64,000 nucleotides of DNA, taken from assembly GCA_963718295.1 (NCBI GenBank), contig CAVQYV010000011.1, positions 124,001 through 188,000 on the forward strand, in the 5' to 3' direction. Each line of letters starts with the position of its first letter. Position 1 is the first letter of the stretch. Below are positions 1-64,000 of this stretch, in pieces. The DNA is from CAVQYV01 sp963718295 [NCBI: uncultured Methylomirabilota bacterium]. GTDB taxonomy: Bacteria; Methylomirabilota; Methylomirabilia; CAVQYV01. The notes under the pieces are model-generated. The model was not told the origin of the DNA and did no database searches. It saw nothing but the letters and a program-made list of their open reading frames with translations. Position numbers and translations under genes: made by a program.

Positions 1-1
1 T

Positions 2-280
2 CACTACGTGAGTGGGAACAAGAACGCAGTGCTCGTCGTGGAGCGGATCAAAGAGGTCCTGGATACGATCGGATTGGGGAAAGAGAGGCTGCGGCTGGAT
101 GAGGCCAGCGCGGGAGAGGCTCCCAAGTTCGCGGCGGTGGTAAGGGAATTCATCCAAGAATTGAGGCCTTTGGGTCCGAATCCTCTGCGGGCCTTTGCTC
201 CGGAGATAGGGGCCGCTGCCAATCCAGGGGGGGCGGGCCAAGGGATTGAAGATACTCCAGTGATACCCTCGAATCGGTGA
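2..280 (+). CDS. MvhD-like hydrogenase/Hdr iron-sulfur subunit, C-terminal fragment
   Basis: Only the C-terminal 92 codons are in the window; the frame is open to the left edge, so the gene is cut by the window boundary. The visible part begins HYVSGN, then VVERIKEVLDTIGL, then a EFIQELRPLGPNPL tail. This matches the end of the MvhD/FrhD family (small [2Fe-2S] subunit that passes electrons between hydrogenase or formate dehydrogenase modules and HdrA). The last ~30 residues (proline and glycine rich) go beyond the usual family end. It lies 51 bp before an HdrC/HdrB-like gene, which supports a role in a cytoplasmic Hdr-type electron-transfer complex. Family assignment rests on the tail only, so it is moderately sure. 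Confidence 0.7.
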   Translation, partial: HYVSGNKNAVLVVERIKEVLDTIGLGKERLRLDEASAGEAPKFAAVVREFIQELRPLGPNPLRAFAPEIGAAANPGGAGQGIEDTPVIPSNR

Positions 281-331
281 TGCTTTCATAATGGGGTCCC
301 CCGGCAAGAGGGGCATAGGAAAAGCGGGGAA

Positions 332-1462
332 ATGAGCCAAGAATCGAGACTGAAGCCAAGCGATCTGGAGTGCATCCAGTGCAATAAGTGTTCTATGTCC
401 TGCCCGGTCCACCGGGTGGACCCGGAGTACTCGCCGCGGGGAATGATCCTCCGCTTGTTGATGGGAGAAGAAGAATCCCTGATCCATGACCGAAATATCT
501 TTCGTTGTTTGAGCTGCGATCTCTGTCGGGAGATCTGTCCGTCCCACACCAAGTTCGTCGATTTCATGCGCCAATCCAGAGGCCAGGCCCGTGAGTCAGG
601 CCTTACCAATGATTGCAAGCACGGGGTCCTGTTATCTTCGATCCAGAAACTGATGGCCAACCTGGATTTGCCCCAAAGGCGCCTCCGATGGTCCGAGGGG
701 CTTCAAATCGACCGCGACTCTGCGATCTGCTATTTTGTGGGCTGTCTCCCCATCTTCGACCAGGTTTTCCCCCATACCGCGAGCACGAAGATTGCCCGGA
801 ATACCCTTGAGATCTTGAACCGGGTAGGGGTCAGGCCGGCGGTGTTTGAAGAGGAGAAATGCTGTGGCTACGATCAATATTTTAGCGGAGATCAAGAGAC
901 ATTTGAGAAGCTTGCCCGGCATAACATGGCTCTTCTGAAAGAGAGAGGGATTACCCGGGTGGTCACCTCATGTCCGGAGTGCTTGAATTCCTTGAAGTTC
1001 ATCTATCCGACTCTCGACCGATCCTTCACTCCGGAGGTGCTCCATATCACCCAGTTTCTCGCCCAGCGATTGGAGGAAGGCAGCCTGAAATTCAAGGAGG
1101 TCAACCGGAAGGTGACCTATCACGATTCGTGTCGCCTGGGTCGGGTTGCCAAGGAGTACGAGTCCGCCCGGAAAATCCTGAGGGCGATTCCGGGATTGGA
1201 ATTGGTGGAGATGCCACGGAATCGGGAGACCGCACCTTGCTGCGGAGTGGGCAATTTCTCCAGCTGCGATGCCCATACCAAGTTCCTCCAGAATGAACGC
1301 CTTAAGGAAGCCGCTTCGGTGGGAGCTGAACTTCTGAGTACGGCATGCCCCAAATGCCGAATCCATTTCAATTGCTATTTGGATGGTCAGCCGATCGAAG
1401 AGCTCTTGGGCCCTCAAATCGAGGACGTCACTGCGATCATCTCACAGGCATTGGAGGGATGA
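332..1462 (+). CDS. HdrC/HdrB-like (Fe-S)-binding protein, fused
   Basis: A 376-residue soluble protein with the architecture of heterodisulfide reductase HdrC fused to HdrB, as in HdrD or the GlcF/LldE iron-sulfur subunits. The N-terminal ~75 residues carry two [4Fe-4S] motifs: CIQCNKCSMSCP and CLSCDLCREICP. The rest has two CCG-type cysteine domains (CCGYDQYFSGD and CPECLNSLKF, then HDSCRLGR, PCCGVGNFSSC and CPKCRIHF). Such domains bind noncubane Fe-S clusters and pass electrons to a quinone, disulfide or partner flavoprotein. It sits between an MvhD-like gene and an FAD oxidase gene that begins 4 bp after its stop. I infer one redox complex; the physiological acceptor cannot be read from sequence. 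Confidence 0.85.
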   Translation: MSQESRLKPSDLECIQCNKCSMSCPVHRVDPEYSPRGMILRLLMGEEESLIHDRNIFRCLSCDLCREICPSHTKFVDFMRQSRGQARESGLTNDCKHGVLLSSIQKLMANLDLPQRRLRWSEGLQIDRDSAICYFVGCLPIFDQVFPHTASTKIARNTLEILNRVGVRPAVFEEEKCCGYDQYFSGDQETFEKLARHNMALLKERGITRVVTSCPECLNSLKFIYPTLDRSFTPEVLHITQFLAQRLEEGSLKFKEVNRKVTYHDSCRLGRVAKEYESARKILRAIPGLELVEMPRNRETAPCCGVGNFSSCDAHTKFLQNERLKEAASVGAELLSTACPKCRIHFNCYLDGQPIEELLGPQIEDVTAIISQALEG

Positions 1463-1466
1463 GCAA

Positions 1467-3011
1467 TTGCAAGAATCGATCATCCAGGGGATTCGTCAGT
1501 TCCTGGCGGATCATGAGATTATGTTCCAAACGGAGCGCCTGCAAGAATACATGACCGATGCCTCCTTCCTGACCAGAGGTGAGCCATCCATCGTAATTTT
1601 CCTCCATACGGAGGATCAAGCTTTCAAAGTGGTCGATTACATGGCCAAAGGATCGATTCCGATCGCGATCCGGGCCATGGGCTCCTCCACTGCCGGAGCA
1701 GCCCTGGCTGACCAAGAAACGCCGCTCCTTCTGGTCGAAAACCTGGGGATGTGCGATCCCTGGGGCAACAGGACGATATTTCTCCAGCCTCGACTTTTCA
1801 CATCGGATGGCGAGGCGCTCACCGACTCGGAGATGGATAAGCTACGATCTCAACCAGAGCTACTGCGCGAGGTCGAGCTGTTTGCCAGGGTCCCCGCCGG
1901 CATGTCCACGGATGAACTGGACCGAAGTCTCATTCCTTACCATCTTCATAGTGCAATTGTGCCTTCCAGCGGGTGGACCTCCATTGCGGCCAATTTCTCC
2001 ACCAATGCAGGGGGCAATGGAAGCCCCACCTACGGAACCTTCAAAGATGTCGTGAGCCGAATGCGGATCATTGGTACCGATGGGGATCGTAATGCCAAGA
2101 TTCATACGGTGGCAGAGAAAAGCAAGATCATCTCCATGGCCGGACATCAGGGGCTTCTGGGTATCATCACGGAGCTGGATGTGCGGGTGGTTTATGCTGT
2201 CCCCGAGAAGGAACTCCTCAGTGCCGTTGTCTGGTACCAACACGCGGATATCAGCATGATCGGCCAGGAGGTGGGACTGTTCATGGATGAGGCACAGAGG
2301 AATTGCAGGATGATCAATGCGGAGTTCCTCCTGCTGGATCCCTATATCATCGACGACGGCAATTCGGTATTTCAGGATCCAGAATTGAAAGGGTTCTTTG
2401 CCCTGGACAGCGGACACCGAAAGATGTTGGTGCTTTATCAAGGAGAGCGTGGATTGATGGATCGACTCCCTGAGGTGGCTCGATCCTTTTCCGGCATACA
2501 TTATCAGGAAATCTCGGCCCAAGGGTTAAAGAAGATGCTTGAAGTTCGGAAAGCGGCCGCGGGGAAATCCTTTGGACGGGTTGGGGTGCCGGGTTTTGAG
2601 GACATCTTCGTGAGGGATCCGAAGAAACTGGGAAAGGTCTTGGCAAAGATCTTCGAGATGAGCGAAGGCATACTTCCCGGCAGACCCTACGGCCACCAAT
2701 ACGTCGATGGGCTGGTGATCCACTATCGGCCTTTGGCAAGGTTGCAAAGGGGTGAGTTCGAGAAGGCTCGGGCACTTACCGAAGAGTTGGGAAGAGAGAT
2801 ATTCGCTGACCCGGATTATGCCACGGAAAAGCGGGCAGAGCATGGTTTGGGATTCGAACTATTTTCCCGATCCTCGAAACAGAGGATTGAGGAGTTGACA
2901 TCCCTCAAAAGGGAATTCGATCCAGCGGGGATCTTTTCGCCGTTCTTGATGAATCCGCGACCCACCATCGATTTTTCGGGCGATCGACTTCTGGGGATCG
3001 CGGCGCCTTAG
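1467..3011 (+). CDS. FAD-binding oxidoreductase, GlcD/lactate dehydrogenase type
   Basis: A 514-residue flavoprotein of the PCMH/VAO fold used by glycolate oxidase GlcD, D-lactate dehydrogenase and related 2-hydroxyacid dehydrogenases. The FAD-binding half shows AMGSSTAG and the segment NFSTNAGGNGSPTYGTFKD. The C-terminal part ends in the family pattern FDPAGIFSPF. I chose a TTG start at 1467 because GGAGGG lies 8 bp upstream; an upstream open frame to 1383 overlaps the preceding gene and has no such site. The close spacing to the Fe-S subunit matches the GlcD-GlcF pairing: the flavoprotein oxidises the substrate and the Fe-S protein takes the electrons. The substrate (lactate, glycolate or another hydroxyacid) is unknown. 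Confidence 0.82.
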   Translation: MQESIIQGIRQFLADHEIMFQTERLQEYMTDASFLTRGEPSIVIFLHTEDQAFKVVDYMAKGSIPIAIRAMGSSTAGAALADQETPLLLVENLGMCDPWGNRTIFLQPRLFTSDGEALTDSEMDKLRSQPELLREVELFARVPAGMSTDELDRSLIPYHLHSAIVPSSGWTSIAANFSTNAGGNGSPTYGTFKDVVSRMRIIGTDGDRNAKIHTVAEKSKIISMAGHQGLLGIITELDVRVVYAVPEKELLSAVVWYQHADISMIGQEVGLFMDEAQRNCRMINAEFLLLDPYIIDDGNSVFQDPELKGFFALDSGHRKMLVLYQGERGLMDRLPEVARSFSGIHYQEISAQGLKKMLEVRKAAAGKSFGRVGVPGFEDIFVRDPKKLGKVLAKIFEMSEGILPGRPYGHQYVDGLVIHYRPLARLQRGEFEKARALTEELGREIFADPDYATEKRAEHGLGFELFSRSSKQRIEELTSLKREFDPAGIFSPFLMNPRPTIDFSGDRLLGIAAP

Positions 3012-3049
3012 CCGGAGGGCACAGGTTCCATTTTGGGCCTGAGGAGACG

Positions 3050-4330
3050 ATGCCAAAACTCAAATTGATTACCTTTGGCTGCCAGACGAATGAGTTGGAT
3101 TCGGAAAGAATCGCGGGAGTGCTCTCAGAGTCTGGCTACGAGCTCACGGACCAGGAGGAGGAAGCTGACCTCATACTCCTGAATACCTGTTCGATTCGGA
3201 AAAAAGCCGAGGATAAATTCTATAGTCAGTTGGGAAGATTGGGGACCCTGAAGCGTGGAAAGCGCTACCTCCGAATAGGGGTCTGCGGGTGCATCGCAGA
3301 ACAGGAGGGGGAAGGTCTAAGGCGCCGCTTTCCAATCGTGGATCTGGTAATAGGGACCGGGCGAATTTCGCAAATCCCATCGTTGCTCAGTGTGGGAAAA
3401 GCGGAGACGACCGGACCCATTCACCCGCTTCGCTCCAGCCCGGTCAAGGCCTGGATAGAGATCATGAAGGGTTGCAACAACTTCTGTGCCTATTGCGTGG
3501 TTCCTTATCTGCGAGGGAGGGAGGAGAGCCACTCACCCGAAGAAATCCTCCAGGAAATCGCTGACTTGAAAGGCAAGGGTTATCGGGAGATCGTCCTCTT
3601 GGGACATAATGTGAATTCTTACGGCAGGGGGCTGTTTCCACCCGTCGATTTCCGAGGGCTCCTGCACAGGATTGACACGGTCGTATCCGATTCGATGTGG
3701 GTTCGATTCACCACCTCTCATCCCAAGGATTTGACCCCAGAACTAGCCAGGTGCTTTTCCGAGTTGCCAGCGCTATGTGAACATATTCACCTTCCGGTCC
3801 AATCGGGTTCGGACCAGGTATTGGCAAGGATGAATCGGGGTTATTTGCGGGGGCATTTCCTGGGGATTATGGATGAGCTCCGAAGATGGACTCCAAACAT
3901 CGCCGTTACGACGGATATCATGGTGGGCTTCCCGGGAGAGAGCGAGAGGGATTTCCAGGCGACCCTGAGCCTGCTGGAGGAGGTGCGATTCGACCGCATC
4001 TTCTCCTTCAAATACTCCTCCAGGCCCCGGACCAAGGCCCTGTCACTCCCCGACCACCTCCCGGAGAGGGTCAAAGAAGATCGCCTGAGCCAAGTCATCA
4101 ATCTGCAGAACTCCATTTCCCACCAGAAGAATCGTGCCATATTAGGAGAGACGGTTCAGGTGCTGGTGGAAAAAAGGGGAAGCAAGAGAGACCAGGGGAT
4201 GGTCACCTCTCGGACTCGCGCCAATCAGGTGGTTCATTTCGCGGACCCTAGGGCGGAAGCGGGAGCCATCGTGCGGGTAAGAATCCTTGAGGCAAGCGCC
4301 TTTCACCTCAAGGGGGAGGCGATTCAATGA
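3050..4330 (+). CDS. miaB: tRNA-2-methylthio-N6-dimethylallyladenosine synthase MiaB
   Basis: A radical-SAM methylthiotransferase that adds the 2-methylthio group to i6A at position 37 of tRNAs reading UNN codons. At 426 residues it has the normal length. The N-terminal UPF0004 domain has its three cluster cysteines in TFGCQTNELDSE, NTCSIRKKAE and VCGCIAEQ. The radical SAM motif is CNNFCAYC, followed by VVPYLRGREESH. The C-terminal TRAM domain contains VLVEKRGSKRDQGMVTSRT. The pattern matches MiaB better than MtaB or RimO. It starts 38 bp after the FAD oxidase and is followed by a separate promoter. Confidence 0.95.
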   Translation: MPKLKLITFGCQTNELDSERIAGVLSESGYELTDQEEEADLILLNTCSIRKKAEDKFYSQLGRLGTLKRGKRYLRIGVCGCIAEQEGEGLRRRFPIVDLVIGTGRISQIPSLLSVGKAETTGPIHPLRSSPVKAWIEIMKGCNNFCAYCVVPYLRGREESHSPEEILQEIADLKGKGYREIVLLGHNVNSYGRGLFPPVDFRGLLHRIDTVVSDSMWVRFTTSHPKDLTPELARCFSELPALCEHIHLPVQSGSDQVLARMNRGYLRGHFLGIMDELRRWTPNIAVTTDIMVGFPGESERDFQATLSLLEEVRFDRIFSFKYSSRPRTKALSLPDHLPERVKEDRLSQVINLQNSISHQKNRAILGETVQVLVEKRGSKRDQGMVTSRTRANQVVHFADPRAEAGAIVRVRILEASAFHLKGEAIQ

Positions 4331-4368
4331 TGTTGGAGGCGGGCCATATTCGAAAGTAATAATGGGTA

Positions 4369-4397
4369 TTGACAGGATCGGTATAAGATCCTATCAT
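4369..4397 (+). promoter_or_regulatory. Sigma70-type promoter upstream of the SPOR gene
   Basis: TTGACA at 4369-4374 and TATCAT at 4392-4397 are separated by exactly 17 bp. It lies in the 137-bp gap between miaB and the SPOR-domain gene and points at the latter. This suggests that the SPOR-ihfA-merR-tRNA block has its own transcription start near 4404. Confidence 0.6.
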
Positions 4398-4467
4398 AAG
4401 CCCGCGTAACTACTGCCAGAATTTGGCTCAAACGACCCTATGACCTTTATGGGCAGGAGTTCATGTA

Positions 4468-5325
4468 GTGAGAAAGATCGATCTTACCAGGGATGAGGAA
4501 CAAGAGAAGAAGGGCACAGGTAAGAGTCTGCCCCCTAGCACCAAACGCCTCTTGGTCATTTTGGTGGCCGTGTTCATCGTGGGGATAGGGGTTTTGGCAG
4601 CCCAGAAATTTCTCCTGCAGCAGCAGCCTCTTCCCTCGCCTCCAGCTCGCCCCGCAACTACGGCTCCACCGGCGCCCCCCCAAGCCTCGTCCAAGCCTCC
4701 CGAAGTGGTGCAGCCCCTCCCGGCCGTACCTCCTGTCTCCGTCCCAACTCCCCCGGTGAGTACGGCCAAGGAGGAGGAAATTGCAGAGCCGGTAGAGCAT
4801 CCCAAACCCGAGGCGAAGGGTAAAGAGGGGGAGAGGATTGGATCTCGCAGTACCAGAGAGGGGTATCCAAGCCCGAAATACTCCATCCAGGTTGAGAGCT
4901 ATTCCCAGGAAAGCAATGCCCTCTCCCTCAAGAGGAGGCTGGAGCAGGAGGGATTCTCCCCCCGTATCGTCCAGAGCAAGATGGCTCTTACCAGGCATAA
5001 TGTTTACCTCGGGGATTTCTCCGGTCCCGAGCAAGCTGCCGAAATGGGAAGTCGTTTACAGGCTGAGGGAATTCGCGGCACACTGGAGTCATTGGAAGAT
5101 GGTCGTCAGAGCTATTGGGTCGGGTCTTTCTATACCCTGGCTGAGGCCGTTGATAGGGCTCTGGAGATCCAGAGAAAGAACTACCCCGTGAGAGTGGTGA
5201 GCAGCACTCCAATGCGTGCTGTCTATCATGTACGCATTGGCCATTTCGATGATCGTTTGCGGGCAGCCAAAATGGTTGCGCGCCTCCGAGGACAGGGTCA
5301 CTCTCCCATTGTGGTAAAGGAATAG
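4468..5325 (+). CDS. SPOR-domain membrane protein
   Basis: A 285-residue protein with a charged N-terminus, one transmembrane helix at about residues 28-50 (LLVILVAVFIVGIGVLAA), a proline/alanine-rich linker to about residue 110, then two SPOR-like repeats (about 138-210 and 213-285). Each repeat begins with an aromatic beta strand (YSIQVESYSQ; YWVGSFYTLAEA) and has a Gly-Phe turn. SPOR domains bind denuded peptidoglycan, so it probably acts in the cell envelope at septa. The GTG start at 4468 has AGGAG 8 bp upstream. Its exact partner in division is unknown. Confidence 0.8.
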   Translation: MRKIDLTRDEEQEKKGTGKSLPPSTKRLLVILVAVFIVGIGVLAAQKFLLQQQPLPSPPARPATTAPPAPPQASSKPPEVVQPLPAVPPVSVPTPPVSTAKEEEIAEPVEHPKPEAKGKEGERIGSRSTREGYPSPKYSIQVESYSQESNALSLKRRLEQEGFSPRIVQSKMALTRHNVYLGDFSGPEQAAEMGSRLQAEGIRGTLESLEDGRQSYWVGSFYTLAEAVDRALEIQRKNYPVRVVSSTPMRAVYHVRIGHFDDRLRAAKMVARLRGQGHSPIVVKE

Positions 5326-5411
5326 ACGGCCATCTCAAGATGTTGGAGGTGTGATTTCGTGTGGGTCGGTAGCCTTAGGGTGGGGGCCAGCGCAAGATTG
5401 AAGAGGAGGGA

Positions 5412-5699
5412 ATGGAATTGACCAAGGCAGATATAGCAGCTTTGGTGGCCGAAAAGGGAATCACCAAAAAGCAAGCTACAGAAACGATTGAACTGACACT
5501 CGAATTGATCAAAAGGGCCCTGAAGCGGGGCGAGAAAGTCCAGTTAGTCGGTTTTGGAAGTTTTCAGGTGAAGAACAAGAGGGCGAGAAAGGGCAGGAAT
5601 CCTCAGACCGGTGAGGAGATCACGATCTCAGCAAGAAAGGTCCTGAAGTTCAAGCCTGGAAAGGCTCTTTTTCAGGCCATCAATGCAAGAGCTAAATGA
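5412..5699 (+). CDS. ihfA: Integration host factor alpha-type HU/IHF protein
   Basis: A 95-residue nucleoid protein of the HU/IHF family that binds and bends DNA as a dimer. It begins [15 protein letters not shown] and carries [10 protein letters not shown], the arm signature [10 protein letters not shown] and the FKPGKAL end. Assignment to the alpha subunit rests mainly on its position before merR, tRNA-Pro and surE, which is the usual ihfA neighbourhood in Desulfobacterota. The likely beta partner is also in this window at 40103-40384. Its stop overlaps the start of the MerR gene by 4 nt, so the two are probably translationally coupled. Confidence 0.88.
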
Positions 5700-6100
5700 G
5701 GAACCCGCATCCTCCTGTTTTCCTGGAGTGTGATAGTCTTCCTGACAGACTTTTCTATAAGATTGGGGAAGTCTCGCGGCTGACAGGAGTACCCGCTTAT
5801 ATCCTTCGATATTGGGAATCCGAATTCGATGTCCTTGCCCCCCAGAAGAGCAGGAGCGGGCAGAGACGTTATCGAAAAGGAGATATCGAGACCGTCTTCC
5901 AGATAAAGCAACTCCTTTATCGCGAGGGGTTTACGATCGCCGGGGCAAGAGCGAAGTTTCGGGCTCAAAGTGGGAAAAGGGAACTGCCCGCCAGCAGACC
6001 GGACCGAGGGCAAGACGAGCTTCTAAATGCTTTGGGAATCATAAGACAGAGGTTGCAGGAAATCGCTTGCATCCTTGATGATCGCAAAAAGCGGAAATAG
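5696..6100 (+). CDS. MerR-family transcriptional regulator
   Basis: A 134-residue regulator with the winged-helix MerR DNA-binding domain at residues ~20-90: [20 protein letters not shown] followed by [18 protein letters not shown]. The C-terminal part is short and has no metal-binding cysteine pair, so metal sensing is unlikely. Proteins like this, directly after ihfA and before tRNA-Pro, are conserved in Desulfobacterota, but I know of no assigned target. The ATG overlaps the ihfA stop. Confidence 0.88.
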
Positions 6101-6107
6101 TGCACGT

Positions 6108-6184
6108 CGGGGCGTAGCGCAGTCTGGTAGCGCACTGGCATGGGGGGCCAGTGGTCGTCCGTTCGAATCGGATCGCCCCGACCA
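6108..6184 (+). tRNA. tRNA-Pro (anticodon GGG)
   Basis: Full cloverleaf of 77 nt with the 3' CCA encoded. The acceptor stem CGGGGCG (6108-6114) pairs with CGCCCCG (6174-6180). The anticodon stem CTGGC/GCCAG encloses the loop ATGGGGG, giving anticodon GGG for CCC. The T arm carries GTTCGAATC. It lies just after the MerR gene and may be transcribed with it. Confidence 0.95.
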
Positions 6185-6389
6185 TCTTTCAGCTTATGAA
6201 ATCCTGCCTATTCTCTTTCCTACCCCCTCAACTCAAAAATTCAGGAGAGATTCATAGGACCAAAGTCTTAAGTCCGATGAAACCTGGGCTCACACACCGA
6301 AGCCCTTCGCTATTTCTCTGATCCTTCACTTTAGCTTTATATCCAGAACACGCCGTTTTCATTCAGGTTGTCGTGGGAGGTTATGGACA

Positions 6390-7151
6390 GTGTTGATTTT
6401 GGTCAGTAACGACGATGGAATCAGCTCGCCGGGCCTGGGGGCCTTGGCGGACAGTCTCGGGAGGATCGGAGAGGTATTTGTCGTTGCTCCCGATCGAGAG
6501 AGAAGCGCGGTGGGCCATTCACTTACCCTGGACGTCCCGCTGAGGGTCAACCCACTTGGGAATCGTACCTTTGCCGTTAGCGGTACCCCCACTGATTGTA
6601 TTGCCTTAGGGGTGTTGAAGATCATGCCCTCCAAGCCCGATCTGGTGGTGGCTGGAATCAACATGGGTCAGAATTTAGGCGATGACATCACATACTCCGG
6701 GACCGTATCCGCAGCGATGGAAGCAGCCCTTCTGAAGATCCCTTCCTTTGCTGTCTCCCTGGTGGCCAATGGAGACTACCATTTCGAGGCCGCGGCAGAT
6801 TTCTCCGCATACCTGGCACAGATCATCATGGACCGGGGCCTCCCGCCCTATGCCTTGCTGAACGTAAACGTGCCCAATCTGGATCCCAGTGAGATCCGGG
6901 GAGCAGCCGTAACTTCTTTGGGCAGAAGACATTATAGCGAGGCGGTGCTGGAAAAGGTCGACCCCCGGGGGAGGCCCTACTACTGGTTTGGAGGAAACGA
7001 CTATCAGTGGGTACATGAGGAGGGGACTGATATCGAGGCCATTCATCAAAAAATGATTTCCATAACCCCATTGCACATGGATCTGACCGATTACGATCTG
7101 GCGGTGCAGATGGGAAAATGGAAGATCGAATTCCAGCCTGCCCAACGATGA
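6390..7151 (+). CDS. surE: 5'/3'-nucleotidase SurE
   Basis: A 253-residue survival protein E, a metal-dependent nucleoside 5'/3'-monophosphate phosphatase. The N-terminal motif SNDDGISSPG supplies the two metal-binding aspartates. Further family motifs are APDRERSAVGHSLT, SGTPTDC and GINMGQNLGDDITYSGTVSAAMEA (split here between two known blocks). The start is GTG at 6390 with GGGAGG 9 bp upstream. Its last 4 bases overlap the next gene. SurE and the methyltransferase Pcm, found 1.4 kb downstream, are a classic stress-survival pair. Confidence 0.95.
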   Translation: MLILVSNDDGISSPGLGALADSLGRIGEVFVVAPDRERSAVGHSLTLDVPLRVNPLGNRTFAVSGTPTDCIALGVLKIMPSKPDLVVAGINMGQNLGDDITYSGTVSAAMEAALLKIPSFAVSLVANGDYHFEAAADFSAYLAQIIMDRGLPPYALLNVNVPNLDPSEIRGAAVTSLGRRHYSEAVLEKVDPRGRPYYWFGGNDYQWVHEEGTDIEAIHQKMISITPLHMDLTDYDLAVQMGKWKIEFQPAQR

Positions 7152-8512
7152 AGGACTGCGAGGTCATCGTAGTGGGTGCGGGGCCCGCGGGGATTTTTGC
7201 GGCCCTCGAACTCTCCCGCGTCGCATCTGCCGAAGTCCTTATGATAGAAAAGGGTCACGACCTGGAGAGGCGAAAGGGTCCTGATCCCTCCCTGGCCTCG
7301 TCCGTGAGGGGCTGGGGCGGAGCAGGCGCTTACAGCGATGGAAAACTGAACCTCTCTTCGGAGGTGGGGGGGATTTTGAGCAGATTCCTCTCTCCAGGCG
7401 AGGTCACCGGACTCATCGAGGAAGTAGATCAAACCTATCTTTCTTTCGGAGGGCCTACGGAAGCCTTTGGCATGGATGCCCGAGAGGTCGACCGAATTGG
7501 GAGAGAGGCAAGGAAATATGGACTTCAACTCACCCCCTCCAGGATTCGTCACTTGGGCACCGAGAACTGCTTCGAAATATTGCGGCGAATGAGAGAGTAT
7601 TTGACCGGAAAGGTCCAGATCGAATTCGAAACCGACATCGTTGAGCTGAATTGTGATTCCAGCGGGAGCGGATTTATCCTGCAGGGCGCAAAGGGCGAGT
7701 GCTTCAGGGCCGATTATGTGATCTTGGCGCCTGGCAGGGAAGGATCCGGTTGGCTCAGTGATGTGGCAGACAGACTTCGCCTTTCCACCTCCATCAATCC
7801 GGTAGATATCGGCCTTCGGGTCGAGGTGCCAGCGTCCATCATGGAGCCCATCACCCGAGTCATCTATGAAGCCAAGCTTCATTACCGATCCAAGAGATTC
7901 AATGACCCGGTTCGCACTTTTTGCATGTGTCCCAATGGAGAAGTCATCCGAGAAGATCTGGGCGGATTGTATGCGGTGAATGGTCACAGCTACGCCCACC
8001 GAAAGACTGCAAATACTAATTTCGCTGTCCTGGTGAGCACCTCTTTCACCGAACCCTTCAAAGAGCCTATCTCCTATGGAAAGCACATCGCCCGTCTCGC
8101 AAACCTCCTGGGAGGGGAAGTGATCGTTCAAAGATTCGTGGATCTTCAATTGGGAAGGAGATCGACCCGTGAAAGGATCCAGAACGGCCCCATCATGCCG
8201 ACCTTGGAGTCGGCCACCCCCGGAGATCTGAGTTTCGTCCTTCCCTATCGCCACCTGGCGAACATTATCGAGATGCTGGAGGCCCTCGACGGCCTAATCC
8301 CGGGCATCAACTCAGATCAAACGCTCCTATACGGGGTGGAAGTGAAATTCTATTCCCTACAATTGAAACTATCTCCTACCATGGAAACGGAGATACCCAA
8401 TTTGTTTGGTGCTGGCGATGGGGTGGGCGTAAGTCGGGGATTGGTTCAGGCCTCCGCATCTGGTTTACTTGCGGCCAGGGAGGTAGCCAAGAGGATCGGA
8501 AGGCAGGGGTAG
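7148..8512 (+). CDS. NAD(P)/FAD-dependent oxidoreductase (COG2509-like)
   Basis: A 454-residue flavoprotein. It opens with the dinucleotide-binding motif VIVVGAGPAGIFAALELS and ends with the second FAD motif LFGAGDGVGVSRGLVQASASG. Intermediate segments GAGAYSDGKLN and CMCPNGEV match the uncharacterised FAD-dependent dehydrogenase group related to YkuF-like proteins. The preferred start is the ATG at 7148, which overlaps the surE stop; an upstream GTG at 7118 lies inside surE. The substrate is not known. Location between surE and pcm suggests housekeeping rather than pathway-specific work. Confidence 0.8.
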   Translation: MKDCEVIVVGAGPAGIFAALELSRVASAEVLMIEKGHDLERRKGPDPSLASSVRGWGGAGAYSDGKLNLSSEVGGILSRFLSPGEVTGLIEEVDQTYLSFGGPTEAFGMDAREVDRIGREARKYGLQLTPSRIRHLGTENCFEILRRMREYLTGKVQIEFETDIVELNCDSSGSGFILQGAKGECFRADYVILAPGREGSGWLSDVADRLRLSTSINPVDIGLRVEVPASIMEPITRVIYEAKLHYRSKRFNDPVRTFCMCPNGEVIREDLGGLYAVNGHSYAHRKTANTNFAVLVSTSFTEPFKEPISYGKHIARLANLLGGEVIVQRFVDLQLGRRSTRERIQNGPIMPTLESATPGDLSFVLPYRHLANIIEMLEALDGLIPGINSDQTLLYGVEVKFYSLQLKLSPTMETEIPNLFGAGDGVGVSRGLVQASASGLLAAREVAKRIGRQG

Positions 8513-8587
8513 GCATAGACCAGGAGACGCTTCCACTCTCGGCTATGCCAGGAGAGGCGAACCCACGCTCTATCGGATGGAGTCAAG

Positions 8588-9229
8588 GTGGACTACGAAA
8601 TTGCCCGGGAGCGAATGGTAACGGAACAGCTCGTGGCTCGAGGAATTAGAGACCCTCGAGTGCTGTCGGCCATGGGAAAGGTGCCTCGCCATCTCTTTGT
8701 GGAGGAAGCCCTGGTAGGCAGGGCGTATGGCGACTATCCATTGCCCATTGGTGAGAAGCAAACCATATCGCAGCCTTATATGGTTGCCTTGATGACGGAG
8801 GCCTTAGATGCGGGTCCCAAGGATAGGATTTTGGAGATCGGCACAGGTTCTGGTTATCAGACCGCCATACTGGCCGAGCTCTGTTCCAAGGTCTATTCGA
8901 TTGAACGCATCAAAATCCTGGCGGAGCGGGCGGAGAAGATCCTGAAGAATTTGGGATACACCAATTTCCTCATCAAAGTGGCAGATGGGACCAACGGCTG
9001 GAAGGAAGAGACCCCTTTCGATGGAATCCTGGTAACAGCTGGGGCCCCGAGTGTCCCCAAGGTATTGATGGAACAGCTAACGGATGGGGGGAGATTGATT
9101 ATTCCCATAGGCGACGAATTCTCCCAGTCCCTGACCAAGGTGGTCCGAGAAGGGGATACATATCATCATTCGAGTCTGACGGGATGTGTCTTTGTGAAGC
9201 TGATCGGCAATCACGGATGGAAGTCTTAG
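8588..9229 (+). CDS. pcm: Protein-L-isoaspartate O-methyltransferase
   Basis: A 213-residue SAM-dependent methyltransferase that starts repair of isoaspartyl residues in aged proteins. Motif I is ILEIGTGSGYQTAILAEL. The family signature MVTEQLVARGI, VPRHLFV and PLPIGEKQTISQP is present in order, with ILVTAGAP in the C-terminal half. The GTG start at 8588 gives the normal family length. It belongs with surE functionally. Confidence 0.94.
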   Translation: MDYEIARERMVTEQLVARGIRDPRVLSAMGKVPRHLFVEEALVGRAYGDYPLPIGEKQTISQPYMVALMTEALDAGPKDRILEIGTGSGYQTAILAELCSKVYSIERIKILAERAEKILKNLGYTNFLIKVADGTNGWKEETPFDGILVTAGAPSVPKVLMEQLTDGGRLIIPIGDEFSQSLTKVVREGDTYHHSSLTGCVFVKLIGNHGWKS

Positions 9230-9231
9230 CG

Positions 9232-9309
<78 letters not shown>

Positions 9310-9361
9310 TTATACTGACTATCATGCCGCATGATCTCCAATTTCTTCGAATCCAGGGTCT

Positions 9362-9664
9362 ATGACCGATCAGAAAAACCCCACAATGGCTTCTTTGGAA
9401 ATGGTTATCTCCGGTTTGGTCCAAGGGGTGGGTTTTCGCTTTTTCGCCCAAAGAACGGCCCACCGGCACGATATCACTGGATATGTCATGAACCTTTCGG
9501 GAGGCAAAGTCAAGGTGCTTGCAGAAGGCACAAGGTTTTCTCTCTGTACTTTGTTGGAGGAGTTGAAGAAAGGTCCCCCGCTTTCATCGGTGGAAAACGT
9601 GCAGGTGAGGTGGGGAGAATACCTTGGGAGATTTGAGGATTTCTCTATCCGATTTGGCGATTGA
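9362..9664 (+). CDS. acyP: Acylphosphatase
   Basis: A 100-residue small alpha/beta protein that hydrolyses acyl phosphates. The signature [16 protein letters not shown] holds the catalytic Arg. The conserved [17 protein letters not shown] contains the Asn (N of MNLSGG). The first start is ATG 9362; an in-frame ATG at 9386 would remove the 8-residue leader, and either is possible. Confidence 0.88.
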
Positions 9665-9696
9665 ACGGATCGAATGAATGAGGAGCAAAAATTCCC

Positions 9697-11409
9697 ATGG
9701 ATAATATGCCTCCCCGAGAATTGAGGGGCTCCATTTCCATCGTCATAGGCGGAGAAGCGGGTCAGGGGATACAAACAATTGAGTATTTGTTGACCAAGTT
9801 ATTGAAGATGGAAGGATATCATATTTTCGCCACAAAAGAGTACATGTCCCGAATTCGAGGAGGGAGCAACTCCTCTCAAATCAGAGTCTCCTCAAAGAGA
9901 GTATCCGCCCCCGTAGATCGGATCGACATTCTGATCCCACTCGATCAGGAGGCCATACCCCACCTGAAAGAGAGAATCCTTACCGATACGATCATCCTGG
10001 GAGATCAGGCAAGGCTCTCCAGTGACCTCCCCATGATTGATGTACCCTATTCCACCATCGCCCTGAAAATCGGAAATATCCTCTTTTCCAGCATGGTTGC
10101 AGTGGGGGTAATATCGGGTTTGTTTATGATCTCCTCGGACCTTCTCCATTCCATTGTGCGCCAGCAATTCTCTTCCAAGAGTGAAGACATCATAGGAATG
10201 AACCTGGAGGCCGTCGGGAAGGGTTATCAGATCGGGCTCGACCTATGTCAGTCGGGAAGAATTCGAATCGATATTTCCAATGACCCCAAAGTGACAGAAG
10301 AAATCTTCCTGAGCGGCAGCGAGGCGATGGCACTCGGAGCCATGGCGGGAGGATGTAACTTCATCTCTTCCTATCCCATGTCTCCTTCCACCGGAGTCTT
10401 CACCTACCTGGCGCAACAGTCTGAGGATTTCGGAATCATCGTCGAGCAAGCGGAAGATGAGATCAGCGCCATCAATATGGGCTTGGGGGCCTGGTACGCA
10501 GGGGCCCGCGCCATGGTCTCAACCTCAGGCGGAGGATTCTCTCTGATGGCTGAAGGCATCAGCCTCGCGGGAATGATAGAAAGCCCCATGGTCATTCATC
10601 TTGCCCAGCGCCCCGGACCCGCCACGGGATTGCCTACCCGGACCGAGCAGGCCGATCTTGAGCTGGCCCTGCATGCAGGTCATGGGGAATTCCCTCGAAT
10701 CCTCCTGGCGCCAGGAAATCTGGAAGATGCCTTTTACCTCACCCAAAGGGCCTTCAACTTGGCAGACAAATATCAGATCCCTGTCATTGTCCTCACCGAT
10801 CAGCATCTTATGGATTCATTCTACAATATTCGGCCATTCGATCTGAAGGGCTTGAAAGCAGAGAGCTATTTCGTGGAGACGGAAAACGGCTATCAAAGGT
10901 ACAAATTGACCGAGGACGGAATTTCGAAACGGGGCATTCCGGGTTTTGGGAAGGGTTTGGTAATGTTAGACAGCGACGAGCACGACGAGGATGGGCGAAT
11001 CACCGAAGACCCGGAATTGAGGGCCCGAATGGTCGAGAAGAGATTACGAAAGATGGACCTGATCGAGAGGGAGGTCGTCTCCCCCATGTTGGTTGGAGAC
11101 CGCCATTTTCAGACATTGGTGGTGGGGTGGGGATCCACTTACCATGCCATAAGGGAGGCGATGGAGGAGTTGCAGCGAGACGATGCCGCCTTCCTCCATT
11201 TTAGGCAGGTCTATCCTTTATCCGGGGAAGTCAGACAGTATTTTGACGGGACCCAGGACGTCGTGATCGTCGAGAACAATGCCACCTGCCAGTTTGGTAG
11301 GCTCCTAAAGACTACTTTGGGAATTGATATCCAAAAGAGAGCCCTCAAATACGACGGCCTTCCATTTTCCGTGGAGGAGTTGGTGGCCTTTCTAAAGAAC
11401 GTACCTTAG
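9697..11409 (+). CDS. korA: 2-oxoacid:acceptor oxidoreductase, fused gamma-alpha subunit
   Basis: A 570-residue KorA-type subunit. Residues ~10-190 form the gamma domain (GGEAGQGIQTIEYLLTKLL and SRIRGGSNSSQIRVSS). Residues ~200-570 form the alpha domain (GCNFISSYPMSPST, AEDEISAINMGLGA, STSGGGFSLMAEGISLAGM and RPGPATGLPTRTEQADL). Such subunits pair with a TPP-binding beta subunit to decarboxylate 2-oxoglutarate or another 2-oxoacid to the acyl-CoA with ferredoxin reduction. No beta subunit follows here; the only candidate is at 34565-35425, on the same strand 23 kb downstream. The next 421 bp are noncoding. Confidence 0.9.
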   Translation: MDNMPPRELRGSISIVIGGEAGQGIQTIEYLLTKLLKMEGYHIFATKEYMSRIRGGSNSSQIRVSSKRVSAPVDRIDILIPLDQEAIPHLKERILTDTIILGDQARLSSDLPMIDVPYSTIALKIGNILFSSMVAVGVISGLFMISSDLLHSIVRQQFSSKSEDIIGMNLEAVGKGYQIGLDLCQSGRIRIDISNDPKVTEEIFLSGSEAMALGAMAGGCNFISSYPMSPSTGVFTYLAQQSEDFGIIVEQAEDEISAINMGLGAWYAGARAMVSTSGGGFSLMAEGISLAGMIESPMVIHLAQRPGPATGLPTRTEQADLELALHAGHGEFPRILLAPGNLEDAFYLTQRAFNLADKYQIPVIVLTDQHLMDSFYNIRPFDLKGLKAESYFVETENGYQRYKLTEDGISKRGIPGFGKGLVMLDSDEHDEDGRITEDPELRARMVEKRLRKMDLIEREVVSPMLVGDRHFQTLVVGWGSTYHAIREAMEELQRDDAAFLHFRQVYPLSGEVRQYFDGTQDVVIVENNATCQFGRLLKTTLGIDIQKRALKYDGLPFSVEELVAFLKNVP

Positions 11410-11830
11410 AGAACTCGTTGAAAGCGTGGATCCTTATCCAGGAAACAGCCAGTTGTCTCTCAATGAAATGGTACCGAGGGACCAAGGAGTAGGTAATCAT
11501 TGCCTCAGCAAGGATCTTGCTTAAAAAGGGCGAAGATTTCTTTCAGTCTTAATTGCTAGTGTTTGGTCCCACAAGTAGGTTTCATATGTTCTTTTCACCC
11601 CCACCCTCGCCCTGCCCCCATCAATGGGGAGGGAATTTACTGCATTCGCTTAGGTTTCCCCTCCCTCGATGGGAGGGGGTAGAGGGGAGGGTGAGAGAAT
11701 GAGGCCAGAGAACTTCTTCAATGAATTTCTGAGACGGGACACTAGGTGGGTGACATTTCATTTGAGGCGATTCGTTGGACAAAAAGGGATTTGAATTCTC
11801 GGGATTATCTGCTATAGAAGAAGGTTCGAG
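11410..11830. other. 421-bp noncoding gap at the left edge of the FAS/PKS cluster
   Basis: No ORF or RNA gene is recognised. The middle holds the palindromic element listed separately. The last ~70 bp before the first cluster gene are AT richer and probably carry its promoter, but no clear -35/-10 pair stands out. The gap separates the korA-like gene from the cluster and may mark an insertion boundary. Confidence 0.5.
11594..11697. repeat. Palindromic REP/MITE-like element
   Basis: Two ~42-bp arms (11594-11635 and 11655-11697) are imperfect inverted copies: CACCCCCACCCTCGCCCT against AGAGGGGAGGGTGAG. Each arm also folds locally (CCCCATCAATGGGG; CCCTCCCTCGATGGGAGGG). They are separated by ~19 bp. 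The C/G-rich composition and nested dyads are typical of dispersed intergenic repeats in Desulfobacterota and other Proteobacteria. Only one copy is in this window, so dispersal cannot be confirmed. Confidence 0.65.
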
Positions 11831-12622
11831 TTGCCTATGGAATCAAATGATTTTAGAGACAGAGTTGCTCTGATCACGGGTAGCTCGCGGGGCATCGGAC
11901 AGGCCATTGCTCGCAGGTTTGCTCAAGCCGGTGCCGATGTGATTATCAATTACCGGCAAGTGGGCGGCCGATCTCAGGAACAAGCAGAGGCGTTGTGTGA
12001 AGAGATCCGGGAGATGGGGCGTCGGGCGTTCGTCATCCAGGCGGACATCTCGCTGAAAGCCTCTGTCAAAGAGATGTTCAACGAGGTCAGGGCCCAGCGG
12101 GGACGGCTCGATTTCCTGATCCTGAACGCCGCGAGGGCCCCCTTCAAACCCTTTGAAAAACTGTTTGAGCGGGAGTTACGGCAGCTCGTTGAGACGAACT
12201 ATTTGGGCAACATCTACTGTATTCAAGAAGCCCTTGCTCTCCTCGAGCAGCAGCGTGGGAAGATCGTCTTCATCTCGAGCCTCGGAAGCCGCTATTTCAA
12301 CCCGGAATACCCCCTGGGAAGCATGAAGGCTGCCATGGAGTCTGTGGTCAGGGATCTTTCGGAGAGCTTGAGCCCGAGAGGAATTCACGTCAATGCGGTG
12401 TGTGGAGGATTTGTAAAAACGGATTCCTTCAAAGTGCTGAGGCAGTATATGGAGGACCTCGAGAGCCTGCCGGAACGGTTTTTCGTCGAACCGGAGGCTA
12501 TCGCAGACGCTGTGCTTTTCCTCTGTCATCCAGCCAGCCGGGGAATCCAAGGACAGACCCTTGTGGTGGACCGGGGTCTCAGCAATACCCTTTATCGCCC
12601 CAGGCCCAAAAGGAGTGCATGA
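11831..12622 (+). CDS. FabL-like SDR enoyl-ACP reductase
   Basis: A 263-residue short-chain dehydrogenase. It has the NADPH motif TGSSRGIGQAIA and, in the second half, a run of features that resemble FabL of Bacillus: IVFISSLGS, then HVNAVCGGFVKTDS, then IQGQTLVVD. FabL reduces the enoyl-ACP double bond in each elongation cycle. The catalytic Tyr/Lys pair appears as Y160 and K166, a Y-x5-K spacing where FabL has Y-x6-K and FabG-type SDRs have Y-x3-K. The first codon may be TTG 11831 (better spaced from AAGAAGG) or ATG 11837. As the first gene of the cluster it suggests that the acyl chain is at least partly saturated. Confidence 0.75.
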   Translation: MPMESNDFRDRVALITGSSRGIGQAIARRFAQAGADVIINYRQVGGRSQEQAEALCEEIREMGRRAFVIQADISLKASVKEMFNEVRAQRGRLDFLILNAARAPFKPFEKLFERELRQLVETNYLGNIYCIQEALALLEQQRGKIVFISSLGSRYFNPEYPLGSMKAAMESVVRDLSESLSPRGIHVNAVCGGFVKTDSFKVLRQYMEDLESLPERFFVEPEAIADAVLFLCHPASRGIQGQTLVVDRGLSNTLYRPRPKRSA

Positions 12623-12711
12623 CCTCAAGGTGGCGAAGGATGAAAGAAATTCCATCGCTCGAGGCCCTGATTTCGCAATTCTCATATGACACTCGGGAGG
12701 AAGCGGCATGA
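12619..12711 (+). CDS. Possible 30-codon coupling peptide
   Basis: A short frame from ATG 12619 to TGA 12711. Its start overlaps the stop of the SDR gene (ATGA) and its stop overlaps the start of the ACP gene (ATGA). It reads MTSRWRRMKEIPSLEALISQ and then FSYDTREEAA. Another in-frame ATG at 12640 follows GAAGG. It resembles no family I know. It could be a translated spacer that carries ribosomes from the SDR to the ACP gene, or chance. Confidence 0.3.
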   Translation: MTSRWRRMKEIPSLEALISQFSYDTREEAA

Positions 12712-13274
12712 AACAGAATCTCATCTCTGAGGCAACGGTTATGGAGGAAGTGAAGAAAGCGATCGCTCAGACCCAGAAGATCGACCCGGAGACGATCCGG
12801 CCAGATCAATCACTCATGCAGGACCTGGGGGCGGAGTCCCTCGACTTTCTCGACATCAACTACCGCCTAGAGCAGGTTTTTGGCATCAAGACGGCGCGGC
12901 ATTTCGTCCTCGAGCATATTGAGGAAATGTTCGGGGAGGGGGTTGCAATCGATGAAAACGGCCAGCTCACTGATAAGGCCGTCGCCTTGCTGAAGATCAG
13001 ACTGGGCGAGGAGAACACAAAAGAGCTTCGGCCGGGCATAGACATGGATGAGATCAGCTCGCTCATCACCGTCCAAGGGATGGCGAGGGTTGTCCTGGAT
13101 ATCCTGGATACCCTTCCTGAGAAATGCAGTTCCGGGGGGCATTCGGCCTGGACGGTAGAAAACGGAACTCGGATCAAATGCGGTGAGTGCGGGGACTACG
13201 CCACGTTCACCGATGGCGACACGCTGACCCAGGAATGGCTGCGTGCCGTCCAAAACGAGAAGAAGATCTTTTAG
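12708..13274 (+). CDS. Long acyl carrier protein with C-terminal Cys/His motif
   Basis: A 188-residue protein, more than twice the normal ACP length. The N-terminal ~90 residues are a carrier domain; Ser44 in LGAESLDFLD is the expected phosphopantetheine site. The middle (95-135) is probably helical. The C-terminal ~50 residues contain C140, H145, C158 and C161 (CSSGGH and CGEC), which could form a small zinc site. Its neighbours are a FabL-like reductase and a ketosynthase, so it probably carries the growing chain of this cluster. The dedicated holo-ACP synthase at 18449 is the likely activating enzyme. The tail function is unknown. Confidence 0.85.
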   Translation: MKQNLISEATVMEEVKKAIAQTQKIDPETIRPDQSLMQDLGAESLDFLDINYRLEQVFGIKTARHFVLEHIEEMFGEGVAIDENGQLTDKAVALLKIRLGEENTKELRPGIDMDEISSLITVQGMARVVLDILDTLPEKCSSGGHSAWTVENGTRIKCGECGDYATFTDGDTLTQEWLRAVQNEKKIF

Positions 13275-13292
13275 AAAGGGACTGTTATTCCT

Positions 13293-14630
13293 TTGACGAG
13301 AGGTATGAAGCCAGACTCCTCAAAAGGTCGAGTCGTTGTTACCGGGTATGGGATGGTCACCCCCCTGGGAAAGAATGCTGAAGAGACGTTTGAACGTGCC
13401 TCCAGGGGGGAATCGGGGATCGATTACATCAGCACCTTCGATACGACCCATCTTCCATGCCAGATCGGTGGCCAGGTGAAGGAGGCGTGGCTCGAAGGCC
13501 CGGACCCTGAGGCGGAGCGATATTACAAATTCTCTTCCCGGGGTCTCAGGTTGATGCGCAAGGCCACCCTGGAAGCGGCAGAAAGGGCCCGTCTCGACGA
13601 GATCAGAGGGCGGGAGCGAATCGGGGTCTCTTTCGGGTTTCACGGCGACAGCCCCGCCGTCGAGGACATCGTATTCCTCCATCGCTTCTACGACGGCAAT
13701 GGGACCTGGAACATGGAGGGCCTCATGAGGGCGGGGGGATACTCACCCCTCAATTTCCTTAGGCGAAAACCGGACGTAGCCACCACGATCCTCCCCAAAC
13801 TGCTCCGGTGCAAAGGCCCGAATCTCACGATCGCCTCAGCGTGTGCCGCAGGCTCCCAGGCGATCGGAGAAGCCTACCGGCTCATCCAGCAGGGACGGGC
13901 AGATCTCATGATCGCGGGAGGCAGTGAGGCCGCATTGAATTTCATGGGTTTCATCGGCTTCGTGCTGATCAGGGCCCTTGCTCAAAGGTACAACACCCCT
14001 CAAGAGGCCTCGAGGCCTTTTGATCGCAAGAGGAACGGGTTTGTGATGTCTGAAGGAGCGGGGGCCGTCGTCCTGGAGGATCTGGAGCACGCAAGGGCGC
14101 GGGGAGCCATGATTTACGGAGAGATCTTGGGATACGGGGCATCTGCCGACGCTTACCGGATCACGGATACCCACCCGAGCGGCCTTGGAGCCGTACTCGC
14201 AGCGAAGGGCGCTCTGGAGGACGCCGGGCTTCATCCGGAGGACATCGAGTATATCAATGCCCACGGAACCTCCACCGCCCAGAATGACGTGACGGAAACC
14301 CGGGCAATCAAGGAGGTTTTTGGAGAAAGGGCCGAGCAGATCCCCATCAGCTCGAACAAGTCAATGCTGGGTCACACCATCGCTGCGGCAGGAACCATCG
14401 AGATGATCCTGACGATGATGGGGATCGATCGTTCCATCCTCCTTCCAACGATCAATTACGAGTTTCCCGATCCTAAGTGCGATCTGGATTACGTTCCTAA
14501 CCAGGCGAGAATCAAAGAGCACCGGGTCGCTCTCTCCAACTCCTTCGGCTTCGGAGGTCAAAATGCATGCCTCTGTCTGGGCAAGTTCGTCGAGGGTGAA
14601 GGAGATGGAGGATCCGAAAGGACGCCCTGA
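13293..14630 (+). CDS. Beta-ketoacyl-ACP synthase (FabF-like), catalytically complete
   Basis: A 445-residue thiolase-fold condensing enzyme of the KAS II/FabF type. The catalytic triad is intact: C184 in SACAAGSQ, H324 in NAHGTST and H361 in LGHTIAAAG. The C-terminal NSFGFGGQN is also conserved. The start is TTG 13293 or ATG 13305. It is followed 23 bp later by a KS-like gene lacking the Cys, the layout of a KS/chain-length-factor pair in type II polyketide and aryl-polyene systems. It would extend the chain on the long ACP by decarboxylative condensation with malonyl-ACP. Confidence 0.9.
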   Translation: MTRGMKPDSSKGRVVVTGYGMVTPLGKNAEETFERASRGESGIDYISTFDTTHLPCQIGGQVKEAWLEGPDPEAERYYKFSSRGLRLMRKATLEAAERARLDEIRGRERIGVSFGFHGDSPAVEDIVFLHRFYDGNGTWNMEGLMRAGGYSPLNFLRRKPDVATTILPKLLRCKGPNLTIASACAAGSQAIGEAYRLIQQGRADLMIAGGSEAALNFMGFIGFVLIRALAQRYNTPQEASRPFDRKRNGFVMSEGAGAVVLEDLEHARARGAMIYGEILGYGASADAYRITDTHPSGLGAVLAAKGALEDAGLHPEDIEYINAHGTSTAQNDVTETRAIKEVFGERAEQIPISSNKSMLGHTIAAAGTIEMILTMMGIDRSILLPTINYEFPDPKCDLDYVPNQARIKEHRVALSNSFGFGGQNACLCLGKFVEGEGDGGSERTP

Positions 14631-14653
14631 ATCGCTGATTCAAGGGACGTTTT

Positions 14654-15922
14654 ATGGAAACAGATCGACTTGTCATTACCGGAGCCGGCTTGATCTGCTC
14701 CCTGGGCGGAACGCCCCTGGAGGTTTGGGATGCCCTCACCTCTGGCAAGTCGGGGGTGAAACCCATCGAGGGATTTGATCCCAGCGGATTCCCATGCTCG
14801 TTTGCAGCTCAAGGGCCGAGCCTCGTCCCCAGCGACCTGGGCATCCACCCCAGAGATTCAAGGATCATGGATACGCCCGCCTACCTTCTCATGAAGTGCA
14901 CGCAGGATGCCTATCTCGCCGCCGGTCTCCTCGGGGCGTCGATCCCGAGGGAGGAGATCGGTTTTTTTGCGGCACTGGGAATGGTCGACTACGAAATCGA
15001 CGATCTGCTCCCTGCCGTGGTGAAGTCCCTGAATCCTTCTGGTCAGCTGGATTACCCCTCGTTCTATTCCCGAGGCTACAACGAGATCCATCCCTTATGG
15101 CCCCTTTCCATGTTGAACAACATCAGTTTCTGCCAGGTGGCTACCAGCCTTAACCTTCAGGGGGAGAATACCGTCTTCTCTCCTCATGCCGATTCGGGAG
15201 CGATGGCCGTAGCAGAAGGGATGAAGGCCGTTCTGGAGGAAAGGGCTCAGGTGGCCCTTTGTACCGGCGTAGCCGAGAAGATCAGCCCTTGCAGCCTGGC
15301 TAGGGCTCACCTCTCGGGCACGCTCAATCCGGCAGACCCCACCTGCAAGCCCTTCGATCGGGAGAGGAAGGGGACTCTGCTGGGGGAGGGCTGCGGCACG
15401 ATCGGACTCGAGCTTTACTCCTCTGCAAAGCAACGCGGCGCCGCATGTCTCGCCTCTTTAAGCGGGTACGGCTTTGCCTGCGAAAGGGGGGATGGTTTTT
15501 CGAACCCAACGCCGAGAGCCATTCGCCTGGGCATGGAAGAGGCCCTCGCCCGGGCCGGCGCGAGGCCCTCGGAGGTCGATCTTGTCATCGCTCACGGTGA
15601 GGGAAGCGTCGCTGCCGATCGAAACGAGATCGAGGCCCTCAATCAGTTGTTCTCAAGTGCCTTCGATGGAATTCACGTCTTTTCATCGAAAGGGGCTATT
15701 GGTCACCTGCTGGCCGGCGCGCCTCTGGCAGATCTCATCCTCGGGATCTCGATGGTGAGAGAGGGGTTCATTCCACGGACCCTCGGGACCTCGACGCCGG
15801 AACCGGACCTTCGGTTCCGCCTCGTCCACAAGGAGCCTGTGCGAAAGAAGTTGAGAAAGGTGTTGATCAACGCCCAGAGCTGTGAAGGCCAGGCCGCATC
15901 ACTCCTGTTGGAAGCCCTTTAG
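14654..15922 (+). CDS. KS-like chain-length-factor protein (no active-site Cys)
   Basis: A 422-residue protein with the full KAS fold. The nucleophile segment is NTVFSPHADSGAMA (residues 172-185): the position of Cys is taken by His or its neighbours. The two other residues remain (H314 in AHGEGS, H351 in IGHLLAGA). The family ending FGFGGQN is changed to SCEGQAAS. Loss of Cys with retention of the fold is what defines chain-length factors, which form heterodimers with an active KS and set chain length. The partner is probably the KS immediately upstream. Confidence 0.82.
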   Translation: METDRLVITGAGLICSLGGTPLEVWDALTSGKSGVKPIEGFDPSGFPCSFAAQGPSLVPSDLGIHPRDSRIMDTPAYLLMKCTQDAYLAAGLLGASIPREEIGFFAALGMVDYEIDDLLPAVVKSLNPSGQLDYPSFYSRGYNEIHPLWPLSMLNNISFCQVATSLNLQGENTVFSPHADSGAMAVAEGMKAVLEERAQVALCTGVAEKISPCSLARAHLSGTLNPADPTCKPFDRERKGTLLGEGCGTIGLELYSSAKQRGAACLASLSGYGFACERGDGFSNPTPRAIRLGMEEALARAGARPSEVDLVIAHGEGSVAADRNEIEALNQLFSSAFDGIHVFSSKGAIGHLLAGAPLADLILGISMVREGFIPRTLGTSTPEPDLRFRLVHKEPVRKKLRKVLINAQSCEGQAASLLLEAL

Positions 15923-15935
15923 AGCAGGGGAACAC

Positions 15936-16376
15936 ATGCGTTTTCTCTACTATGATGCCGTTACCCATCTGGAAAAGGGGAGATCGATCATCGGAGTGAA
16001 GACTTTCTCCCTTTCGGAGGAGTTTCTCCGGCGACACTATAAAAAGGTGGCCCTGGTGCCCGGGGTCATCCTGATCGAGGCCATGGCCCAGCTCCTGGGC
16101 TGGTTGATCATTTATTCCCATGACTTCCGCCTGTCGCCCATCATGGCCCTCGTGGAGGATGTCACTCTCCCACCCCGATTGAGGCCAGGGTTCAAGGCGG
16201 AGGTCCGCGGACAGATCCTTTCCACCTCGAAACGGGACTCCTTGGGGAAGGCACAGATCTACGTGGAGGACCTGTTGGTGGCGTCCCTCGAGCGTATCAT
16301 CTACAGCCACGTCGAGCAGGTGATCCCTGGAGATCTTGCCCAACTCTTCAGGTATTACAGCGGGCTCAGGCAGTGA
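15936..16376 (+). CDS. FabZ-like hot-dog dehydratase (first copy)
   Basis: A 146-residue single hot-dog protein related to FabZ/FabA 3-hydroxyacyl-ACP dehydratases. The helix region reads FLRRHYKKVALVPGVILIEA, followed by MAQLLGWLI. The His at the FabZ catalytic position is kept, but the usual HFPxxPVMPG is altered to HYKKVALVPG. The start is the ATG at 15936, preceded by GCAGGGGA; an open frame to 15882 overlaps the CLF gene. Its stop overlaps the next KS start (GTGA). It should remove water after ketoreduction, although the altered loop leaves a nonstandard role possible. Confidence 0.8.
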   Translation: MRFLYYDAVTHLEKGRSIIGVKTFSLSEEFLRRHYKKVALVPGVILIEAMAQLLGWLIIYSHDFRLSPIMALVEDVTLPPRLRPGFKAEVRGQILSTSKRDSLGKAQIYVEDLLVASLERIIYSHVEQVIPGDLAQLFRYYSGLRQ

Positions 16377-17662
16377 GGATGATGGAAGGAAGGAGAAGGG
16401 TGGTCGTCACAGGTCTGGGCATGGTCACCTGCCTCGGCCTCGACGTGGAGGAGAGCTGGCAGAAAGCCCTGCGGGGAACATCTGGAATCCATGGCATCAC
16501 TTATCCACAAAGCGATGCGTCTCCCCTTCACGCAGGCGGGGAGGTGAGCGCTTCGGATTGGCGAAAGATCGAAGCTGAATTCCCGGAAGAAGCGGAGACA
16601 GAGGGCGAGCGGAAAACACTCTTCGGCCTGTGGGCGGCCAAACGGGCGCTGGAGGATGCCGGACTTCTGGGCGGGATGGAACCACGGCCCCGGCACGGCG
16701 TGGTTTTGGCCTCTGGCATCGGTATCAATCGTCTCGAGGACATTCAGAAGTGGATGGATCGTGAGCGAAGGTTCGATACGCTTCGTTTCGGGAGAGAATG
16801 CTCCCAGGTTCACCCGGAGTCGATCATACGAAACCATTCAAACCGATCTGCGGCCCTCATCAGCCGCCGATTCGGGTTCCTGGGAATGAATGCGACCGTG
16901 ACCAGTGCCTGTGCCTCCGGGACGCAGGCGGTGGGGATCGGGTATCGTGCGATCCAGCGGCACGAAGCCGATGTGGTCGTTGTGGGAGGGGCGGATTCCA
17001 TGATCCACCCCGTCGGCCTCGTCTTCTTCGTTCTTCTCGGTGCAGCATGTACCTCCCGTGATCGACCGGAGACAGTCTGCAGGCCCTTCGACCGGAAGAG
17101 ATCCGGGCTGGTGATGGGAGAAGGAGCCGGGGTGGTTATCCTGGAGGAGGCGTCCCACGCCCTGGCACGGGGGGCGCGCATCTATGCAGAGGTGGCCGGC
17201 TACGGGGCCTCTCTCGATGCCTACCAGATGACGGCACCCCATCCCCAGGGGCGGGGAGCGGAACAGGCGATGAGGGCTGCCCTCAAGGATGCCGGTCTGG
17301 CGCCTGAAGGGATCGACTATGTCAACGCCCATGGCACCAGCACCAAGCTGAACGATCAGGTCGAAACAGCGACCCTCAAGAAGGTCTTTGGAGCCCATGC
17401 TCATCGATTGGCCATCAGTTCGACGAAGCCTTTGATCGGCCACCTCCTGGCAGCCTCGGGAGCTCCCGAGTTCATTTTCACTGTCCTGACGGTGGAACGA
17501 GATGAGATCCACCCTACGCTCAATCTCACCCATCCCGATCCAAAATGCGATCTGGATTATGTCCCCGGGGTGAAAAGGACCGGAATCGTTCGAGCGGCCC
17601 TATCCAATTCGTTCGGGTTCGGCGGTCAGAATGGATCGATCATCGTCAAGAAATATCCTTGA
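16373..17662 (+). CDS. Second catalytically complete ketosynthase
   Basis: A 429-residue FabF-like condensing enzyme. All active-site residues are present: C180 in TSACASGTQ, H320 in NAHGTSTK and H357 in IGHLLAASG, with NSFGFGGQN near the end. It starts with GTG 16373 overlapping the dehydratase stop; ATG 16379 or 16382 are alternatives. It is clearly a paralogue of the KS at 13293 but diverges enough to suggest a separate job, such as initiation or a different chain-length range. Its KS-like partner could be the Cys-less gene at 19561. Confidence 0.9.
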   Translation: MRMMEGRRRVVVTGLGMVTCLGLDVEESWQKALRGTSGIHGITYPQSDASPLHAGGEVSASDWRKIEAEFPEEAETEGERKTLFGLWAAKRALEDAGLLGGMEPRPRHGVVLASGIGINRLEDIQKWMDRERRFDTLRFGRECSQVHPESIIRNHSNRSAALISRRFGFLGMNATVTSACASGTQAVGIGYRAIQRHEADVVVVGGADSMIHPVGLVFFVLLGAACTSRDRPETVCRPFDRKRSGLVMGEGAGVVILEEASHALARGARIYAEVAGYGASLDAYQMTAPHPQGRGAEQAMRAALKDAGLAPEGIDYVNAHGTSTKLNDQVETATLKKVFGAHAHRLAISSTKPLIGHLLAASGAPEFIFTVLTVERDEIHPTLNLTHPDPKCDLDYVPGVKRTGIVRAALSNSFGFGGQNGSIIVKKYP

Positions 17663-17699
17663 GCGGGAAATGCGAATTCCGGATTCAGAATAGGAGATC

Positions 17700-18452
17700 A
17701 TGCAATTCGATTTGGATGGGAAGATTGCACTGGTGACAGGAGGAGCGAGGGGGATCGGACGGGAGACCTGCCTCCTCCTGGCTCAGGCCGGAGCCCAGGT
17801 CGTGATCAACTACAACCGATCCCGGGATCAGGCCGAGAGTCTCTTGGCAGAAATCGAGAAAGACGAGGGGAAAGCCGAGACCTTTCAGGCGGACATCTCA
17901 AAGCCGGAGCAGGTCGAAGCCCTCTTTGAGCGCGTGCGCACGAGGTTCAACCGGCTCGACATCCTGGTCAACAATGCTGGGATCATCAGGGACAATCTCC
18001 TGCTGAGCATGGAGCTCTCGGATTGGGACAAGGTCCTCGACGTGAATCTGGGAGGGGCGTTCCTCTGCACCCGGCGTGCCGCAGAGATGATGCTGACCCA
18101 GCATTCCGGCAAGATCATCAACATCGCCTCGACCGGCGCCATCAGGGGAGGACGGGGACAGACCAACTACGCCGCTTCGAAGGGCGGGCTTGTTTCGTTC
18201 ACCCGGGCCTGTGCCGTGGAGCTGGGGGGCAAGGGAATCCAGGTGAACGCGGTCCTTCCCGGACTGATCGTCACCGAGATGAGCAGCCGGGCACGAAAGA
18301 GGGCCGGGGAGGAGATCCTGGAGAAGATCCCCTGCGCGCGGTTCGGTGAGGCAAAGGACGTGGCCCATCTCATCCTCTTTCTCGCTTCCAATCTGTCGGA
18401 CTACATCACCGGTCAGGCCATCCCCGTGGATGGAGGCTTGAGCGTGTCATGA
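17700..18452 (+). CDS. fabG: 3-oxoacyl-ACP reductase (FabG-like SDR)
   Basis: A 250-residue classical SDR that reduces 3-ketoacyl-ACP with NADPH. It carries TGGARGIGRETC (cofactor loop), LVNNAGIIRDNLL, the catalytic Ser in IASTGAIRGG, and Y-x3-K in NYAASKGGLV. The PGLIVTEM segment and the VDGGLSVS end are also standard. Its stop overlaps the acpS start by 4 nt. It supplies the ketoreduction step of the cluster. Confidence 0.9.
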   Translation: MQFDLDGKIALVTGGARGIGRETCLLLAQAGAQVVINYNRSRDQAESLLAEIEKDEGKAETFQADISKPEQVEALFERVRTRFNRLDILVNNAGIIRDNLLLSMELSDWDKVLDVNLGGAFLCTRRAAEMMLTQHSGKIINIASTGAIRGGRGQTNYAASKGGLVSFTRACAVELGGKGIQVNAVLPGLIVTEMSSRARKRAGEEILEKIPCARFGEAKDVAHLILFLASNLSDYITGQAIPVDGGLSVS

Positions 18453-18847
18453 TCAGAATTCACCAAGGCGTGGACCTTGTGGAGATTTCCAAATTTGAGG
18501 AGGTCGTCAAGAGGAACCCGTGTTTCCTTCTCGACCTGTTCACGGAACAAGAGCGGACATACTGTCAATCTTTGAAGGACCCCATCCTTCACTTTGCGGG
18601 CCGTTTTGCGGCCAAGGAGGCATGTGCGAAGGCTCTGGGAACAGGATTCTCGAGCTCGGGGATCGATCATCTGTTTCAGGAGATGGAGGTGGTCTCGAGA
18701 CCGTCTGGAAAACCGGAGATTTCTTTGAGCGGCTGGGCGGAGAGGATTGCCAAGAAGAAGAATATCAATCAGGCGAGCGTCTCGATCTCCCATACCTCCA
18801 GGTATGCGGTAGCGTCTGTGATTCTTCTGGAAAATGGATCGGAATGA
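18449..18847 (+). CDS. acpS: Holo-ACP synthase (AcpS-type phosphopantetheinyl transferase)
   Basis: A 132-residue AcpS-family enzyme that transfers 4'-phosphopantetheine from CoA to the ACP serine. Key motifs are GVDLVEISKF (Mg-binding Asp), FAGRFAAKEACAKALGTG (catalytic Glu and Lys) and SISHTSRYA. A dedicated PPTase inside the cluster suggests that its long ACP is not efficiently served by the housekeeping enzyme. The following 266 bp to the next gene hold no convincing gene. Confidence 0.92.
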   Translation: MIRIHQGVDLVEISKFEEVVKRNPCFLLDLFTEQERTYCQSLKDPILHFAGRFAAKEACAKALGTGFSSSGIDHLFQEMEVVSRPSGKPEISLSGWAERIAKKKNINQASVSISHTSRYAVASVILLENGSE

Positions 18848-19113
18848 GTCCCGAGAATCTTGGCTGAAGCCCCTCAAGGCCTCATGGAAAGGCAGTAGGG
18901 TGCACTTTCGATTTCCGGTCCTCCGGTCCAGCATTCCCAACTGCGTTTTGATTCGCTATCTCGTACGCCGGCCAATTCAGAAAATGTCCAGCTCAGGAGT
19001 GAGAGGTCAGAAGGAAAAGCCGATCCCCGCTTCTGACTTTTCGATTCAAGGCATGAGTGATTTTTACCCAGAGAGATTGCAGGGCAGGATTTCATGCCGG
19101 GAGATGATGCTGC

Positions 19114-19560
19114 ATGCGGTACCTACTTATTGACAGAATCAGCGAATGGAAGGCCAACGAACGGATCGCTGGCGTCAAGAATGTGGCCATGAGCGAGGAT
19201 TTTCTCGAATTCCACTTTCCCAAGAACCCGGTCATGCCTGGGGTCCTGTTGATCGAGGCTTTTTCTCAGCTCGCAGGATGGCTCGAGGCGGCCTCCTCGG
19301 AATTCAAAAACTGGTTCCTGATCACCAAGGTTCGCCAGTGCAAGTTTTATGGGTTTGCCCTCCCTGGGGATCAGGTGGAGCTTGAACTGGAGCGATTCCC
19401 TGGAGAAGGGCCTGAGAGACGAGCCTATTCTGGGACCGGGAAGGTGGGAGCAAAGAGGAGGATTAGTCTGGAGTTCGAGGGAGACGTGATCGATCTCGGA
19501 GAGATCGAGGACGTGGAAGAGCAGAAACGGTTTTTCGAGATGCTCACGCGAGGTCAGTGA
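19114..19560 (+). CDS. FabZ-like hot-dog dehydratase (second copy)
   Basis: A 148-residue hot-dog protein. Unlike the first copy it keeps the FabZ active-site loop almost exactly: FHFPKNPVMPGVLLIEAFSQ. The beta strands ITKVRQCKFYGFALPGDQVE match the FabZ core. The ATG at 19114 has GGGAG ~10 bp upstream. The next gene starts directly after its stop. It is the better candidate for the true dehydratase of the cluster. Confidence 0.85.
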   Translation: MRYLLIDRISEWKANERIAGVKNVAMSEDFLEFHFPKNPVMPGVLLIEAFSQLAGWLEAASSEFKNWFLITKVRQCKFYGFALPGDQVELELERFPGEGPERRAYSGTGKVGAKRRISLEFEGDVIDLGEIEDVEEQKRFFEMLTRGQ

Positions 19561-20856
19561 ATGGTCTCCATAAAGAGAGAGGTTGTCATCACAGGGTTGG
19601 GCTTGGCCACGCCCCTTGGTGTCGGGGTAGAAGAGAATTGGGAGGGTGTGAAGGGGTCCAGGACAGGGATCGGGCACTACCCCGTGCCTGGAGTGCCCCG
19701 GTTCTTATGCTATTTGGGGAAGGTGAAGGAGATAGAACCCGAGAGGGATGTTCCTCCAAAGCTCTTGGGTCAGATGAAATTCCTGAACCGAGGATCCCTC
19801 CTCGGGTACCTAGCCGCCCGGGAAGCGATCTGCGATGCGAAGATGGATCTCACGGAGATCTCCCCGGCGAGACGGGCCCTCTATATTGCTTCCGGCGACA
19901 CGACGAGGGTAGGTTATGATTTCATGTACCCCGCTGTAAAAGAGGGGACCCACGGCAAATGGCAGGGAATAGACAGAGAGACGTTAAACCAATCTACGGT
20001 GGGTAAGGTGAACCCTTTCTTCCTGCTGGAGTCCATCTGCAACAACCTCTTCAGCTTTCTTTCCGCCTGCTACGAATTCATGGGGACGAACACGACGCTG
20101 GCCAGCCACTCTCCGCACGGAGGGAATGCTTTAGAGCTTGCATCGAGGAGCATACAGCACGGCCAAGCCGACATCGCCCTTGCTGTGGGATGCGGCAACT
20201 GGATCACCGAGATCCCCCGTTACGAAATGGAGGGATTGCGGGTCCTGTCGTGCTGCAGAGAAGGGGCCCAGTCTTATCGGCCTTTTGACCGGAGGAGGGA
20301 CGGGTTCATCCCGGGAGAGGGAGGAGCGGCCGTCCTGGTGGAGGCGACCGAGGTTGCCGAAAAGCGCGGGGCGAGGATCCTTGGTAAAATTAGAGGATTT
20401 GGCAACAGCATCGAATTCTCGAACGATCAAACCCTCACGGTTCCCCCCCGCGTGACGAGCCAGTGTATGAGATCGGTCCTGGAGGATGCAGCCATTGATC
20501 TCCGAGACCTTTCCTTTCTTTGCCCCCATGGGAGCGGTTCCAAGAAAGGGGATAGATCAGAATTGGCCTCGATTCGGGATCTGTGTGAGGAAAGGGGCAG
20601 CGATATTCCCATTACAGGATTGAAGGCCTACACAGGCCACCTTGGGGCGGCCAGCGACCTTGCGGAGGTGATCTTCTGTCTGCGTTCGGTGAGAGAGGGT
20701 ATGATTCCCGCAACACTCCATTTCCGGGAGGCCGATCGGGAATTCAGAGGCCTCCGCATTTCCGGCAAACACGAGCCTTGTGAGCGAGGCCCCTTCCTCT
20801 CCCTGAGCTATGGCATCGGAGGACAATCCTCAGCCGTGGTTGTCGAGGTGCCTTAG
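19561..20856 (+). CDS. Second KS-like protein without active-site Cys (CLF-like)
   Basis: A 431-residue KAS-fold protein. The nucleophile region is TLASHSPHGGNALELA (residues 179-194), with no Cys at the catalytic position. CPHGSGSK and TGHLGAASD keep the two His residues. The C-terminal SLSYGIGGQSS follows the family pattern. It starts at the base after the dehydratase stop. Sequence divergence from the first CLF-like protein suggests a separate heterodimer, most simply with the KS at 16373. Confidence 0.8.
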   Translation: MVSIKREVVITGLGLATPLGVGVEENWEGVKGSRTGIGHYPVPGVPRFLCYLGKVKEIEPERDVPPKLLGQMKFLNRGSLLGYLAAREAICDAKMDLTEISPARRALYIASGDTTRVGYDFMYPAVKEGTHGKWQGIDRETLNQSTVGKVNPFFLLESICNNLFSFLSACYEFMGTNTTLASHSPHGGNALELASRSIQHGQADIALAVGCGNWITEIPRYEMEGLRVLSCCREGAQSYRPFDRRRDGFIPGEGGAAVLVEATEVAEKRGARILGKIRGFGNSIEFSNDQTLTVPPRVTSQCMRSVLEDAAIDLRDLSFLCPHGSGSKKGDRSELASIRDLCEERGSDIPITGLKAYTGHLGAASDLAEVIFCLRSVREGMIPATLHFREADREFRGLRISGKHEPCERGPFLSLSYGIGGQSSAVVVEVP

Positions 20857-20890
20857 TGCTCCCTTTCAATATCCCGGTTAGGTATCAGGG

Positions 20891-21892
20891 ATGGATCGGG
20901 CGCACGCCATGGAGCAGCGTTCGGCAGAAATGATGAAGCCTTCCACACGAAAGCGGAGAAAGAAGGGAAAGTTCCTGCAGCTTCTGGAGTATGGGGTGGC
21001 CGCTACGGTCGTACGTGTGGTAAAGGCAATCCCCCACCCAATCATCTATCGCCTCAGTCACATCATGGGAGAGATCCTATACCTCATCGTTCCCCGGCGG
21101 CGAGCCATTGCCCTCGAAAACCTTCGCAACGCCCTCGGACCAGAGAGGACGGAGAAGGAAATCACTTCCCTTGCCCGTCGGAGCTGGCAGTCCTTTTGCC
21201 TCACTTGCTTTGATATGATCAAGTTTCACGGTGACTTCACGGCTCAAGATGCTCGTGAGCGGTTAAGAAAAGTTGCTTCCGAGGAGATCGAGATCCTCTT
21301 CCGCAAGGCCAGAAGGATCCATGAGGAGTCCGGGGGCTGCATCTTCGTGACCCCCCACCTTGGAAATTGGGAGTTTCTGCCCCATGTGAGCGCGGTCGCA
21401 GGAATTCCGCTGGTCGTGGTGGCGCGACCTCTCGATAACGTCTATCTGGAGAGATTCATCTACCAGAGCCGCACGGATACGGGCCAGATCATCATCCCCA
21501 AGAAGAATGCCCTCATGACACTTCACAAAACCCTCCGACAAGGCAAATCCATCGGTCTCCTTCCCGACCAGGGCATCAAAGAGGGGATCCCGGTTGACTT
21601 CTTTGGCCGGAAGGCTCTGACCACCCCGGTCCCTGCGCTCCTCTCGGTCACCTTCAAACGGCCCATCGTGCTGGTCGCGTGCTGCCGCAAGGCTCAGGGA
21701 AAAGGATACGAAGGTTTCGTCTCCGACCCCCTATGGCCCGGCACCTACCAAAGCGAAAAGGAAGAGATCTTCCGCTTGACCCGAGAGATGAACAAAACGA
21801 TGGAAGAAATCATCCTTAGATATCCCGACCAGTATTGCTGGATTCACAACCGATGGAAGACCTATCGAAGAAGAAAGGATCTCTTCGGATGA
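20891..21892 (+). CDS. LpxL/HtrB-family lysophospholipid acyltransferase
   Basis: A 333-residue membrane-associated acyltransferase of the lipid A biosynthesis (LpxL/HtrB) superfamily. After a basic N-terminus there is a weakly hydrophobic segment (about 40-75). The catalytic motif appears as VTPHLGNWEFLP (H-x4-E form), followed by VVARPLDNVYLERF and LLPDQGIKEG. Members move acyl chains from ACP to lipid acceptors. Similar genes occur in aryl-polyene and related lipid clusters, so it probably transfers the cluster product to a glycerol or sugar lipid. Confidence 0.85.
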   Translation: MDRAHAMEQRSAEMMKPSTRKRRKKGKFLQLLEYGVAATVVRVVKAIPHPIIYRLSHIMGEILYLIVPRRRAIALENLRNALGPERTEKEITSLARRSWQSFCLTCFDMIKFHGDFTAQDARERLRKVASEEIEILFRKARRIHEESGGCIFVTPHLGNWEFLPHVSAVAGIPLVVVARPLDNVYLERFIYQSRTDTGQIIIPKKNALMTLHKTLRQGKSIGLLPDQGIKEGIPVDFFGRKALTTPVPALLSVTFKRPIVLVACCRKAQGKGYEGFVSDPLWPGTYQSEKEEIFRLTREMNKTMEEIILRYPDQYCWIHNRWKTYRRRKDLFG

Positions 21893-21969
21893 GAGGCCGG
21901 GAAGGGACCACCCGGTCATAGGATTGAGGCTTGGTTCCGCCTTTCAAAAAGGCAAGGGAGCCGAGGGCC

Positions 21970-23256
21970 GTGATTGGAAAACTGAACATCTTTCAGAGGA
22001 CTGTGCATCTTTGGAATGGCATGCACGCCTATAACGCGGTGCATGTCGTCAGGATAGATCGCCCGCTGGACGAGTCTCGACTGCGCGAGGTCATACATGA
22101 TGAACTGATGCGCTTGGGATTGACCGGCCTTGTGCTCGACAAGAGGAAAGGGACCTTCGAATACCAGGGTGGGCCACCCCAGATCGACCTCAAGTTGATT
22201 CAGGGGGGTGCGACCCCACGGGAGATTTTGCGTGATGAGGTTCAGTTCCAGATCAACACGTCTTTTGTCGACAACGGAGCAGTCAACCCCTTCAGGTTCT
22301 TCCTGATCCGAGAGGAAAAGGGTTTCTACTTTGGCCTCGTCTATTTCCACGTCGTGGCCGGTGCGGAATCGATCATCCTGCTCCTGAAGCACCTGGTGGA
22401 AACGTATCTCGGCCAACTCACCCTCGGTTTCTCCATTCCCTTGGATCTTTATCCAGGCGGCTACGGGAGACTGACACCCCACTATTTCAGCCTGCTCCTT
22501 CGCAGCATCCTCCACTTCCCATTGCTCCTAGCGGAATTGCGAAAATCATCCAGACCCCGCCATCGCGATGATCGAAACCAGCGAAATGACGTTGTACTCT
22601 TTTCCCTGACGCCGGATCAGCTCCGAAAGCTTCAAGAGAGGGGGAAGCGTTGGGAGGTTACCCTGAACGACTTGTTCCTTGCCCTTCTTCTGAAGGCCCT
22701 CAATCCTTTGGCCTCGAGGCGACTCAGGGGGAAACGGCGCGGGCAGATCAGTGTAGGATCCATTGTCAACATTCGGAAGGACCTCGGGATCGACAGCCTG
22801 AGGACCTTCGGCCTCTTCCTGGGGTCTTTTCTTGTGTCCCTTGGTGTTCGGGAAGGGTGCTCGGTAGAAGATCTGGCGAAGGAGGTTCGTCAACGGACCC
22901 TCCGGGTCAAACGGGAGCGGCTCTATCTCGGGACTCCCTTTGAGCTGTGGATGGGAAGATTCGCCATGTCCCTCCTGGCATCGGATCGGCGGCATACGTT
23001 CTATGTCAAGAATTATCCGTTGTGGGGAGGAATCAGCAACGTGAATCTCGATCTCCTCTGGGAGACGAAGGGCGAGAGAGGACGGATCGACTACCTCAGG
23101 GCCGTTTCCACAGGTCCGATCACACCTCTGGTCCTTTCGGTCACAACGGTGGGGGACCTTGTCAATGTGGGCCTCACATTCAGGCAGACCGTTTTCTCCC
23201 CTGGGGAGATCGATCAATTCGTTTCTGAATTCAGGGATGCCATCGTTCAGCTCTAA
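21970..23256 (+). CDS. Condensation-fold acyltransferase (WS/DGAT or PapA-like)
   Basis: A 428-residue protein that I assign to the chloramphenicol-acetyltransferase-like superfamily from the pattern of its central and C-terminal halves (LTPDQLRKLQERGKRWEVTL; GSIVNIRKDLGID; the FRQTVFSPGEIDQF end). The expected HHxxxDG motif is degenerate: YFHVVAGAES keeps one His but has Gly for Asp. The GTG at 21970 has AGGGAG 8 bp upstream and is preferred to TTG 21931. If active it would esterify an acyl chain to an alcohol; the changed motif makes another role or a binding function possible. Confidence 0.6.
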   Translation: MIGKLNIFQRTVHLWNGMHAYNAVHVVRIDRPLDESRLREVIHDELMRLGLTGLVLDKRKGTFEYQGGPPQIDLKLIQGGATPREILRDEVQFQINTSFVDNGAVNPFRFFLIREEKGFYFGLVYFHVVAGAESIILLLKHLVETYLGQLTLGFSIPLDLYPGGYGRLTPHYFSLLLRSILHFPLLLAELRKSSRPRHRDDRNQRNDVVLFSLTPDQLRKLQERGKRWEVTLNDLFLALLLKALNPLASRRLRGKRRGQISVGSIVNIRKDLGIDSLRTFGLFLGSFLVSLGVREGCSVEDLAKEVRQRTLRVKRERLYLGTPFELWMGRFAMSLLASDRRHTFYVKNYPLWGGISNVNLDLLWETKGERGRIDYLRAVSTGPITPLVLSVTTVGDLVNVGLTFRQTVFSPGEIDQFVSEFRDAIVQL

Positions 23257-23268
23257 GTAGGTAAGGTC

Positions 23269-24336
23269 ATGGAAAGAAAAGCTCGTTCCATTGTCATCAT
23301 CCTCTGTCTGCTGGCTTGGCTTTCGGGCTGTGCGACCACAGCATATCACTATAGCGAGCCGAGCTACCAAGCACCTCCAAGGCCCGGAAGCGCCCTGGAG
23401 CGGGTTTCTCTGGACCCGACACTCGAAGAGAGGATTCTGGCCCTCAATCCGGAACGTGTCACCGGCCGCGATGTGGGGGAGATCTTGTCCCGAGCACCTG
23501 CGCCGCGAATCATCAATATCCACGGAGGGAGATACCCGGTCTATCGGGCGATGATTTCCTTTTCGAAGTTCCTGATCGGCATGGGCTACCCGGAAGACAG
23601 GATCCGAAACCCTGGGGATGGGTCTTATTCGTTCAGCTGTTATGCCAGCAGCGAAAAGATTGCCGGGGCGATCGCCTGGTACTACGAAAGAGAAGGGTTG
23701 CGGCCTATGATGGTGGGACACAGCCAGGGGGGGATGCAGGCCGTGAAAGTCCTTTACCAACTCGATGGAGCCTTTGGCGACGAAGTTCGCGTGTGGAACC
23801 CTCTTACCCAGGAGACAGAGGAACGAACGTCGATTCTCGATCCCATCACAGGAGTGCAAAGGCCCATAGTCGGGATGGGGGTTTCTTATGTGACCTCCGT
23901 GGGGGCGGGTGGCCTCACCCGCCTGCTCCCCAACCAATGGATCATGACAGGAAGGTTGAGAAGCATTCCAGACACGGCTGTGGAGTTCACGGGCTTCATC
24001 ATCCCCATGGATCTTCTCGGAGGAGATCTCCTGGGGTTCGGATCTGCCAACCAATACGTTGGCAATGGAAAGGCAAAGGTGAGGAATGTCCGATTGCCTC
24101 TTGGATACAATCATGGCAAGGTTCCCGTAACCGCCCACCTCGTCGAGAGCCAAGAGATCAAGGATTGGATCAACGATTACGTCCCCGACGGCGAACCGGA
24201 ACTGGACGTCGATTTGAAAGGGAACACCCGTCATATCCTCTGGGCCGCGGATGTCTGGTGCAGTGTGAAGAAGCATTGGGTTCTCGAGCTGCAGCATCTC
24301 ATTATGGCCAAGCGAAAGATGACCTATGCCAGATGA
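23269..24336 (+). CDS. Lipoprotein with alpha/beta-hydrolase fold
   Basis: A 355-residue protein with a lipoprotein signal peptide: basic start MERKAR, hydrophobic VIILCLLAWL and lipobox LSGC with Cys21. The mature part has VGHSQGGMQA, a nucleophile elbow of the esterase/lipase type (Ser in GHSQG). Later segments SVGAGGLTRLLPNQW and LGYNHGKVPVTAHLV could carry the His. It would be anchored to a membrane facing the periplasm. Aryl-polyene-like clusters often encode lipoproteins for handling the product, so a lipid-trimming or transfer role is plausible. The last 11 bp overlap the next gene. Confidence 0.78.
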   Translation: MERKARSIVIILCLLAWLSGCATTAYHYSEPSYQAPPRPGSALERVSLDPTLEERILALNPERVTGRDVGEILSRAPAPRIINIHGGRYPVYRAMISFSKFLIGMGYPEDRIRNPGDGSYSFSCYASSEKIAGAIAWYYEREGLRPMMVGHSQGGMQAVKVLYQLDGAFGDEVRVWNPLTQETEERTSILDPITGVQRPIVGMGVSYVTSVGAGGLTRLLPNQWIMTGRLRSIPDTAVEFTGFIIPMDLLGGDLLGFGSANQYVGNGKAKVRNVRLPLGYNHGKVPVTAHLVESQEIKDWINDYVPDGEPELDVDLKGNTRHILWAADVWCSVKKHWVLELQHLIMAKRKMTYAR

Positions 24337-24938
24337 TGCCATCTGGCTGCGAAAGGCGATCGTCGTTGGATCGGCCCTGGTCTATTGGGGAGGGGTTTTG
24401 GTTCAAACCTATCGCATTCGGAGAAGGATTGGCCGATCCCCCAACGTCAAGCCCCATGGCCTGAAAGAAAGGTTGCTCTGGTTGGGGTGGATGGTGGTGG
24501 TATTAGGATGGATCGGACAACCGTCACTCATCGGCAGACCAGACATCCCTTTGGTTTCCCTTATGCCTTTCCTGCTGCACGAGCAAGGCATGTTTCTTGG
24601 CTCCCTCCTGCTGGTGGGGGGATACGCAGGCACGCTGTGGTGCTATGTCGCCCTGGGCGATGCCTGGCGTCTGGGAATCCGGCGGCGCGAGAGAACGGTG
24701 CTCATCAGGACCGGCCCCTATCGTTTCGTGAGACATCCGATCTATCTCTTTCAATGCGTGATGTTGCTGGGGGCGGCTACTTGTATTGCCCACACTTTTC
24801 TCGTTCCTGATGCTGGGCCTGCAACTGTTTTGCGTCTTCATCAAGGCCATGGATGAGGAAGCCTACCTGATGCAGATCCACGGGTCGGAATACGCGGAAT
24901 ACCTGCGCCGCACCGGAAGATTCCTCCCCAGCATATAG
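24326..24938 (+). pseudogene. Isoprenylcysteine-methyltransferase-like membrane protein, frameshifted
   Basis: Two frames together encode one ICMT-family protein of ~204 residues. The first frame (24326 to about 24797) has several hydrophobic segments and the family core RTGPYRFVRHPIYL. The family C-terminus (KAMDEEAYLMQIHGSEYAEY, then LRRTGRFLP) is in the +1 frame and ends with TAG at 24936-24938. Removing one base from the T4 run at about 24795-24798 would restore the reading frame. It is either a real inactivating 1-base insertion or an assembly error. Such enzymes methylate carboxylates or act on membrane lipids. It is the last gene of the cluster. Confidence 0.8.
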
Positions 24939-24980
24939 AGCCGGCATCTAATGAAGCTCCCTGCCCGTTTGCTTCCCTCC

Positions 24981-25007
24981 ACCCCACAGGGGTTTCTCTT
25001 TTTCTTT
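24981..25007 (+). terminator. Possible rho-independent terminator of the FAS/PKS cluster
   Basis: ACCCC-ACA-GGGGT (24981-24993) forms a short G/C stem directly followed by the T-rich run TTCTCTTTTTCTTT. It lies 42 bp after the last cluster stop codon. The stem is only 5 bp, so efficiency is uncertain. Confidence 0.45.
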
Positions 25008-25052
25008 AGGGGTCTCGTGAGACGCCTTCCCTGCAACCGGCGCAAATGCAAA

Positions 25053-25078
25053 GGGCGCAACTTATTGAAATTGCGCCC
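25053..25078 (-). terminator. Terminator-like hairpin after tRNA-Leu
   Basis: GGGCGCAA (25053-25060) and TTGCGCCC (25071-25078) form an 8-bp stem with a 10-nt loop. It starts 13 bp past the 3' end of the minus-strand tRNA-Leu. On that strand the stem is followed by TTTGCATTT. On the plus strand it is followed by TAAAA, so it is more likely to serve the tRNA. Confidence 0.55.
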
Positions 25079-25091
25079 TAAAACCGACTTA

Positions 25092-25178
25092 TGGTGCCGA
25101 AGAGGGGACTCGAACCCCTACGGTCTTAAGACCACATGGCCCTGAACCATGCGCGTCTACCAGTTCCGCCACTTCGGC
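25092..25178 (-). tRNA. tRNA-Leu (anticodon CAG)
   Basis: An 87-nt class II tRNA on the minus strand with a long variable arm and encoded CCA. The acceptor stem GCCGAAG pairs with CTTCGGC. The anticodon stem CATGG/CCATG encloses TTCAGGG, giving CAG for CTG codons. Its 3' end points toward the FAS/PKS cluster, which is the geometry of a tRNA used as an integration site, though no integrase gene is present. Confidence 0.95.
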
Positions 25179-25233
25179 TCGTTATTCAGGAGAAGCACTC
25201 GGGACAACATGTGCAAGGACACGAGGCTGATTA

Positions 25234-25262
25234 CTAATACAGTTCAGCGCTTGGTTTGTCAA
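25234..25262 (-). promoter_or_regulatory. Sigma70-type promoter of tRNA-Leu
   Basis: On the minus strand TTGACA (25262-25257) and TATTAG (25239-25234) are 17 bp apart. The -10 lies about 55 bp upstream of the tRNA-Leu 5' end and points toward it. Confidence 0.6.
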
Positions 25263-25338
25263 TTTGTTTTTTCATTACACTGGGCGTTGGACGCAGGTGC
25301 GGCTCGAACGGTTTGACCACTCCAGCTTGGCCCGACTC

Positions 25339-25363
25339 AAGGCTTGACCGCAAGGCTTGACCG
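25339..25363. repeat. Tandem direct repeat of 12 bp
   Basis: AAGGCTTGACCG occurs twice with a period of 13 bp (25339-25350 and 25352-25363). It lies immediately upstream of a promoter-like TTGACA at 25368 and could be a regulator site or a chance duplication. Confidence 0.4.
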
Positions 25364-25367
25364 AATG

Positions 25368-25396
25368 TTGACAAGGGTGCGCGCATCTGATACAAA
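25368..25396 (+). promoter_or_regulatory. Candidate promoter upstream of tRNA-Arg
   Basis: TTGACA at 25368-25373 and TACAAA at 25391-25396 with 17 bp between them. The -35 is perfect and the -10 matches in four of six positions. It is about 80 bp upstream of tRNA-Arg, on the same strand. Confidence 0.45.
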
Positions 25397-25474
25397 CAAT
25401 AGGATTCGAGACACGTTCTAAGACGAAACGATAATTTGAAACTCCACCCAATCAAAGCCTTCACAATAGGATCT

Positions 25475-25551
25475 GGGCCTGTAGCTCAGGTGGACAGAGC
25501 AGGGGTTTCCTAAACCCCGTGCCGGAGGTTCGAGTCCTCTCAGGCCCACCA
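25475..25551 (+). tRNA. tRNA-Arg (anticodon CCT)
   Basis: A 77-nt cloverleaf with encoded CCA. The acceptor stem GGGCCTG pairs with CAGGCCC. The anticodon stem GGGGT/ACCCC encloses TTCCTAA, giving CCT for the rare AGG codon. The next gene starts 12 bp after its 3' end. Confidence 0.95.
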
Positions 25552-25562
25552 AATGGACTGCC

Positions 25563-26222
25563 ATGATAGATTTCCACACCCACACTCTTTTCAGCGATGG
25601 CGAACTTCTGCCCTCGGAACTGGTCCAAAGGGCTCGCAACAAAGGCTATGAAGCCCTGGCCATCACCGACCATGTGGATGACTCCAACCTGGATCGGGTG
25701 GTACCTTCTATTGTTCGGGTCTGCCAGGTTCTCTCCTCAGCATGGGAAATCACTGTGATACCCGGAGTGGAGATTACCCATGTGCCTCCGGAGATCATTC
25801 CCAGGCTGGCCCAGGCGGCTCGGTCCCTGGGAGCCAAGATCGTGGTAGTCCATGGGGAGACCATTGTCGAGCCGGTTCCTCCAGGCACCAATGCCGCGGC
25901 TCTGGACTCGGCGGTCGATATCCTGGCCCATCCGGGGTTGATCACTCCGGAACATGTGACCAAGGCAAAAGAGAAATTTATTTTTCTTGAAATCACTTCT
26001 CGGAACGGACATTCTCTGACCAATGGGCATGTGGCCCGGTTAGCCTCCCAGATAGGTGCAAGATTGGTTGTTAATACCGACACCCATGCCCCGAGGGACA
26101 TGGTTGACGACGAGTTTGCCAGGAAGGTGCTCGGAGGAGCGGGCATCCTTGAGGAGAGATTCATCGAAGTCTTCCAGAATTCGAGCTCCCTGCTGAGTCG
26201 CCTGAAGCGGACATCCCAATAA
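25563..26222 (+). CDS. PHP-domain phosphoesterase
   Basis: A 219-residue protein of the PHP (polymerase and histidinol phosphatase) superfamily. It shows the metal motifs in order: DFHTHTLFSDGE, ITDHVDD, PGVEITHV, VVVHGE, ILAHPG and NTDTHAP. Members are hydrolases for phosphate esters such as histidinol phosphate or nucleotides. The length fits a stand-alone PHP enzyme. Its substrate cannot be told; it runs with the TPR gene 13 bp downstream. Confidence 0.86.
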   Translation: MIDFHTHTLFSDGELLPSELVQRARNKGYEALAITDHVDDSNLDRVVPSIVRVCQVLSSAWEITVIPGVEITHVPPEIIPRLAQAARSLGAKIVVVHGETIVEPVPPGTNAAALDSAVDILAHPGLITPEHVTKAKEKFIFLEITSRNGHSLTNGHVARLASQIGARLVVNTDTHAPRDMVDDEFARKVLGGAGILEERFIEVFQNSSSLLSRLKRTSQ

Positions 26223-26235
26223 GAAAGGAAGAGTA

Positions 26236-26952
26236 ATGGCTCAACCCAAGCTTTCCAAAAAGGAATTGAAAGAGGATGAGTTTTTGAGCGCCTTTGAGAA
26301 GGCGACCAGATATGCATCTCTCCATGCCAAGTCCTTCACTTTCGCCGCTATAGTCCTCGTCCTCTTGATCGTCGGTTTCATCGGGGCACGCATCTACTTC
26401 GAGAGGTATGAGGCCAGGGCGTCCCTTGCCCTTTTTGCGGCGGACCAGTCCTACCGGGAGAATGTTGCTTTGATCTCTGAGGATAGTCCCATGGAGAGAA
26501 AGGGGATGCCCGATTTCGAGAAGCCATTGAAGCTTTATCAAGAGGTCGTCAGACTCTTCCCGCGCAGCGATAGTGCTCAGCAGGCCCTCTATCAATCCGC
26601 CCAATGTCATTATCGCCTCACAAAGTATCAGGATGCCATAGCAGCCTTCCAGAAGTATCTTCAAGGGAATCCCCGCGGGAAATTTTCGGTATTGGCTGGG
26701 CTTGGATTGGGCTATTGCTTCGAACAAGAAGGACAGTATGACAAAGCGTTAGCTGCGTATGCCACGGCAATCGACGGCAACCCCGATGATCCCTTGATAG
26801 GAGAAGCTTTCGTGTCTTCGGGCAGATGTCAAGAGATGGCAGGAAAAAAGGAAGATGCAATCAGCACCTATACTCAGGTAGTCGAAAGGTTTCCCAACTC
26901 ATCCTGGAAAGCATATGCCGAGCGAAAGCTGCTCTTTCTGAGGAGCCAGTAA
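26236..26952 (+). CDS. TPR membrane protein (YfgM-like)
   Basis: A 238-residue protein with a basic cytoplasmic start, one transmembrane helix at about residues 35-57 (FAAIVLVLLIVGFIGARIYF), then about four tetratricopeptide repeats. Examples are YQEVVRLFPRSDSAQQALYQ, DAIAAFQKYLQGNP and DKALAAYATAIDGNPDDP. The topology (one N-terminal helix, periplasmic TPRs) is like YfgM, which assists outer-membrane protein traffic with PpiD. The strong Shine-Dalgarno AGGAAGAG supports the ATG at 26236. Confidence 0.78.
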   Translation: MAQPKLSKKELKEDEFLSAFEKATRYASLHAKSFTFAAIVLVLLIVGFIGARIYFERYEARASLALFAADQSYRENVALISEDSPMERKGMPDFEKPLKLYQEVVRLFPRSDSAQQALYQSAQCHYRLTKYQDAIAAFQKYLQGNPRGKFSVLAGLGLGYCFEQEGQYDKALAAYATAIDGNPDDPLIGEAFVSSGRCQEMAGKKEDAISTYTQVVERFPNSSWKAYAERKLLFLRSQ

Positions 26953-27006
26953 TTCGCCCTTGGGCCTCTTTCCTGCAATTGATCAAGGATTCCAGCCGAA
27001 TGCCAA

Positions 27007-27048
27007 TCGTTTCTGAACGGCTATCCGCAGACGAAAGAGACGAAACGA
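27007..27048. promoter_or_regulatory. Inverted repeat upstream of the sugar operon
   Basis: TCGTTTC (27007-27013) is matched by its inverse GAAACGA (27042-27048). The pair ends 18 bp before the first dehydrogenase start. The spacing of 28 bp is long for a single dimer site, so this is a weak operator candidate. Confidence 0.25.
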
Positions 27049-27066
27049 GATGACGGAGATTATTGG

Positions 27067-28104
27067 ATGAAAGCAGCTGTCTTCTATGCCCCGGGAGATA
27101 TGAGGTTAACGGATCTGGAGCCACCCGGTATCTCGGCTGGGGAGGTCCTGATCCAGGTTAAGGCTTGTGCAGTGTGTGGAACGGATATCAGGGTCTTCGA
27201 GGGCAAGAAGACCAAGGGGATCTTTCCGCCGGCGGTGATAGGACATGAGATCTCCGGAGAGATAGCGGAAAAGGGCGAGGGAGTTGAAGGCTACGATCTG
27301 GGAGACCGGGTGGCGGTCATCCCCGTGATTTCCTGCCGCAATTGCTACTATTGTCTGAATGGTATGGAAAATATCTGTGCCACCCGCACGGCTTTCGGGT
27401 ATGAGTATGGAGGAGGATTCCAGGAATATATGCGGGTGCCTGAGGTGGCGGTGAAAGCAGGGAATGTAGTTAAGATCGGCCGATCGATTTCCTTCGAGGA
27501 AGCCTCCTTGGTGGAGCCGCTCGCTTGCTGCCTGAATGGGAACCAGCGCTGCCGTATTCGACCCGGGGATACGGTCTTGATCGTCGGTGCCGGTCCGATT
27601 GGACTGATGCATGTTCAACTGGCAAGAATGTCCGGGGCTGGCCGGATTTTGGTCAGTGAACTGATTCCCGAGCGCCGGGATCTGGCCGTTCTGATGGGTG
27701 CCGACAAGGTATTCGATCCACAGATCCGTAACTTGGTCGACGCGGCCCTGGAGGAAACAAATGGCCTGGGAGTTGATTCAGCCATCATGGCCATCGGACT
27801 TACTCAAATCGTCAACGACTTGATCAAGGCAACCAGGAAAGGCGGCATCGTAAACCTGTTCGCAGGGTTTACTGCTCAAGGGGATTCCCAGATCCAGGCG
27901 AACCTTTTGCATTACAACGAGATCTACCTCACAGGGACGGCCTCTGCTTCCCGTTCTCATTTCCACAGTGCCCTGTCTCTCGCGTTGGAAAAACGAATCG
28001 ATGTGTCTCCCCTCATTTCCCATCGATTTCCTTTATCAGAGATCGACCGCGCCTTTTGGGTGACCAAGAGCGGAGAAGGGCTGAAAGTAGTCGTTACCCC
28101 GTAG
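27067..28104 (+). CDS. Zinc-dependent polyol/sugar dehydrogenase 1
   Basis: A 345-residue medium-chain dehydrogenase like sorbitol or threonine dehydrogenase. The catalytic zinc ligands appear as CAVCGTD and GHEISGEI. The structural zinc site is CRNCYYCLNGMENIC. The Rossmann motif is VGAGPIGLMHV. It should oxidise a secondary alcohol of a sugar or polyol with NAD. It begins a six-gene operon that contains a second, homologous dehydrogenase. A Shine-Dalgarno GACGGAG is present. Confidence 0.86.
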   Translation: MKAAVFYAPGDMRLTDLEPPGISAGEVLIQVKACAVCGTDIRVFEGKKTKGIFPPAVIGHEISGEIAEKGEGVEGYDLGDRVAVIPVISCRNCYYCLNGMENICATRTAFGYEYGGGFQEYMRVPEVAVKAGNVVKIGRSISFEEASLVEPLACCLNGNQRCRIRPGDTVLIVGAGPIGLMHVQLARMSGAGRILVSELIPERRDLAVLMGADKVFDPQIRNLVDAALEETNGLGVDSAIMAIGLTQIVNDLIKATRKGGIVNLFAGFTAQGDSQIQANLLHYNEIYLTGTASASRSHFHSALSLALEKRIDVSPLISHRFPLSEIDRAFWVTKSGEGLKVVVTP

Positions 28105-28231
28105 TGAACTTTCGCCAAATCGTGCGTCTTGGGTCCAGTTGGGGATGTAAGAAGAAGAGGGCACCTCTGCATGCCTTTTGCACTCCGATTATGGATCATG
28201 GAAATACTACAAATAAAGGGGAGGCCTCTTC

Positions 28232-29035
28232 ATGTTGTCACTGGGAAAGAAGATTAGACTGGAAAGGATAAGACACCGGCCTTCGGGGAACTTCTTTTTT
28301 GTAACTGTCGATCATTCCATCACCCGAGGGGTCTTTCCCGGGTTAGTCAATATGAAAGACACGATGAAGAAAATCGTGGCAGGCAGACCGGATGGCATCA
28401 CCATGCACAAGGGGATTGCTGAGGAATTCTTCTATCCCTATGCCGGGCAGGTGTCTCTGGTCCTGAAGGCGTCCAGCTTTTCTCCTTATCAGCCGACCTA
28501 CGATACATGGCTCGCATGGGTGGATGAGGCAGTCAGGTTGGGAGCCGACGCCATCTCGATGGGGGTGTTGGTGGGGGGAGATAGGCAGGCAGAGATGCTG
28601 CACGATTTGGGTCTCATATCCAGGGAGGCCACTTTGGCCGGAATGCCCCTCATCGCCCACATCTATCCCAAGGGCGAGATGATCAAAGAGGAAGACCAGT
28701 ATAGCGTGAAGGCGCTTTCCTATGCAGTGAGGGCCGGAGCGGAGTTGGGAGTGGATATCATCAAGACCTGGTATCCCGGCTCCCCGGAGGCCTTCGCCAA
28801 AGTGGTAGAAGTTGCGCCGGGAAAGGTTGTGGCTGCCGGTGGTCCCAAGGCCGAAACGGAGCGAGAATTCCTCGAGATGACCCGGGGGGTCATGGATGCG
28901 GGGGCGGCGGGAGTGGCCTACGGCAGAAATATATGGGAGTATAGGAATCCGGCACTGATGATCAAGGCGGTAAAGGCCATTGTCCACGGCAATAGAGGAG
29001 TGGATGAGGCCCTGGAGATCCTGAAGTCTACATAG
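28232..29035 (+). CDS. DhnA/LsrF-type class I aldolase
   Basis: A 267-residue TIM-barrel aldolase of the DeoC/FbaB (DhnA, COG1830) group, which includes archaeal-type fructose-bisphosphate aldolase, 2-amino-3,7-dideoxy-D-threo-hept-6-ulosonate synthase and LsrF. Landmarks are FVTVDHSITRG, IAHIYPKGE and the Schiff-base Lys in DIIKTWYPG. The C-terminal phosphate site is VAYGRNIWEY. It lies between a zinc dehydrogenase and an FGGY kinase. A ketose phosphate cleaved to dihydroxyacetone phosphate plus an aldehyde is the simplest reading; an LsrF-like thiolase role is an alternative. Confidence 0.82.
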   Translation: MLSLGKKIRLERIRHRPSGNFFFVTVDHSITRGVFPGLVNMKDTMKKIVAGRPDGITMHKGIAEEFFYPYAGQVSLVLKASSFSPYQPTYDTWLAWVDEAVRLGADAISMGVLVGGDRQAEMLHDLGLISREATLAGMPLIAHIYPKGEMIKEEDQYSVKALSYAVRAGAELGVDIIKTWYPGSPEAFAKVVEVAPGKVVAAGGPKAETEREFLEMTRGVMDAGAAGVAYGRNIWEYRNPALMIKAVKAIVHGNRGVDEALEILKST

Positions 29036-29044
29036 GGCGGAAAT

Positions 29045-30616
29045 ATGAGCCGTGTCGGCCAAGGTGATACCCTGTTGGGGATCGATGTAGGGACGAGCGG
29101 ATGCAAGATAGCTCTCTTTGACATCGGGGGTTCTTTGTTGTGCGAATCCTACCGCTCCTATCCCCTCATCCACTTATGCAGTGCCTGGGTGGAGGAGGAC
29201 CCGGTGCAGGGCTGGTGGAAGGCAGCCGCCGAAGGGATTCGAGAGGTATCAACCGGCCCTGGCGTGGATCCGGAGCGCATCAGAGGGATCAGCATCAGTT
29301 GCACCAATGCCCTGGTCTGCGTGGACAAAGATGGGTTGCCTCTTCGCAACGCCCTGATGCAGATCGATCGGCGCAGCATTCCTCAAGCCGAATCGCTCCG
29401 GAAGAGTGTGGGAGAAGAGAAGATTTTTGGGATTACGGGGAATCGAATCGCCCCCGGGACGTTTTCCGCTCCTTTGATTCTTTGGATCAAGGAGAACGAA
29501 CCGCAGACTTTTGAAAGGACCCACAAATTCCTGACCCCCACCGGATTCCTGGTCCATCGCCTTACCGGTGAATATGTGATGGACTGGTCCAGGGGTGCGA
29601 CCACCCTGCTTTTTGACACGGGAGGCTCCCGCTCCTGGTCACAGGAGCTTTTGGGGACGATGGGCATTCCTGAGGAGAAGTTGCCGCGGCTGTGTCCCTC
29701 CTGGGAGGTCGTAGGCGAAGTGGGAGCAGCTGCCAGCCGCGAGACCGGACTGGCCAGAGGAACCCCAGTGGTAGCGGGTGCCATGGATACGGTAGCCGCT
29801 GCCTTGGGGAGCGGGGTGGTTTCGAACGGGGAGTGCTTTTATGTCCTGGGCAGTGTAGGCCGAATCTGTCTTTGTTTGGACAGGCCGGCCTTTGATATGA
29901 GTTTCATCAATACCTGCCACTGTATTCCCGATTATTGGATTTCCATTGCCTGCATGAATGGGGCAGGGCTCTCGTTTCGCTGGTTCCAAGAGCAGCTGGG
30001 GCAATTTGAGACCCAAAGGGCCCAAGAGATGGATGAGAGCCCCTTTTACCTCCTGGAGCTGGAAGCGGGGAAGTCCTTGCCCGGCGCCAACCGACTTCTG
30101 TATCTGCCATATCTGGCAGGGGAAAGAAGCCCGATCTGGGATCCATACGCCCGTGGAGTGCTATTCGGCCTGGATACCCGCCACCGAAGGGCCGATCTGA
30201 TTCGGGCGTTTTTGGAGGGAGTAGCTTTTGCAGCCCGACACAATTTCGAGGTCTTTGAGGCGGGCATGGAAAGGAAGGTCGAGAAGGTGAGGATGAGCGG
30301 GGGCGGCTCAAGAGGCACGCTCTGGCAACAGATCTCGGCCGACGTGCTGCAGAAGGAGCTGGCGATATTGGATCTGCCAGACACGGAGACATTCGGAAAT
30401 GCCCTGCTGGCTGGTTTTGGAACAGGGATCTATCCGGATATCCGCAAGATTAGCGCGGAGTTGGCGAAGACCTCGACCGAGGTGAAGCCTGACCCACGAA
30501 ATGCCCCCCTTTACTCCGAGCTCTACCGCCTCTATAGGCGGATCTACTCCCACCTAAAAGATGATTTCCGGGCATTGGGGGAAACCGATCAGAGGGATGA
30601 GAGGCAGAAATCATGA
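29045..30616 (+). CDS. FGGY-family carbohydrate kinase 1
   Basis: A 523-residue sugar kinase of the xylulokinase/LsrK family. The N-terminal phosphate loop is LGIDVGTSGCKIALFD. The catalytic region contains AMDTVAAALGSG. The C-terminal ATP domain has MSGGGSRGTLWQQISADVL. The shared segment GNRIAPGTFSAPLILWIKEN also occurs, slightly changed, in kinase 2 of this operon, so the two are paralogues. It starts 9 bp after the class I aldolase and its stop overlaps the next dehydrogenase start (ATGA). Confidence 0.87.
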   Translation: MSRVGQGDTLLGIDVGTSGCKIALFDIGGSLLCESYRSYPLIHLCSAWVEEDPVQGWWKAAAEGIREVSTGPGVDPERIRGISISCTNALVCVDKDGLPLRNALMQIDRRSIPQAESLRKSVGEEKIFGITGNRIAPGTFSAPLILWIKENEPQTFERTHKFLTPTGFLVHRLTGEYVMDWSRGATTLLFDTGGSRSWSQELLGTMGIPEEKLPRLCPSWEVVGEVGAAASRETGLARGTPVVAGAMDTVAAALGSGVVSNGECFYVLGSVGRICLCLDRPAFDMSFINTCHCIPDYWISIACMNGAGLSFRWFQEQLGQFETQRAQEMDESPFYLLELEAGKSLPGANRLLYLPYLAGERSPIWDPYARGVLFGLDTRHRRADLIRAFLEGVAFAARHNFEVFEAGMERKVEKVRMSGGGSRGTLWQQISADVLQKELAILDLPDTETFGNALLAGFGTGIYPDIRKISAELAKTSTEVKPDPRNAPLYSELYRLYRRIYSHLKDDFRALGETDQRDERQKS

Positions 30617-31674
30617 CAGGGAGGTTGATGAGAAAGATGAAGGCCGCCGTTTTCCTCGCTCCTTCTCATATTGAGCTGCAGGAGGTAAAGGTGCCCCAGA
30701 TTGGGCCCGGTGAGGTCCTGGTCAGGGTGAGAGCAGCCGGAATTTGCGGGACCGATGCCCGTATTTTCAAAGGAAGCAAGAAGATCCCCGCCCCTCGTAT
30801 CATCGGCCATGAGTTTGCGGGGGAGATTCATGGGGTGGGCAATGCGGTCGAAGAGTGGAGGCCGGGGGATCGAGTGACAGTTCAGCCTATCATTGCCTGT
30901 GGTAAGTGTTATTGCTGTCTGCGCGGAAGATCCAACATCTGCCTGACCCGGCCCACCATCGGCTATGAATATGACGGCGGATTCGCGGAATTCGTTCGTA
31001 TTCCCTCCGAGGCGGTGGCCCGTGGGAACATAATCAGGTTGCCGGATAGGGTGAGCTTTGAAGACGCAGCATTCGCCGAGGCGCTTTCGGCCTGCGTTCA
31101 GGGAAACGAGAGGGCGGGAATTCGCAAGGGCGATCGGGTCTGGATCATGGGGGATGGTCCCATTGGCCTCACCCACGTTCAATTGGCGGCCTTATCGGGG
31201 GCAGGGACTATCATCCTGAGCGGCACAGACCCCCAGAAGCTGGAATTGGGCAAGGAACTGGGGGCACATCACCTCATTGAAATTTCGAGACAGGATTCCA
31301 TGGCAGAAGTGAAGGCCATCACGGACGGGGAGGGAGTGGATGTGGCAATCATCGCCGCGTCAGTGAGTCAGCTGGTGGAGGACTGTCTCCAGGGTGGACT
31401 CAGAAAAGGGGGTCTGTTGCTTATTTTTGCGGGAGTCCCACCCCAGTCTGTGGCACGGATCGATCCCAATCGGATCCATTATCAAGAGTATGTGATCACA
31501 GGATCCTCAGGGCATTCCATCCAAAACATGCGCCAATCGATTGCCCTCATCCACGCGGGCTCCTTCCGTGTGAAACCGCTGATCTCTCATCGGTTATCCC
31601 TTGCGGAAGTGGTCGCGGGAATACGGATGAAGGAACGCTTAGAGGGACTGAAACACCTGATCATTATGGATTGA
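30613..31674 (+). CDS. Zinc-dependent polyol/sugar dehydrogenase 2
   Basis: A 353-residue paralogue of the dehydrogenase at 27067. Zinc ligands: GICGTDARI, GHEFAGEI and CGKCYCCLRGRSNIC. The cofactor motif is GDGPIGLTHV, with Asp in place of the usual Ala, a mild change. The ATG at 30613 overlaps the kinase stop; an internal ATG at 30637 would align with the shorter homologue. It likely oxidises a second polyol, or the other stereoisomer, that feeds the class II aldolase branch. Confidence 0.86.
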   Translation: MTGRLMRKMKAAVFLAPSHIELQEVKVPQIGPGEVLVRVRAAGICGTDARIFKGSKKIPAPRIIGHEFAGEIHGVGNAVEEWRPGDRVTVQPIIACGKCYCCLRGRSNICLTRPTIGYEYDGGFAEFVRIPSEAVARGNIIRLPDRVSFEDAAFAEALSACVQGNERAGIRKGDRVWIMGDGPIGLTHVQLAALSGAGTIILSGTDPQKLELGKELGAHHLIEISRQDSMAEVKAITDGEGVDVAIIAASVSQLVEDCLQGGLRKGGLLLIFAGVPPQSVARIDPNRIHYQEYVITGSSGHSIQNMRQSIALIHAGSFRVKPLISHRLSLAEVVAGIRMKERLEGLKHLIIMD

Positions 31675-31685
31675 GAGGAAGAGAA

Positions 31686-32285
31686 ATGAACTCGATCAAG
31701 AAGGCCATGCAGGAATTGGAGCTGATCAGCAAGCGGGCCTACCATCGGGGCTTGACTTCGGGTTCCGGTGGAAACATCAGCGCTCGGGTAGAAGGGGCGG
31801 ATCAAGTCGTAATAAAGAGCAGCGGGGTATCCTTCGTGGATTGCAGTGAGGAGAACATTATCCTGGTAGATTTGTATGGTAATGTACTGGAAGGGGCCTT
31901 AAAGCCTTCCAAAGAGGTAAAATTCCATTGTGGCATCTACCGCGTTCGGCCCGAAGTTAGGGCCGTTGTTCATACTCACTCTCCCGCAGCCACGGCCTAT
32001 TCGGTGGTGGGAAAGGAGATCCCCATGGTGACCGTTTCTGCAGCCAAGGGGGTAGTTCGGACGCCTGTCATCGGATATGCCCCTCCGGGCTCCGACGAGC
32101 TGGCTGAGCTGGTCATGGAGTGCTTCCAGGATGCAACCTTGAAGGCTGCGCTCTTACGGAATCATGGGGTCATTTCTGTGGCTAAAAATCTCTTCGAGGC
32201 CTTATATCAGGCTGAGGTGGTAGAGGATACCGCCAAGATCGCGATCTTGGCCGAGAGGTTGGGAACCCCGCTTCAATTCGAATAG
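31686..32285 (+). CDS. Class II aldolase (FucA/AraD family)
   Basis: A 199-residue metal-dependent aldolase of the L-fuculose-phosphate aldolase / L-ribulose-5-phosphate 4-epimerase family. It shows GSGGNISARV (phosphate loop), the acid Glu in KEVKFHCG, the zinc pair in VHTHSPAATA and a third His in LRNHGVIS. The ATG at 31686 has GAGGAAGAG upstream and is preferred to TTG 31671. It would split a ketose 1-phosphate into dihydroxyacetone phosphate and an aldehyde. It is not homologous to the class I aldolase in the same operon. Confidence 0.87.
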   Translation: MNSIKKAMQELELISKRAYHRGLTSGSGGNISARVEGADQVVIKSSGVSFVDCSEENIILVDLYGNVLEGALKPSKEVKFHCGIYRVRPEVRAVVHTHSPAATAYSVVGKEIPMVTVSAAKGVVRTPVIGYAPPGSDELAELVMECFQDATLKAALLRNHGVISVAKNLFEALYQAEVVEDTAKIAILAERLGTPLQFE

Positions 32286-32300
32286 GGGGCATCTGAGGTC

Positions 32301-33848
32301 ATGGCGTTACTCCTCGGAACCGACATTGGGGCCCAAAGCCTCAAGGTTGCAATATTTGACGAAGAGGGAAGCCCTGTCGCCTTCGAGCAGAGGGAATATC
32401 CCGTACAGAGACCTCGCCCCGGATGGGCGGAAGGAAAACCGGAGGCCTGGTGGGAGGCTTTTTGCGGAGCGGTAATCGCTGCCATCGAGCGAAATGGACT
32501 CCGAAGTGAAGAGGTCGAGAGTATCGGAATCAGCACCATGTGCCCCGCGCTGGTCGCCATGGATGAAGAGGGGAACTCACTCCGGCCCGCCATCCTCTAT
32601 CTGGATCAGCGTAGCCTGCCGCAGGCCAGAAGGATCCAGGAGGAAGTGGGTCTGGACAGGGTGTTCGAGCTTACGGGCAACCGCGTTGCCCCAGGAACCT
32701 ACTCAGTTACCAGTATGCTCTGGATCAAGGAGAACGAGCCCCATACCTTCGACCGGATACGATATTTTGGCCACGGAAATACCTTTCTCGCCCATCGCCT
32801 GACCCGCCAGTTCGCCTTCGATTGGACAAACGCATCTCTCACCGGACTTTTCCATACGGGTACCAGCCGCTCCTGGTCCAAAGAACTCTGTGATCATCTG
32901 CAGATACCCATGGAATTGCTTCCCCAGCCCGTTCTGTCTTCGACTCGCGTTGGAGCCTTGACCAGGGAAGCGTCCTCGGCTACGGGATTGTCGGAGGGGA
33001 TTCCGGTAGCCATCGGAGGAGCCGATACTGCCTGTTCCGCGTTGGGAGCGGGGGTGACGGAGCCAGGCCAGGCATTCGAAACCTCCGGCACCTCCGATGT
33101 TCTCTCCTTTTGTACCGCTCAGCCCGCTTTTGATATCCGGTTCATGAATCGATGCCACGTCGTTGCAGACAGATGGCTTCTGATGGGAGCTATGCTTTCC
33201 CCGGGGGCGGCGCTCAGCTGGTTCCGGGACCAATTTTGTCTCCCGGAGAAAGAGGCGGCACATCAGATAGGGTTGAGCCCTTACCGGATCATGGACCTTG
33301 AGGCGGAGAGTTCCCCACCAGGAGCCAATGGGGTCCTCTTCCTGCCCTATATGGGAGGAGAAAGATCTCCCATATGGGATCCCTTGGCTAAAGGTGTCTT
33401 CATTGGCCTCTCCTTGGATACCACCAGGGGAGATCTCATTCGATCGATTCTGGAAGGTACGGCTCATGGGCTTCGTCAGAATCTGGAGATTGCAGAGAAG
33501 AGCTTGAGCTTCAAAGTTGAGGAACTCCGAATCGTAGGAGGAGGATCAAAGAGTGAGATCTGGAGCCAAATTAAATCGGATATCTTAAAGCGACCTATAA
33601 GCGTTTTGAATCGGCAGGAGACGGCCGCATTAGGGGCAGCGATGCTCGGGGGACTGGCGTCGGGAAGATTTGCTGATAGCCGAGAGGCGTTATCCGTGGC
33701 CTCAGCACGTCCCTTTCGGGTGTTCTCTCCCCATTCGGACGCCTCCGCCCTTTACGACCAGATGTATTTCTCCTATCTGGCCCTTTATCCGAGCCTCAAA
33801 GACATATTCGAGCAGATTTGGAAAATTCGGCAGCCATCCCCTCCCTAA
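32301..33848 (+). CDS. FGGY-family carbohydrate kinase 2
   Basis: A 515-residue sugar kinase, paralogous to the kinase at 29045. Motifs: LGTDIGAQSLKVAIFD, GNRVAPGTYSVTSMLWIKEN, GADTACSALGAGV and VGGGSKSEIWSQIKSDIL. It completes the second dehydrogenase/aldolase/kinase set. Phosphorylation of the ketose at C1 before class II aldolase cleavage is the expected order of events. Confidence 0.87.
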   Translation: MALLLGTDIGAQSLKVAIFDEEGSPVAFEQREYPVQRPRPGWAEGKPEAWWEAFCGAVIAAIERNGLRSEEVESIGISTMCPALVAMDEEGNSLRPAILYLDQRSLPQARRIQEEVGLDRVFELTGNRVAPGTYSVTSMLWIKENEPHTFDRIRYFGHGNTFLAHRLTRQFAFDWTNASLTGLFHTGTSRSWSKELCDHLQIPMELLPQPVLSSTRVGALTREASSATGLSEGIPVAIGGADTACSALGAGVTEPGQAFETSGTSDVLSFCTAQPAFDIRFMNRCHVVADRWLLMGAMLSPGAALSWFRDQFCLPEKEAAHQIGLSPYRIMDLEAESSPPGANGVLFLPYMGGERSPIWDPLAKGVFIGLSLDTTRGDLIRSILEGTAHGLRQNLEIAEKSLSFKVEELRIVGGGSKSEIWSQIKSDILKRPISVLNRQETAALGAAMLGGLASGRFADSREALSVASARPFRVFSPHSDASALYDQMYFSYLALYPSLKDIFEQIWKIRQPSPP

Positions 33849-33984
33849 GAGGGCAATGGCGATGGCAGCCGATGGCGCGATGTGCGGTGAGAGCGAGCGC
33901 TCGTTCTATGGAGAAAGGAGTGTCGTGCGCAATGGGTGTTTGGCAAAACAGAGGAGGGCATTTGATTTGAAGGGAGAGGCAAAC

Positions 33985-34413
33985 ATGGAAAGATCAAAGG
34001 AGATTGCACGGGCCTATTTTATCGAGGGTGAGGTAGACTTCCAGATTGCTCGGATCCTTTATCAGAATGGGTTCAATAGTCGCACCATCTTCTTCTCCCA
34101 GCAAGCCTCGGAGAAGATCATTAAGGCCTGCCTGGCATTGAAGGGGATATTCGTGACCGATCATAGCCTCTCGTCCGTATTCACCAATGTCTATCACGAT
34201 GAGATCGAGGATATGGACCAAATCATCAAGGCAGCAACTGAACTGGAGAGGCACGGAACCAAAGCCAGGTTTCCTCTCCATCATCGACCCAATCTACCGA
34301 TCTGGATTCCCTCGAAAGAGTACAAGACAGACGATGCCATGAATTCTCTTACAAATCTTGAGGTTATCTTTAGAAGGTTAAAGTTATTTCTCGAAACTAA
34401 GATTCCCCTATAG
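33985..34413 (+). CDS. Solitary HEPN-domain protein
   Basis: A 142-residue protein of the HEPN superfamily (COG2250-like). It shows the characteristic helix FSQQASEKIIKACLALKG, then TDHSLSSVF, and near the end ARFPLHHRPN at the place where many members have RYP. The frame is open further upstream into the kinase, but ATG 33985 follows AGGGAGAGG and gives the normal length. HEPN genes usually sit beside an MNT nucleotidyltransferase as a toxin-antitoxin pair; none is seen here. The Arg/His set could be a relic of the R-x4-6-H RNase motif. Confidence 0.75.
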   Translation: MERSKEIARAYFIEGEVDFQIARILYQNGFNSRTIFFSQQASEKIIKACLALKGIFVTDHSLSSVFTNVYHDEIEDMDQIIKAATELERHGTKARFPLHHRPNLPIWIPSKEYKTDDAMNSLTNLEVIFRRLKLFLETKIPL

Positions 34414-34564
34414 AATATAGGATAGGGTATCAATATTCTGCCCCATTGGCGTAACCCTTCAGAATCTGCGGGTTGATGGATCGGGAATTAGCTCATCACC
34501 TCTGAGTGGATTGGGAAACGCCAAGAGCTGAACGAAATGGAAGGAGAGGGGGAAACGAGCCAAA

Positions 34565-35425
34565 TTGGAGAGGAATCCCTTCGATATCGAGAAGATCGAC
34601 ATTGCCTGGTGCCCTGGATGTGGTAATTTCAGCATTCTCAAGGTTCTGAAAGAGGCCCTTCAAGAACTCCGGATCATGCCGGAAAACCTTGTGATCGTTT
34701 CTGGGATTGGCCAGGCGGCAAAGGCCCCTCATTATCTTCGCACGAATTTCTTCAATGGACTGCACGGAAGGGCACTTCCCGTGGCTACCGCAATCAAAGC
34801 CTCCAATCCGGATTTGGTGGTAATCGCAGAAAGTGGCGATGGGGATATGTATGGGGAAGGGGGCAACCACTTCACGCATTGCATCCGCAGGAATCCGGAT
34901 CTTACCAATATTGTCCACAATAATATGGTGTATGGCCTCACCAAAGGCCAGGCTTCACCTACCAGTCAAATTGGTTTCAAAACTCCGCTGCAGGTGAAGG
35001 GGGTATCGAATGATCCGTTCAATCCGATCTCGGTAGCGATCGCCCTGGACGCTTCATTTGTTGCCAGGGCCTTCGCCGGTGATCCCATTCAGACCAAGGA
35101 GATTTTGAAGAAGGCCATATCACACCACGGCTATGCACTGGTAGACATCTTTCAGCCGTGTGTCTCCTTCAACAAGGTGAATACCTATCAATGGTTCAAA
35201 GAACATACCTATCCTCTGGAAGAGGCGTACGATCCTACCGATCGAATTGCAGCCTTTGCGAAATCGTTAGAAAAGGATAGATTTCCCTTGGGAGTGATAT
35301 ATACGAATCCCAACCGGGTTCCATTTGAGGAGGGACTTCCTGTGTATGGGGAAAGCAGGGAGCCCTTATTTAGAAGGGTCGTGAGGGAGGAAAAGATCGC
35401 CAACCTAATCGCTTCTAAGACCTGA
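34565..35425 (+). CDS. korB: 2-oxoacid:ferredoxin oxidoreductase beta subunit
   Basis: A 286-residue KorB-type subunit. It has [11 protein letters not shown] near the N-terminus, the thiamine pyrophosphate/Mg motif [15 protein letters not shown], and [15 protein letters not shown]. It would bind TPP and a [4Fe-4S] cluster and work with the alpha subunit encoded at 9697-11409. The start is TTG at 34565, with GGAGAGGGGG about 14 bp upstream, a rather long spacing. It is followed by a thioesterase. No ferredoxin-type delta subunit is seen next to it. Confidence 0.88.
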
Positions 35426-35497
35426 GTCGGCTCCTGCCAAGGCAATTGGCAGCGTTGGGCAACGGGGCGTTAGATTTGGGGGTGACAGGAGGCAGCC

Positions 35498-35902
35498 ATG
35501 GATTTTGTCGATGATGGGATGTGCTTTGCCTGCGGTAAAGGCAATGTGGAGGGTCTACAGCTTGATTTCACCCTCCTTGAGGACGGGAAGATTCGCACTG
35601 AGTTCACTCCGGCCAAGAAGTTCCAGGGCTTCAGGGATATCCTCCATGGGGGCATCATGGCCGTGCTATTGGACGAAACGATGATCCATCTGGCCTTCCG
35701 CAGGGGAGAAAAGGTGGTCACGGGAAAAATTGAAATGAGACTTCGCAAGCCGGCAAAGATTGGAGAGAAGATTATAGTCACCGCCCAACAGATTTCTGAT
35801 TCGAAAAGGACTCTTGAGTTAGCGGCTGAGGCGAAGACGACGGACGGAGATCTATTGGCGGAAGGAAGGGCCACCATGGTGAGGGTTCAGGAGGGGACAT
35901 AG
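35498..35902 (+). CDS. PaaI-type hot-dog thioesterase
   Basis: A 134-residue single hot-dog domain. The helix signature is DILHGGIMAVLLDETM, typical of PaaI/4HBT acyl-CoA thioesterases. The N-terminal CFACGK adds a short Cys pair seen in some family members. It lies 73 bp after korB and probably hydrolyses an acyl-CoA; the substrate is unknown. Confidence 0.85.
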   Translation: MDFVDDGMCFACGKGNVEGLQLDFTLLEDGKIRTEFTPAKKFQGFRDILHGGIMAVLLDETMIHLAFRRGEKVVTGKIEMRLRKPAKIGEKIIVTAQQISDSKRTLELAAEAKTTDGDLLAEGRATMVRVQEGT

Positions 35903-35922
35903 AGGTCGGGGAAAGGCGTCCA

Positions 35923-36729
35923 ATGAAAACGTACAGGCCCATCACCTTGCTCACCGATTTTGGACCGGACGACCCATTCGTCGGAATCATGAAGGGTGTC
36001 ATTCTGGGGATCGTCCCCCAGGTCTCCATCATCGATCTTTGTCACGGCCTACCCAGTTACGATATTGCCCAAGCCGCCTTCTTGCTCCACATCTCCTATC
36101 CCTATTTCCCTCCGGAGACGATTCACGTCGTTGTCGTGGACCCGGGCGTTGGCAGTCCCCGTCGTCCTTTGCTGGTTGCTGCAGATAATTGTTTTTTCAT
36201 CGCCCCCGACAACGGGGTGCTCAGCTATATCCTATCCGGCACCCGAGAGGTAAGGGTCTTCGAGATCACAGCAAGTCACTATTTCCTCTCACCGCTCAGC
36301 TCCACCTTTCATGGCCGCGATGTATTTGCCCCTGTGGCCGCCTACCTGAGCAAGGGAATGGATGTAGAAGTATTTGGCGAACAAATTCAGGACGTTACGA
36401 CCTTCCCCATTTCCGTCCCCCAATGGAAAGGCGAGAGGACCCTGGTGGGAGAAATCGTTCATGTCGATCGATTTGGAAATCTCCTTACCAATATCAGTCA
36501 TGAGGCTCTAACCCAATTCCGCGAAGGGAAAGGGGCGTGCCAGCTTACCGTGGGGATCGGTGAGACCCAGATCCTGGGCCTGCGCTCCTTCTTCGGTGAA
36601 GGGGAAAAGGGGAAAGCAGAAGCGATCATGGGGAGCCTTGGTTACCTGGAAATCTTCGTAAGAGAGGGCAACGCGAGTTCAGTTACCGGAAAGAGGAGAG
36701 GGGACGGGGTTAGGGTGATCCTCTCCTGA
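35923..36729 (+). CDS. SAM hydroxide adenosyltransferase (DUF62 family)
   Basis: A 268-residue member of the DUF62/SAM-dependent chlorinase-fluorinase superfamily. Motifs: LLTDFGPDDPFVGIMKGV, IIDLCHGLPSYDI, VVVVDPGVGSPRR, PDNGVLS and FHGRDVFAPVAAYL. Ordinary bacterial members hydrolyse S-adenosylmethionine to adenosine and methionine using hydroxide rather than halide. The C-terminal HVDRFGNLLTNI is also conserved. No halogenase-specific feature is apparent. Confidence 0.88.
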   Translation: MKTYRPITLLTDFGPDDPFVGIMKGVILGIVPQVSIIDLCHGLPSYDIAQAAFLLHISYPYFPPETIHVVVVDPGVGSPRRPLLVAADNCFFIAPDNGVLSYILSGTREVRVFEITASHYFLSPLSSTFHGRDVFAPVAAYLSKGMDVEVFGEQIQDVTTFPISVPQWKGERTLVGEIVHVDRFGNLLTNISHEALTQFREGKGACQLTVGIGETQILGLRSFFGEGEKGKAEAIMGSLGYLEIFVREGNASSVTGKRRGDGVRVILS

Positions 36730-36755
36730 ACCAGGATCTTTAACCGGGAGTCCAA

Positions 36756-39027
36756 ATGGATAGCTCAGATCATCCACTCTACGTGGCGCTATTTTGGCAC
36801 CTTCATCAGCCATTCTATAAGGATTTGTCGACCGGGGAATATTGGCTGCCGTGGGTTCGATTACATGCGATCAAGGACTACTACGGAATGGCCCAGATCG
36901 CCAAGGAATTCCCCCATCTTCGTCTCAACTTCAATCTGGTTCCCTCCCTTCTGGAACAACTAGAGGACTATGCCAATCACGGCGGGACTGACAGGGCGTT
37001 GCAACTCAGCCTGAAATCACCGCGGGATCTCGACCCCGAGGAAAAGGTGAGCATCCTTGATCACTTCTTCTCCGCGAATTGGGAGACCATGATTGCGCCA
37101 TTTCCCCGCTATCGGGAGTTGCTGGAAAAGAGAGGCAGGATGGAAGACAGGCGAAAATGGAGTGAGATTCAACGCTACTTCTCGAACCAGGATTTTGAGG
37201 ATATCCAGGTGTGGTTCAATTTGACCTGGTTCAATTTCGCTCTTCGGGAGACTGATCCGTTTCTTAAAGGTTTGGTGCAGAAGGGCAGGAACTATTCGGA
37301 AGAGGAGAAACTCCAGCTGTTGGCCAAACAAAGAGAAGTCATCCAGCAGGTGATTCCCCTGTACCGTGAGCTCTTCCTCAACGGCCAGATTGAAATCACC
37401 ACGAGCCCCTACTTTCATCCCATCCTTCCCTTGCTTTGCGACACCGATGTCGCCAAGGAATCGAGCCCTGACATGATCCTTCCCAAGTCCCGGTTCCGTC
37501 ATTCTGAGGATGCCCTCCTCCAGATGAAAAGGGGTCTGGAGGCCCATTTTCGCCACTTCAAGCGTCCTGTCCAAGGGATGTGGCCCCCGGAGGGGGCCGT
37601 CAGTCAGGAGATGGCTCAACTGGCTGCAAGTGTGGGCTTTCGATGGATGGCCACTGATGAAGAAATCCTCTTCCGTTCCCTGGAGTTACCTTTGCGCGAG
37701 GAGGCTCATACCGGAATGGGTCACTTCAAGCTCTTGTATCAGCCTGTTGCACTCCGGGGTTCAAACTTCAAGCTGGACTTGGTATTCAGAGATCACGTCC
37801 TCTCCGATCTCATCGGTTTCACCTATGCCCGTTGGGATCCGAAGGCGGCAGCGAAGGACTTCTTGGGGCGGCTTCATCAGATACAAAGCCGGCTCAAAAG
37901 CTCCAGACACGATGGTCCTTTCCTGGTTACCATCATACTGGATGGGGAAAATGCCTGGGAATACTATCCGAACGATGGAAGGGACTTCCTGTCCTCCCTG
38001 TATGAGGGTTTGAGGTGGGAAAACGGCCTACAATCGACTCAGGTCAGCGAATTCCTGGAGAGATTTCCACCCCGCCATGAGATAGGCCGGATCGCGTCGG
38101 GATCCTGGATCAATCATAATTTTCGCGTCTGGATTGGTCACCCCGAGGATAATGCTGCATGGGATCTACTGGGGCGTACGCGGGACGACTTGGTCTCCCT
38201 GGAGAAGACCTCCCCCGAAACAAAGATGCAGGGGGGAGGGGGATCCGGAATCCGGGTCACTGCAAAAGGCTTGGGAAGAGGTCTACATCGCGGAAGGAAG
38301 CGATTGGTGCTGGTGGTACGGGGATGATCACAGCTCGGGAATGGACGAGGAGTTTGATGGCCTATTTCGGAAACACCTGATGAATGTCTATTCCTTCATG
38401 GGAACCCCGGTGCCGGACCGGCTGTATATTCCCTTGACCCAAAAAAGGGAAAAGGCTGATCTCACCTTTGAACCCGCTGGCTTCATCGATCCGTTGATCG
38501 ACGGCAGGATCACCAATTACTTCGAGTGGATCCTTGCTGACTCCTACCAGACCTCCAGGGCAGGAGATGCCATGCACCCCTCTCGTGCCCGGATAGAAGG
38601 TATCTATGTGGGCTTCAATCCCCACAAAATATTCCTGCGGATCGACATGGAAGGGGACTCCCTGAAAGAGGAGGAGGCTTCGGGATTCTCCCTCCAGGTG
38701 AGTTTCCTGGCTCCAATTCCGGTCCGACTGAAGTTGGGCCTTGAGGTCAAGGGGGATTCAGTGCCTGTGAGACTGGATGAGCTGGACTCATCAGTCCGGG
38801 CCGATCCCTCGGGAGGAATGACGCCCGTGGGCCTGGAGGTCGCTGTGGGCAGGATCATTGAACTGGGAATCCCCCTTGAAGCCCTGAAGGTTGAAAGCGG
38901 TCAGGAGATTCAATTTGCCGTTGGACTTCAGCAGAATGGGACCGAGTGGGAAAGGTGGCCAAGATCGAGTTGTTTCAAGGTAAGAGTGCCATCTAAGGAA
39001 TCTATCGCAGATCTTTGGCAGGCATGA
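36756..39027 (+). pseudogene. GH57 glycoside hydrolase, frameshifted
   Basis: Two frames encode one family-57 glycosidase of ~756 residues. The first (36756 to ~38230) contains FWHLHQPFY (motif 1), GMWPPEGAVS and ILDGENAWEYY. The second (to 39027) contains EVYIAEGSDWCWWYGDDH, RKHLMNVY and a C-terminal beta-rich domain. They are joined if one base is removed near the G6 run of ATGCAGGGGGGAGGG (about 38226-38240). GH57 enzymes act on alpha-glucans such as glycogen or starch. This may be a real single insertion or a sequencing error in a homopolymer; all catalytic motifs remain. Confidence 0.85.
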
Positions 39028-39086
39028 GTGACAGGAGGAATCTTAACTTCGTATAATGAATATTATGTAAACTATTACCCCTGAAC

Positions 39087-39572
39087 CTACATCCGGAACT
39101 TTCCAAAATCCTCCGGCTTCAGATTTTCAAGCCAATCTCTCCATCTATCGTTCTCCTCCTTCTCATCGCTCACATCGATGCTTTTGGCCTTATTGATCAC
39201 GTCTTCCACCACGAAAATGGGCGCGTTCACCCGCAGGGCAATTGCGATGGCGTCGCTCGGACGTGAATCTACCATGATGGGGTTTCCGTTGACGGAAATC
39301 TCGATCACGGCATAGAAAGTATTATCCCTCAAATCGTTAATGATCACTTGATGAACTGTGGCGCCTAAATGCTCCAGGATGTTCTTGATCAAATCATGGG
39401 TCATTGGACGCGGCGTGGCAATCTTCTCCAGTTCCAAGGCGATCGCATTGGCCTCGAATATCCCCACCCAAATGGGGAGCGCCTTCCGGTCATCCACATC
39501 CTTGAGGATGATAATGGGCATATTGGTAATGGGATCCAGCGCCAATCCCCGAACCATCATCTTGACTAACAT
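39087..39572 (-). CDS. Bifunctional nuclease family protein (DUF151)
   Basis: A 161-residue protein of the DUF151/BFN family. Signatures: [40 protein letters not shown] and [12 protein letters not shown]. The C-terminus is an acidic tail. Family members have reported nuclease activity, but the role in bacteria is not settled. It follows the HIT gene with a 1-bp gap. Confidence 0.88.
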
Positions 39573-39573
39573 T

Positions 39574-40092
39574 CTATTCGCCTCCCGCGGATCTCAAGTC
39601 CATCTCAGGAAGCCTGAAGAGGTGAAAGAGCCTTTCGTAGGTGGAATCGAGGTGCTCTGAGATCACCTTAGTATTCCCCAAAATGGGCATGAAATTCGTA
39701 TCTCCCACCCATCGAGGCACGATATGAAGGTGAATATGGTCGGCGATGCCTGCGCCAGCTGCCCTTCCCACATTCAGGCCGAGGTTGAACCCCTCGGCGG
39801 AAAGCTCCGTCCTCAGAATTGCCTCCGTTCTCTTGGCCAGTTCCATCATCTCCGCCATTTCATCGGAACTCAGGGCCGATAGACTGTCCAGGTGGCGGTA
39901 CGGACAGATCATGAGATGGCCATTATTGTAGGGGAACAAGTTCAGAAGGATGAAACAATGTTGTCCCCGGAAGATGATCAGGTTCTCCCTATCTTCCGAC
40001 GCGCGGGGCTTCTCGCAGAGGATACAACCCTGCAGCAACTGCGTGGTCTTTTCGATGTAAGGCTTCCTCCAGGGAGCCCAAAGGATTTCCAT
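39574..40092 (-). CDS. HIT-family hydrolase/AP4A phosphorylase-like
   Basis: A 172-residue histidine-triad protein. The triad is [10 protein letters not shown]. The N-terminal [12 protein letters not shown] and CILCEK fit the Ap4A-phosphorylase-like branch; the Cys pair may bind zinc. It acts on nucleotide conjugates such as diadenosine tetraphosphate. It precedes the bifunctional nuclease in one operon. Confidence 0.88.
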
Positions 40093-40102
40093 TAGTCGAT
40101 AT

Positions 40103-40384
40103 CTAACCGTCTATGAGGTTCTTGAGCTCCTTGCCTGGCTTGAAATAGGGGGCACGCTTCGCTGGGACCTGGACGGGCTTGCCGGTTTGGGGGTTACGGC
40201 CTTGCCGGGCCCCCCTCTGTCTGACACGGAAGCTCCCAAAACCCCTCAGTTCCACCTTACCATCCTTTCTTGAGGATAAGGCCTCACCGATGCTCCTGAA
40301 TATTGTGGTCACGATGACCTCAGCATCTTTCTTGGTGAGATTTATGGATGCAGCCACCTTTTCAATCAGGTCCGCTTTAGTCAT
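40103..40384 (-). CDS. ihfB: Integration host factor beta-type HU/IHF protein
   Basis: A 93-residue nucleoid protein starting MTKADLIEKVAASINLTKKD, with ELRGFGSFRVR and GRNPQTGKPVQVPAKRAPYF, which resemble IHF beta. The ATG at 40384 has GGGGAG upstream; the longer open frame to 40555 is not supported. Its position after rpsA and sppA is the usual ihfB location. It probably dimerises with the alpha-type protein at 5412-5699. Confidence 0.9.
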   Translation of the reverse strand: MTKADLIEKVAASINLTKKDAEVIVTTIFRSIGEALSSRKDGKVELRGFGSFRVRQRGARQGRNPQTGKPVQVPAKRAPYFKPGKELKNLIDG

Positions 40385-40517
40385 GTTCCGATCTCCCCAT
40401 GTCGTCAATTGGATGCAGATTCCGTGCATATTCCAAGTGAAGTTCCCCGCCCATAGGGTAAAACCCACAAGGAATGAAATATGTCCAACCGTGTTATGCT
40501 TATGCGCCTTGCCCTCA

Positions 40518-40539
40518 CCTGCAAGGAGCGTCTTGCAGG
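40518..40539. terminator. Hairpin between sppA and ihfB
   Basis: CCTGCAAG (40518-40525) and CTTGCAGG (40532-40539) form an 8-bp stem with a 6-nt loop, flanked by GCCCT and GCGGG. No T-tract follows on either strand, so it may be an attenuating or RNA-processing hairpin rather than a full terminator. Confidence 0.3.
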
Positions 40540-40589
40540 GCGGGACCCGGTTCAACCCATCAGGGTTCTTGTCTCTCCCGGGAGCGATT

Positions 40590-41474
40590 TCATCGCATCA
40601 AATAGTAAATCGATAGAGGTTGAGCTATCGGATCTGAGGTTTGGGCAGTAAGGAAGGAGAGGACTCGGGAACCAGCCATGCCCAGTAGAAACTTCCTCTT
40701 CTTTTCCTCGACAATCTTGGGCCGTCCCCGAATTCCCGTCACCCGAGCGGCGTAGGCAATTGCGTCGGAAAGGTCTCCCAGTTCATCTACCAGGCCCAAG
40801 CCCAGAGCCTGCCTGCCGGTGAATATCCTCCCATCGGCGATTTCCCTGACCTTCCCCTTATCCATTTTTCGTCCTCGAACCACTGCCTCGATGAATTGGT
40901 CATGGGCATCATCCAGTACCTCTTGGAAGATCTTCCGGTCCTCGGGAGATATCTCCTTCGTCATCGAACCCATGTCTTTGTGCTCACCGCTCTTGATGGT
41001 CACGGACCTTATTCCCACCTTGTCCAATAATCCCGAGACATTAGCCAGTTGCATGATGACTCCAATGCTCCCGGTGATAGATCCGGGATTGGCGAAAATC
41101 CGATCGGAGGCACAGGCAACGTAATATCCACCCGAGGCCGCCAGGCTTCCCATGGACACGATAACGGGCTTTTTGCGCTGAGATCTGATCTTGTCGAATT
41201 CCTCATAGATCTCCTGAGCTGCTGCTACTCCGCCTCCTGGACTATTGATTCGGACGACAAGAGCCTTGATCGCCTCATTATTCTGGTGCTTATCTAACTG
41301 CTCCAGGGTCTCCCTTGAATCCAGAATAGCGCCCTCAAGACGAATCAGCCCGATTTTCCCGGAACCAGAGTCCCTCTTGGCCATATAGAGGCTGAGCATA
41401 AAGAGGACTCCCAGGAAGACCAATCCCCCGCCAATGACCCAAGACAGTCCTCGCCCTAACTTTCCCATTTGCAT
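40590..41474 (-). CDS. sppA: Signal peptide peptidase SppA (short type)
   Basis: About 294 residues; an S49 serine peptidase that degrades cleaved signal peptides at the inner membrane. An N-terminal membrane anchor (VIGGGLVFLGVLFMLSLYMA) is followed by NSPGGGVAAAQEIY, the nucleophile region GSLAASGGYYVAC, NPGSITGSIGV and the catalytic Lys in IKSGEHKDMGS. I chose the ATG at 41474; TTG 41504 is an alternative. It lies between rpsA and ihfB, the common arrangement in Proteobacteria. Confidence 0.92.
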   Translation of the reverse strand: MQMGKLGRGLSWVIGGGLVFLGVLFMLSLYMAKRDSGSGKIGLIRLEGAILDSRETLEQLDKHQNNEAIKALVVRINSPGGGVAAAQEIYEEFDKIRSQRKKPVIVSMGSLAASGGYYVACASDRIFANPGSITGSIGVIMQLANVSGLLDKVGIRSVTIKSGEHKDMGSMTKEISPEDRKIFQEVLDDAHDQFIEAVVRGRKMDKGKVREIADGRIFTGRQALGLGLVDELGDLSDAIAYAARVTGIRGRPKIVEEKKRKFLLGMAGSRVLSFLTAQTSDPIAQPLSIYYLMR

Positions 41475-41547
41475 CTCACGATCCCAACCCTGGGGATGCC
41501 TCAAGCCTGACTTTCATCACGTGCTTGTTTTGGAAACCAACTTGCAT

Positions 41548-43323
41548 TCAGTCGAGGGAATCGGGTTGAAGGCCTTCTTCGAGGTCTTGGCCGCTGCCTT
41601 CCTGTAAACAAGCCTTGATGCTCAGGCCTATCTTCCTGTCATCCGTATCCAGTTTGATGATCTTCGCTATGATTTCCTGGTCGACGGAGACCACCTCCTC
41701 CGGCTTTGCCACTCTTTCCGGACGCATCTCGGAGATGTGGAGGAGACCCTCGATTCCATCCTCCAACTCCACAAATGCCCCGAATTCCATCAGCCGGACT
41801 ACCCTTCCTTTTACATTCATACCGACCTTGTATCTTTCGGGCACTACGGTCTGCCACGGGTCGGCCTGAGCCTGTTTCAAGCCCAGAGATATACGGTGAG
41901 CATTTTTGTCCACCCGAAGCACTAAAGTCTCCACCCAGTCTCCCTTTTTCAGAACCTCCGACGGGTGATGCACCCTCTTGGTCCAGGACATATCCGATAT
42001 ATGGATCAGACCGTCCAGGCCATCCTCCAGTTCGACAAATGCCCCATATTCGGTGAGGTTTCTCACTCTTCCCTTCACTCTCAGTCCCACCGGATACTTC
42101 TCCTCCACATAGATCCAAGGATTAGGTTCTGCTTGCTTCATGCCGAGTGAGATGCGCTTGGCCTTCTTGTCGATATCGAGAACCACCACCTCAATGATGT
42201 CGCCAATCGCCACAATTCTCGAAGGATGCTTGACCTTTTGCTTCCAGGACATCTCGGAGACGTGAACCAGGCCTTCGATTCCAGCTTCCAGCTCCACAAA
42301 AGCCCCATAATCTACAAGGCTGACTACCTTCCCCTTGACCTTCATTCCTACCGGATACCTCTCATCGGAGGATTCCCAAGGATCGGGGCTCTTTTGCTTC
42401 AGACCCAGAGAGACTCTCTGATTTTCGCGATCCAACTTCAATACCACCACTTCAATATCATCTCCCACCACGAAGAGTTCCGAAGGATGATTGATTCTGC
42501 CCCACGACATATCCGTGATGTGCAGCAGACCATCAATTCCTCCCAAATCCACAAAGGCACCGTATTCGGTAAGGTTTTTCACTTTTCCCCTGATCACCCT
42601 TCCTTCCTCGATGATGCCGAGCGTCCTCTCCCTTTCCGTCTTTCTTTCTTCCTCCAGGAAGGCTCTGCGGGAGAGCACGATATTGCCTCTTCGGGGATTC
42701 AGCTTGATAATCTTCATGGGGAGAATCTGGCCAACCAGCTTGTCGAGATCTTTCATCGGTCGCAGATCGATCTGGGACCCTGGAAGGAAGGCCTTGACGC
42801 CCACATCCACTATCAGGCCTCCTTTCGTCTTCCCCAGGATAATCCCTTGGACTACGCCACCTTTTTCATATACCTGCGAGATGTCCTCCCATACCTTGAT
42901 CTTTTCAGCCTTCTCCCGAGAGAGCACCACGATGCCCTCATTATCCTCTTTCTTTTCCAGGAAGACATCCACTTGGTCCCCAGCCTTGACTGTAATCTCG
43001 CCCAGGGCGTTTCTAAATTCCTCTAGGGGTATAGTTCCTTCTGATTTGTATCCAATATCAACTAATACAGCATCAGCCACTATATTGACAATAGTTCCCC
43101 GAATGATCTCCCCTTCCGAGAAATCCTTCATGCTCTTATGATACAGATCTCTCCACTCCTCCCCGCCACCTTGCAGGTGGGGCAATCCGACGCCCTCTCC
43201 TAACTTGCTGGTACCGCCGCCGTCAGAAAACGATTCCGAGAGACTTCGTTCCAAGGTCCCCCTTCCTCCGTTCTTTTGATTGCCCTCCTCCTTGTTCCTA
43301 AGCCCCTGAGCCTCTTCCATCAT
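41548..43323 (-). CDS. rpsA: 30S ribosomal protein S1
   Basis: A 591-residue protein with six S1/OB-fold RNA-binding repeats. The last four are very regular, with repeated GAFVELEDGIEGLLHISEMR-like units and HPSE or HPSR linkers. The first ~60 residues, before SEGEIIRGTIVN, are an extra polar extension of low complexity. S1 helps mRNA bind the small subunit. It is downstream of cmk-plsC-ispH as usual. Confidence 0.96.
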   Translation of the reverse strand: MMEEAQGLRNKEEGNQKNGGRGTLERSLSESFSDGGGTSKLGEGVGLPHLQGGGEEWRDLYHKSMKDFSEGEIIRGTIVNIVADAVLVDIGYKSEGTIPLEEFRNALGEITVKAGDQVDVFLEKKEDNEGIVVLSREKAEKIKVWEDISQVYEKGGVVQGIILGKTKGGLIVDVGVKAFLPGSQIDLRPMKDLDKLVGQILPMKIIKLNPRRGNIVLSRRAFLEEERKTERERTLGIIEEGRVIRGKVKNLTEYGAFVDLGGIDGLLHITDMSWGRINHPSELFVVGDDIEVVVLKLDRENQRVSLGLKQKSPDPWESSDERYPVGMKVKGKVVSLVDYGAFVELEAGIEGLVHVSEMSWKQKVKHPSRIVAIGDIIEVVVLDIDKKAKRISLGMKQAEPNPWIYVEEKYPVGLRVKGRVRNLTEYGAFVELEDGLDGLIHISDMSWTKRVHHPSEVLKKGDWVETLVLRVDKNAHRISLGLKQAQADPWQTVVPERYKVGMNVKGRVVRLMEFGAFVELEDGIEGLLHISEMRPERVAKPEEVVSVDQEIIAKIIKLDTDDRKIGLSIKACLQEGSGQDLEEGLQPDSLD

Positions 43324-43356
43324 TATCGGCAGTACCTCCTATGATCGTTCATGAAG

Positions 43357-44304
43357 TTAAGAAAACCATGGCGGGTTTCCTTTTTCCCGTTCAAAAACCA
43401 CCTCTTGTATCCGTTCCAAGACCTCGGAAATGACCCATTCCGGAGTGGATGCGCCGGCAGTCACCCCTATTTGGGACTTGTTCTTGACCCAAGCCAGATG
43501 TATCTCGCTGGGATCTTCAATGTGGTAGGTATCTGGAAGGATCTCGTGGCATGCTTCTGTGAGGCGACAAGTATTGGCGCTGTTCCTGCCACCCACCACC
43601 AAAAGAAGATCCACCTCTTTTGCCATCTGGAGAGCCACCTCTAAACGCTTGGCCGTGAAGTCACAGATGGTATTGAAGATCCTGAGCTCGTCCACTTCCG
43701 AAATCAGGAGATCTGCGACTTCCTGCAGGACGATTTTCCTCTGGGTGGTCTGTGATACCAACCCCACTCGCTTTCCCAGGTGAAGAGAAGTCAAATCCGA
43801 CGGGCCATTGATGACCTTCACTTTTGACTTGGCATAACCAAGGAGGGTTTGAACTTCCGCGTGCGCATGATCTCCGAGGAGCACCACCTGATATCCTTCT
43901 TTTTCTAACTGGGTGAGTTTCTCCTGCGCTTTCTTCACGAAGGGGCAAGTTGCATCGATGATTTGAGCCCCCCTCTCTTTCAGTTGCTCGAAGATCTTCG
44001 GGGATACGCCGTGAGAGCGGACCACTACCCGATCCCCCTCGGATAGCTCATTCGGACCGGCGATAACCCTCAATCCCTTGCCTTCAAGGAAGCCCACCAC
44101 CTGCGGGTTGTGGATCAATGGTCCCAATGAGTACAGGGGACCCCCCTTGACCTCAGTGGCAGACAAAGCAAGATTATATGCCCTCTGAACCCCGAAACAG
44201 AAGCCGGTTTTCTCCGCCACCAGGATCCTGATTGCCTTTGGATCTTTGAGAATACCTCTTGCCGCGGGAAGAGGACTCCCTCCCACTTTCCGTTCGGCCA
44301 TCAT
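43357..44304 (-). CDS. ispH: 4-hydroxy-3-methylbut-2-enyl diphosphate reductase IspH
   Basis: A 315-residue enzyme of the MEP pathway, which makes IPP and DMAPP. The three cluster cysteines are in TGFCFGVQRA, DATCPFVKKA and NTICDFTAKR. SLGPLIHNPQVV, VRSHGVS and VVGGRNSANT are also conserved. The first usable start is ATG 44304 (or 44301), so the gene overlaps the plsC coding region by about 130 bp, an unusual amount. About 25 residues precede the normal family start. Confidence 0.92.
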   Translation of the reverse strand: MMAERKVGGSPLPAARGILKDPKAIRILVAEKTGFCFGVQRAYNLALSATEVKGGPLYSLGPLIHNPQVVGFLEGKGLRVIAGPNELSEGDRVVVRSHGVSPKIFEQLKERGAQIIDATCPFVKKAQEKLTQLEKEGYQVVLLGDHAHAEVQTLLGYAKSKVKVINGPSDLTSLHLGKRVGLVSQTTQRKIVLQEVADLLISEVDELRIFNTICDFTAKRLEVALQMAKEVDLLLVVGGRNSANTCRLTEACHEILPDTYHIEDPSEIHLAWVKNKSQIGVTAGASTPEWVISEVLERIQEVVFEREKGNPPWFS

Positions 44305-44920
44305 CCTCTACATCCCTCTTCATCGCTTCGATCCTGGCCATCACCTGATCAACCAAGCTCGCATGATCCTGCCTCTTGGATTCCCAAGGTCGGGAAAAGG
44401 ATTCGATGATCACAGGGGTACCAATATGCACGGTGACCTTATGTAGCCTTATTCGACCCGATCCTCGGGGCAGCACTTTTTCCGGTCCTTGGAGGAAAGC
44501 CGGGATCATCGGGGCGCCCGATTTCTGCCCGATAATGGCAATTCCGGGCTTTGCCTTCTGCAAACCCTTCCCGTCTCCTCTGGTTCCCTCGGGGAATAGC
44601 AGCAGGACCCTTCCTTTCTTCAGCAGGTCCAGAGTCCTCCTTATGGAAGAGGAGTTCACTCGATCGCGAGAAACAGGATAGGCCTGTAACTTCCCAAGAA
44701 ACCAGGAAATCAGGGGATTTCTAAAAATCTCCTCTTTAGCCATATAGTTGGCTTTTCGAGGCAAGGAAACTCCCAGGAAGATTGGATCCAGATAGCTTAC
44801 GTGATTCGAGGCCAATATGAGCGGGCCGGTCCGCGGAACATTCTCCCCCCCTACCACCCGGAGCCGGAAAAAAATCCTGCAGATCCACCTCAGCACGAAA
44901 TAGGATATATCATAGACCAC
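44174..44920 (-). CDS. plsC: 1-acyl-sn-glycerol-3-phosphate acyltransferase
   Basis: A 248-residue PlsC. Motif NHVSYLDP (H-x4-D) is followed by AKEEIFRNPLISWFLG, LLFPEGTRGDGKG and APMIPAFLQG. It adds the second acyl chain of phosphatidic acid. The start is GTG at 44920. The last ~45 residues are polar and overlap ispH in another frame; they go beyond the usual end of the family. A stop in the +1 frame just before the ispH start would give the expected length, so a late frameshift is possible. Confidence 0.9.
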   Translation of the reverse strand: MVYDISYFVLRWICRIFFRLRVVGGENVPRTGPLILASNHVSYLDPIFLGVSLPRKANYMAKEEIFRNPLISWFLGKLQAYPVSRDRVNSSSIRRTLDLLKKGRVLLLFPEGTRGDGKGLQKAKPGIAIIGQKSGAPMIPAFLQGPEKVLPRGSGRIRLHKVTVHIGTPVIIESFSRPWESKRQDHASLVDQVMARIEAMKRDVEDDGRTESGRESSSRGKRYSQRSKGNQDPGGGENRLLFRGSEGI

Positions 44921-45069
44921 GATTCTCTACCGGAACCGGGATCGCTGCCCGGATCGACACGCCATTTTAGAGCAGGGGTTACTGGGTGTCATATGGCTAT
45001 TTATACATGGAGTATTCGCTATTTGCAACAAATAAAACGGGTTCAAGGCCCTCCCGTAGAGGCATCCCT

Positions 45070-45780
45070 TTACAGTCTGTCCTTGATCTCCCTCAACATG
45101 AACTCCACCACCTCTTCCATATCCATGTGGGTGGAGTCTATTCGGATGCTGTCCACAGAGGGTTTAAGGGGCGACAGTTCCCTTTGGGTATCCCTTTCGT
45201 CACGGGCCTGGACGTCCCTCAGGGTTTCGGCGAAATCCAAATCCAGACCGATTCCCACGAGGTCATGATGTCTCCTCCGGGCACGTTCTTCCAGAGAACT
45301 CTCTAGGAAGAATTTGATATCTGCGTCGGGAAAGACCACGGTGCCAATATCTCGCCCCTCCATTATGACCCCGATCTCGCTCTCGATCCCCATTTGCCTC
45401 TGAAGAGCCACCAGCTTCTCTCTCACCCTTCTCAGGGTGGATATCCGGGAAGAGGCTTGACCGACACCTGGAGTGCGAATCTCTTCCGAGACATCCCTTT
45501 TGCAGATATATATCTTGATTCTTCCCTTCTCTTCTGCGAACTCGATCTTCGCCTCTTCGATCAGGCTTGATAGAGCATCCTCATCCTCCAATGCGATGTC
45601 CCGGCGAAGGGCTTCGTAGGCCACGGCCCGGTACATGGCCCCCGAGTCGACATATCGATATCCCAACCTCTGGGCCAGAATCCTTCCCACAGCGCTCTTG
45701 CCCGACCCAACTGGCCCGTCGATAGTGATGATCCATGGCCTTTTCCGGGAAATCCCGCCCGTCTTACCCCGCTCAGCCAT
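45070..45780 (-). CDS. cmk: Cytidylate kinase
   Basis: A 236-residue (d)CMP kinase. The P-loop is DGPVGSGKSAVGRILA, followed by DSGAMYRAVAYEAL, MEGRDIGTVVFPDA and RARRRHHDL. The ATG at 45780 has GGGAG 8 bp upstream; the open frame to 45873 would add 31 residues without family support. It starts the cmk-plsC-ispH-rpsA series, about 150 bp before plsC. Confidence 0.93.
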   Translation of the reverse strand: MAERGKTGGISRKRPWIITIDGPVGSGKSAVGRILAQRLGYRYVDSGAMYRAVAYEALRRDIALEDEDALSSLIEEAKIEFAEEKGRIKIYICKRDVSEEIRTPGVGQASSRISTLRRVREKLVALQRQMGIESEIGVIMEGRDIGTVVFPDADIKFFLESSLEERARRRHHDLVGIGLDLDFAETLRDVQARDERDTQRELSPLKPSVDSIRIDSTHMDMEEVVEFMLREIKDRL

Positions 45781-45933
45781 AACCCGTTCTCCCTGATTCC
45801 AAACTCCCTGACGCTCACCCTGATCCAATGCTGAGTTCTCTCTCCCCGTTTCCGAAGGAACCTGCCCCTTCACGGAGCCTGGAGACTCCCCCTTTTTAAT
45901 GGAGGTATTTATTATTAAATGATTAAGTCCACT

Positions 45934-47004
45934 CTAGTAATATATTCCCTTAGGATATGAGCCCAAAATCTTTAACATAGAACACTTGTCCCCCAAAAAG
46001 CGAATCACCTCTTCGGCAGGAGGATCCTCCACATGACCTTCAAAATCCACATAAAATATGTAGTCCCAAGCCTTTGTTTTGGAAGGTCTCGATTCAATGC
46101 TGGTCAGATTGATGTCCCTTTCCGCAAATGGCATCAGGATACTGTGTAATGCACCTACCCGGTCGCGGATCGAAAAAAGGATAGAAGTCTTATCACTCCC
46201 CGTTCTCCCCCTGGACTGCCTGCCGATCACCATGAAACGGGTATAATTCTGTGCGCAGTCCTCTATGCGAGATTGGACTCTCCTGAGGCCGTAGAGATCT
46301 GCTGCCAGGTCGGATGCAATTGCCGCAGCCTGAGGATCTTTTTGCGCCATCTCAGCGGCCGCTGTAGTGCTGAAGACCTCAATCAGTTCGGCACCCGCCA
46401 AATGGGCTTCCAACCACCTTCTCGATTGAGCCAGGGCCTGGGGGTGCGAATAGACCCTCTTGATGCCTTCAAGGGCTCCGGTAGTGGAGAGGAGATTATG
46501 GGACACCTCCAAGAAGACTTCTCCGCAGATCTTGAGATCCGATTCCACGAACATGTCAAGGGTGTGATTGACCATCCCCTCGGTGGAATTTTCCACCGGG
46601 ACCACTCCGAAGTCGGCATTGTCCTTTTCCACCTCAGAAAAGATATCGCCTATTCCCTTCAAGGGAAGGAAATGGGCAGAGCGGCCGAACTGCTTCATGG
46701 AGGCGAGGTGAGTAAAAGTTGCAGGAGGGCCGAGGTAGGCAATCCTCAAGGGCCTCTCCAAGGAGAGACATCCGGATAGGATCTCTCGATAGATGGAACG
46801 AACCACAGAATTGGGCAGGGGTCCTTGATTGAAGGAGGCCACTCTCTGGTAAATCTCCTCCTCCCGCTCAGGGGCATAGAAATCCATTTCTCGCCTTTCC
46901 TTCTCCTTTCCGACCTCCACCACAATCCGGGCTCTTTGATTCAGCAGATCAAGGATCTGAGCGTCCAAGTCGTCAATATTCTTCCGCAGATCAGATAATC
47001 TCAT
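45934..47004 (-). CDS. pheA: Bifunctional chorismate mutase/prephenate dehydratase
   Basis: About 356 residues. The first ~85 form the chorismate mutase (AroQ) domain: LRKNIDDLDAQILDLLNQRA. Next is the prephenate dehydratase domain (IAYLGPPATFTHLAS, FGVVPVENSTEG, NYTRFMVI), then an ACT domain with ESRPSK, where phenylalanine binds for feedback control. It makes phenylpyruvate. The chosen start is ATG 47004 (AGGG 9 bp upstream); GTG 47028 and ATG 47013 are possible. Confidence 0.93.
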   Translation of the reverse strand: MRLSDLRKNIDDLDAQILDLLNQRARIVVEVGKEKERREMDFYAPEREEEIYQRVASFNQGPLPNSVVRSIYREILSGCLSLERPLRIAYLGPPATFTHLASMKQFGRSAHFLPLKGIGDIFSEVEKDNADFGVVPVENSTEGMVNHTLDMFVESDLKICGEVFLEVSHNLLSTTGALEGIKRVYSHPQALAQSRRWLEAHLAGAELIEVFSTTAAAEMAQKDPQAAAIASDLAADLYGLRRVQSRIEDCAQNYTRFMVIGRQSRGRTGSDKTSILFSIRDRVGALHSILMPFAERDINLTSIESRPSKTKAWDYIFYVDFEGHVEDPPAEEVIRFLGDKCSMLKILGSYPKGIYY

Positions 47005-47110
47005 TTTTTCCATCCCTGAGTAAGGCACCCCGGTGAATTTTCCTGGGCGGTTCGCGATTATACCCCATTCTCAAAACGCGTAAACCCCATCTTAACTCCA
47101 TCCTCCGAAA

Positions 47111-47147
47111 ATTCAAGCGGGGCCCTGCAGCAAAGCCCCGCTTGAAT
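47111..47147 (-). terminator. Strong hairpin after the aldehyde oxidoreductase pseudogene
   Basis: ATTCAAGCGGGG (47111-47122) pairs perfectly with CCCCGCTTGAAT (47136-47147), a 12-bp stem with a 13-nt loop. It lies 45 bp past the relict stop of the catabolic operon, in the gap before pheA. On the minus strand it is followed by only a short T stretch, ATTTTCGG, so it could act as a terminator or a transcript stabiliser. Confidence 0.6.
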
Positions 47148-47192
47148 CTCAAAAGCCCAGATCTTCGGTCTGTCGCTCCTTATCGGTACGGG

Positions 47193-49045
47193 TCAGGCCA
47201 ACCCTAATTCCTTCAGTTTCTCAGGCCGAGGAATTCCCCACTCATTCCAGCCAGATACTCGTAGTAATCGGACAGGAGCCTGCCCAACGGTGGCAAGTGC
47301 ATCTCGGAATCCGTGAGCCCGGGACCCGTACCCTCTTATGGGTCAGGGATCCGCATGGGGAAGGGTATCATCCTTACGGCTGATGCCCCAACGGACGTTG
47401 ATCATGCGCTTCAGGTTCAGCAGCCTTTCTCCGGTCTTGAAGAAATTGGTCAAATCCATATCCTAGCCAGTGACCTGGTTAGACCATTTGAGGCAATGGC
47501 TGAGTTTCACCCCCGAAGGCAATGAACTTGCAAAGCTTGATGGCGTCGTACATCCCCATCATATGCTGGCACTTGGCAACGAATTCTGCCTTGCCGTCTA
47601 TTTCCCAGCGGCTGATCCGTCCGTCCGCCCCCACCTCGGGCATGGTGAGACCTCTTTCGAAACCCATGGTCCAAGCCGAGAGATGGCAGGCACCGCGGGC
47701 AGAGGTCGCGAATGCTAAGGCAGCTCCAAAGTAGGATCGGGGATCATGGGCTGGTAATTCCAACCCTTTGACGTGCATGGCGAACTCAGGGGCAGTTCCT
47801 CCGATCTCCTGGGCGGCCTTTCTTGTCCCATTCGCCAGGAGCTTTCCGATGCCCTCGCTCTTGCCCATTTTCTTCACCATCTCCACCAGGGCCTGATGAT
47901 TGCCCCAGGTCAATTCGACCCCATCCGTATCCTTCTGGGTGAGCAACCCGTTTTCGTAGCATTCCATGGCGAAGGCGATCGTCGCTCCCACGGAGATCGT
48001 ATCCAAGCCGTAGCGATTGCAGAGCTCGTTGGCCATGGCGACAGCCTCCAGGTTGTCCACCAAACACATGCCCCCTAAAGTTCCCATGGTTTCATATTCG
48101 GGTCCGGCCCCCTCCACTCCCGCGTAGGGACCCTTGTCCACCTTCACCTCCCGGCCACATCCGATCGGACACTGCCGGCAGTAGTACTTCTTAACCAGGA
48201 TGGACTCAGCCATGGCCGGCCCGCTGATCTTCTTGGCCCCCTCTTCCCAGCGGCCCAGCTTCCAGTTCTGAAGGGGGAAATTGCCCATGGCCTCATGGGT
48301 GATTACCCCCCCCGATGTTCCCAGCTGCCCAAAGGTCTTGGAGGACTCCAGGATGGTGGGCAATCAGCTCTTTTACCGAGGCCGACAAGTCATCGGGATG
48401 GGCCACGGGGGTCTTATTTGAGCCCTGAACGACGACAGCCTTCAGATTCTTGGAGCCCATTACCGCTCCCAGGCCGCATCGGCCAGCAATTCGCGCATCT
48501 TTTCCGTCATGTACGATACCGGCCAGAAGGGCCAACTTCTCACCAGCCGGACCAATCGCAGCCACAGTGGCATTCTTATGGGTTTCCGACAACAGGATAG
48601 GATCGATCTCGTAAGTGTCCTTGCCCCAGATATGAGAGGCGTCGCGGAATTCCACCCGCCCATCCTGCACCCAGAGATACGTGGGTTTCTGCGCCTTGCC
48701 GGTGATGACAATGCCGTCAAATCCAGCCTGCTTCAGTTTCGCTCCCCAGGTGCCGCCTGCGTCGGATTCCCCGAACACCCCGGTGAGAGGGGAACGGGAG
48801 ACTACTGCGTGGCGACCCGAGGTGGGAACTTGAGTATTGGCTGATGGTCCAGCCATGAAGATCAAGGGATTTTCCGGGCTAAAGGGATCGGTTTCGGAAT
48901 TGGTTTCATCATAGAGGATCTTGGCCCCCAATCCACTGCCTCCGACGAACTTACGGCACGTCTCTTCACTGAAGGTTTGCTCCTCGGTCTTGCTCCGCGA
49001 GAGATCCACCCTCAGCACCTTGCCCATGTAACCGCCTGCCATCAT
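47193..49045 (-). pseudogene. Aldehyde ferredoxin oxidoreductase, decayed
   Basis: The remains of one ~617-codon tungsten-type aldehyde:ferredoxin oxidoreductase, read through three frames. Intact start: ATG 49045 with AAAGGAGG. N-terminal part: KVLRVDLSRSK, GGSGLGAKILYDE, FMAGPSANTQVPTSGRH. Middle part: KKYYCRQCPIGCGREV (three cluster Cys), CNRYGLDTISVG and KLCKFIAFGG. C-terminal part: FFKTGERLLNLKRMINVR and WNEWGIPRPEKLKELGLA. Lesions: frameshift about 48345-48365; frameshift at the C5/G5 run 47510-47514; TAG at 47463-47465, where a Trp is usual (VTG-stop-DMD); frameshift about 47357; TAA at 47336-47338; frameshift about 47250. It cannot make a full protein as read. Confidence 0.88.
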
Positions 49046-49150
49046 CGTTCCTCCTTTAGAAGTTCTTAATCACATCCTCTTCATTGAATCCAGACCTGCC
49101 CCGTCGGATCTCCGATCGGGCCCCAATTGGAGTCTTGGGGAAAGTGACCT

Positions 49151-49426
49151 TTATCCGCCCGCAATGGGCACCATGATCTGAATGGTGGAGTCCGAGTCCA
49201 CAAGATCCTCCAGGCGTAACACCTTGTCCTGGAGCAGAATGACCATGTGGGTAGCTATCTTCTCTTCGTTGGCTCCCTCATCGGCATACTCCTTGAATCC
49301 GGGGTATCTCTCTGAGATAATCCTAATGATATCTTTCACCCGGGTCGGGGAATGAAGATCTAACTCCACTTCCTCTCTCCCCACCACTTTCCGATATGGG
49401 AAGGCCAGACGGACCTTCACAGGCAT
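49151..49426 (-). CDS. MoaD/ThiS-like sulfur-carrier protein
   Basis: A 91-residue ubiquitin-like protein ending PIAGG, the diglycine tail that accepts sulfur as thiocarboxylate in MoaD and ThiS. The N-terminal strands VKVRLAFPYRKVVG and the mid-part KDIIRIISERYPGFKE fit the family. Genes like this often adjoin tungsten aldehyde oxidoreductase genes and probably help make their pterin cofactor. Here the oxidoreductase 105 bp downstream is broken, but this frame is intact. Confidence 0.82.
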   Translation of the reverse strand: MPVKVRLAFPYRKVVGREEVELDLHSPTRVKDIIRIISERYPGFKEYADEGANEEKIATHMVILLQDKVLRLEDLVDSDSTIQIMVPIAGG

Positions 49427-49574
49427 CTTTTCCCCTCCCCAACAAAAAGGATCAAGCGTGATATTCTCCCTTCATTTGTTGGCTGGCGCGACCTCCAGCT
49501 TGCTTCACAGATCCAGCATACCCTCGGAGGCCGAAGGCCTCACACCCAGCCCCCTCTACTGGGCCAAATCGGTC

Positions 49575-50741
49575 TCAGTACGCCATCCGGCAGATCTCGA
49601 TCATGTCTTCCAGAACGGGTTTTCGAGGATTGACTGCAATGTTTCCGCTCTTCATAGACTCCTCGGAGATGCCCCTGATCCATTCCTCCTTGATCCCCAC
49701 TTCCTTCAGGCTCTTGGGGATGCCGACGTCTTGGGAGAGCTTCTTGACTGCCTTCACCGCCCGATGAGCGGCATCCATCGGAGACAGGCCCTGCACGCAT
49801 TCCCCAAAGGCCTTTGCCACCTGGATGAACTTGGGAATATTCCCCATGAGGTTGTACTCCATCACCGCAGGCAGCATCACGGCATTGGCGATCCCATGTG
49901 CCACGTTGCAGGGAGCACTTCCCAGGGGTATGGAGAAGGCATGTGCTAACCCCAGCCGGGTGCTGCTAAAGCCCATGGCCGCCAACAGGCTGCCCAGGAG
50001 CATCCAGTACCGTGCCTCCAGGTTATCGCCCTTGGCTACCGCGGGCCGCAGCCATTCGCCGATCAGCTCGATGGCCTTGAGGGTCAGGGCATCGGAGATG
50101 GGCTGGGTATTGAGATTGGTGAAAGACTCCAGCGCATGAGTCAGGGCATCCATGCCGGTTGAGGCGGTGATAGCCGGGGGAACGCTCAGGGTAAGCTCCG
50201 GATCGCAGATTGCCACCTTGGGGCAGAGGTAGGACGATCCAGCCACCGTTTTCTCATGCTTCTTATCATCGGTGATCACCGAGAATATGGTCACCTCACT
50301 GCCTGTCCCGGAGGTGGTGGGGAGGGCGATCACTGGCAGTCCCGGATTCTTGAATTTGTGCATCCCGATGTAATCCGCGAAATCGCCCGGATTGCCAGCC
50401 ATGACCGCCACGGCCTTGGCCGTATCCAGCGAGCTGCCCCCTCCCACTCCAAGGACCGCCTCGGCTTTGCTGTCCTTCATCAGCTTCACGGCCTCATTGA
50501 CCAGGCTGAGGCCGGAGTTGGGCACGACTTTATCATAAATCGTGGATCCAATGGCCGCATCCTTCAGGTTCTTCTCCAAATCGGCCAACAAGCCAGCCCC
50601 CACCACTCCCTGATCAGTGACGATCAGGACCCGGCTGGCCCCGAATTCCTTGACCTTCTCGGCGGTCTTGAAGCGGGCCCCGATGCCGAAGTGGATCGTG
50701 GTTGGAACCGGCAGGAAGGTGAAAATCTTGGTGATATCCAT
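49575..50741 (-). CDS. Iron-containing alcohol dehydrogenase
   Basis: A 388-residue group III (Fe-dependent) alcohol dehydrogenase. Motifs: GVGGGSSLDTAKAVAVMAG (NAD binding), LPTTSGTGSEVTIFSVI, MDALTHALESF and GLAHAFSIPLGSAPCNVAHG with the metal-binding His residues. It would interconvert an alcohol and an aldehyde. In this operon the aldehyde could feed the (now broken) aldehyde oxidoreductase. Confidence 0.9.
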   Translation of the reverse strand: MDITKIFTFLPVPTTIHFGIGARFKTAEKVKEFGASRVLIVTDQGVVGAGLLADLEKNLKDAAIGSTIYDKVVPNSGLSLVNEAVKLMKDSKAEAVLGVGGGSSLDTAKAVAVMAGNPGDFADYIGMHKFKNPGLPVIALPTTSGTGSEVTIFSVITDDKKHEKTVAGSSYLCPKVAICDPELTLSVPPAITASTGMDALTHALESFTNLNTQPISDALTLKAIELIGEWLRPAVAKGDNLEARYWMLLGSLLAAMGFSSTRLGLAHAFSIPLGSAPCNVAHGIANAVMLPAVMEYNLMGNIPKFIQVAKAFGECVQGLSPMDAAHRAVKAVKKLSQDVGIPKSLKEVGIKEEWIRGISEESMKSGNIAVNPRKPVLEDMIEICRMAY

Positions 50742-50837
50742 ACTCGAAGACTCCCTTCTCTTAAGGTGGATTTAGGCACCAAGCTGGGCTGGTCCGCCAT
50801 CTACGGAGGAGGTGGACCAGCGCAGCTTGACACAATC

Positions 50838-51137
50838 TTATCGTTTGACCCTTCGTTCCTTTGCTCGATAGGGCGAAAGGCCCCTATCGATCGTCCGGAT
50901 CGCCCGGTTGCACTTCCAGAAATTCCAGACCAGGAAGATACCGATTCCCAGGCACAAGAGGCCAAATAGGATCGCCATCGTGCTCGACCGGCGGAAGAGG
51001 ATGGCTGAGCTGACCAGGGAGAGGCACATCATCCACATCCACAGCCGCCGCTGATACCGATAGGCCTCTCGAATCTGGGCCAGCTCCTCGATCTTCTTTT
51101 GTTTCTCTGGATCTTTCGCCCGGTAAGTTGTGGGCAG
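50838..51137 (-). CDS. Small two-helix membrane protein, probable CTG start
   Basis: A 99-residue hypothetical protein. From 51137 it reads LPTTYRAKDPEKQKKIEELA, then a Tyr/Arg-rich helix (REAYRYQRRLWMW), two hydrophobic helices (MMCLSLVSSAILF; MAILFGLLCLGIGIFLVWNF) and a basic tail. The frame has no ATG, GTG or TTG before residue 34. A CTG at 51137 follows GGAGG with a 7-bp gap and an in-frame stop lies just upstream. An ATG at 51038 would cut off the polar part. It sits after the Nramp-like gene, so it may be an accessory subunit. I do not recognise the family. Confidence 0.55.
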   Translation of the reverse strand: MPTTYRAKDPEKQKKIEELAQIREAYRYQRRLWMWMMCLSLVSSAILFRRSSTMAILFGLLCLGIGIFLVWNFWKCNRAIRTIDRGLSPYRAKERRVKR

Positions 51138-51188
51138 ACCTCACCCTCCTTCAATCTTGCAAAACGGGGCTATATCGGACCCTTCCGA

Positions 51189-52754
51189 TCAGGATGCGGA
51201 CATTACCCCCTTCTTTCGGTAATAGCTATTGATGATCGCCGTGACGACCATGGAGAGGACAACCATGCCGGCCAGGAAGATATACCCCGTCCAGCCCCCA
51301 TGGAGCTTGTCCGCCCCGTAATCCCACCAGGCCTTGAGCCCCATGGTGGTCATGCCGATGCCGGCGATCACATTCAGGAAGACCAGGCCACCCCCCATCT
51401 GATAGGGCTTGGGCAGATATCTTCGATCGGTCCAGATCATGGCGAAGCACCAGAGGCCACAGGTCATGACCCCTCCGATGATCCCCGCCGGGGTGGGCAG
51501 ATCGATGAGTTTCACGTTGGGCAGAAGCCGGGTCATCCACATGAGGAACATGCCGACCACACCTACATAGAGGCAGACCCAGGGGCGGACCTGCTTGACG
51601 GTGATCTTTCGCAGTCCGGGGAAGACGGTACGCAGGCACTCGAAGGCGGTGCGGGTATAGACCTCATACGCCCCGTACACCGTTCCCGCGATCGCCAGGA
51701 AGACACCCAGATCATAAAGGGGCAGCAACCAGGCGTGAATCCGGGTGAGAAATTGGGCCTGATACTCCAGGAGCTTCAACCCGGAGGGAATCAGCTCTTC
51801 GGCATGGAGCAGGCGGGCGCCCCCGATCATGAATCCGGCGGCGAAGATGATCACCGAGGCAAAGGAGACAACCGAGTCGATGATGGGGGCCTTGGTCCAG
51901 GCCAGGGCCGTCTTCACATCCTCCTCCTCCTCGGAGAGGGGGATCCGATCTCCCTTTTCCACTAACTCGTGGATCCTCTGTTGGACCTCGGCCAGGTTAG
52001 GGAGTCCCAACATCCCCCAGTCCTTCTCCCTCAGCATCCCGATATATCCGATGTAATCGTAGGTCCCTCCGCCGATCGCCCCAATATAGACGGTCGCCTC
52101 CACCCAGGGAGGTCGAGCAGCCACCTCCGGGTATTTTTCAAAGATCCAGGGGGCGTAGTCGGGAATGCGGGGGATGAAGGTCCCGGAGAGGACTGCCCCC
52201 CAATCCGGCTTGAAGTAGACGGCAGCAAAGAGGATCGCCACCAGCATCACGGTGATGATCGCCAGCTGGATCTTTTCCAGGGCATTATATCCCCCCAGGA
52301 GGGTCAAGGTGACGAAGAAAACGATCCAGAAGGTCCCCCACCAGAGGTGATCCCCGAAATGGAACATCCACTTGCAGAGCGTTCCCAGGAGGGAGGGCAG
52401 GAAGGATAACCAGAAAGGAAAACACATGATGCTGAGGACCGCGATCAGGAAGGGGAACCACCCTCTGGGGCCGGGGAAATGGGCCCAACGGTCGATGGGA
52501 TGCTCGCCGGTGAGGGTCAGGTAGCGCATGGCGGTGTAGGCCTGGACCCACTTGAAGAAGCACCCCAAGGCGAAAGTCCACATGATGGCATAGCCGAAGA
52601 CGGCCCCGCCCCGAGCTGCAAAGAAGGTCTCGCCCGAGCCGATCGTCAGAGAGGCCATGATCGCACCCGGGCCAAAGAATTTGATCATGTCTCCTATCTT
52701 CCTGGATTGGATCGCATCGGACAACGGTGGAGCTTTGATCTTATCTTGAGCCAT
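51189..52754 (-). CDS. Nramp-like (SLC11-related) membrane transporter
   Basis: A 521-residue protein with about 11 transmembrane helices. The first one contains FFGPGAIMASLTIGSGETFF. Nramp metal transporters have DPGN at this position and MPH in helix 6; here they are TIGSGE (37-42) and an AIGGGTYDYIGYIG segment. Without the metal-binding Asp/Met residues it probably does not move Mn or Fe. The catabolic neighbours (SDR, RraA-like, alcohol dehydrogenase) suggest uptake of an organic substrate, but this is inference. Confidence 0.82.
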   Translation of the reverse strand: MAQDKIKAPPLSDAIQSRKIGDMIKFFGPGAIMASLTIGSGETFFAARGGAVFGYAIMWTFALGCFFKWVQAYTAMRYLTLTGEHPIDRWAHFPGPRGWFPFLIAVLSIMCFPFWLSFLPSLLGTLCKWMFHFGDHLWWGTFWIVFFVTLTLLGGYNALEKIQLAIITVMLVAILFAAVYFKPDWGAVLSGTFIPRIPDYAPWIFEKYPEVAARPPWVEATVYIGAIGGGTYDYIGYIGMLREKDWGMLGLPNLAEVQQRIHELVEKGDRIPLSEEEEDVKTALAWTKAPIIDSVVSFASVIIFAAGFMIGGARLLHAEELIPSGLKLLEYQAQFLTRIHAWLLPLYDLGVFLAIAGTVYGAYEVYTRTAFECLRTVFPGLRKITVKQVRPWVCLYVGVVGMFLMWMTRLLPNVKLIDLPTPAGIIGGVMTCGLWCFAMIWTDRRYLPKPYQMGGGLVFLNVIAGIGMTTMGLKAWWDYGADKLHGGWTGYIFLAGMVVLSMVVTAIINSYYRKKGVMSAS

Positions 52755-52876
52755 TTTGCACCTCCTTCAACCAAGCTATTTCGTCACGGGCGTCAATTGT
52801 GCTGATAGCAACTCCGTACTACCAACCTCCTTTCTTTTCTCCAAAGTCCTTCTCCACCCCTTCACAATCCTATGTT

Positions 52877-53548
52877 TTATCTCTCCATCACATCTTCCCG
52901 CTGCAGGAGTTTACCCAGACCCAGGATGTCATAGATCAACTCGCCTTTCCGGATCCTCTCCCGCATCTTCTGTTCCTTCTCCACAATCGCGCGCCCCTTC
53001 TCCAGAACCTCCTGGATGCGGGCCTTGGGGATCACTGCTACCCCATCCGTATCGCCCACGATCAGGTCGCCCGGGGCCACGGAAACCCCTCCACAGTGGA
53101 TCGGAATATTGATGGAACCAGGGGAGTCCTTGAGGGGGCCTACCGGGATGACCCCCTTGGCGAATACGGGAAATCCGAGCTCCCGAATGCCCTCGATGTC
53201 CCTTACCCCACCGTCCAGGACAATCCCCTCGATCCCCTTGGTCTTACACACCAGGCAGAGCAAATCCCCCAGGATCGCCATGTCGGGGTAACCCCCCGCG
53301 TCCACCACGATCACATCTCCCGGCTTTGCCACCTCCGTGGCCTTATGCAGCATCAGATTGTCCGCCGGATAAATTTTCACGGTAAGGGCAGGGCCCACCA
53401 TCTTGCACTGGTTCAAGATCGGCCTGATGGAGGCGGACATGGACCCGTAGCGGCCCATGGCGTCACAGATGTTGCCGGTGGCCAATTCCCGATATCCTTC
53501 CACGATCTCCTTCTTCGGACGTTCGATCTCTCTCACAATCACATACAT
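52877..53548 (-). CDS. RraA-like 4-hydroxy-4-methyl-2-oxoglutarate aldolase family protein
   Basis: A 223-residue member of the RraA/HMG aldolase/demethylmenaquinone-methyltransferase-like family. Key regions: NICDAMGRYGSM, ADNLMLHKATEVAKPGDVIV, DGGVRDIEGIRELGFPVFA and PGDLIVGDTDGVAVIP. Catabolic members cleave or decarboxylate 4-hydroxy-2-oxoacids or oxaloacetate; others only bind RNase E. The catabolic setting favours an aldolase or decarboxylase role. Confidence 0.83.
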   Translation of the reverse strand: MYVIVREIERPKKEIVEGYRELATGNICDAMGRYGSMSASIRPILNQCKMVGPALTVKIYPADNLMLHKATEVAKPGDVIVVDAGGYPDMAILGDLLCLVCKTKGIEGIVLDGGVRDIEGIRELGFPVFAKGVIPVGPLKDSPGSINIPIHCGGVSVAPGDLIVGDTDGVAVIPKARIQEVLEKGRAIVEKEQKMRERIRKGELIYDILGLGKLLQREDVMER

Positions 53549-53566
53549 GGATGACCTCTCCCTTTC

Positions 53567-54304
53567 CTACCCCATGAAAATCCCGCCATTGACACTGAGG
53601 GTCTGACCGGTGACATATTTCGACTCCTGGGAAACCAAGAAGAGGACGGCATCCGCCACATCCTGCGGCTCCCCCAGTTTTCTCAGGGGAATGGTTTTGG
53701 CCATATCCTCCCGGGGAAAGGGCTGGGTCATCTCGGTATCGATGATCCCGGGGGCGATGCAGTTGACATTGATGCCGAATGGCGCCAACTCCTTGGCCAA
53801 AGACTTGGTAAAACAGATAACACCCGCTTTGGAGACCGAATAATTGGCCCCCACCACCAGTCCGCCCACCTGGCCTGCCAGAGAGCCGATATTGACGATC
53901 TTGCCCCATTTCTTTTGCTTGAGGGTGGGCATAACCTCTCGCGAACAGAGGAAGGTCCCCTTCAAATTGACATCCAGGACCTTATCCCATATCTCCTCGG
54001 ACATCTCCGCCACCGTCCCCTGATAGCAGATACCGGCGTTGTTGACCAAGATGTCAATGGTCCCCAAGGCCTCGATCGTCTTGGCCACCATGGCCTTGAC
54101 CTCATCCGCCCGGGAGACATCCGCCTTGGTCGCAGCCGCCTTCCTTCCCATTCCCTTAATGGCAGCGGCCACCCTTTCCGCATCTGTCAGGTTGATGTCG
54201 CTCACTGCTATATGGGCGCCTTCCCCGGCCAGGGTTCGGCAGATGGCTTCTCCCAAGCCTCGGCCTCCTCCGGTTACCAAAGCGACCTTTCCTTCGAGCC
54301 GCAT
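53567..54304 (-). CDS. Short-chain dehydrogenase/reductase (FabG-like)
   Basis: A 245-residue classical SDR. It shows TGGGRGLGEAICRTLAGEG, ILVNNAGICYQG, the catalytic Ser in NIGSLAGQVGG, NYSVSKAGV (Y-x3-K) and CIAPGIIDTEM. The ATG at 54304 has CAGGAGG upstream; the longer open frame to 54382 is not supported. It is the first gene of the catabolic operon and may oxidise a hydroxyacid or alcohol before cleavage by the RraA-like enzyme. Confidence 0.86.
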   Translation of the reverse strand: MRLEGKVALVTGGGRGLGEAICRTLAGEGAHIAVSDINLTDAERVAAAIKGMGRKAAATKADVSRADEVKAMVAKTIEALGTIDILVNNAGICYQGTVAEMSEEIWDKVLDVNLKGTFLCSREVMPTLKQKKWGKIVNIGSLAGQVGGLVVGANYSVSKAGVICFTKSLAKELAPFGINVNCIAPGIIDTEMTQPFPREDMAKTIPLRKLGEPQDVADAVLFLVSQESKYVTGQTLSVNGGIFMG

Positions 54305-54378
54305 ACTCTCCTCCTGTTTCTCCGATATTTCTGTAGAAGGCAAAACCTTCGGGACGCTATCACACATAGCATCCCAAG

Positions 54379-55158
54379 TCAATCATTCCACGTATCTTTT
54401 TTGCCCGCCCGAGTCTCCCCGGAAGCCATGACCAGTGCCTTCAGCCGCTCGACCTCCTCAGGCTTCAACCACCGCCACCTGCCCCGAGGCAATGGACCCA
54501 AGTGAATCGGCCCCAATCTTATGCGTCTGAGCTTCAGGACCGGGTGACCGATCCCTTCGCACATCCTCCTGATCTGGTGGTATTTCCCCTGCCGAATCTC
54601 GATGGCCAGCCATGCGTTCTTTTTTGTTCGGCGTACCACCTCAACCCGATCGGCCCACATTCTCTCCCCTCCAGTTCTCATCCCCTCCCGTAGGAGCTTG
54701 AGCGAGGCGGACTCTGGAATGCCCTCTACTTTCGCCTGGTAGACCCTCACTATATGAAACTTCGGGTGAAGGAGGGAGTGAGTCAGGGAGCCGTCGTTGG
54801 TGAGGAGAAGGAGGCCTTCGGTGTGAAAATCGAGCCGTCCCACCGGATAGAGTCGAGGCAGTCCCCTGGGCAGAAGCTCCAAGACCGTGGGGCGCCCCTG
54901 GGGATCAGAAACCGAGCAGATGAAGCCATCCGGCTTGTGGAGCAGGATGTAGATCCCCTTTTGAGGCGGAAGAAGCCTCTCCCCGTCTATCCTCAGGCCC
55001 GGGTACTGATCCAGGGTGATCTTGGTGCCGGGAACGGTGATTTTCTGGCCATCCAGGGTGACCCTACCCTCCCGAATGATCTGCTCGCAACCCCGACGGG
55101 AGGCGATTCCTGCCATCGCCAGGACCTGTTGAATCCGCATGGGACTCCCTGAAGACAC
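54379..55158 (-). CDS. rluB: 23S rRNA pseudouridine synthase RluB-like
   Basis: A 259-residue pseudouridine synthase. An S4 RNA-binding domain (MRIQQVLAMAGIASRRGCEQ) comes first. The catalytic domain has the Asp in VGRLDFHTEGLLLLTNDG and then GKYHQIRRMCEGIGHPV. The GTG at 55158 is preferred because GGAGG lies 8 bp upstream, inside the end of scpB; ATG 55140 is an alternative. The RluB/RsuA subgroup is found next to scpB in many genomes. Confidence 0.92.
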   Translation of the reverse strand: MSSGSPMRIQQVLAMAGIASRRGCEQIIREGRVTLDGQKITVPGTKITLDQYPGLRIDGERLLPPQKGIYILLHKPDGFICSVSDPQGRPTVLELLPRGLPRLYPVGRLDFHTEGLLLLTNDGSLTHSLLHPKFHIVRVYQAKVEGIPESASLKLLREGMRTGGERMWADRVEVVRRTKKNAWLAIEIRQGKYHQIRRMCEGIGHPVLKLRRIRLGPIHLGPLPRGRWRWLKPEEVERLKALVMASGETRAGKKDTWND

Positions 55159-55161
55159 CGA

Positions 55162-55710
55162 TTAAACCTCCTCTCTCAGGCCCATCTCCTCCAACTCCTT
55201 CTGGCTCGGCAGCGAGGATAGGTCTTTCAGGCCAAAGCGCTCCAGAAATCTCTTGGTGGTACCGTACAGGAGAGGCCGACCCGCCTCTTCCTTTCTCCCC
55301 AGCACCTTGATCAAGCCCTTCTCCAGAAGCGTCTTGAGCGACTTCTGGGAATCAACACCTCGGATGGAGTCGACCTGTGATTTCGAGGTGGGCTGATTAT
55401 AAGCAATGATAGCCAGGCTCTCCAGGGAGGCCCTCGAGAGTTTGGCCGGTCTCTCCTCCACCATCTTTCGAATCCAAGGGGCCAGCTCCGGGCGAGTAAA
55501 TATCTGATAGCCGCCGGCGATCTCTTTCATCTGCAAAGCCCCCTTCCTCTCCTGGTAATGGCATTGGAGCCTCTGCAAGTGCTCCCTGATTTCGGACATG
55601 GTGAGGGGCTCCAGGATTTCCTTCAGCCTTTGCAGGTTCAGCGGTTTCGACGATACAAAGAGGAGACCTTCGATGACGTCCGTCCATTCTGCGGTCATCT
55701 CACCCTGCAT
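55162..55710 (-). CDS. scpB: Segregation and condensation protein B
   Basis: A 182-residue ScpB with two winged-helix domains. It starts near VIEGLLFVSSKPLN and carries the conserved LSRASLESLAIIAYNQP and IRGVDSQKSLKTLLEKGLI. It joins ScpA and SMC in the condensin-like complex. ATG 55710 or 55698 may be the start. It lies 10 bp after scpA. Confidence 0.94.
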   Translation of the reverse strand: MQGEMTAEWTDVIEGLLFVSSKPLNLQRLKEILEPLTMSEIREHLQRLQCHYQERKGALQMKEIAGGYQIFTRPELAPWIRKMVEERPAKLSRASLESLAIIAYNQPTSKSQVDSIRGVDSQKSLKTLLEKGLIKVLGRKEEAGRPLLYGTTKRFLERFGLKDLSSLPSQKELEEMGLREEV

Positions 55711-55720
55711 CTCAATTTCC

Positions 55721-56431
55721 CTATTCGGTGCGATAGATCCAGACCTCCCCGAAGCTTTTATATTGCCTTACCTTCAAGACGCCCTGTCTGATTAGCTCCA
55801 ACAAGGCGAGAAAGGTGACGATCAGGTACAATCGCGACTGTCTTTGGCCCAGGAGTGCCACCAGCGTTACGGTTTCATTCGTCCCCATGCAATCCAGAAT
55901 CCTGACCATACTCTGGCGGATATCGAGTTCCTCCCGGTCGATGACGAGACCCGACTCGGCAGGAGCCTTTCTCAACACCTCAAGGAAGGCGGAAAGCAAT
56001 TGATAGAGGGTTGCATCGACCTCGGGAAAAGAAGAGTCCTGGGAACTCATATCTGGCAGCCTGCTGAAGTGCTGTTGCATCTCATCTTCCTTTTGTTCCA
56101 GCGTCAGAGCAGCCTCCTTGTACTTCCTGTATTCGACGAGGCGCTCCACCAATTCCCGTCTCGGATCCTCATCGGATGCCTCCCCTTCCGAGGACTGGGG
56201 CGAGGAAGGAAGGAGCATCTTGGACTTCAGATAGATGAGAGTTGCTGCCATCAAGAGGAACTCGCCCGCCACTTCCAGGTTCAGCTCCTGCATTCTCATC
56301 ATCTCCTCCAAATACTGATCCGTGATCAGGGCAATTGGAATATCATAGATATCCAACTCATTCCTCCGGATGAGATGGAGCAGCAGGTCGAGGGGGCCCT
56401 GAAACTCGGGTAATCTCACCTGGAAGCTCAT
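55721..56431 (-). CDS. scpA: Segregation and condensation protein A
   Basis: A 236-residue kleisin that bridges the SMC heads. The N-terminal VRLPEFQGPLDLLLHLIRRN is diagnostic, followed by EFLLMAATLIYLKSKMLLP. The C-terminal winged helix is RLYLIVTFLALLELIRQGVL. The ATG at 56431 has GGAGGAGG just upstream and overlaps the comEA stop (ATGA). The short acidic stretch near residue 95 is a normal variable linker. Confidence 0.94.
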   Translation of the reverse strand: MSFQVRLPEFQGPLDLLLHLIRRNELDIYDIPIALITDQYLEEMMRMQELNLEVAGEFLLMAATLIYLKSKMLLPSSPQSSEGEASDEDPRRELVERLVEYRKYKEAALTLEQKEDEMQQHFSRLPDMSSQDSSFPEVDATLYQLLSAFLEVLRKAPAESGLVIDREELDIRQSMVRILDCMGTNETVTLVALLGQRQSRLYLIVTFLALLELIRQGVLKVRQYKSFGEVWIYRTE

Positions 56432-56823
56432 CCGCCTCCTCCTCCCACCCGGATCCACTGCTTGATTCGCTCATATCGCTTTTCCCCTATTCCCGGGATC
56501 TCTTTGATCTCAGAGACATCGGCAAAGGGTCCATTTTCCTCTCGATATCTTACGATTCGCTGAGCCAGGGTCGGGCCAATCCCCGGAAGAGTCATCAACT
56601 CCACCTGAGTGGCTTTGTTGAGATTCAGCAAGGTTGGCGGAAGGGGTTTCGGGCTCCGGGGTAACCTCAGATTCCCTTTGGAGGCCTTTAAGGTCCCGGG
56701 GACCTTCACGGAGGTAACTCCTTCCTTTGGGTCCAATGTGGGGACAGAAGCAGGGAAGGGCGAGGGCCCGAAGGAGAAATTCATCGCCCCCAGTCCTAAC
56801 AGGAAGGCCAACAGTAAAAGCAA
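56428..56823 (-). CDS. comEA: ComEA-like helix-hairpin-helix protein
   Basis: A 131-residue protein with one N-terminal hydrophobic helix (LLLLLAFLLGLG), a linker, and a C-terminal HhH domain: LNLNKATQVELMTLPGIGPT and SEIKEIPGIGEKRYERIK. ComEA binds DNA during uptake or transport across the envelope. The start given is TTG 56823; the frame remains open ~60 bp upstream without a better start. The stop overlaps scpA. Confidence 0.82.
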   Translation of the reverse strand: MLLLLAFLLGLGAMNFSFGPSPFPASVPTLDPKEGVTSVKVPGTLKASKGNLRLPRSPKPLPPTLLNLNKATQVELMTLPGIGPTLAQRIVRYREENGPFADVSEIKEIPGIGEKRYERIKQWIRVGGGGG

Positions 56824-56872
56824 TATGGCCTGGCGGCCCCAAAGGGCCTGGCTCCCCGACCCCTGATTTCCC

Positions 56873-58072
56873 TTATGATGTGGGTCCAGACCTTTGTCCC
56901 CTTATGCGTCTGATCTTCTCTCGCATCAGGCTCGCCTTCTCCAGATATTCTTTTGCCTTGTCGTGATTCGCATCCAGATCCAGCACCTGTTGCCAGGCGG
57001 AGATGGCCGAATCCAAGTCCTCATCCTGAAAGGACCGAATCCCTCGCTGAAAAAGGGCATCCACTTTCTCTCGACAACGAGCCTCGGAGAGGGCCAAGAG
57101 CTTCCTGGTCTTCTCGTCCTGAGGATCGATCTCCGACAGGGACTTCGCCTCCTTCAGGGCCAGACTCCAGTCGCCCGCGGCGACGGCCTCGTCCAGCCCG
57201 GCTCGACGTTCCTCCAATCTCAGATTCACTCTGATCTCGTCCTTCGAATCTGCCCTCCTCTTCTCTCCTTGCAGGGCTTTTTCGATCGCCTCCAGGTAAC
57301 ATGCCGCCCCTTCATGATCGGGCTGCAGGGCCAATACGGCCTTCATCGCTTCCCGGGCGGACCGGTAGTCCCTGCTTCGAAAATCCTTCAGCCCCACTTC
57401 ATAGCGTCTTGCGGTCTCCCAATTGATCGTCTGCTGCAGGTTTTTATACCTCTCATATGCCTCATTGTGGTTCGGATCGAAGACCAGTACCAATCGAAGC
57501 TCATCCAGCGCTCTTTGGGCCTGTCCATTTTCCTCGAATTGCCTGGCAAGGCCCAGGTGATAATTCACCAGCGGCTCGATGATCTCCTGAACCTTTTGAA
57601 TCCTTTCCTCCACATCGGCTCGTCGGGTGTCAAGCAAGAAGGCCCTCCGGTACTCCTGAAGCGCTTCAGTGAGCCTACCTGCCTTCTCCAGAGTTGATCC
57701 GTATTCGAGGTGGAGGGTAACGAGCTCCGCCAGGATCGCATTGGCGACTTTGATCATCTCCTGCGCCTGATCATACCGAGGATCGCTGGGCTCCACTTTC
57801 TCCAACTCCACAGTGGCCTCCAGCAATTCTCCCCGGTGAAAGTCGGACAGGCCCTGTTCATAATGGGAGAGGGGTAAAGGGGTGCTGCGGGGAGCGGCAC
57901 AAGAGAAAAGTGCGGCAAAAAGGAGGATGATCGGATATTGGACTCGTGGTCGATGACCAGCGGCGAGACCTTTCATCCAGACTCTCAGGCTCCAAGGCAA
58001 TACCGCCCTTTCGGTGCGAGATCCTTCGTCCATAGAATTCTGCCGCTTACGACTTGATAAGTTGTTGGACAT
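56873..58072 (-). CDS. TPR-repeat lipoprotein
   Basis: A protein of up to 399 residues with a lipobox-like LFSCAAP at about residues 56-62 and several TPR units (EALQEYRRAFLLDTRRADVE; RALDELRLVLVFDPNHNEAY; SAREAMKAVLALQPDHEGAA). An internal ATG at 57976 gives a normal lipoprotein signal (MKGLAAGHRPRVQYPIILLF), whereas ATG 58072 adds 32 polar residues but has GGATAGG upstream. It probably sits on a membrane facing the periplasm as a scaffold. It follows the cyclase gene by 6 bp. Confidence 0.78.
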   Translation of the reverse strand: MSNNLSSRKRQNSMDEGSRTERAVLPWSLRVWMKGLAAGHRPRVQYPIILLFAALFSCAAPRSTPLPLSHYEQGLSDFHRGELLEATVELEKVEPSDPRYDQAQEMIKVANAILAELVTLHLEYGSTLEKAGRLTEALQEYRRAFLLDTRRADVEERIQKVQEIIEPLVNYHLGLARQFEENGQAQRALDELRLVLVFDPNHNEAYERYKNLQQTINWETARRYEVGLKDFRSRDYRSAREAMKAVLALQPDHEGAACYLEAIEKALQGEKRRADSKDEIRVNLRLEERRAGLDEAVAAGDWSLALKEAKSLSEIDPQDEKTRKLLALSEARCREKVDALFQRGIRSFQDEDLDSAISAWQQVLDLDANHDKAKEYLEKASLMREKIRRIRGQRSGPTS

Positions 58073-58078
58073 GGATGC

Positions 58079-59488
58079 CTATCCGCTTTCCTCAGACGGC
58101 CCCCGGAGTAGCCCCACCAATGCTTTCACTTCGTAGACCTGAAGGATCCTTCCCCTTCCCTTCATATGAATCGAGTCCAGAGGAATGGCGGCCACCGAAT
58201 CAGCGACCTTCTCATAGATGGCTTGAGTGATCAGAATCTGGTCCTCCATCGCCAAATCCTCCAGGCGAGCAGCGATGTTCACATTGTGCCCGATGACTGT
58301 GTATTCCATTCGCTCCTCGGACCCAATATTTCCGGTGACCACCTCTCCGGAATTGATGCCGATCCCAATCCCCACCCTTTCCAATCCCATCGAGCCCCTT
58401 TTCTCGTTGAGGGCCCTTACCTCTCCCTGAATATCCAGGGCGGCCCGGATGGCACGGAGGGTGTGATCGGGGAAGAAGATGGGGGCCCCGAAGACTGCCA
58501 TAATCGCATCTCCCAGGAACTTGTCCAGGGTCCCGTCATGCCTGAAGACTACCTTGGTCATCAGGCTGAGATAATCATTGAGGGTATGAACCACCTCTTC
58601 GGGCTCGATCCTCTCTGCAAGGCTGGTGAAACCCCGGATGTCCGCAAAGAGGACGCTGACCTCCTGCCTCTTTCCCTCAAGGCTAATCTGCTCGGGGTGT
58701 TTGAGGATCTCAGCCGCCACTTGCTTGGTCACGTAGCGCCCGAAGGCATCCTCGATCAGTCTCTTCTTGCGGAGATTCTCCGCCATCTGGTTGAAAGAGT
58801 GGGTGAGCTCCCCCAACTCGTCGGGGGTAGCCACCTCAATGCGATAGTCCAAATCCCCCGAACCAATGGCCCTTGCCCCTTCCGCCAGCCGATGAATGGG
58901 CCGAGCGAGGAAGGAACTCAGGATGACGGACCCAAGGATGCCCACTGCCAGGCTTAGAAGGGTTATCAAGAGGATGCGGGATTGGGCCTTCATGACGGCC
59001 TTGGAAATAAGCTCGGTGCTGATGCCCAGCCGGGCGGTTCCAATCTCTATGCCCATGTAGGATATAGGTCGGTTGAAGTCCAGAACCATTCTTCCTCGAT
59101 CATTTGCCAGACGGATGATGACCCCTTCCTCACTGAGGATTGTCACCCCGACCTCATCGGGAAGGGCCTTCCCCAAGTGTTCCAACTCGCTGTCCGCGCG
59201 GATCCTTCCTTTCTCATCAGAGATCAGGGCGTAGACCACTCCCTCTGACTCCTTCACCTCTGCCATGGACTTATGCAAGAGGAGGTCATCGTCGGAGAGC
59301 AAGGGTCCTTTGCTGTTCTCCGCCAGCATGTTAACCATGAGGATGCCTCTCTTTTGAACTTCCTCGGTGAGGATATTTCTCTCCTGCTGCAAAAGAAAAA
59401 AACTGATCAGCAGCATGGTCAAGAAGATGAGGAGGGTGATGAGAAGCATCAATTTGGCCCTGATGGGAAAGCGAAATCCGTCATTCAT
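58079..59488 (-). CDS. Membrane adenylate/guanylate cyclase with HAMP domain
   Basis: A 469-residue class III nucleotidyl cyclase. One transmembrane helix (about 13-34), a ~135-residue periplasmic sensor with sCACHE-like spacing, a second helix (about 172-195), then HAMP (RPIHRLAEGARAIGSGDLDY). The catalytic domain has VSVLFADIRGFTSLAERI (first metal Asp), LDKFLGDAIMAVFG (second metal Asp and base-binding Lys) and VIGHNVNIAARLEDLA. These features fit an active enzyme making cAMP, although cGMP cannot be ruled out. Confidence 0.9.
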   Translation of the reverse strand: MNDGFRFPIRAKLMLLITLLIFLTMLLISFFLLQQERNILTEEVQKRGILMVNMLAENSKGPLLSDDDLLLHKSMAEVKESEGVVYALISDEKGRIRADSELEHLGKALPDEVGVTILSEEGVIIRLANDRGRMVLDFNRPISYMGIEIGTARLGISTELISKAVMKAQSRILLITLLSLAVGILGSVILSSFLARPIHRLAEGARAIGSGDLDYRIEVATPDELGELTHSFNQMAENLRKKRLIEDAFGRYVTKQVAAEILKHPEQISLEGKRQEVSVLFADIRGFTSLAERIEPEEVVHTLNDYLSLMTKVVFRHDGTLDKFLGDAIMAVFGAPIFFPDHTLRAIRAALDIQGEVRALNEKRGSMGLERVGIGIGINSGEVVTGNIGSEERMEYTVIGHNVNIAARLEDLAMEDQILITQAIYEKVADSVAAIPLDSIHMKGRGRILQVYEVKALVGLLRGPSEESG

Positions 59489-59701
59489 TTTGGGGTGCTG
59501 TCGAATCCTGGCAGAGTAGGTGGGAAATGGACGGGGGCGGAGTGCTCTTCTCGCTGCTTGGGCATGTGTGGCTTCAGAGCCGCCCAGAGCCGGCTCGAAC
59601 CCCTGGGAGAGGGTCTCTGCAGCAAAGCTCTGAGAGGGGGTCGACGGTCGCCTCTTCTCATCCAGGATAGAATTCAGAAAGCTGGGTTCGCTCCCAGGGG
59701 C

Positions 59702-61270
59702 TTATGAGGTCTTCTTGAAATCTTTGAAAAGCTTGTATTCGATACTGTCGACCAGTGCCTCCCAGCTGGCCTCGATGATGTTGGCTGATACTCCCACGGT
59801 GCCCCACTCCTTCTCTCCGTCACCCGATTGAATGAGGACCCTGGTATTGGAGGCCGTCCCCTGTTGGTCATCCAGGATTCTCACCTTATAGTCGATGAGG
59901 GAAATGTCCTTCAGCCCTGGGTAGAACTCCTCCAGAGCCTTCCGCAATGCGTTGTCCAGGGCATTGACCGGACCTGCTCCCTCTGCGGCGGTGTGCTCGG
60001 CCACTCCCTTCACCGTGACCTTGATGGTAGCCTCGCAGTAGGAAGGAGTGTTTCCCTTCTTCTCCACTATGACTCGAAATCCCTCCAGGTCGAAGAATCC
60101 TTCGTACTGCCCTAAAGCCTTCTTCATCAGGATTTCGAATGAACCCTCCGCTCCTTCGAATTGATAACCCTGAGCTTCCAGTTCTTTAACCCGGTTGAGG
60201 ACCTCTTGGGCGGCACGGTGATCTCCCCCCTCCCGCAACGCCAATTCTTCGGCCTTCACCAAGATGTTGCTCCTGCCCGAAAGCTCCGAGATCAGTATCC
60301 TCCGCTTGTTTCCCACCGCCTCCGGCGGAATATGCTCATAGGTATTGGAATCCTTCTGCACCGCACTCACGTGTACTCCGGCCTTGTGAGCAAAGGCACT
60401 GTCGCCCACGAAGGGCTGATGGGTCCAAGGGGCCAAATTTGCCAGCTCGCTCACAAAGCGAGAGATTTCCTTCAGCTTACCGAGTTGATCGTCAGGGACG
60501 CAATGGATGCCCATCTTCAACTTCAGATTGGGGATGAGCGAACAGAGGTTGGCGTTGCCAGACCGCTCCCCATAACCGTTGATGGTCCCCTGCACCTGGC
60601 TTGCCCCCAACTCCACTGCGATCAGGGCGTTGGCAACTGCCAATTCTGAGTCATTGTGAGTATGGATTCCCCAGGGAACGGAAATAGCGCCTTTCGCCTC
60701 CTCGACGATGGCTCTCATCTGATGGGGAAGCAGCCCCCCATTGGTATCACACAGTACGATCCAGTCTGCTCCCGCCTCTTGGGCAATCGCTATGCTCTTG
60801 AGGGCGTATTCGCGATTATGGAGACACCCGTCAAAGAAATGCTCCGCGTCGAAGATCACTTCCGGCACGTGCCTCTTCAAAAAGGAGACCGTATCGTAGA
60901 TCATCTCCAGATTCTGTTCCAGGGTGACTTGAAGCGCCGCTCTCAGGTGGAGATCCCAACTCTTTCCAAAAATCGTCACCACCGGCGTTTCGGCCTCCAG
61001 GAGGGCCAAGATATTCGGATCTTCTTCGGCCGAGAGCCGGGCCCGGCGAGTGCTTCCAAAGGCGACGATCTTGGCGTGGTTGAGCTTCAATTCCCGAGCC
61101 ATCTTGAAAAACTTGATGTCTTTCGGATTGGACCCAGGCCATCCTCCTTCGACATAGTGAATCCCGAACTCATCCAGCTTCTTGGTGATCCTCAGCTTGT
61201 CTTCGAGGGTAAAGGAGATCCCCTCTCCTTGGGCTCCGTCTCTCAATGTGGTATCATAAAGGGTGAACAT
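59702..61270 (-). CDS. cimA: (R)-citramalate synthase
   Basis: A 522-residue DRE-TIM metallolyase. It begins with [20 protein letters not shown] and has [11 protein letters not shown], the metal site [16 protein letters not shown], and [20 protein letters not shown]. The C-terminal allosteric domain follows from about residue 365. The motif set matches the CimA group (pyruvate plus acetyl-CoA to citramalate for isoleucine) rather than LeuA. It lies next to lysC, as often in Desulfobacterota. Confidence 0.92.
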
Positions 61271-61408
61271 CCATGGATCTCCTTAATATCGCTATCGTCC
61301 CCGCCAATCGTGCATCGAAAGGGATGGCTTCAAGTGATGAAGGCCGCAGCCTCACCGGTTGTCCTCTCCGTCTCCCGCCCGCGGCCCGGGGACCGTTATT
61401 CTCACCTC

Positions 61409-62647
61409 TCAGGGCGCCTCTTCGGTCGTTCCCCCTTCCCCCAATTCGAAGGCATCGTGAAGGGCCCGAACTGCCAACTCAGTATACTTGGAGTCGATGA
61501 TGCAAGAGATCTTGATCTCGGAGGTGCTGATCATCTGAATGTTGATGCCCTCTTTTCCCAGGCACTCAAACATCTTCGAGGCAACGCCGGAATGGCTTCT
61601 CATTCCCACTCCCACGATGGAGACCTTGGCGATCTTGTCGTCGGACAACACCCTCTCCGCCCCGATCTCCTTGCTCACCTCGTTGACGATCGCCAAGGTC
61701 TTTTTCAGATCCGGCTTGGGCACGGTAAAGGAGATATCGGTGTGGCCGTCCTGGCTGATGTTTTGAATGATCATATCCACCACGATATGGTCTTCAGCCA
61801 CCCTCCCGAATAGCCTGGCCGAGATGCCTGGCTTGTCCGGGACCCTCAGGATGGAAATCTTGGCCTCATTCTTGTTGTAGGTAACACCCGATACGACGAC
61901 ACCCTCCATATCTGAATCCTCCTTCACCACCATGGTGCCCGGATTGTCGCTGAAGGTTGAACGGACATGGATGGGCACCCCGTGGTTCTTCGCAAACTCC
62001 ACCGAGCGGGATTGAAGGACCTTGGCGCCCAGGCTGGCCATCTCCAGCATCTCATCGTAGGAGATCTTGGGAAGTTTCCTTGCCTCGGGGACGATATTGG
62101 GATCGGCGGTGAAGACTCCCTCCACATCCGTGTAGATCTCGCAGACGTCGGCATCCAACGCTCGGGCCATCGCCACTCCGGTCAGGTCCGATCCACCTCT
62201 GCCCAAAGTGGTGACGTCCTCCTCCTGGCTGATCCCCTGGAACCCAGCCACGATAACGATAGCTCCCCCTTTCAAGGCCACTTTGACCCGCTCCGCATCG
62301 ATGCTGGTAATGCGGGCCTTGGTGTGGGCGCTATCCGTACGAATCCCGACCTGAAAGCCGGTGAAGGAAATGGCTTTATGGCCCATCTCCTGTATGGCAA
62401 GCGATAGAAGGCCGATTGACACCTGTTCGCCCGTGGCCAAAATCACGTCCAGCTCTCGTTCATTCGGCATGCTCGAGATCTGCTGCGCCAGGTTCAAAAG
62501 GCGATCCGTCTCTCCTGCCATGGCCGACACCACCACAACCACCTGATTTCCCTTTTCCTTGGTGGCGATGACCCGGCACGCAACGTTCTTGATCCTTTCG
62601 ATATCCCCCACCGAAGTACCGCCATACTTTTGGACAATCAAACCCAT
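61409..62647 (-). CDS. lysC: Aspartate kinase
   Basis: A 412-residue aspartokinase, first step of the lysine, threonine and methionine branch. It begins with [11 protein letters not shown] and has [26 protein letters not shown] and VEGVFTADP. Two C-terminal ACT domains start near [13 protein letters not shown] and [12 protein letters not shown], which usually bind lysine or threonine for feedback inhibition. Confidence 0.95.
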
Positions 62648-62713
62648 TCTGTGACTTTCCCTCCTGCGTTTAAGCGACGGATAAGAATCTGCTGGCTAAG
62701 GAAGCGGCGTTGC

Positions 62714-63538
62714 TCAACCCCCGGAAGAGGCCAATCCCAGATCCAAGGCTACCTCGCGAATCAGCTCCGGGTCGATGGTGTCCCTCTTCAAGAGGAAGCC
62801 CTCCAACAGGGCATTATCGCATATGGTATTGATGAGACGAGGGATTCCCTGGGAGTAGTCGTGGATCACCTCGATAACCGAGTTGGTAAAGATCTCCCGT
62901 TTGCTGCCCGCAACCTTCATTCGATGGAGAATGTAGGATTTGGACGTTTCCAGTTTGAAGGAGGTCAGACGACATTTCAAGGCAATCCGCTGGGCCAAGG
63001 CCTGATCCAAGGCGAGATAGGATTCCAACTCGGACAGTCCAAGCAAGACAAAGGTAATGAGCTTGCTCCCGGGCACCTCCAGGTTGAGAAAGCCTCTTAG
63101 CTCCTCCATGATGGCTTTGTTCTGGAGCATGTTTGCCTCATCGATGATGACAACCGCCTTTCTTCCTTCTTCGTAGATCTGCTCCAGTTTGCCCAAAATC
63201 TCTGCCAGAAGCCTTACCTTGTCCTCGGGCACATCCTCCAGCCCGAGCTGGAGGCCGATCTTGCGAAGCAGCCATTCGGGAGTGACAGAGGAATGGATGA
63301 TGACCAGGAGCGCAGCTTCATACCTCTGGTTATCGAGGCCCTCATAGAGCCTCCGCGCCAAGGTAGTTTTTCCGGTCCCCAAGTCCCCTATCACCACCGC
63401 CAGGCCCTTCATGGAATCTATTGCATACATTAACCGATTCAGAACGTCTGCATGCTGGATGGTGTCGAAATAGAAACGGGGATCGGGGGTGTTGGAAAAT
63501 GGTTGCTCCGTTAGCTCGTAGTATTGTTCATAGCTCAT
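62714..63538 (-). CDS. ExeA/GspA-like AAA ATPase
   Basis: A 274-residue AAA-type ATPase. Start MSYEQYYELTEQPFSNTPDP is typical of the ExeA group. Walker A is GDLGTGKTTLA and Walker B AVVIIDEAN. RIALKCRL and YSQGIPRLINTICD follow. ExeA-like proteins assist type II secretion or type IV pilus assembly; related ATPases also serve transposition. No Mu-like transposase is near. It lies 11 bp after the truncated TPR gene. Confidence 0.85.
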   Translation of the reverse strand: MSYEQYYELTEQPFSNTPDPRFYFDTIQHADVLNRLMYAIDSMKGLAVVIGDLGTGKTTLARRLYEGLDNQRYEAALLVIIHSSVTPEWLLRKIGLQLGLEDVPEDKVRLLAEILGKLEQIYEEGRKAVVIIDEANMLQNKAIMEELRGFLNLEVPGSKLITFVLLGLSELESYLALDQALAQRIALKCRLTSFKLETSKSYILHRMKVAGSKREIFTNSVIEVIHDYSQGIPRLINTICDNALLEGFLLKRDTIDPELIREVALDLGLASSGG

Positions 63539-63549
63539 GAGAATGGCTC

Positions 63550-64000
63550 CTAAACGTAGTCGACCTTACGGGTGCGAGGTTTTCGAGGCGCAGGGAGCCC
63601 CTCCGGGGGCTTCTCCTCCTGCTGGGGCTCCCCCTTTTCGGGCTGGAGAAGAGGCTCCATTTTTGCCTCTGCCTCAGGTGGCTCTTGCGGTGTCTCAGCC
63701 TTCTGAGGTTGTCCGGCACTGAACGATTTCACTTTCGCCGCCACATCCCGATAATTTGGATCTTCCTGGAAGATCTCGGAGAAGAGGTCGAAGGCTGTAT
63801 CCAGAGTTCCCGAGGATTCATAGGCCAAAGCCAATTCGTATTTCAGGCCTCGATATTTCTCCGGTGGTTGGTTGGGCACGGAGAGCCCCTTTAGATACTC
63901 CTCGATGGCGAGATTATCGGCGCCCATCTTCATGTAACATAGTCCGATCAGCTGACTACAGTTGACAGCGAGAGCTGGATCTTTGGACGCCAGCTCAAAT
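63550..64000 (-). CDS. TPR protein, N-terminus beyond the window
   Basis: The frame is open to the right edge: before ATG 63933 it reads FELASKDPALAVNCSQLIGL, which continues a TPR repeat, so the true start is outside the window. Visible are two more TPR-like units (NLAIEEYLKGLSV; DTAFDLFSEIFQEDPNYRDV) and a polar, Pro/Glu-rich tail with a basic RKPRTRKVDYV end. It probably works with the ExeA-like ATPase gene downstream, perhaps as a secretion or pilus accessory protein. Confidence 0.75.
   Translation of the reverse strand, partial: FELASKDPALAVNCSQLIGLCYMKMGADNLAIEEYLKGLSVPNQPPEKYRGLKYELALAYESSGTLDTAFDLFSEIFQEDPNYRDVAAKVKSFSAGQPQKAETPQEPPEAEAKMEPLLQPEKGEPQQEEKPPEGLPAPRKPRTRKVDYV

What the first reader, a model, noticed from the sequence alone, without database searches (positions are those of the whole stretch)
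11831..24938. Self-contained type II FAS/PKS-like cluster of unknown product
Seen: fourteen recognised genes on one strand (plus a possible mini-ORF) encode a FabL-like reductase, a long ACP, two KS and two Cys-less KS-like proteins, two dehydratases, FabG, AcpS, an LpxL-type acyltransferase, a condensation-fold acyltransferase, a lipoprotein hydrolase and an ICMT-like protein. Known: aryl-polyene and ladderane clusters share KS/CLF, dehydratase, KR, ACP and acyltransferase genes. Differences: no ammonia lyase, acyl-AMP ligase, thioesterase or desaturase, and an enoyl reductase is present. Inference: it makes a partly reduced long acyl chain that is placed on a lipid or exported. I know of no described system with this exact gene set.
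Basis: partly seen in the sequence, partly recalled or inferred. Interest (0 to 1): 0.82.

Follow-up and report, generated by a model that had tools for sequence, protein, structure and literature searches.

The report
Dedicated fatty-acid factory for lipid A
A block of about fourteen genes looks like a private fatty-acid assembly line, found in several largely uncultivated bacterial groups, whose product is most likely attached to lipid A, the anchor of the outer membrane; it resembles a system known from root-nodule bacteria but has twice as many of some parts.

Summary
The 14 genes at 11831-24938 are real; the last (ICMT-like) is frameshifted relative to a relative. Eleven (SDR, ACP, KS1, CLF1, DH1, KS2, KR, AcpS, DH2, CLF2, LpxL) form a conserved core: 49 homologous loci, by record title Nitrospirota, Desulfobacterota, Acidobacteriota, Nitrospinota and Tectomicrobia; whichever core genes a locus holds are collinear in 47 of 49. 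COND, hydrolase and ICMT are rare accessories.

Evidence points to lipid A. The ACP's best solved-structure match is AcpXL-type. The acyltransferase is an LpxL homologue, sister to rhizobial LpxXL in two trees (89/89, 91/94), and the only full-length one in 19 of 25 cluster genomes; all 25 match LpxK. In 245 genomes, 14 of 15 with CLF2 have cluster-type LpxL, 3 of 230 without. Lipid A genes lie near 14 of 78 distinct loci, 0 of 30 controls.

It works like the rhizobial VLCFA cluster, whose FabF2XL also lacks the Cys, but is not a member: family cut-offs fail and KS clades separate. Chain structure is unknown.

The parts
11831..12622 (+). SDR1, FabL-like short-chain reductase (putative enoyl-ACP or second ketoacyl-ACP reductase)
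   Evidence: Best NCBIfam FabL 214 bits, cut-off 328 not met; best PDB FabL 3oic 4.8e-41; present in 24 of 49 loci
12708..13274 (+). AcpXL-like acyl carrier protein with about 110-aa C-terminal extension, Cys-rich in most relatives
   Evidence: Best PDB match specialized ACP 2kw2; best NCBIfam NF005079, 44 bits, cut-off 83 not met; 24 of 49 loci; CX1-3C..CXXC in 18 of 25 sequences
13293..14630 (+). KS1, ketosynthase with Cys-His-His
   Evidence: one clade in tree
14654..15922 (+). CLF1, KS-like partner without the Cys
15882..16376 (+). DH1, FabA/FabZ-like dehydratase
   Evidence: Pfam PF07977
16373..17662 (+). KS2, ketosynthase with Cys-His-His
17700..18452 (+). KR, FabG-like ketoacyl-ACP reductase
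18449..18847 (+). AcpS-like phosphopantetheinyl transferase
   Evidence: Pfam PF01648
19114..19560 (+). DH2, FabZ-like dehydratase
19561..20856 (+). CLF2, KS-like partner with Ser at the Cys position
   Evidence: alignment A2
20891..21892 (+). LpxL-type acyltransferase, proposed to move the finished chain from ACP to lipid A
   Evidence: PF03279 1.5e-44; HLGNWE motif or variant in 37 of 37 aligned sequences; trees
21931..23256 (+). COND, condensation-fold acyltransferase-like protein (accessory)
   Evidence: Pfam 1.3e-10; model pLDDT 78.9 and best Foldseek matches condensation domains, E down to 4.7e-23; 5 of 49 loci
23269..24336 (+). HYD, lipoprotein with GHSQGG serine-hydrolase motif (accessory)
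   Evidence: sequence; GHSQGG invariant in 7 aligned sequences from the window and four loci; no Pfam family and no credible PDB match; poor model, not used
24326..24938 (+). ICMT-like membrane methyltransferase (accessory), frame broken near its C-terminus
   Evidence: PF04140; two frames needed

Best explanation
A dedicated type II fatty-acid synthase makes a special long acyl chain on its own AcpXL-like carrier protein, and the LpxL-type acyltransferase at its end transfers that chain to lipid A. Steps: AcpS charges the ACP (inferred from family). KS1 and KS2, probably each as a heterodimer with a Cys-less partner (CLF1, CLF2) that sets chain length, condense malonyl units onto an acyl starter from the housekeeping pool (inferred; no starter gene is present). 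KR, DH1/DH2 and the FabL-like SDR reduce each round (families shown, reactions inferred). The chain, probably longer than ordinary membrane fatty acids and at least partly saturated (inferred by analogy), stays on the ACP, and LpxL esterifies it onto Kdo2-lipid IVA (inferred from homology, co-occurrence and gene neighbourhood). COND, HYD and ICMT, present in few relatives, would further acylate, trim or methylate the lipid (guess).
For: Synteny: 49 loci, core genes collinear in 47. ACP: best PDB match is specialized ACP AcpXL, 5.5e-8 against 8.7e-6 for the best ordinary ACP; 48% over 50 aa to S. meliloti AcpXL. LpxL: of 25 cluster genomes 24 have PF03279, each including the cluster-type protein; it is the only match in 15 and the only full-length one in 4 more. 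These genomes make lipid A: LpxK match 25 of 25, LpxC 22 of 25. Cluster-type LpxL co-occurs even where unlinked: 14 of 15 CLF2-positive against 3 of 230 CLF2-negative of 245 genomes (Fisher 5e-19; genomes not independent). Trees: all 19 rows labelled cluster-linked form one clade (100/99) with 8 of 10 further rows from cluster genomes and 0 of 20 rows from cluster-negative genomes; LpxXL is its sister at 89/89 and, pruned, 91/94. Lipid A genes lie near 14 of 78 distinct cluster loci, 0 of 30 controls. The rhizobial cluster has the same plan, including a Cys-less FabF2XL.
Against: No product is known. No lpx gene was recognised beside the cluster in the window. The 10 loci with lpxB-waaA and the 4 with lpxA come from related genomes (nearly all titled Nitrospirota), so they are not independent. 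Two of 13 further cluster genomes (G265, G539) show no cluster-type LpxL, one of 25 (G008) no PF03279 at all, five of 25 have a second full-length LpxL, and three genomes have cluster-type LpxL without CLF2. Most genomes are drafts of untold completeness, so 'only copy' may reflect gaps. PF03279 also holds acyltransferases with other acceptors. LpxXL sisterhood is below the starred level. KS1 groups with ApeO of the aryl polyene system (95/93), on a very long branch. Nothing tested fixes chain length or saturation.
Confidence: 0.66

Rival explanations
1. An aryl-polyene-like or other polyene system: the KS/CLF, KR and DH set makes a conjugated, unreduced chain attached to an outer-membrane lipid by the LpxL-type enzyme.
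For: Same classes of core enzyme as ApeC/O/R, ApeI/P and ApeQ; KS1 joins ApeO at 95/93; a lipoprotein and a methyltransferase are present, as in APE clusters.
Against: No acyl-AMP ligase, thioesterase, LolA or MMPL transporter among the 14 genes; ACP nearer AcpXL than ApeF, and no ApeE hit; the FabL-like reductase is in the same 24 loci as the ACP; ApeO sits on a branch of 2.8 changes per column, so its place is unsure.
Confidence: 0.14
2. The chain is long and special, but its acceptor is another envelope molecule (phospholipid, glycolipid, lipoprotein or, through COND, a hydroxylated or amino compound), with LpxL serving as that acceptor's acyltransferase.
For: PF03279 relatives include PIM acyltransferases; accessory COND and lipoprotein hydrolase in the window; in L128 the neighbours read like heptose and amino-sugar genes.
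Against: In 19 of 25 genomes, all with LpxK, no other full-length LpxL is seen; lipid A gene neighbours.
Confidence: 0.14
3. A second general fatty-acid synthase or a redundant copy of housekeeping genes, with no special product.
For: Every core enzyme belongs to a family that also has housekeeping members.
Against: KS1, KS2, CLF1 and CLF2 are four separate clades shared by several phyla; two Cys-less paralogues are kept; dedicated ACP and AcpS; a separate FabZ-like gene beside lpxA in L205, L207 and L209.
Confidence: 0.06

Closest known systems
Rhizobial VLCFA / lipid A cluster acpXL-fabZXL-fabF2XL-fabF1XL-adhXL-lpxXL (S. meliloti copy fetched as L184; PMC11901934 and PMC5613085, passages read)
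   Same: Dedicated ACP of the AcpXL type, KS plus a Cys-less KS-like partner, dehydratase, reductase, and a terminal LpxL-type acyltransferase; one strand; LpxXL is the sister group of the cluster LpxL among the rows sampled
   Different: Two KS and two Cys-less partners, two dehydratases, own KR, SDR and AcpS; ACP twice as long; KS and CLF clades separate from FabF1XL/FabF2XL; NCBI equivalog cut-offs not met; different phyla
Aryl polyene (APE) cluster, E. coli CFT073 (L112; PMC8253772, passages read)
   Same: Two KS plus CLF, two DH, KR, ACP, acyltransferase, lipoprotein, methyltransferase
   Different: No ligase, thioesterase, LolA or MMPL gene; SDR1, AcpS, an LpxL-type enzyme and a second CLF present; ACP nearer AcpXL
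'D2' multi-KS clusters of Desulfobacterota found here (L136-L140)
   Same: One or two Cys-less and two or three Cys KS, ACP, KR, DH, AcpS in most; closest sampled relatives of KS2 and CLF2
   Different: No LpxL hit; an acyl-ACP-reductase-like gene (seen in L136, L137, L139) and epimerase-type SDRs instead (families read by eye)
Ladderane clusters of anammox bacteria (recalled, not fetched)
   Same: Multiple FabF-like genes, ACP, FabZ, FabG
   Different: No radical SAM or desaturase gene here

Membership tests
Rhizobial AcpXL-LpxXL VLCFA system | ACP of the AcpXL equivalog (NF005079, which S. meliloti AcpXL meets at 189.5 bits) | tested here: not met
   44 bits, cut-off 83; yet it is the best family hit
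Rhizobial AcpXL-LpxXL VLCFA system | KS pair FabF1XL (NF005076) and FabF2XL (NF005084) | tested here: not met
   KS1 331 and KS2 311 bits, cut-off 629; CLF2 53 and CLF1 20.5 bits, cut-off 320; separate clades
Rhizobial AcpXL-LpxXL VLCFA system | Catalytic KS paired with a Cys-less KS-like protein | tested here: met
   CLF1, CLF2 and three FabF2XL all lack the Cys
Rhizobial AcpXL-LpxXL VLCFA system | Terminal LpxXL (NF005120) acyltransferase | tested here: not met
   130.6 bits, cut-off 273, second-best family; sister clade at 89/89 and 91/94
Rhizobial AcpXL-LpxXL VLCFA system | Very-long-chain, (omega-1)-hydroxylated acyl group on lipid A | not testable with these tools
   needs lipid chemistry
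Aryl polyene clusters | Aryl starter activation (acyl-ACP synthetase, ApeH) | tested here: not met
   none among the 14 genes
Aryl polyene clusters | KS, CLF, KR and two DH | tested here: met
Aryl polyene clusters | Thioesterase, LolA-like and MMPL export genes | tested here: not met
   none among the 14 genes
Lipid A late acyltransferases (PF03279) | PF03279 match with HX4(D/E) motif (motif recalled) | tested here: met
   152.8 bits, cut-off 22.3; HLGNWE or variant in 37 of 37 aligned sequences
FabL enoyl-ACP reductase | FabL equivalog score and Tyr-x6-Lys | tested here: not met
   214 bits, cut-off 328; Tyr-x5-Lys in 25 of 25
Ladderane clusters | Radical SAM and desaturase genes (recalled) | tested here: not met
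   none among the 14 genes

The most novel reading that the evidence does not exclude
A second, independently assembled kind of lipid A-specific type II synthase, spread over at least four phyla by record title, uses two different KS/Cys-less-partner heterodimers to build one chain on an ACP that bears a zinc-ribbon-like tail, and in many of these bacteria it supplies the only late acyl chain of lipid A. Together with the D2 clusters it belongs to a large, undescribed family of 'double-CLF' synthases that swap their off-loading enzyme (LpxL here, an acyl-ACP reductase there).
Probability: 0.35. Interest if true: 0.8.

Novelty: new variant of a known kind. Interest (0 to 1): 0.62.

Why it matters
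Very-long-chain lipid A is known from rhizobia and, per PMC5613085 (passages), also from Brucella and Legionella, and is tied to outer-membrane stability. If this cluster does the same job with different, doubled parts in Nitrospirota, Desulfobacterota, Acidobacteriota and Nitrospinota, dedicated lipid A acyl factories arose more than once, a feature of the outer membrane of these largely uncultivated groups can be predicted from sequence, and the role of paired catalytic and non-catalytic ketosynthases in setting chain length becomes testable. It would also give a name to loci that genome miners might file under aryl polyene or ladderane (my guess; antiSMASH was not run).

Tried and rejected
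CLF1 as query in genome contigs found no relative (44 pattern matches, none confirmed), probably because the chosen peptides were not conserved; KS2 worked. KS1 and KS2 in viral contigs: nothing. KS1 in plasmids: 1298 records, all below 60% identity; most of the 40 listed are annotated fabF. The HYD structure was too poor to search (pLDDT 53), and its PDB sequence hits were antibody light chains or diabodies at E 0.08 or worse, chance. The host phylum could not be told from citramalate synthase: best identities 64-65% in both the Desulfobacterota and the Nitrospirota sample, 198 genomes each. Considered and dropped: ladderane (no radical SAM or desaturase), classical aromatic type II PKS (no cyclase or aromatase among the 14 genes), simple FAS duplication (four separate paralogue clades). 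A long antisense ORF (22546-24342, 598 aa, minus) overlaps COND and HYD and was taken as spurious without a test.

Literature: nine searches showed no description of this cluster in titles or abstract starts. The library holds open-licence papers only. Passages read of PMC8253772, PMC11901934 and PMC5613085; all others only as listings.

Rows dropped or relabelled: from the 80 loci, L049 and L051-L080 were left out of the 49 (41-48% to KS2, except L063 at 55%, which is a fragmentary second copy in the genome of L004 and the same contig as L142). One search counted 79 cluster loci and 31 controls; L135 repeats L040 and L063 repeats L142, leaving 78 and 30; merging near-identical relatives gives 70 cluster stretches, still 14 with lipid A genes. 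Row L106, labelled unlinked, is identical to the LpxL of L015, which lies in its cluster, and L105 lies at a contig end; that leaves six clearly unlinked rows in the clade. L178 was too short for the LpxL tree; 18 rows were dropped on purpose for the second tree. In some searches only the best 5-9 candidates of each genome were scored, and the draws include genomes already known to have the cluster. The score limits (470 bits for CLF2, 350 for LpxL) were set after seeing the gaps.
Full report
Observation. The fourteen genes are present as described, tightly packed on one strand between a 2-oxoacid oxidoreductase gene (9697-11409) and a tRNA-Leu gene (25092-25178, minus). KS1 and KS2 keep Cys-His-His; both KS-like partners lack the Cys. 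The last gene is frameshifted relative to its relative in L007.

Conservation. A scan of the genome collection with KS2 gave 447 confirmed relatives, of which the best 80 were kept; 49 of these (53-67% identity) stand apart from 30 others at 41-48%. One further hit, L063 at 55%, is a fragmentary second copy in the genome of L004 and was not counted. The 49 carry the same neighbours: KS2 49, DH2 44, DH1 42, CLF1 41, CLF2 41, KR 39, LpxL 36, AcpS 35, KS1 25, SDR1 24, ACP 24 of 49; nine loci show all eleven. Order and strand agree in 47 of 49; the two exceptions (L036, L042) are swaps of overlapping open frames of neighbouring genes. Many loci end at contig edges. Of 41 loci with CLF2, 36 have LpxL; of the other five, three (L014, L025, L042) stop soon after CLF2. 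COND is seen in 5, HYD in 4 and ICMT in 3 of 49 loci, so they are accessories. Of 17 cluster genomes searched for KS1, 16 have it at 61-71% identity, each time as SDR1-ACP-KS1. In 14 of these 16 the trio is bounded by unrelated genes, so the cluster is really split; in G249 it continues into CLF1-DH1-KS2 and only the contig breaks, and in G002 it ends at a contig edge. G008 has no such match, although its locus L010 holds a KS1 stretch. In phylum samples CLF2 scores above 470 bits in 15 of 245 genomes (phylum of G003, Nitrospirota by title) and 3 of 345 (phylum of G025, Desulfobacterota), and other matches score below 270, so the system is patchy.

Four separate paralogues. In a 78-row tree KS1, KS2, CLF1 and CLF2 are each one clade (99-100 / 97-100), across Nitrospirota, Thermodesulfobacteriota and Acidobacteriota. 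They do not join rhizobial FabF1XL or FabF2XL. KS2 and CLF2 are nearest to genes of another set of clusters ('D2') in Desulfobacterota (98/88 and 95/87). Against my reading, KS1 joins ApeO of the aryl polyene system at 95/93, but ApeO's branch is 2.8 changes per column, which the program marks as unsure.

Why lipid A. First, the ACP: of 77 PDB sequences matched, the two best are 'specialized acyl carrier protein' entries; NCBIfam NF005079, which S. meliloti AcpXL meets at 189.5 bits, is also its best family, below cut-off. Second, the acyltransferase: PF03279 was sought in 25 cluster genomes. 24 have it, and in each the cluster-type protein is among the matches; in 15 it is the only match, in 4 more the only full-length one; 5 genomes (G005, G010, G015, G022, G023) have a further full-length one; G008 has none. 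LpxK matches 25 of 25 and LpxC 22 of 25, so these cells make lipid A. These are mostly draft genomes of untold completeness. Third, co-occurrence: of 13 further cluster genomes, 11 have a cluster-type LpxL, 6 of them (G108, G087, G124, G158, G174, G259) away from CLF2; in G108, a single 3.27-Mb contig, the two lie 1.7 Mb apart. G265 and G539 lack it. In one draw of 245 genomes, 14 have both CLF2 and cluster-type LpxL, 1 only CLF2, 3 only LpxL, 227 neither. The three have only a 44-46% match to KS2. Relatedness inflates the P value. Fourth, the trees: all 19 rows labelled linked and 8 of 10 labelled unlinked form one clade (100/99); one of the 8 (L106) proved to be the copy in L015, one (L105) lies at a contig end, six are clearly unlinked. 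None of 20 rows from 19 cluster-negative genomes and none of 5 other LpxL of cluster genomes falls inside. The sister group is LpxXL, which attaches the very long chain in rhizobia (89/89; 91/94 after removing long branches and duplicates). Fifth, neighbours: lpxB and waaA (with lpxK in 8) lie downstream on the same strand in 10 loci, within about 4 kb of LpxL, and lpxA-lpxI-gnnA-gnnB lie upstream of the split-off SDR1-ACP-KS1 in 4, with one opposite gene between; together 14 of 78 distinct loci against 0 of 30 controls. L046 has a diverged lpxB piece below the threshold. The names lpxB, waaA, lpxK, lpxA, lpxI, gnnA and gnnB for these neighbours rest on reading the sequences and recall, not on a family search; LpxK as a family was tested genome-wide.

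Comparison with the rhizobial cluster. The S. meliloti region has ACP, FabZ, two KS, a dehydrogenase and LpxXL. Its FabF2XL and those of Shinella and Methylobacterium have Glu where the Cys should be, so the pairing of a catalytic with a non-catalytic KS is shared. In Methylobacterium a FabG-like gene lies in the cluster too (tblastn with ApeQ). The published role of that cluster is to make 26-34 carbon acyl chains and attach them to lipid A (PMC11901934, PMC5613085, passages). The window cluster fails the equivalog cut-offs for AcpXL, FabF1XL, FabF2XL and LpxXL, so it is a working analogue, not a member.

What is shown and what is inferred. Shown: gene content, synteny, missing Cys, clades, co-occurrence, neighbourhood. 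Inferred: heterodimers, chain length, reduction level, the lipid A acceptor, and any role of COND, HYD and ICMT. COND has a condensation fold with an invariant His, but Gly in place of the Asp of the HHxxxDG motif in five of six aligned sequences (motif recalled).

Verdict. A real, conserved and apparently undescribed synthase, most likely for a special lipid A acyl chain: a new variant of a known kind. Confidence 0.66, interest 0.62.

Noticed in passing
L136-L140 (G580, G475, G540, G300, G337); L141 (G451) similar but not examined closely: A second family of multi-KS clusters in Desulfobacterota with one or two Cys-less KS, two or three Cys KS, ACP, KR, DH, epimerase-type SDRs and, in L136, L137 and L139, an acyl-ACP-reductase-like protein (365-417 aa), but no LpxL hit; sisters of KS2 and CLF2. 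Perhaps a long-chain aldehyde or hydrocarbon route; families read by eye.
   Followed up: partly
window 12708-13274, residues about 105-188: The ACP carries a C-terminal extension with, in 18 of 25 sequences, a CX1-3C..CXXC pattern like a small zinc ribbon, unusual for an acyl carrier protein.
   Followed up: partly
window 11831-12622: SDR1 has Tyr-x5-Lys in 25 of 25 sequences, between the FabG (x3) and FabL (x6) spacings (spacings recalled).
   Followed up: partly
window 24326-24938: The ICMT-like gene needs two frames to match its relative in L007 over full length: pseudogene or sequence error.
   Followed up: partly
L027, L028, L029, L050 and partly L030, downstream of LpxL on the minus strand: Conserved genes (about 206, 925 and 465-480 aa; the 206-aa one not called in L030) that read in L027 like an MlaC-type protein, an RND/MMPL transporter and a TolC-type protein (families read by eye); could be an export system or chance neighbours.
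   Followed up: no
L128, after CLF2 (L127 has genes of like size): The KR-AcpS-DH2-CLF2 half is followed by genes that read like heptose-phosphate guanylyltransferase, heptose kinase and a DegT-type aminotransferase.
   Followed up: no
window 27067-33848: Two zinc alcohol dehydrogenase-like genes (345 and 353 aa; the second read by eye) and two FGGY kinase genes (523 and 515 aa) alternate, a possible sugar or polyol pathway.
   Followed up: no
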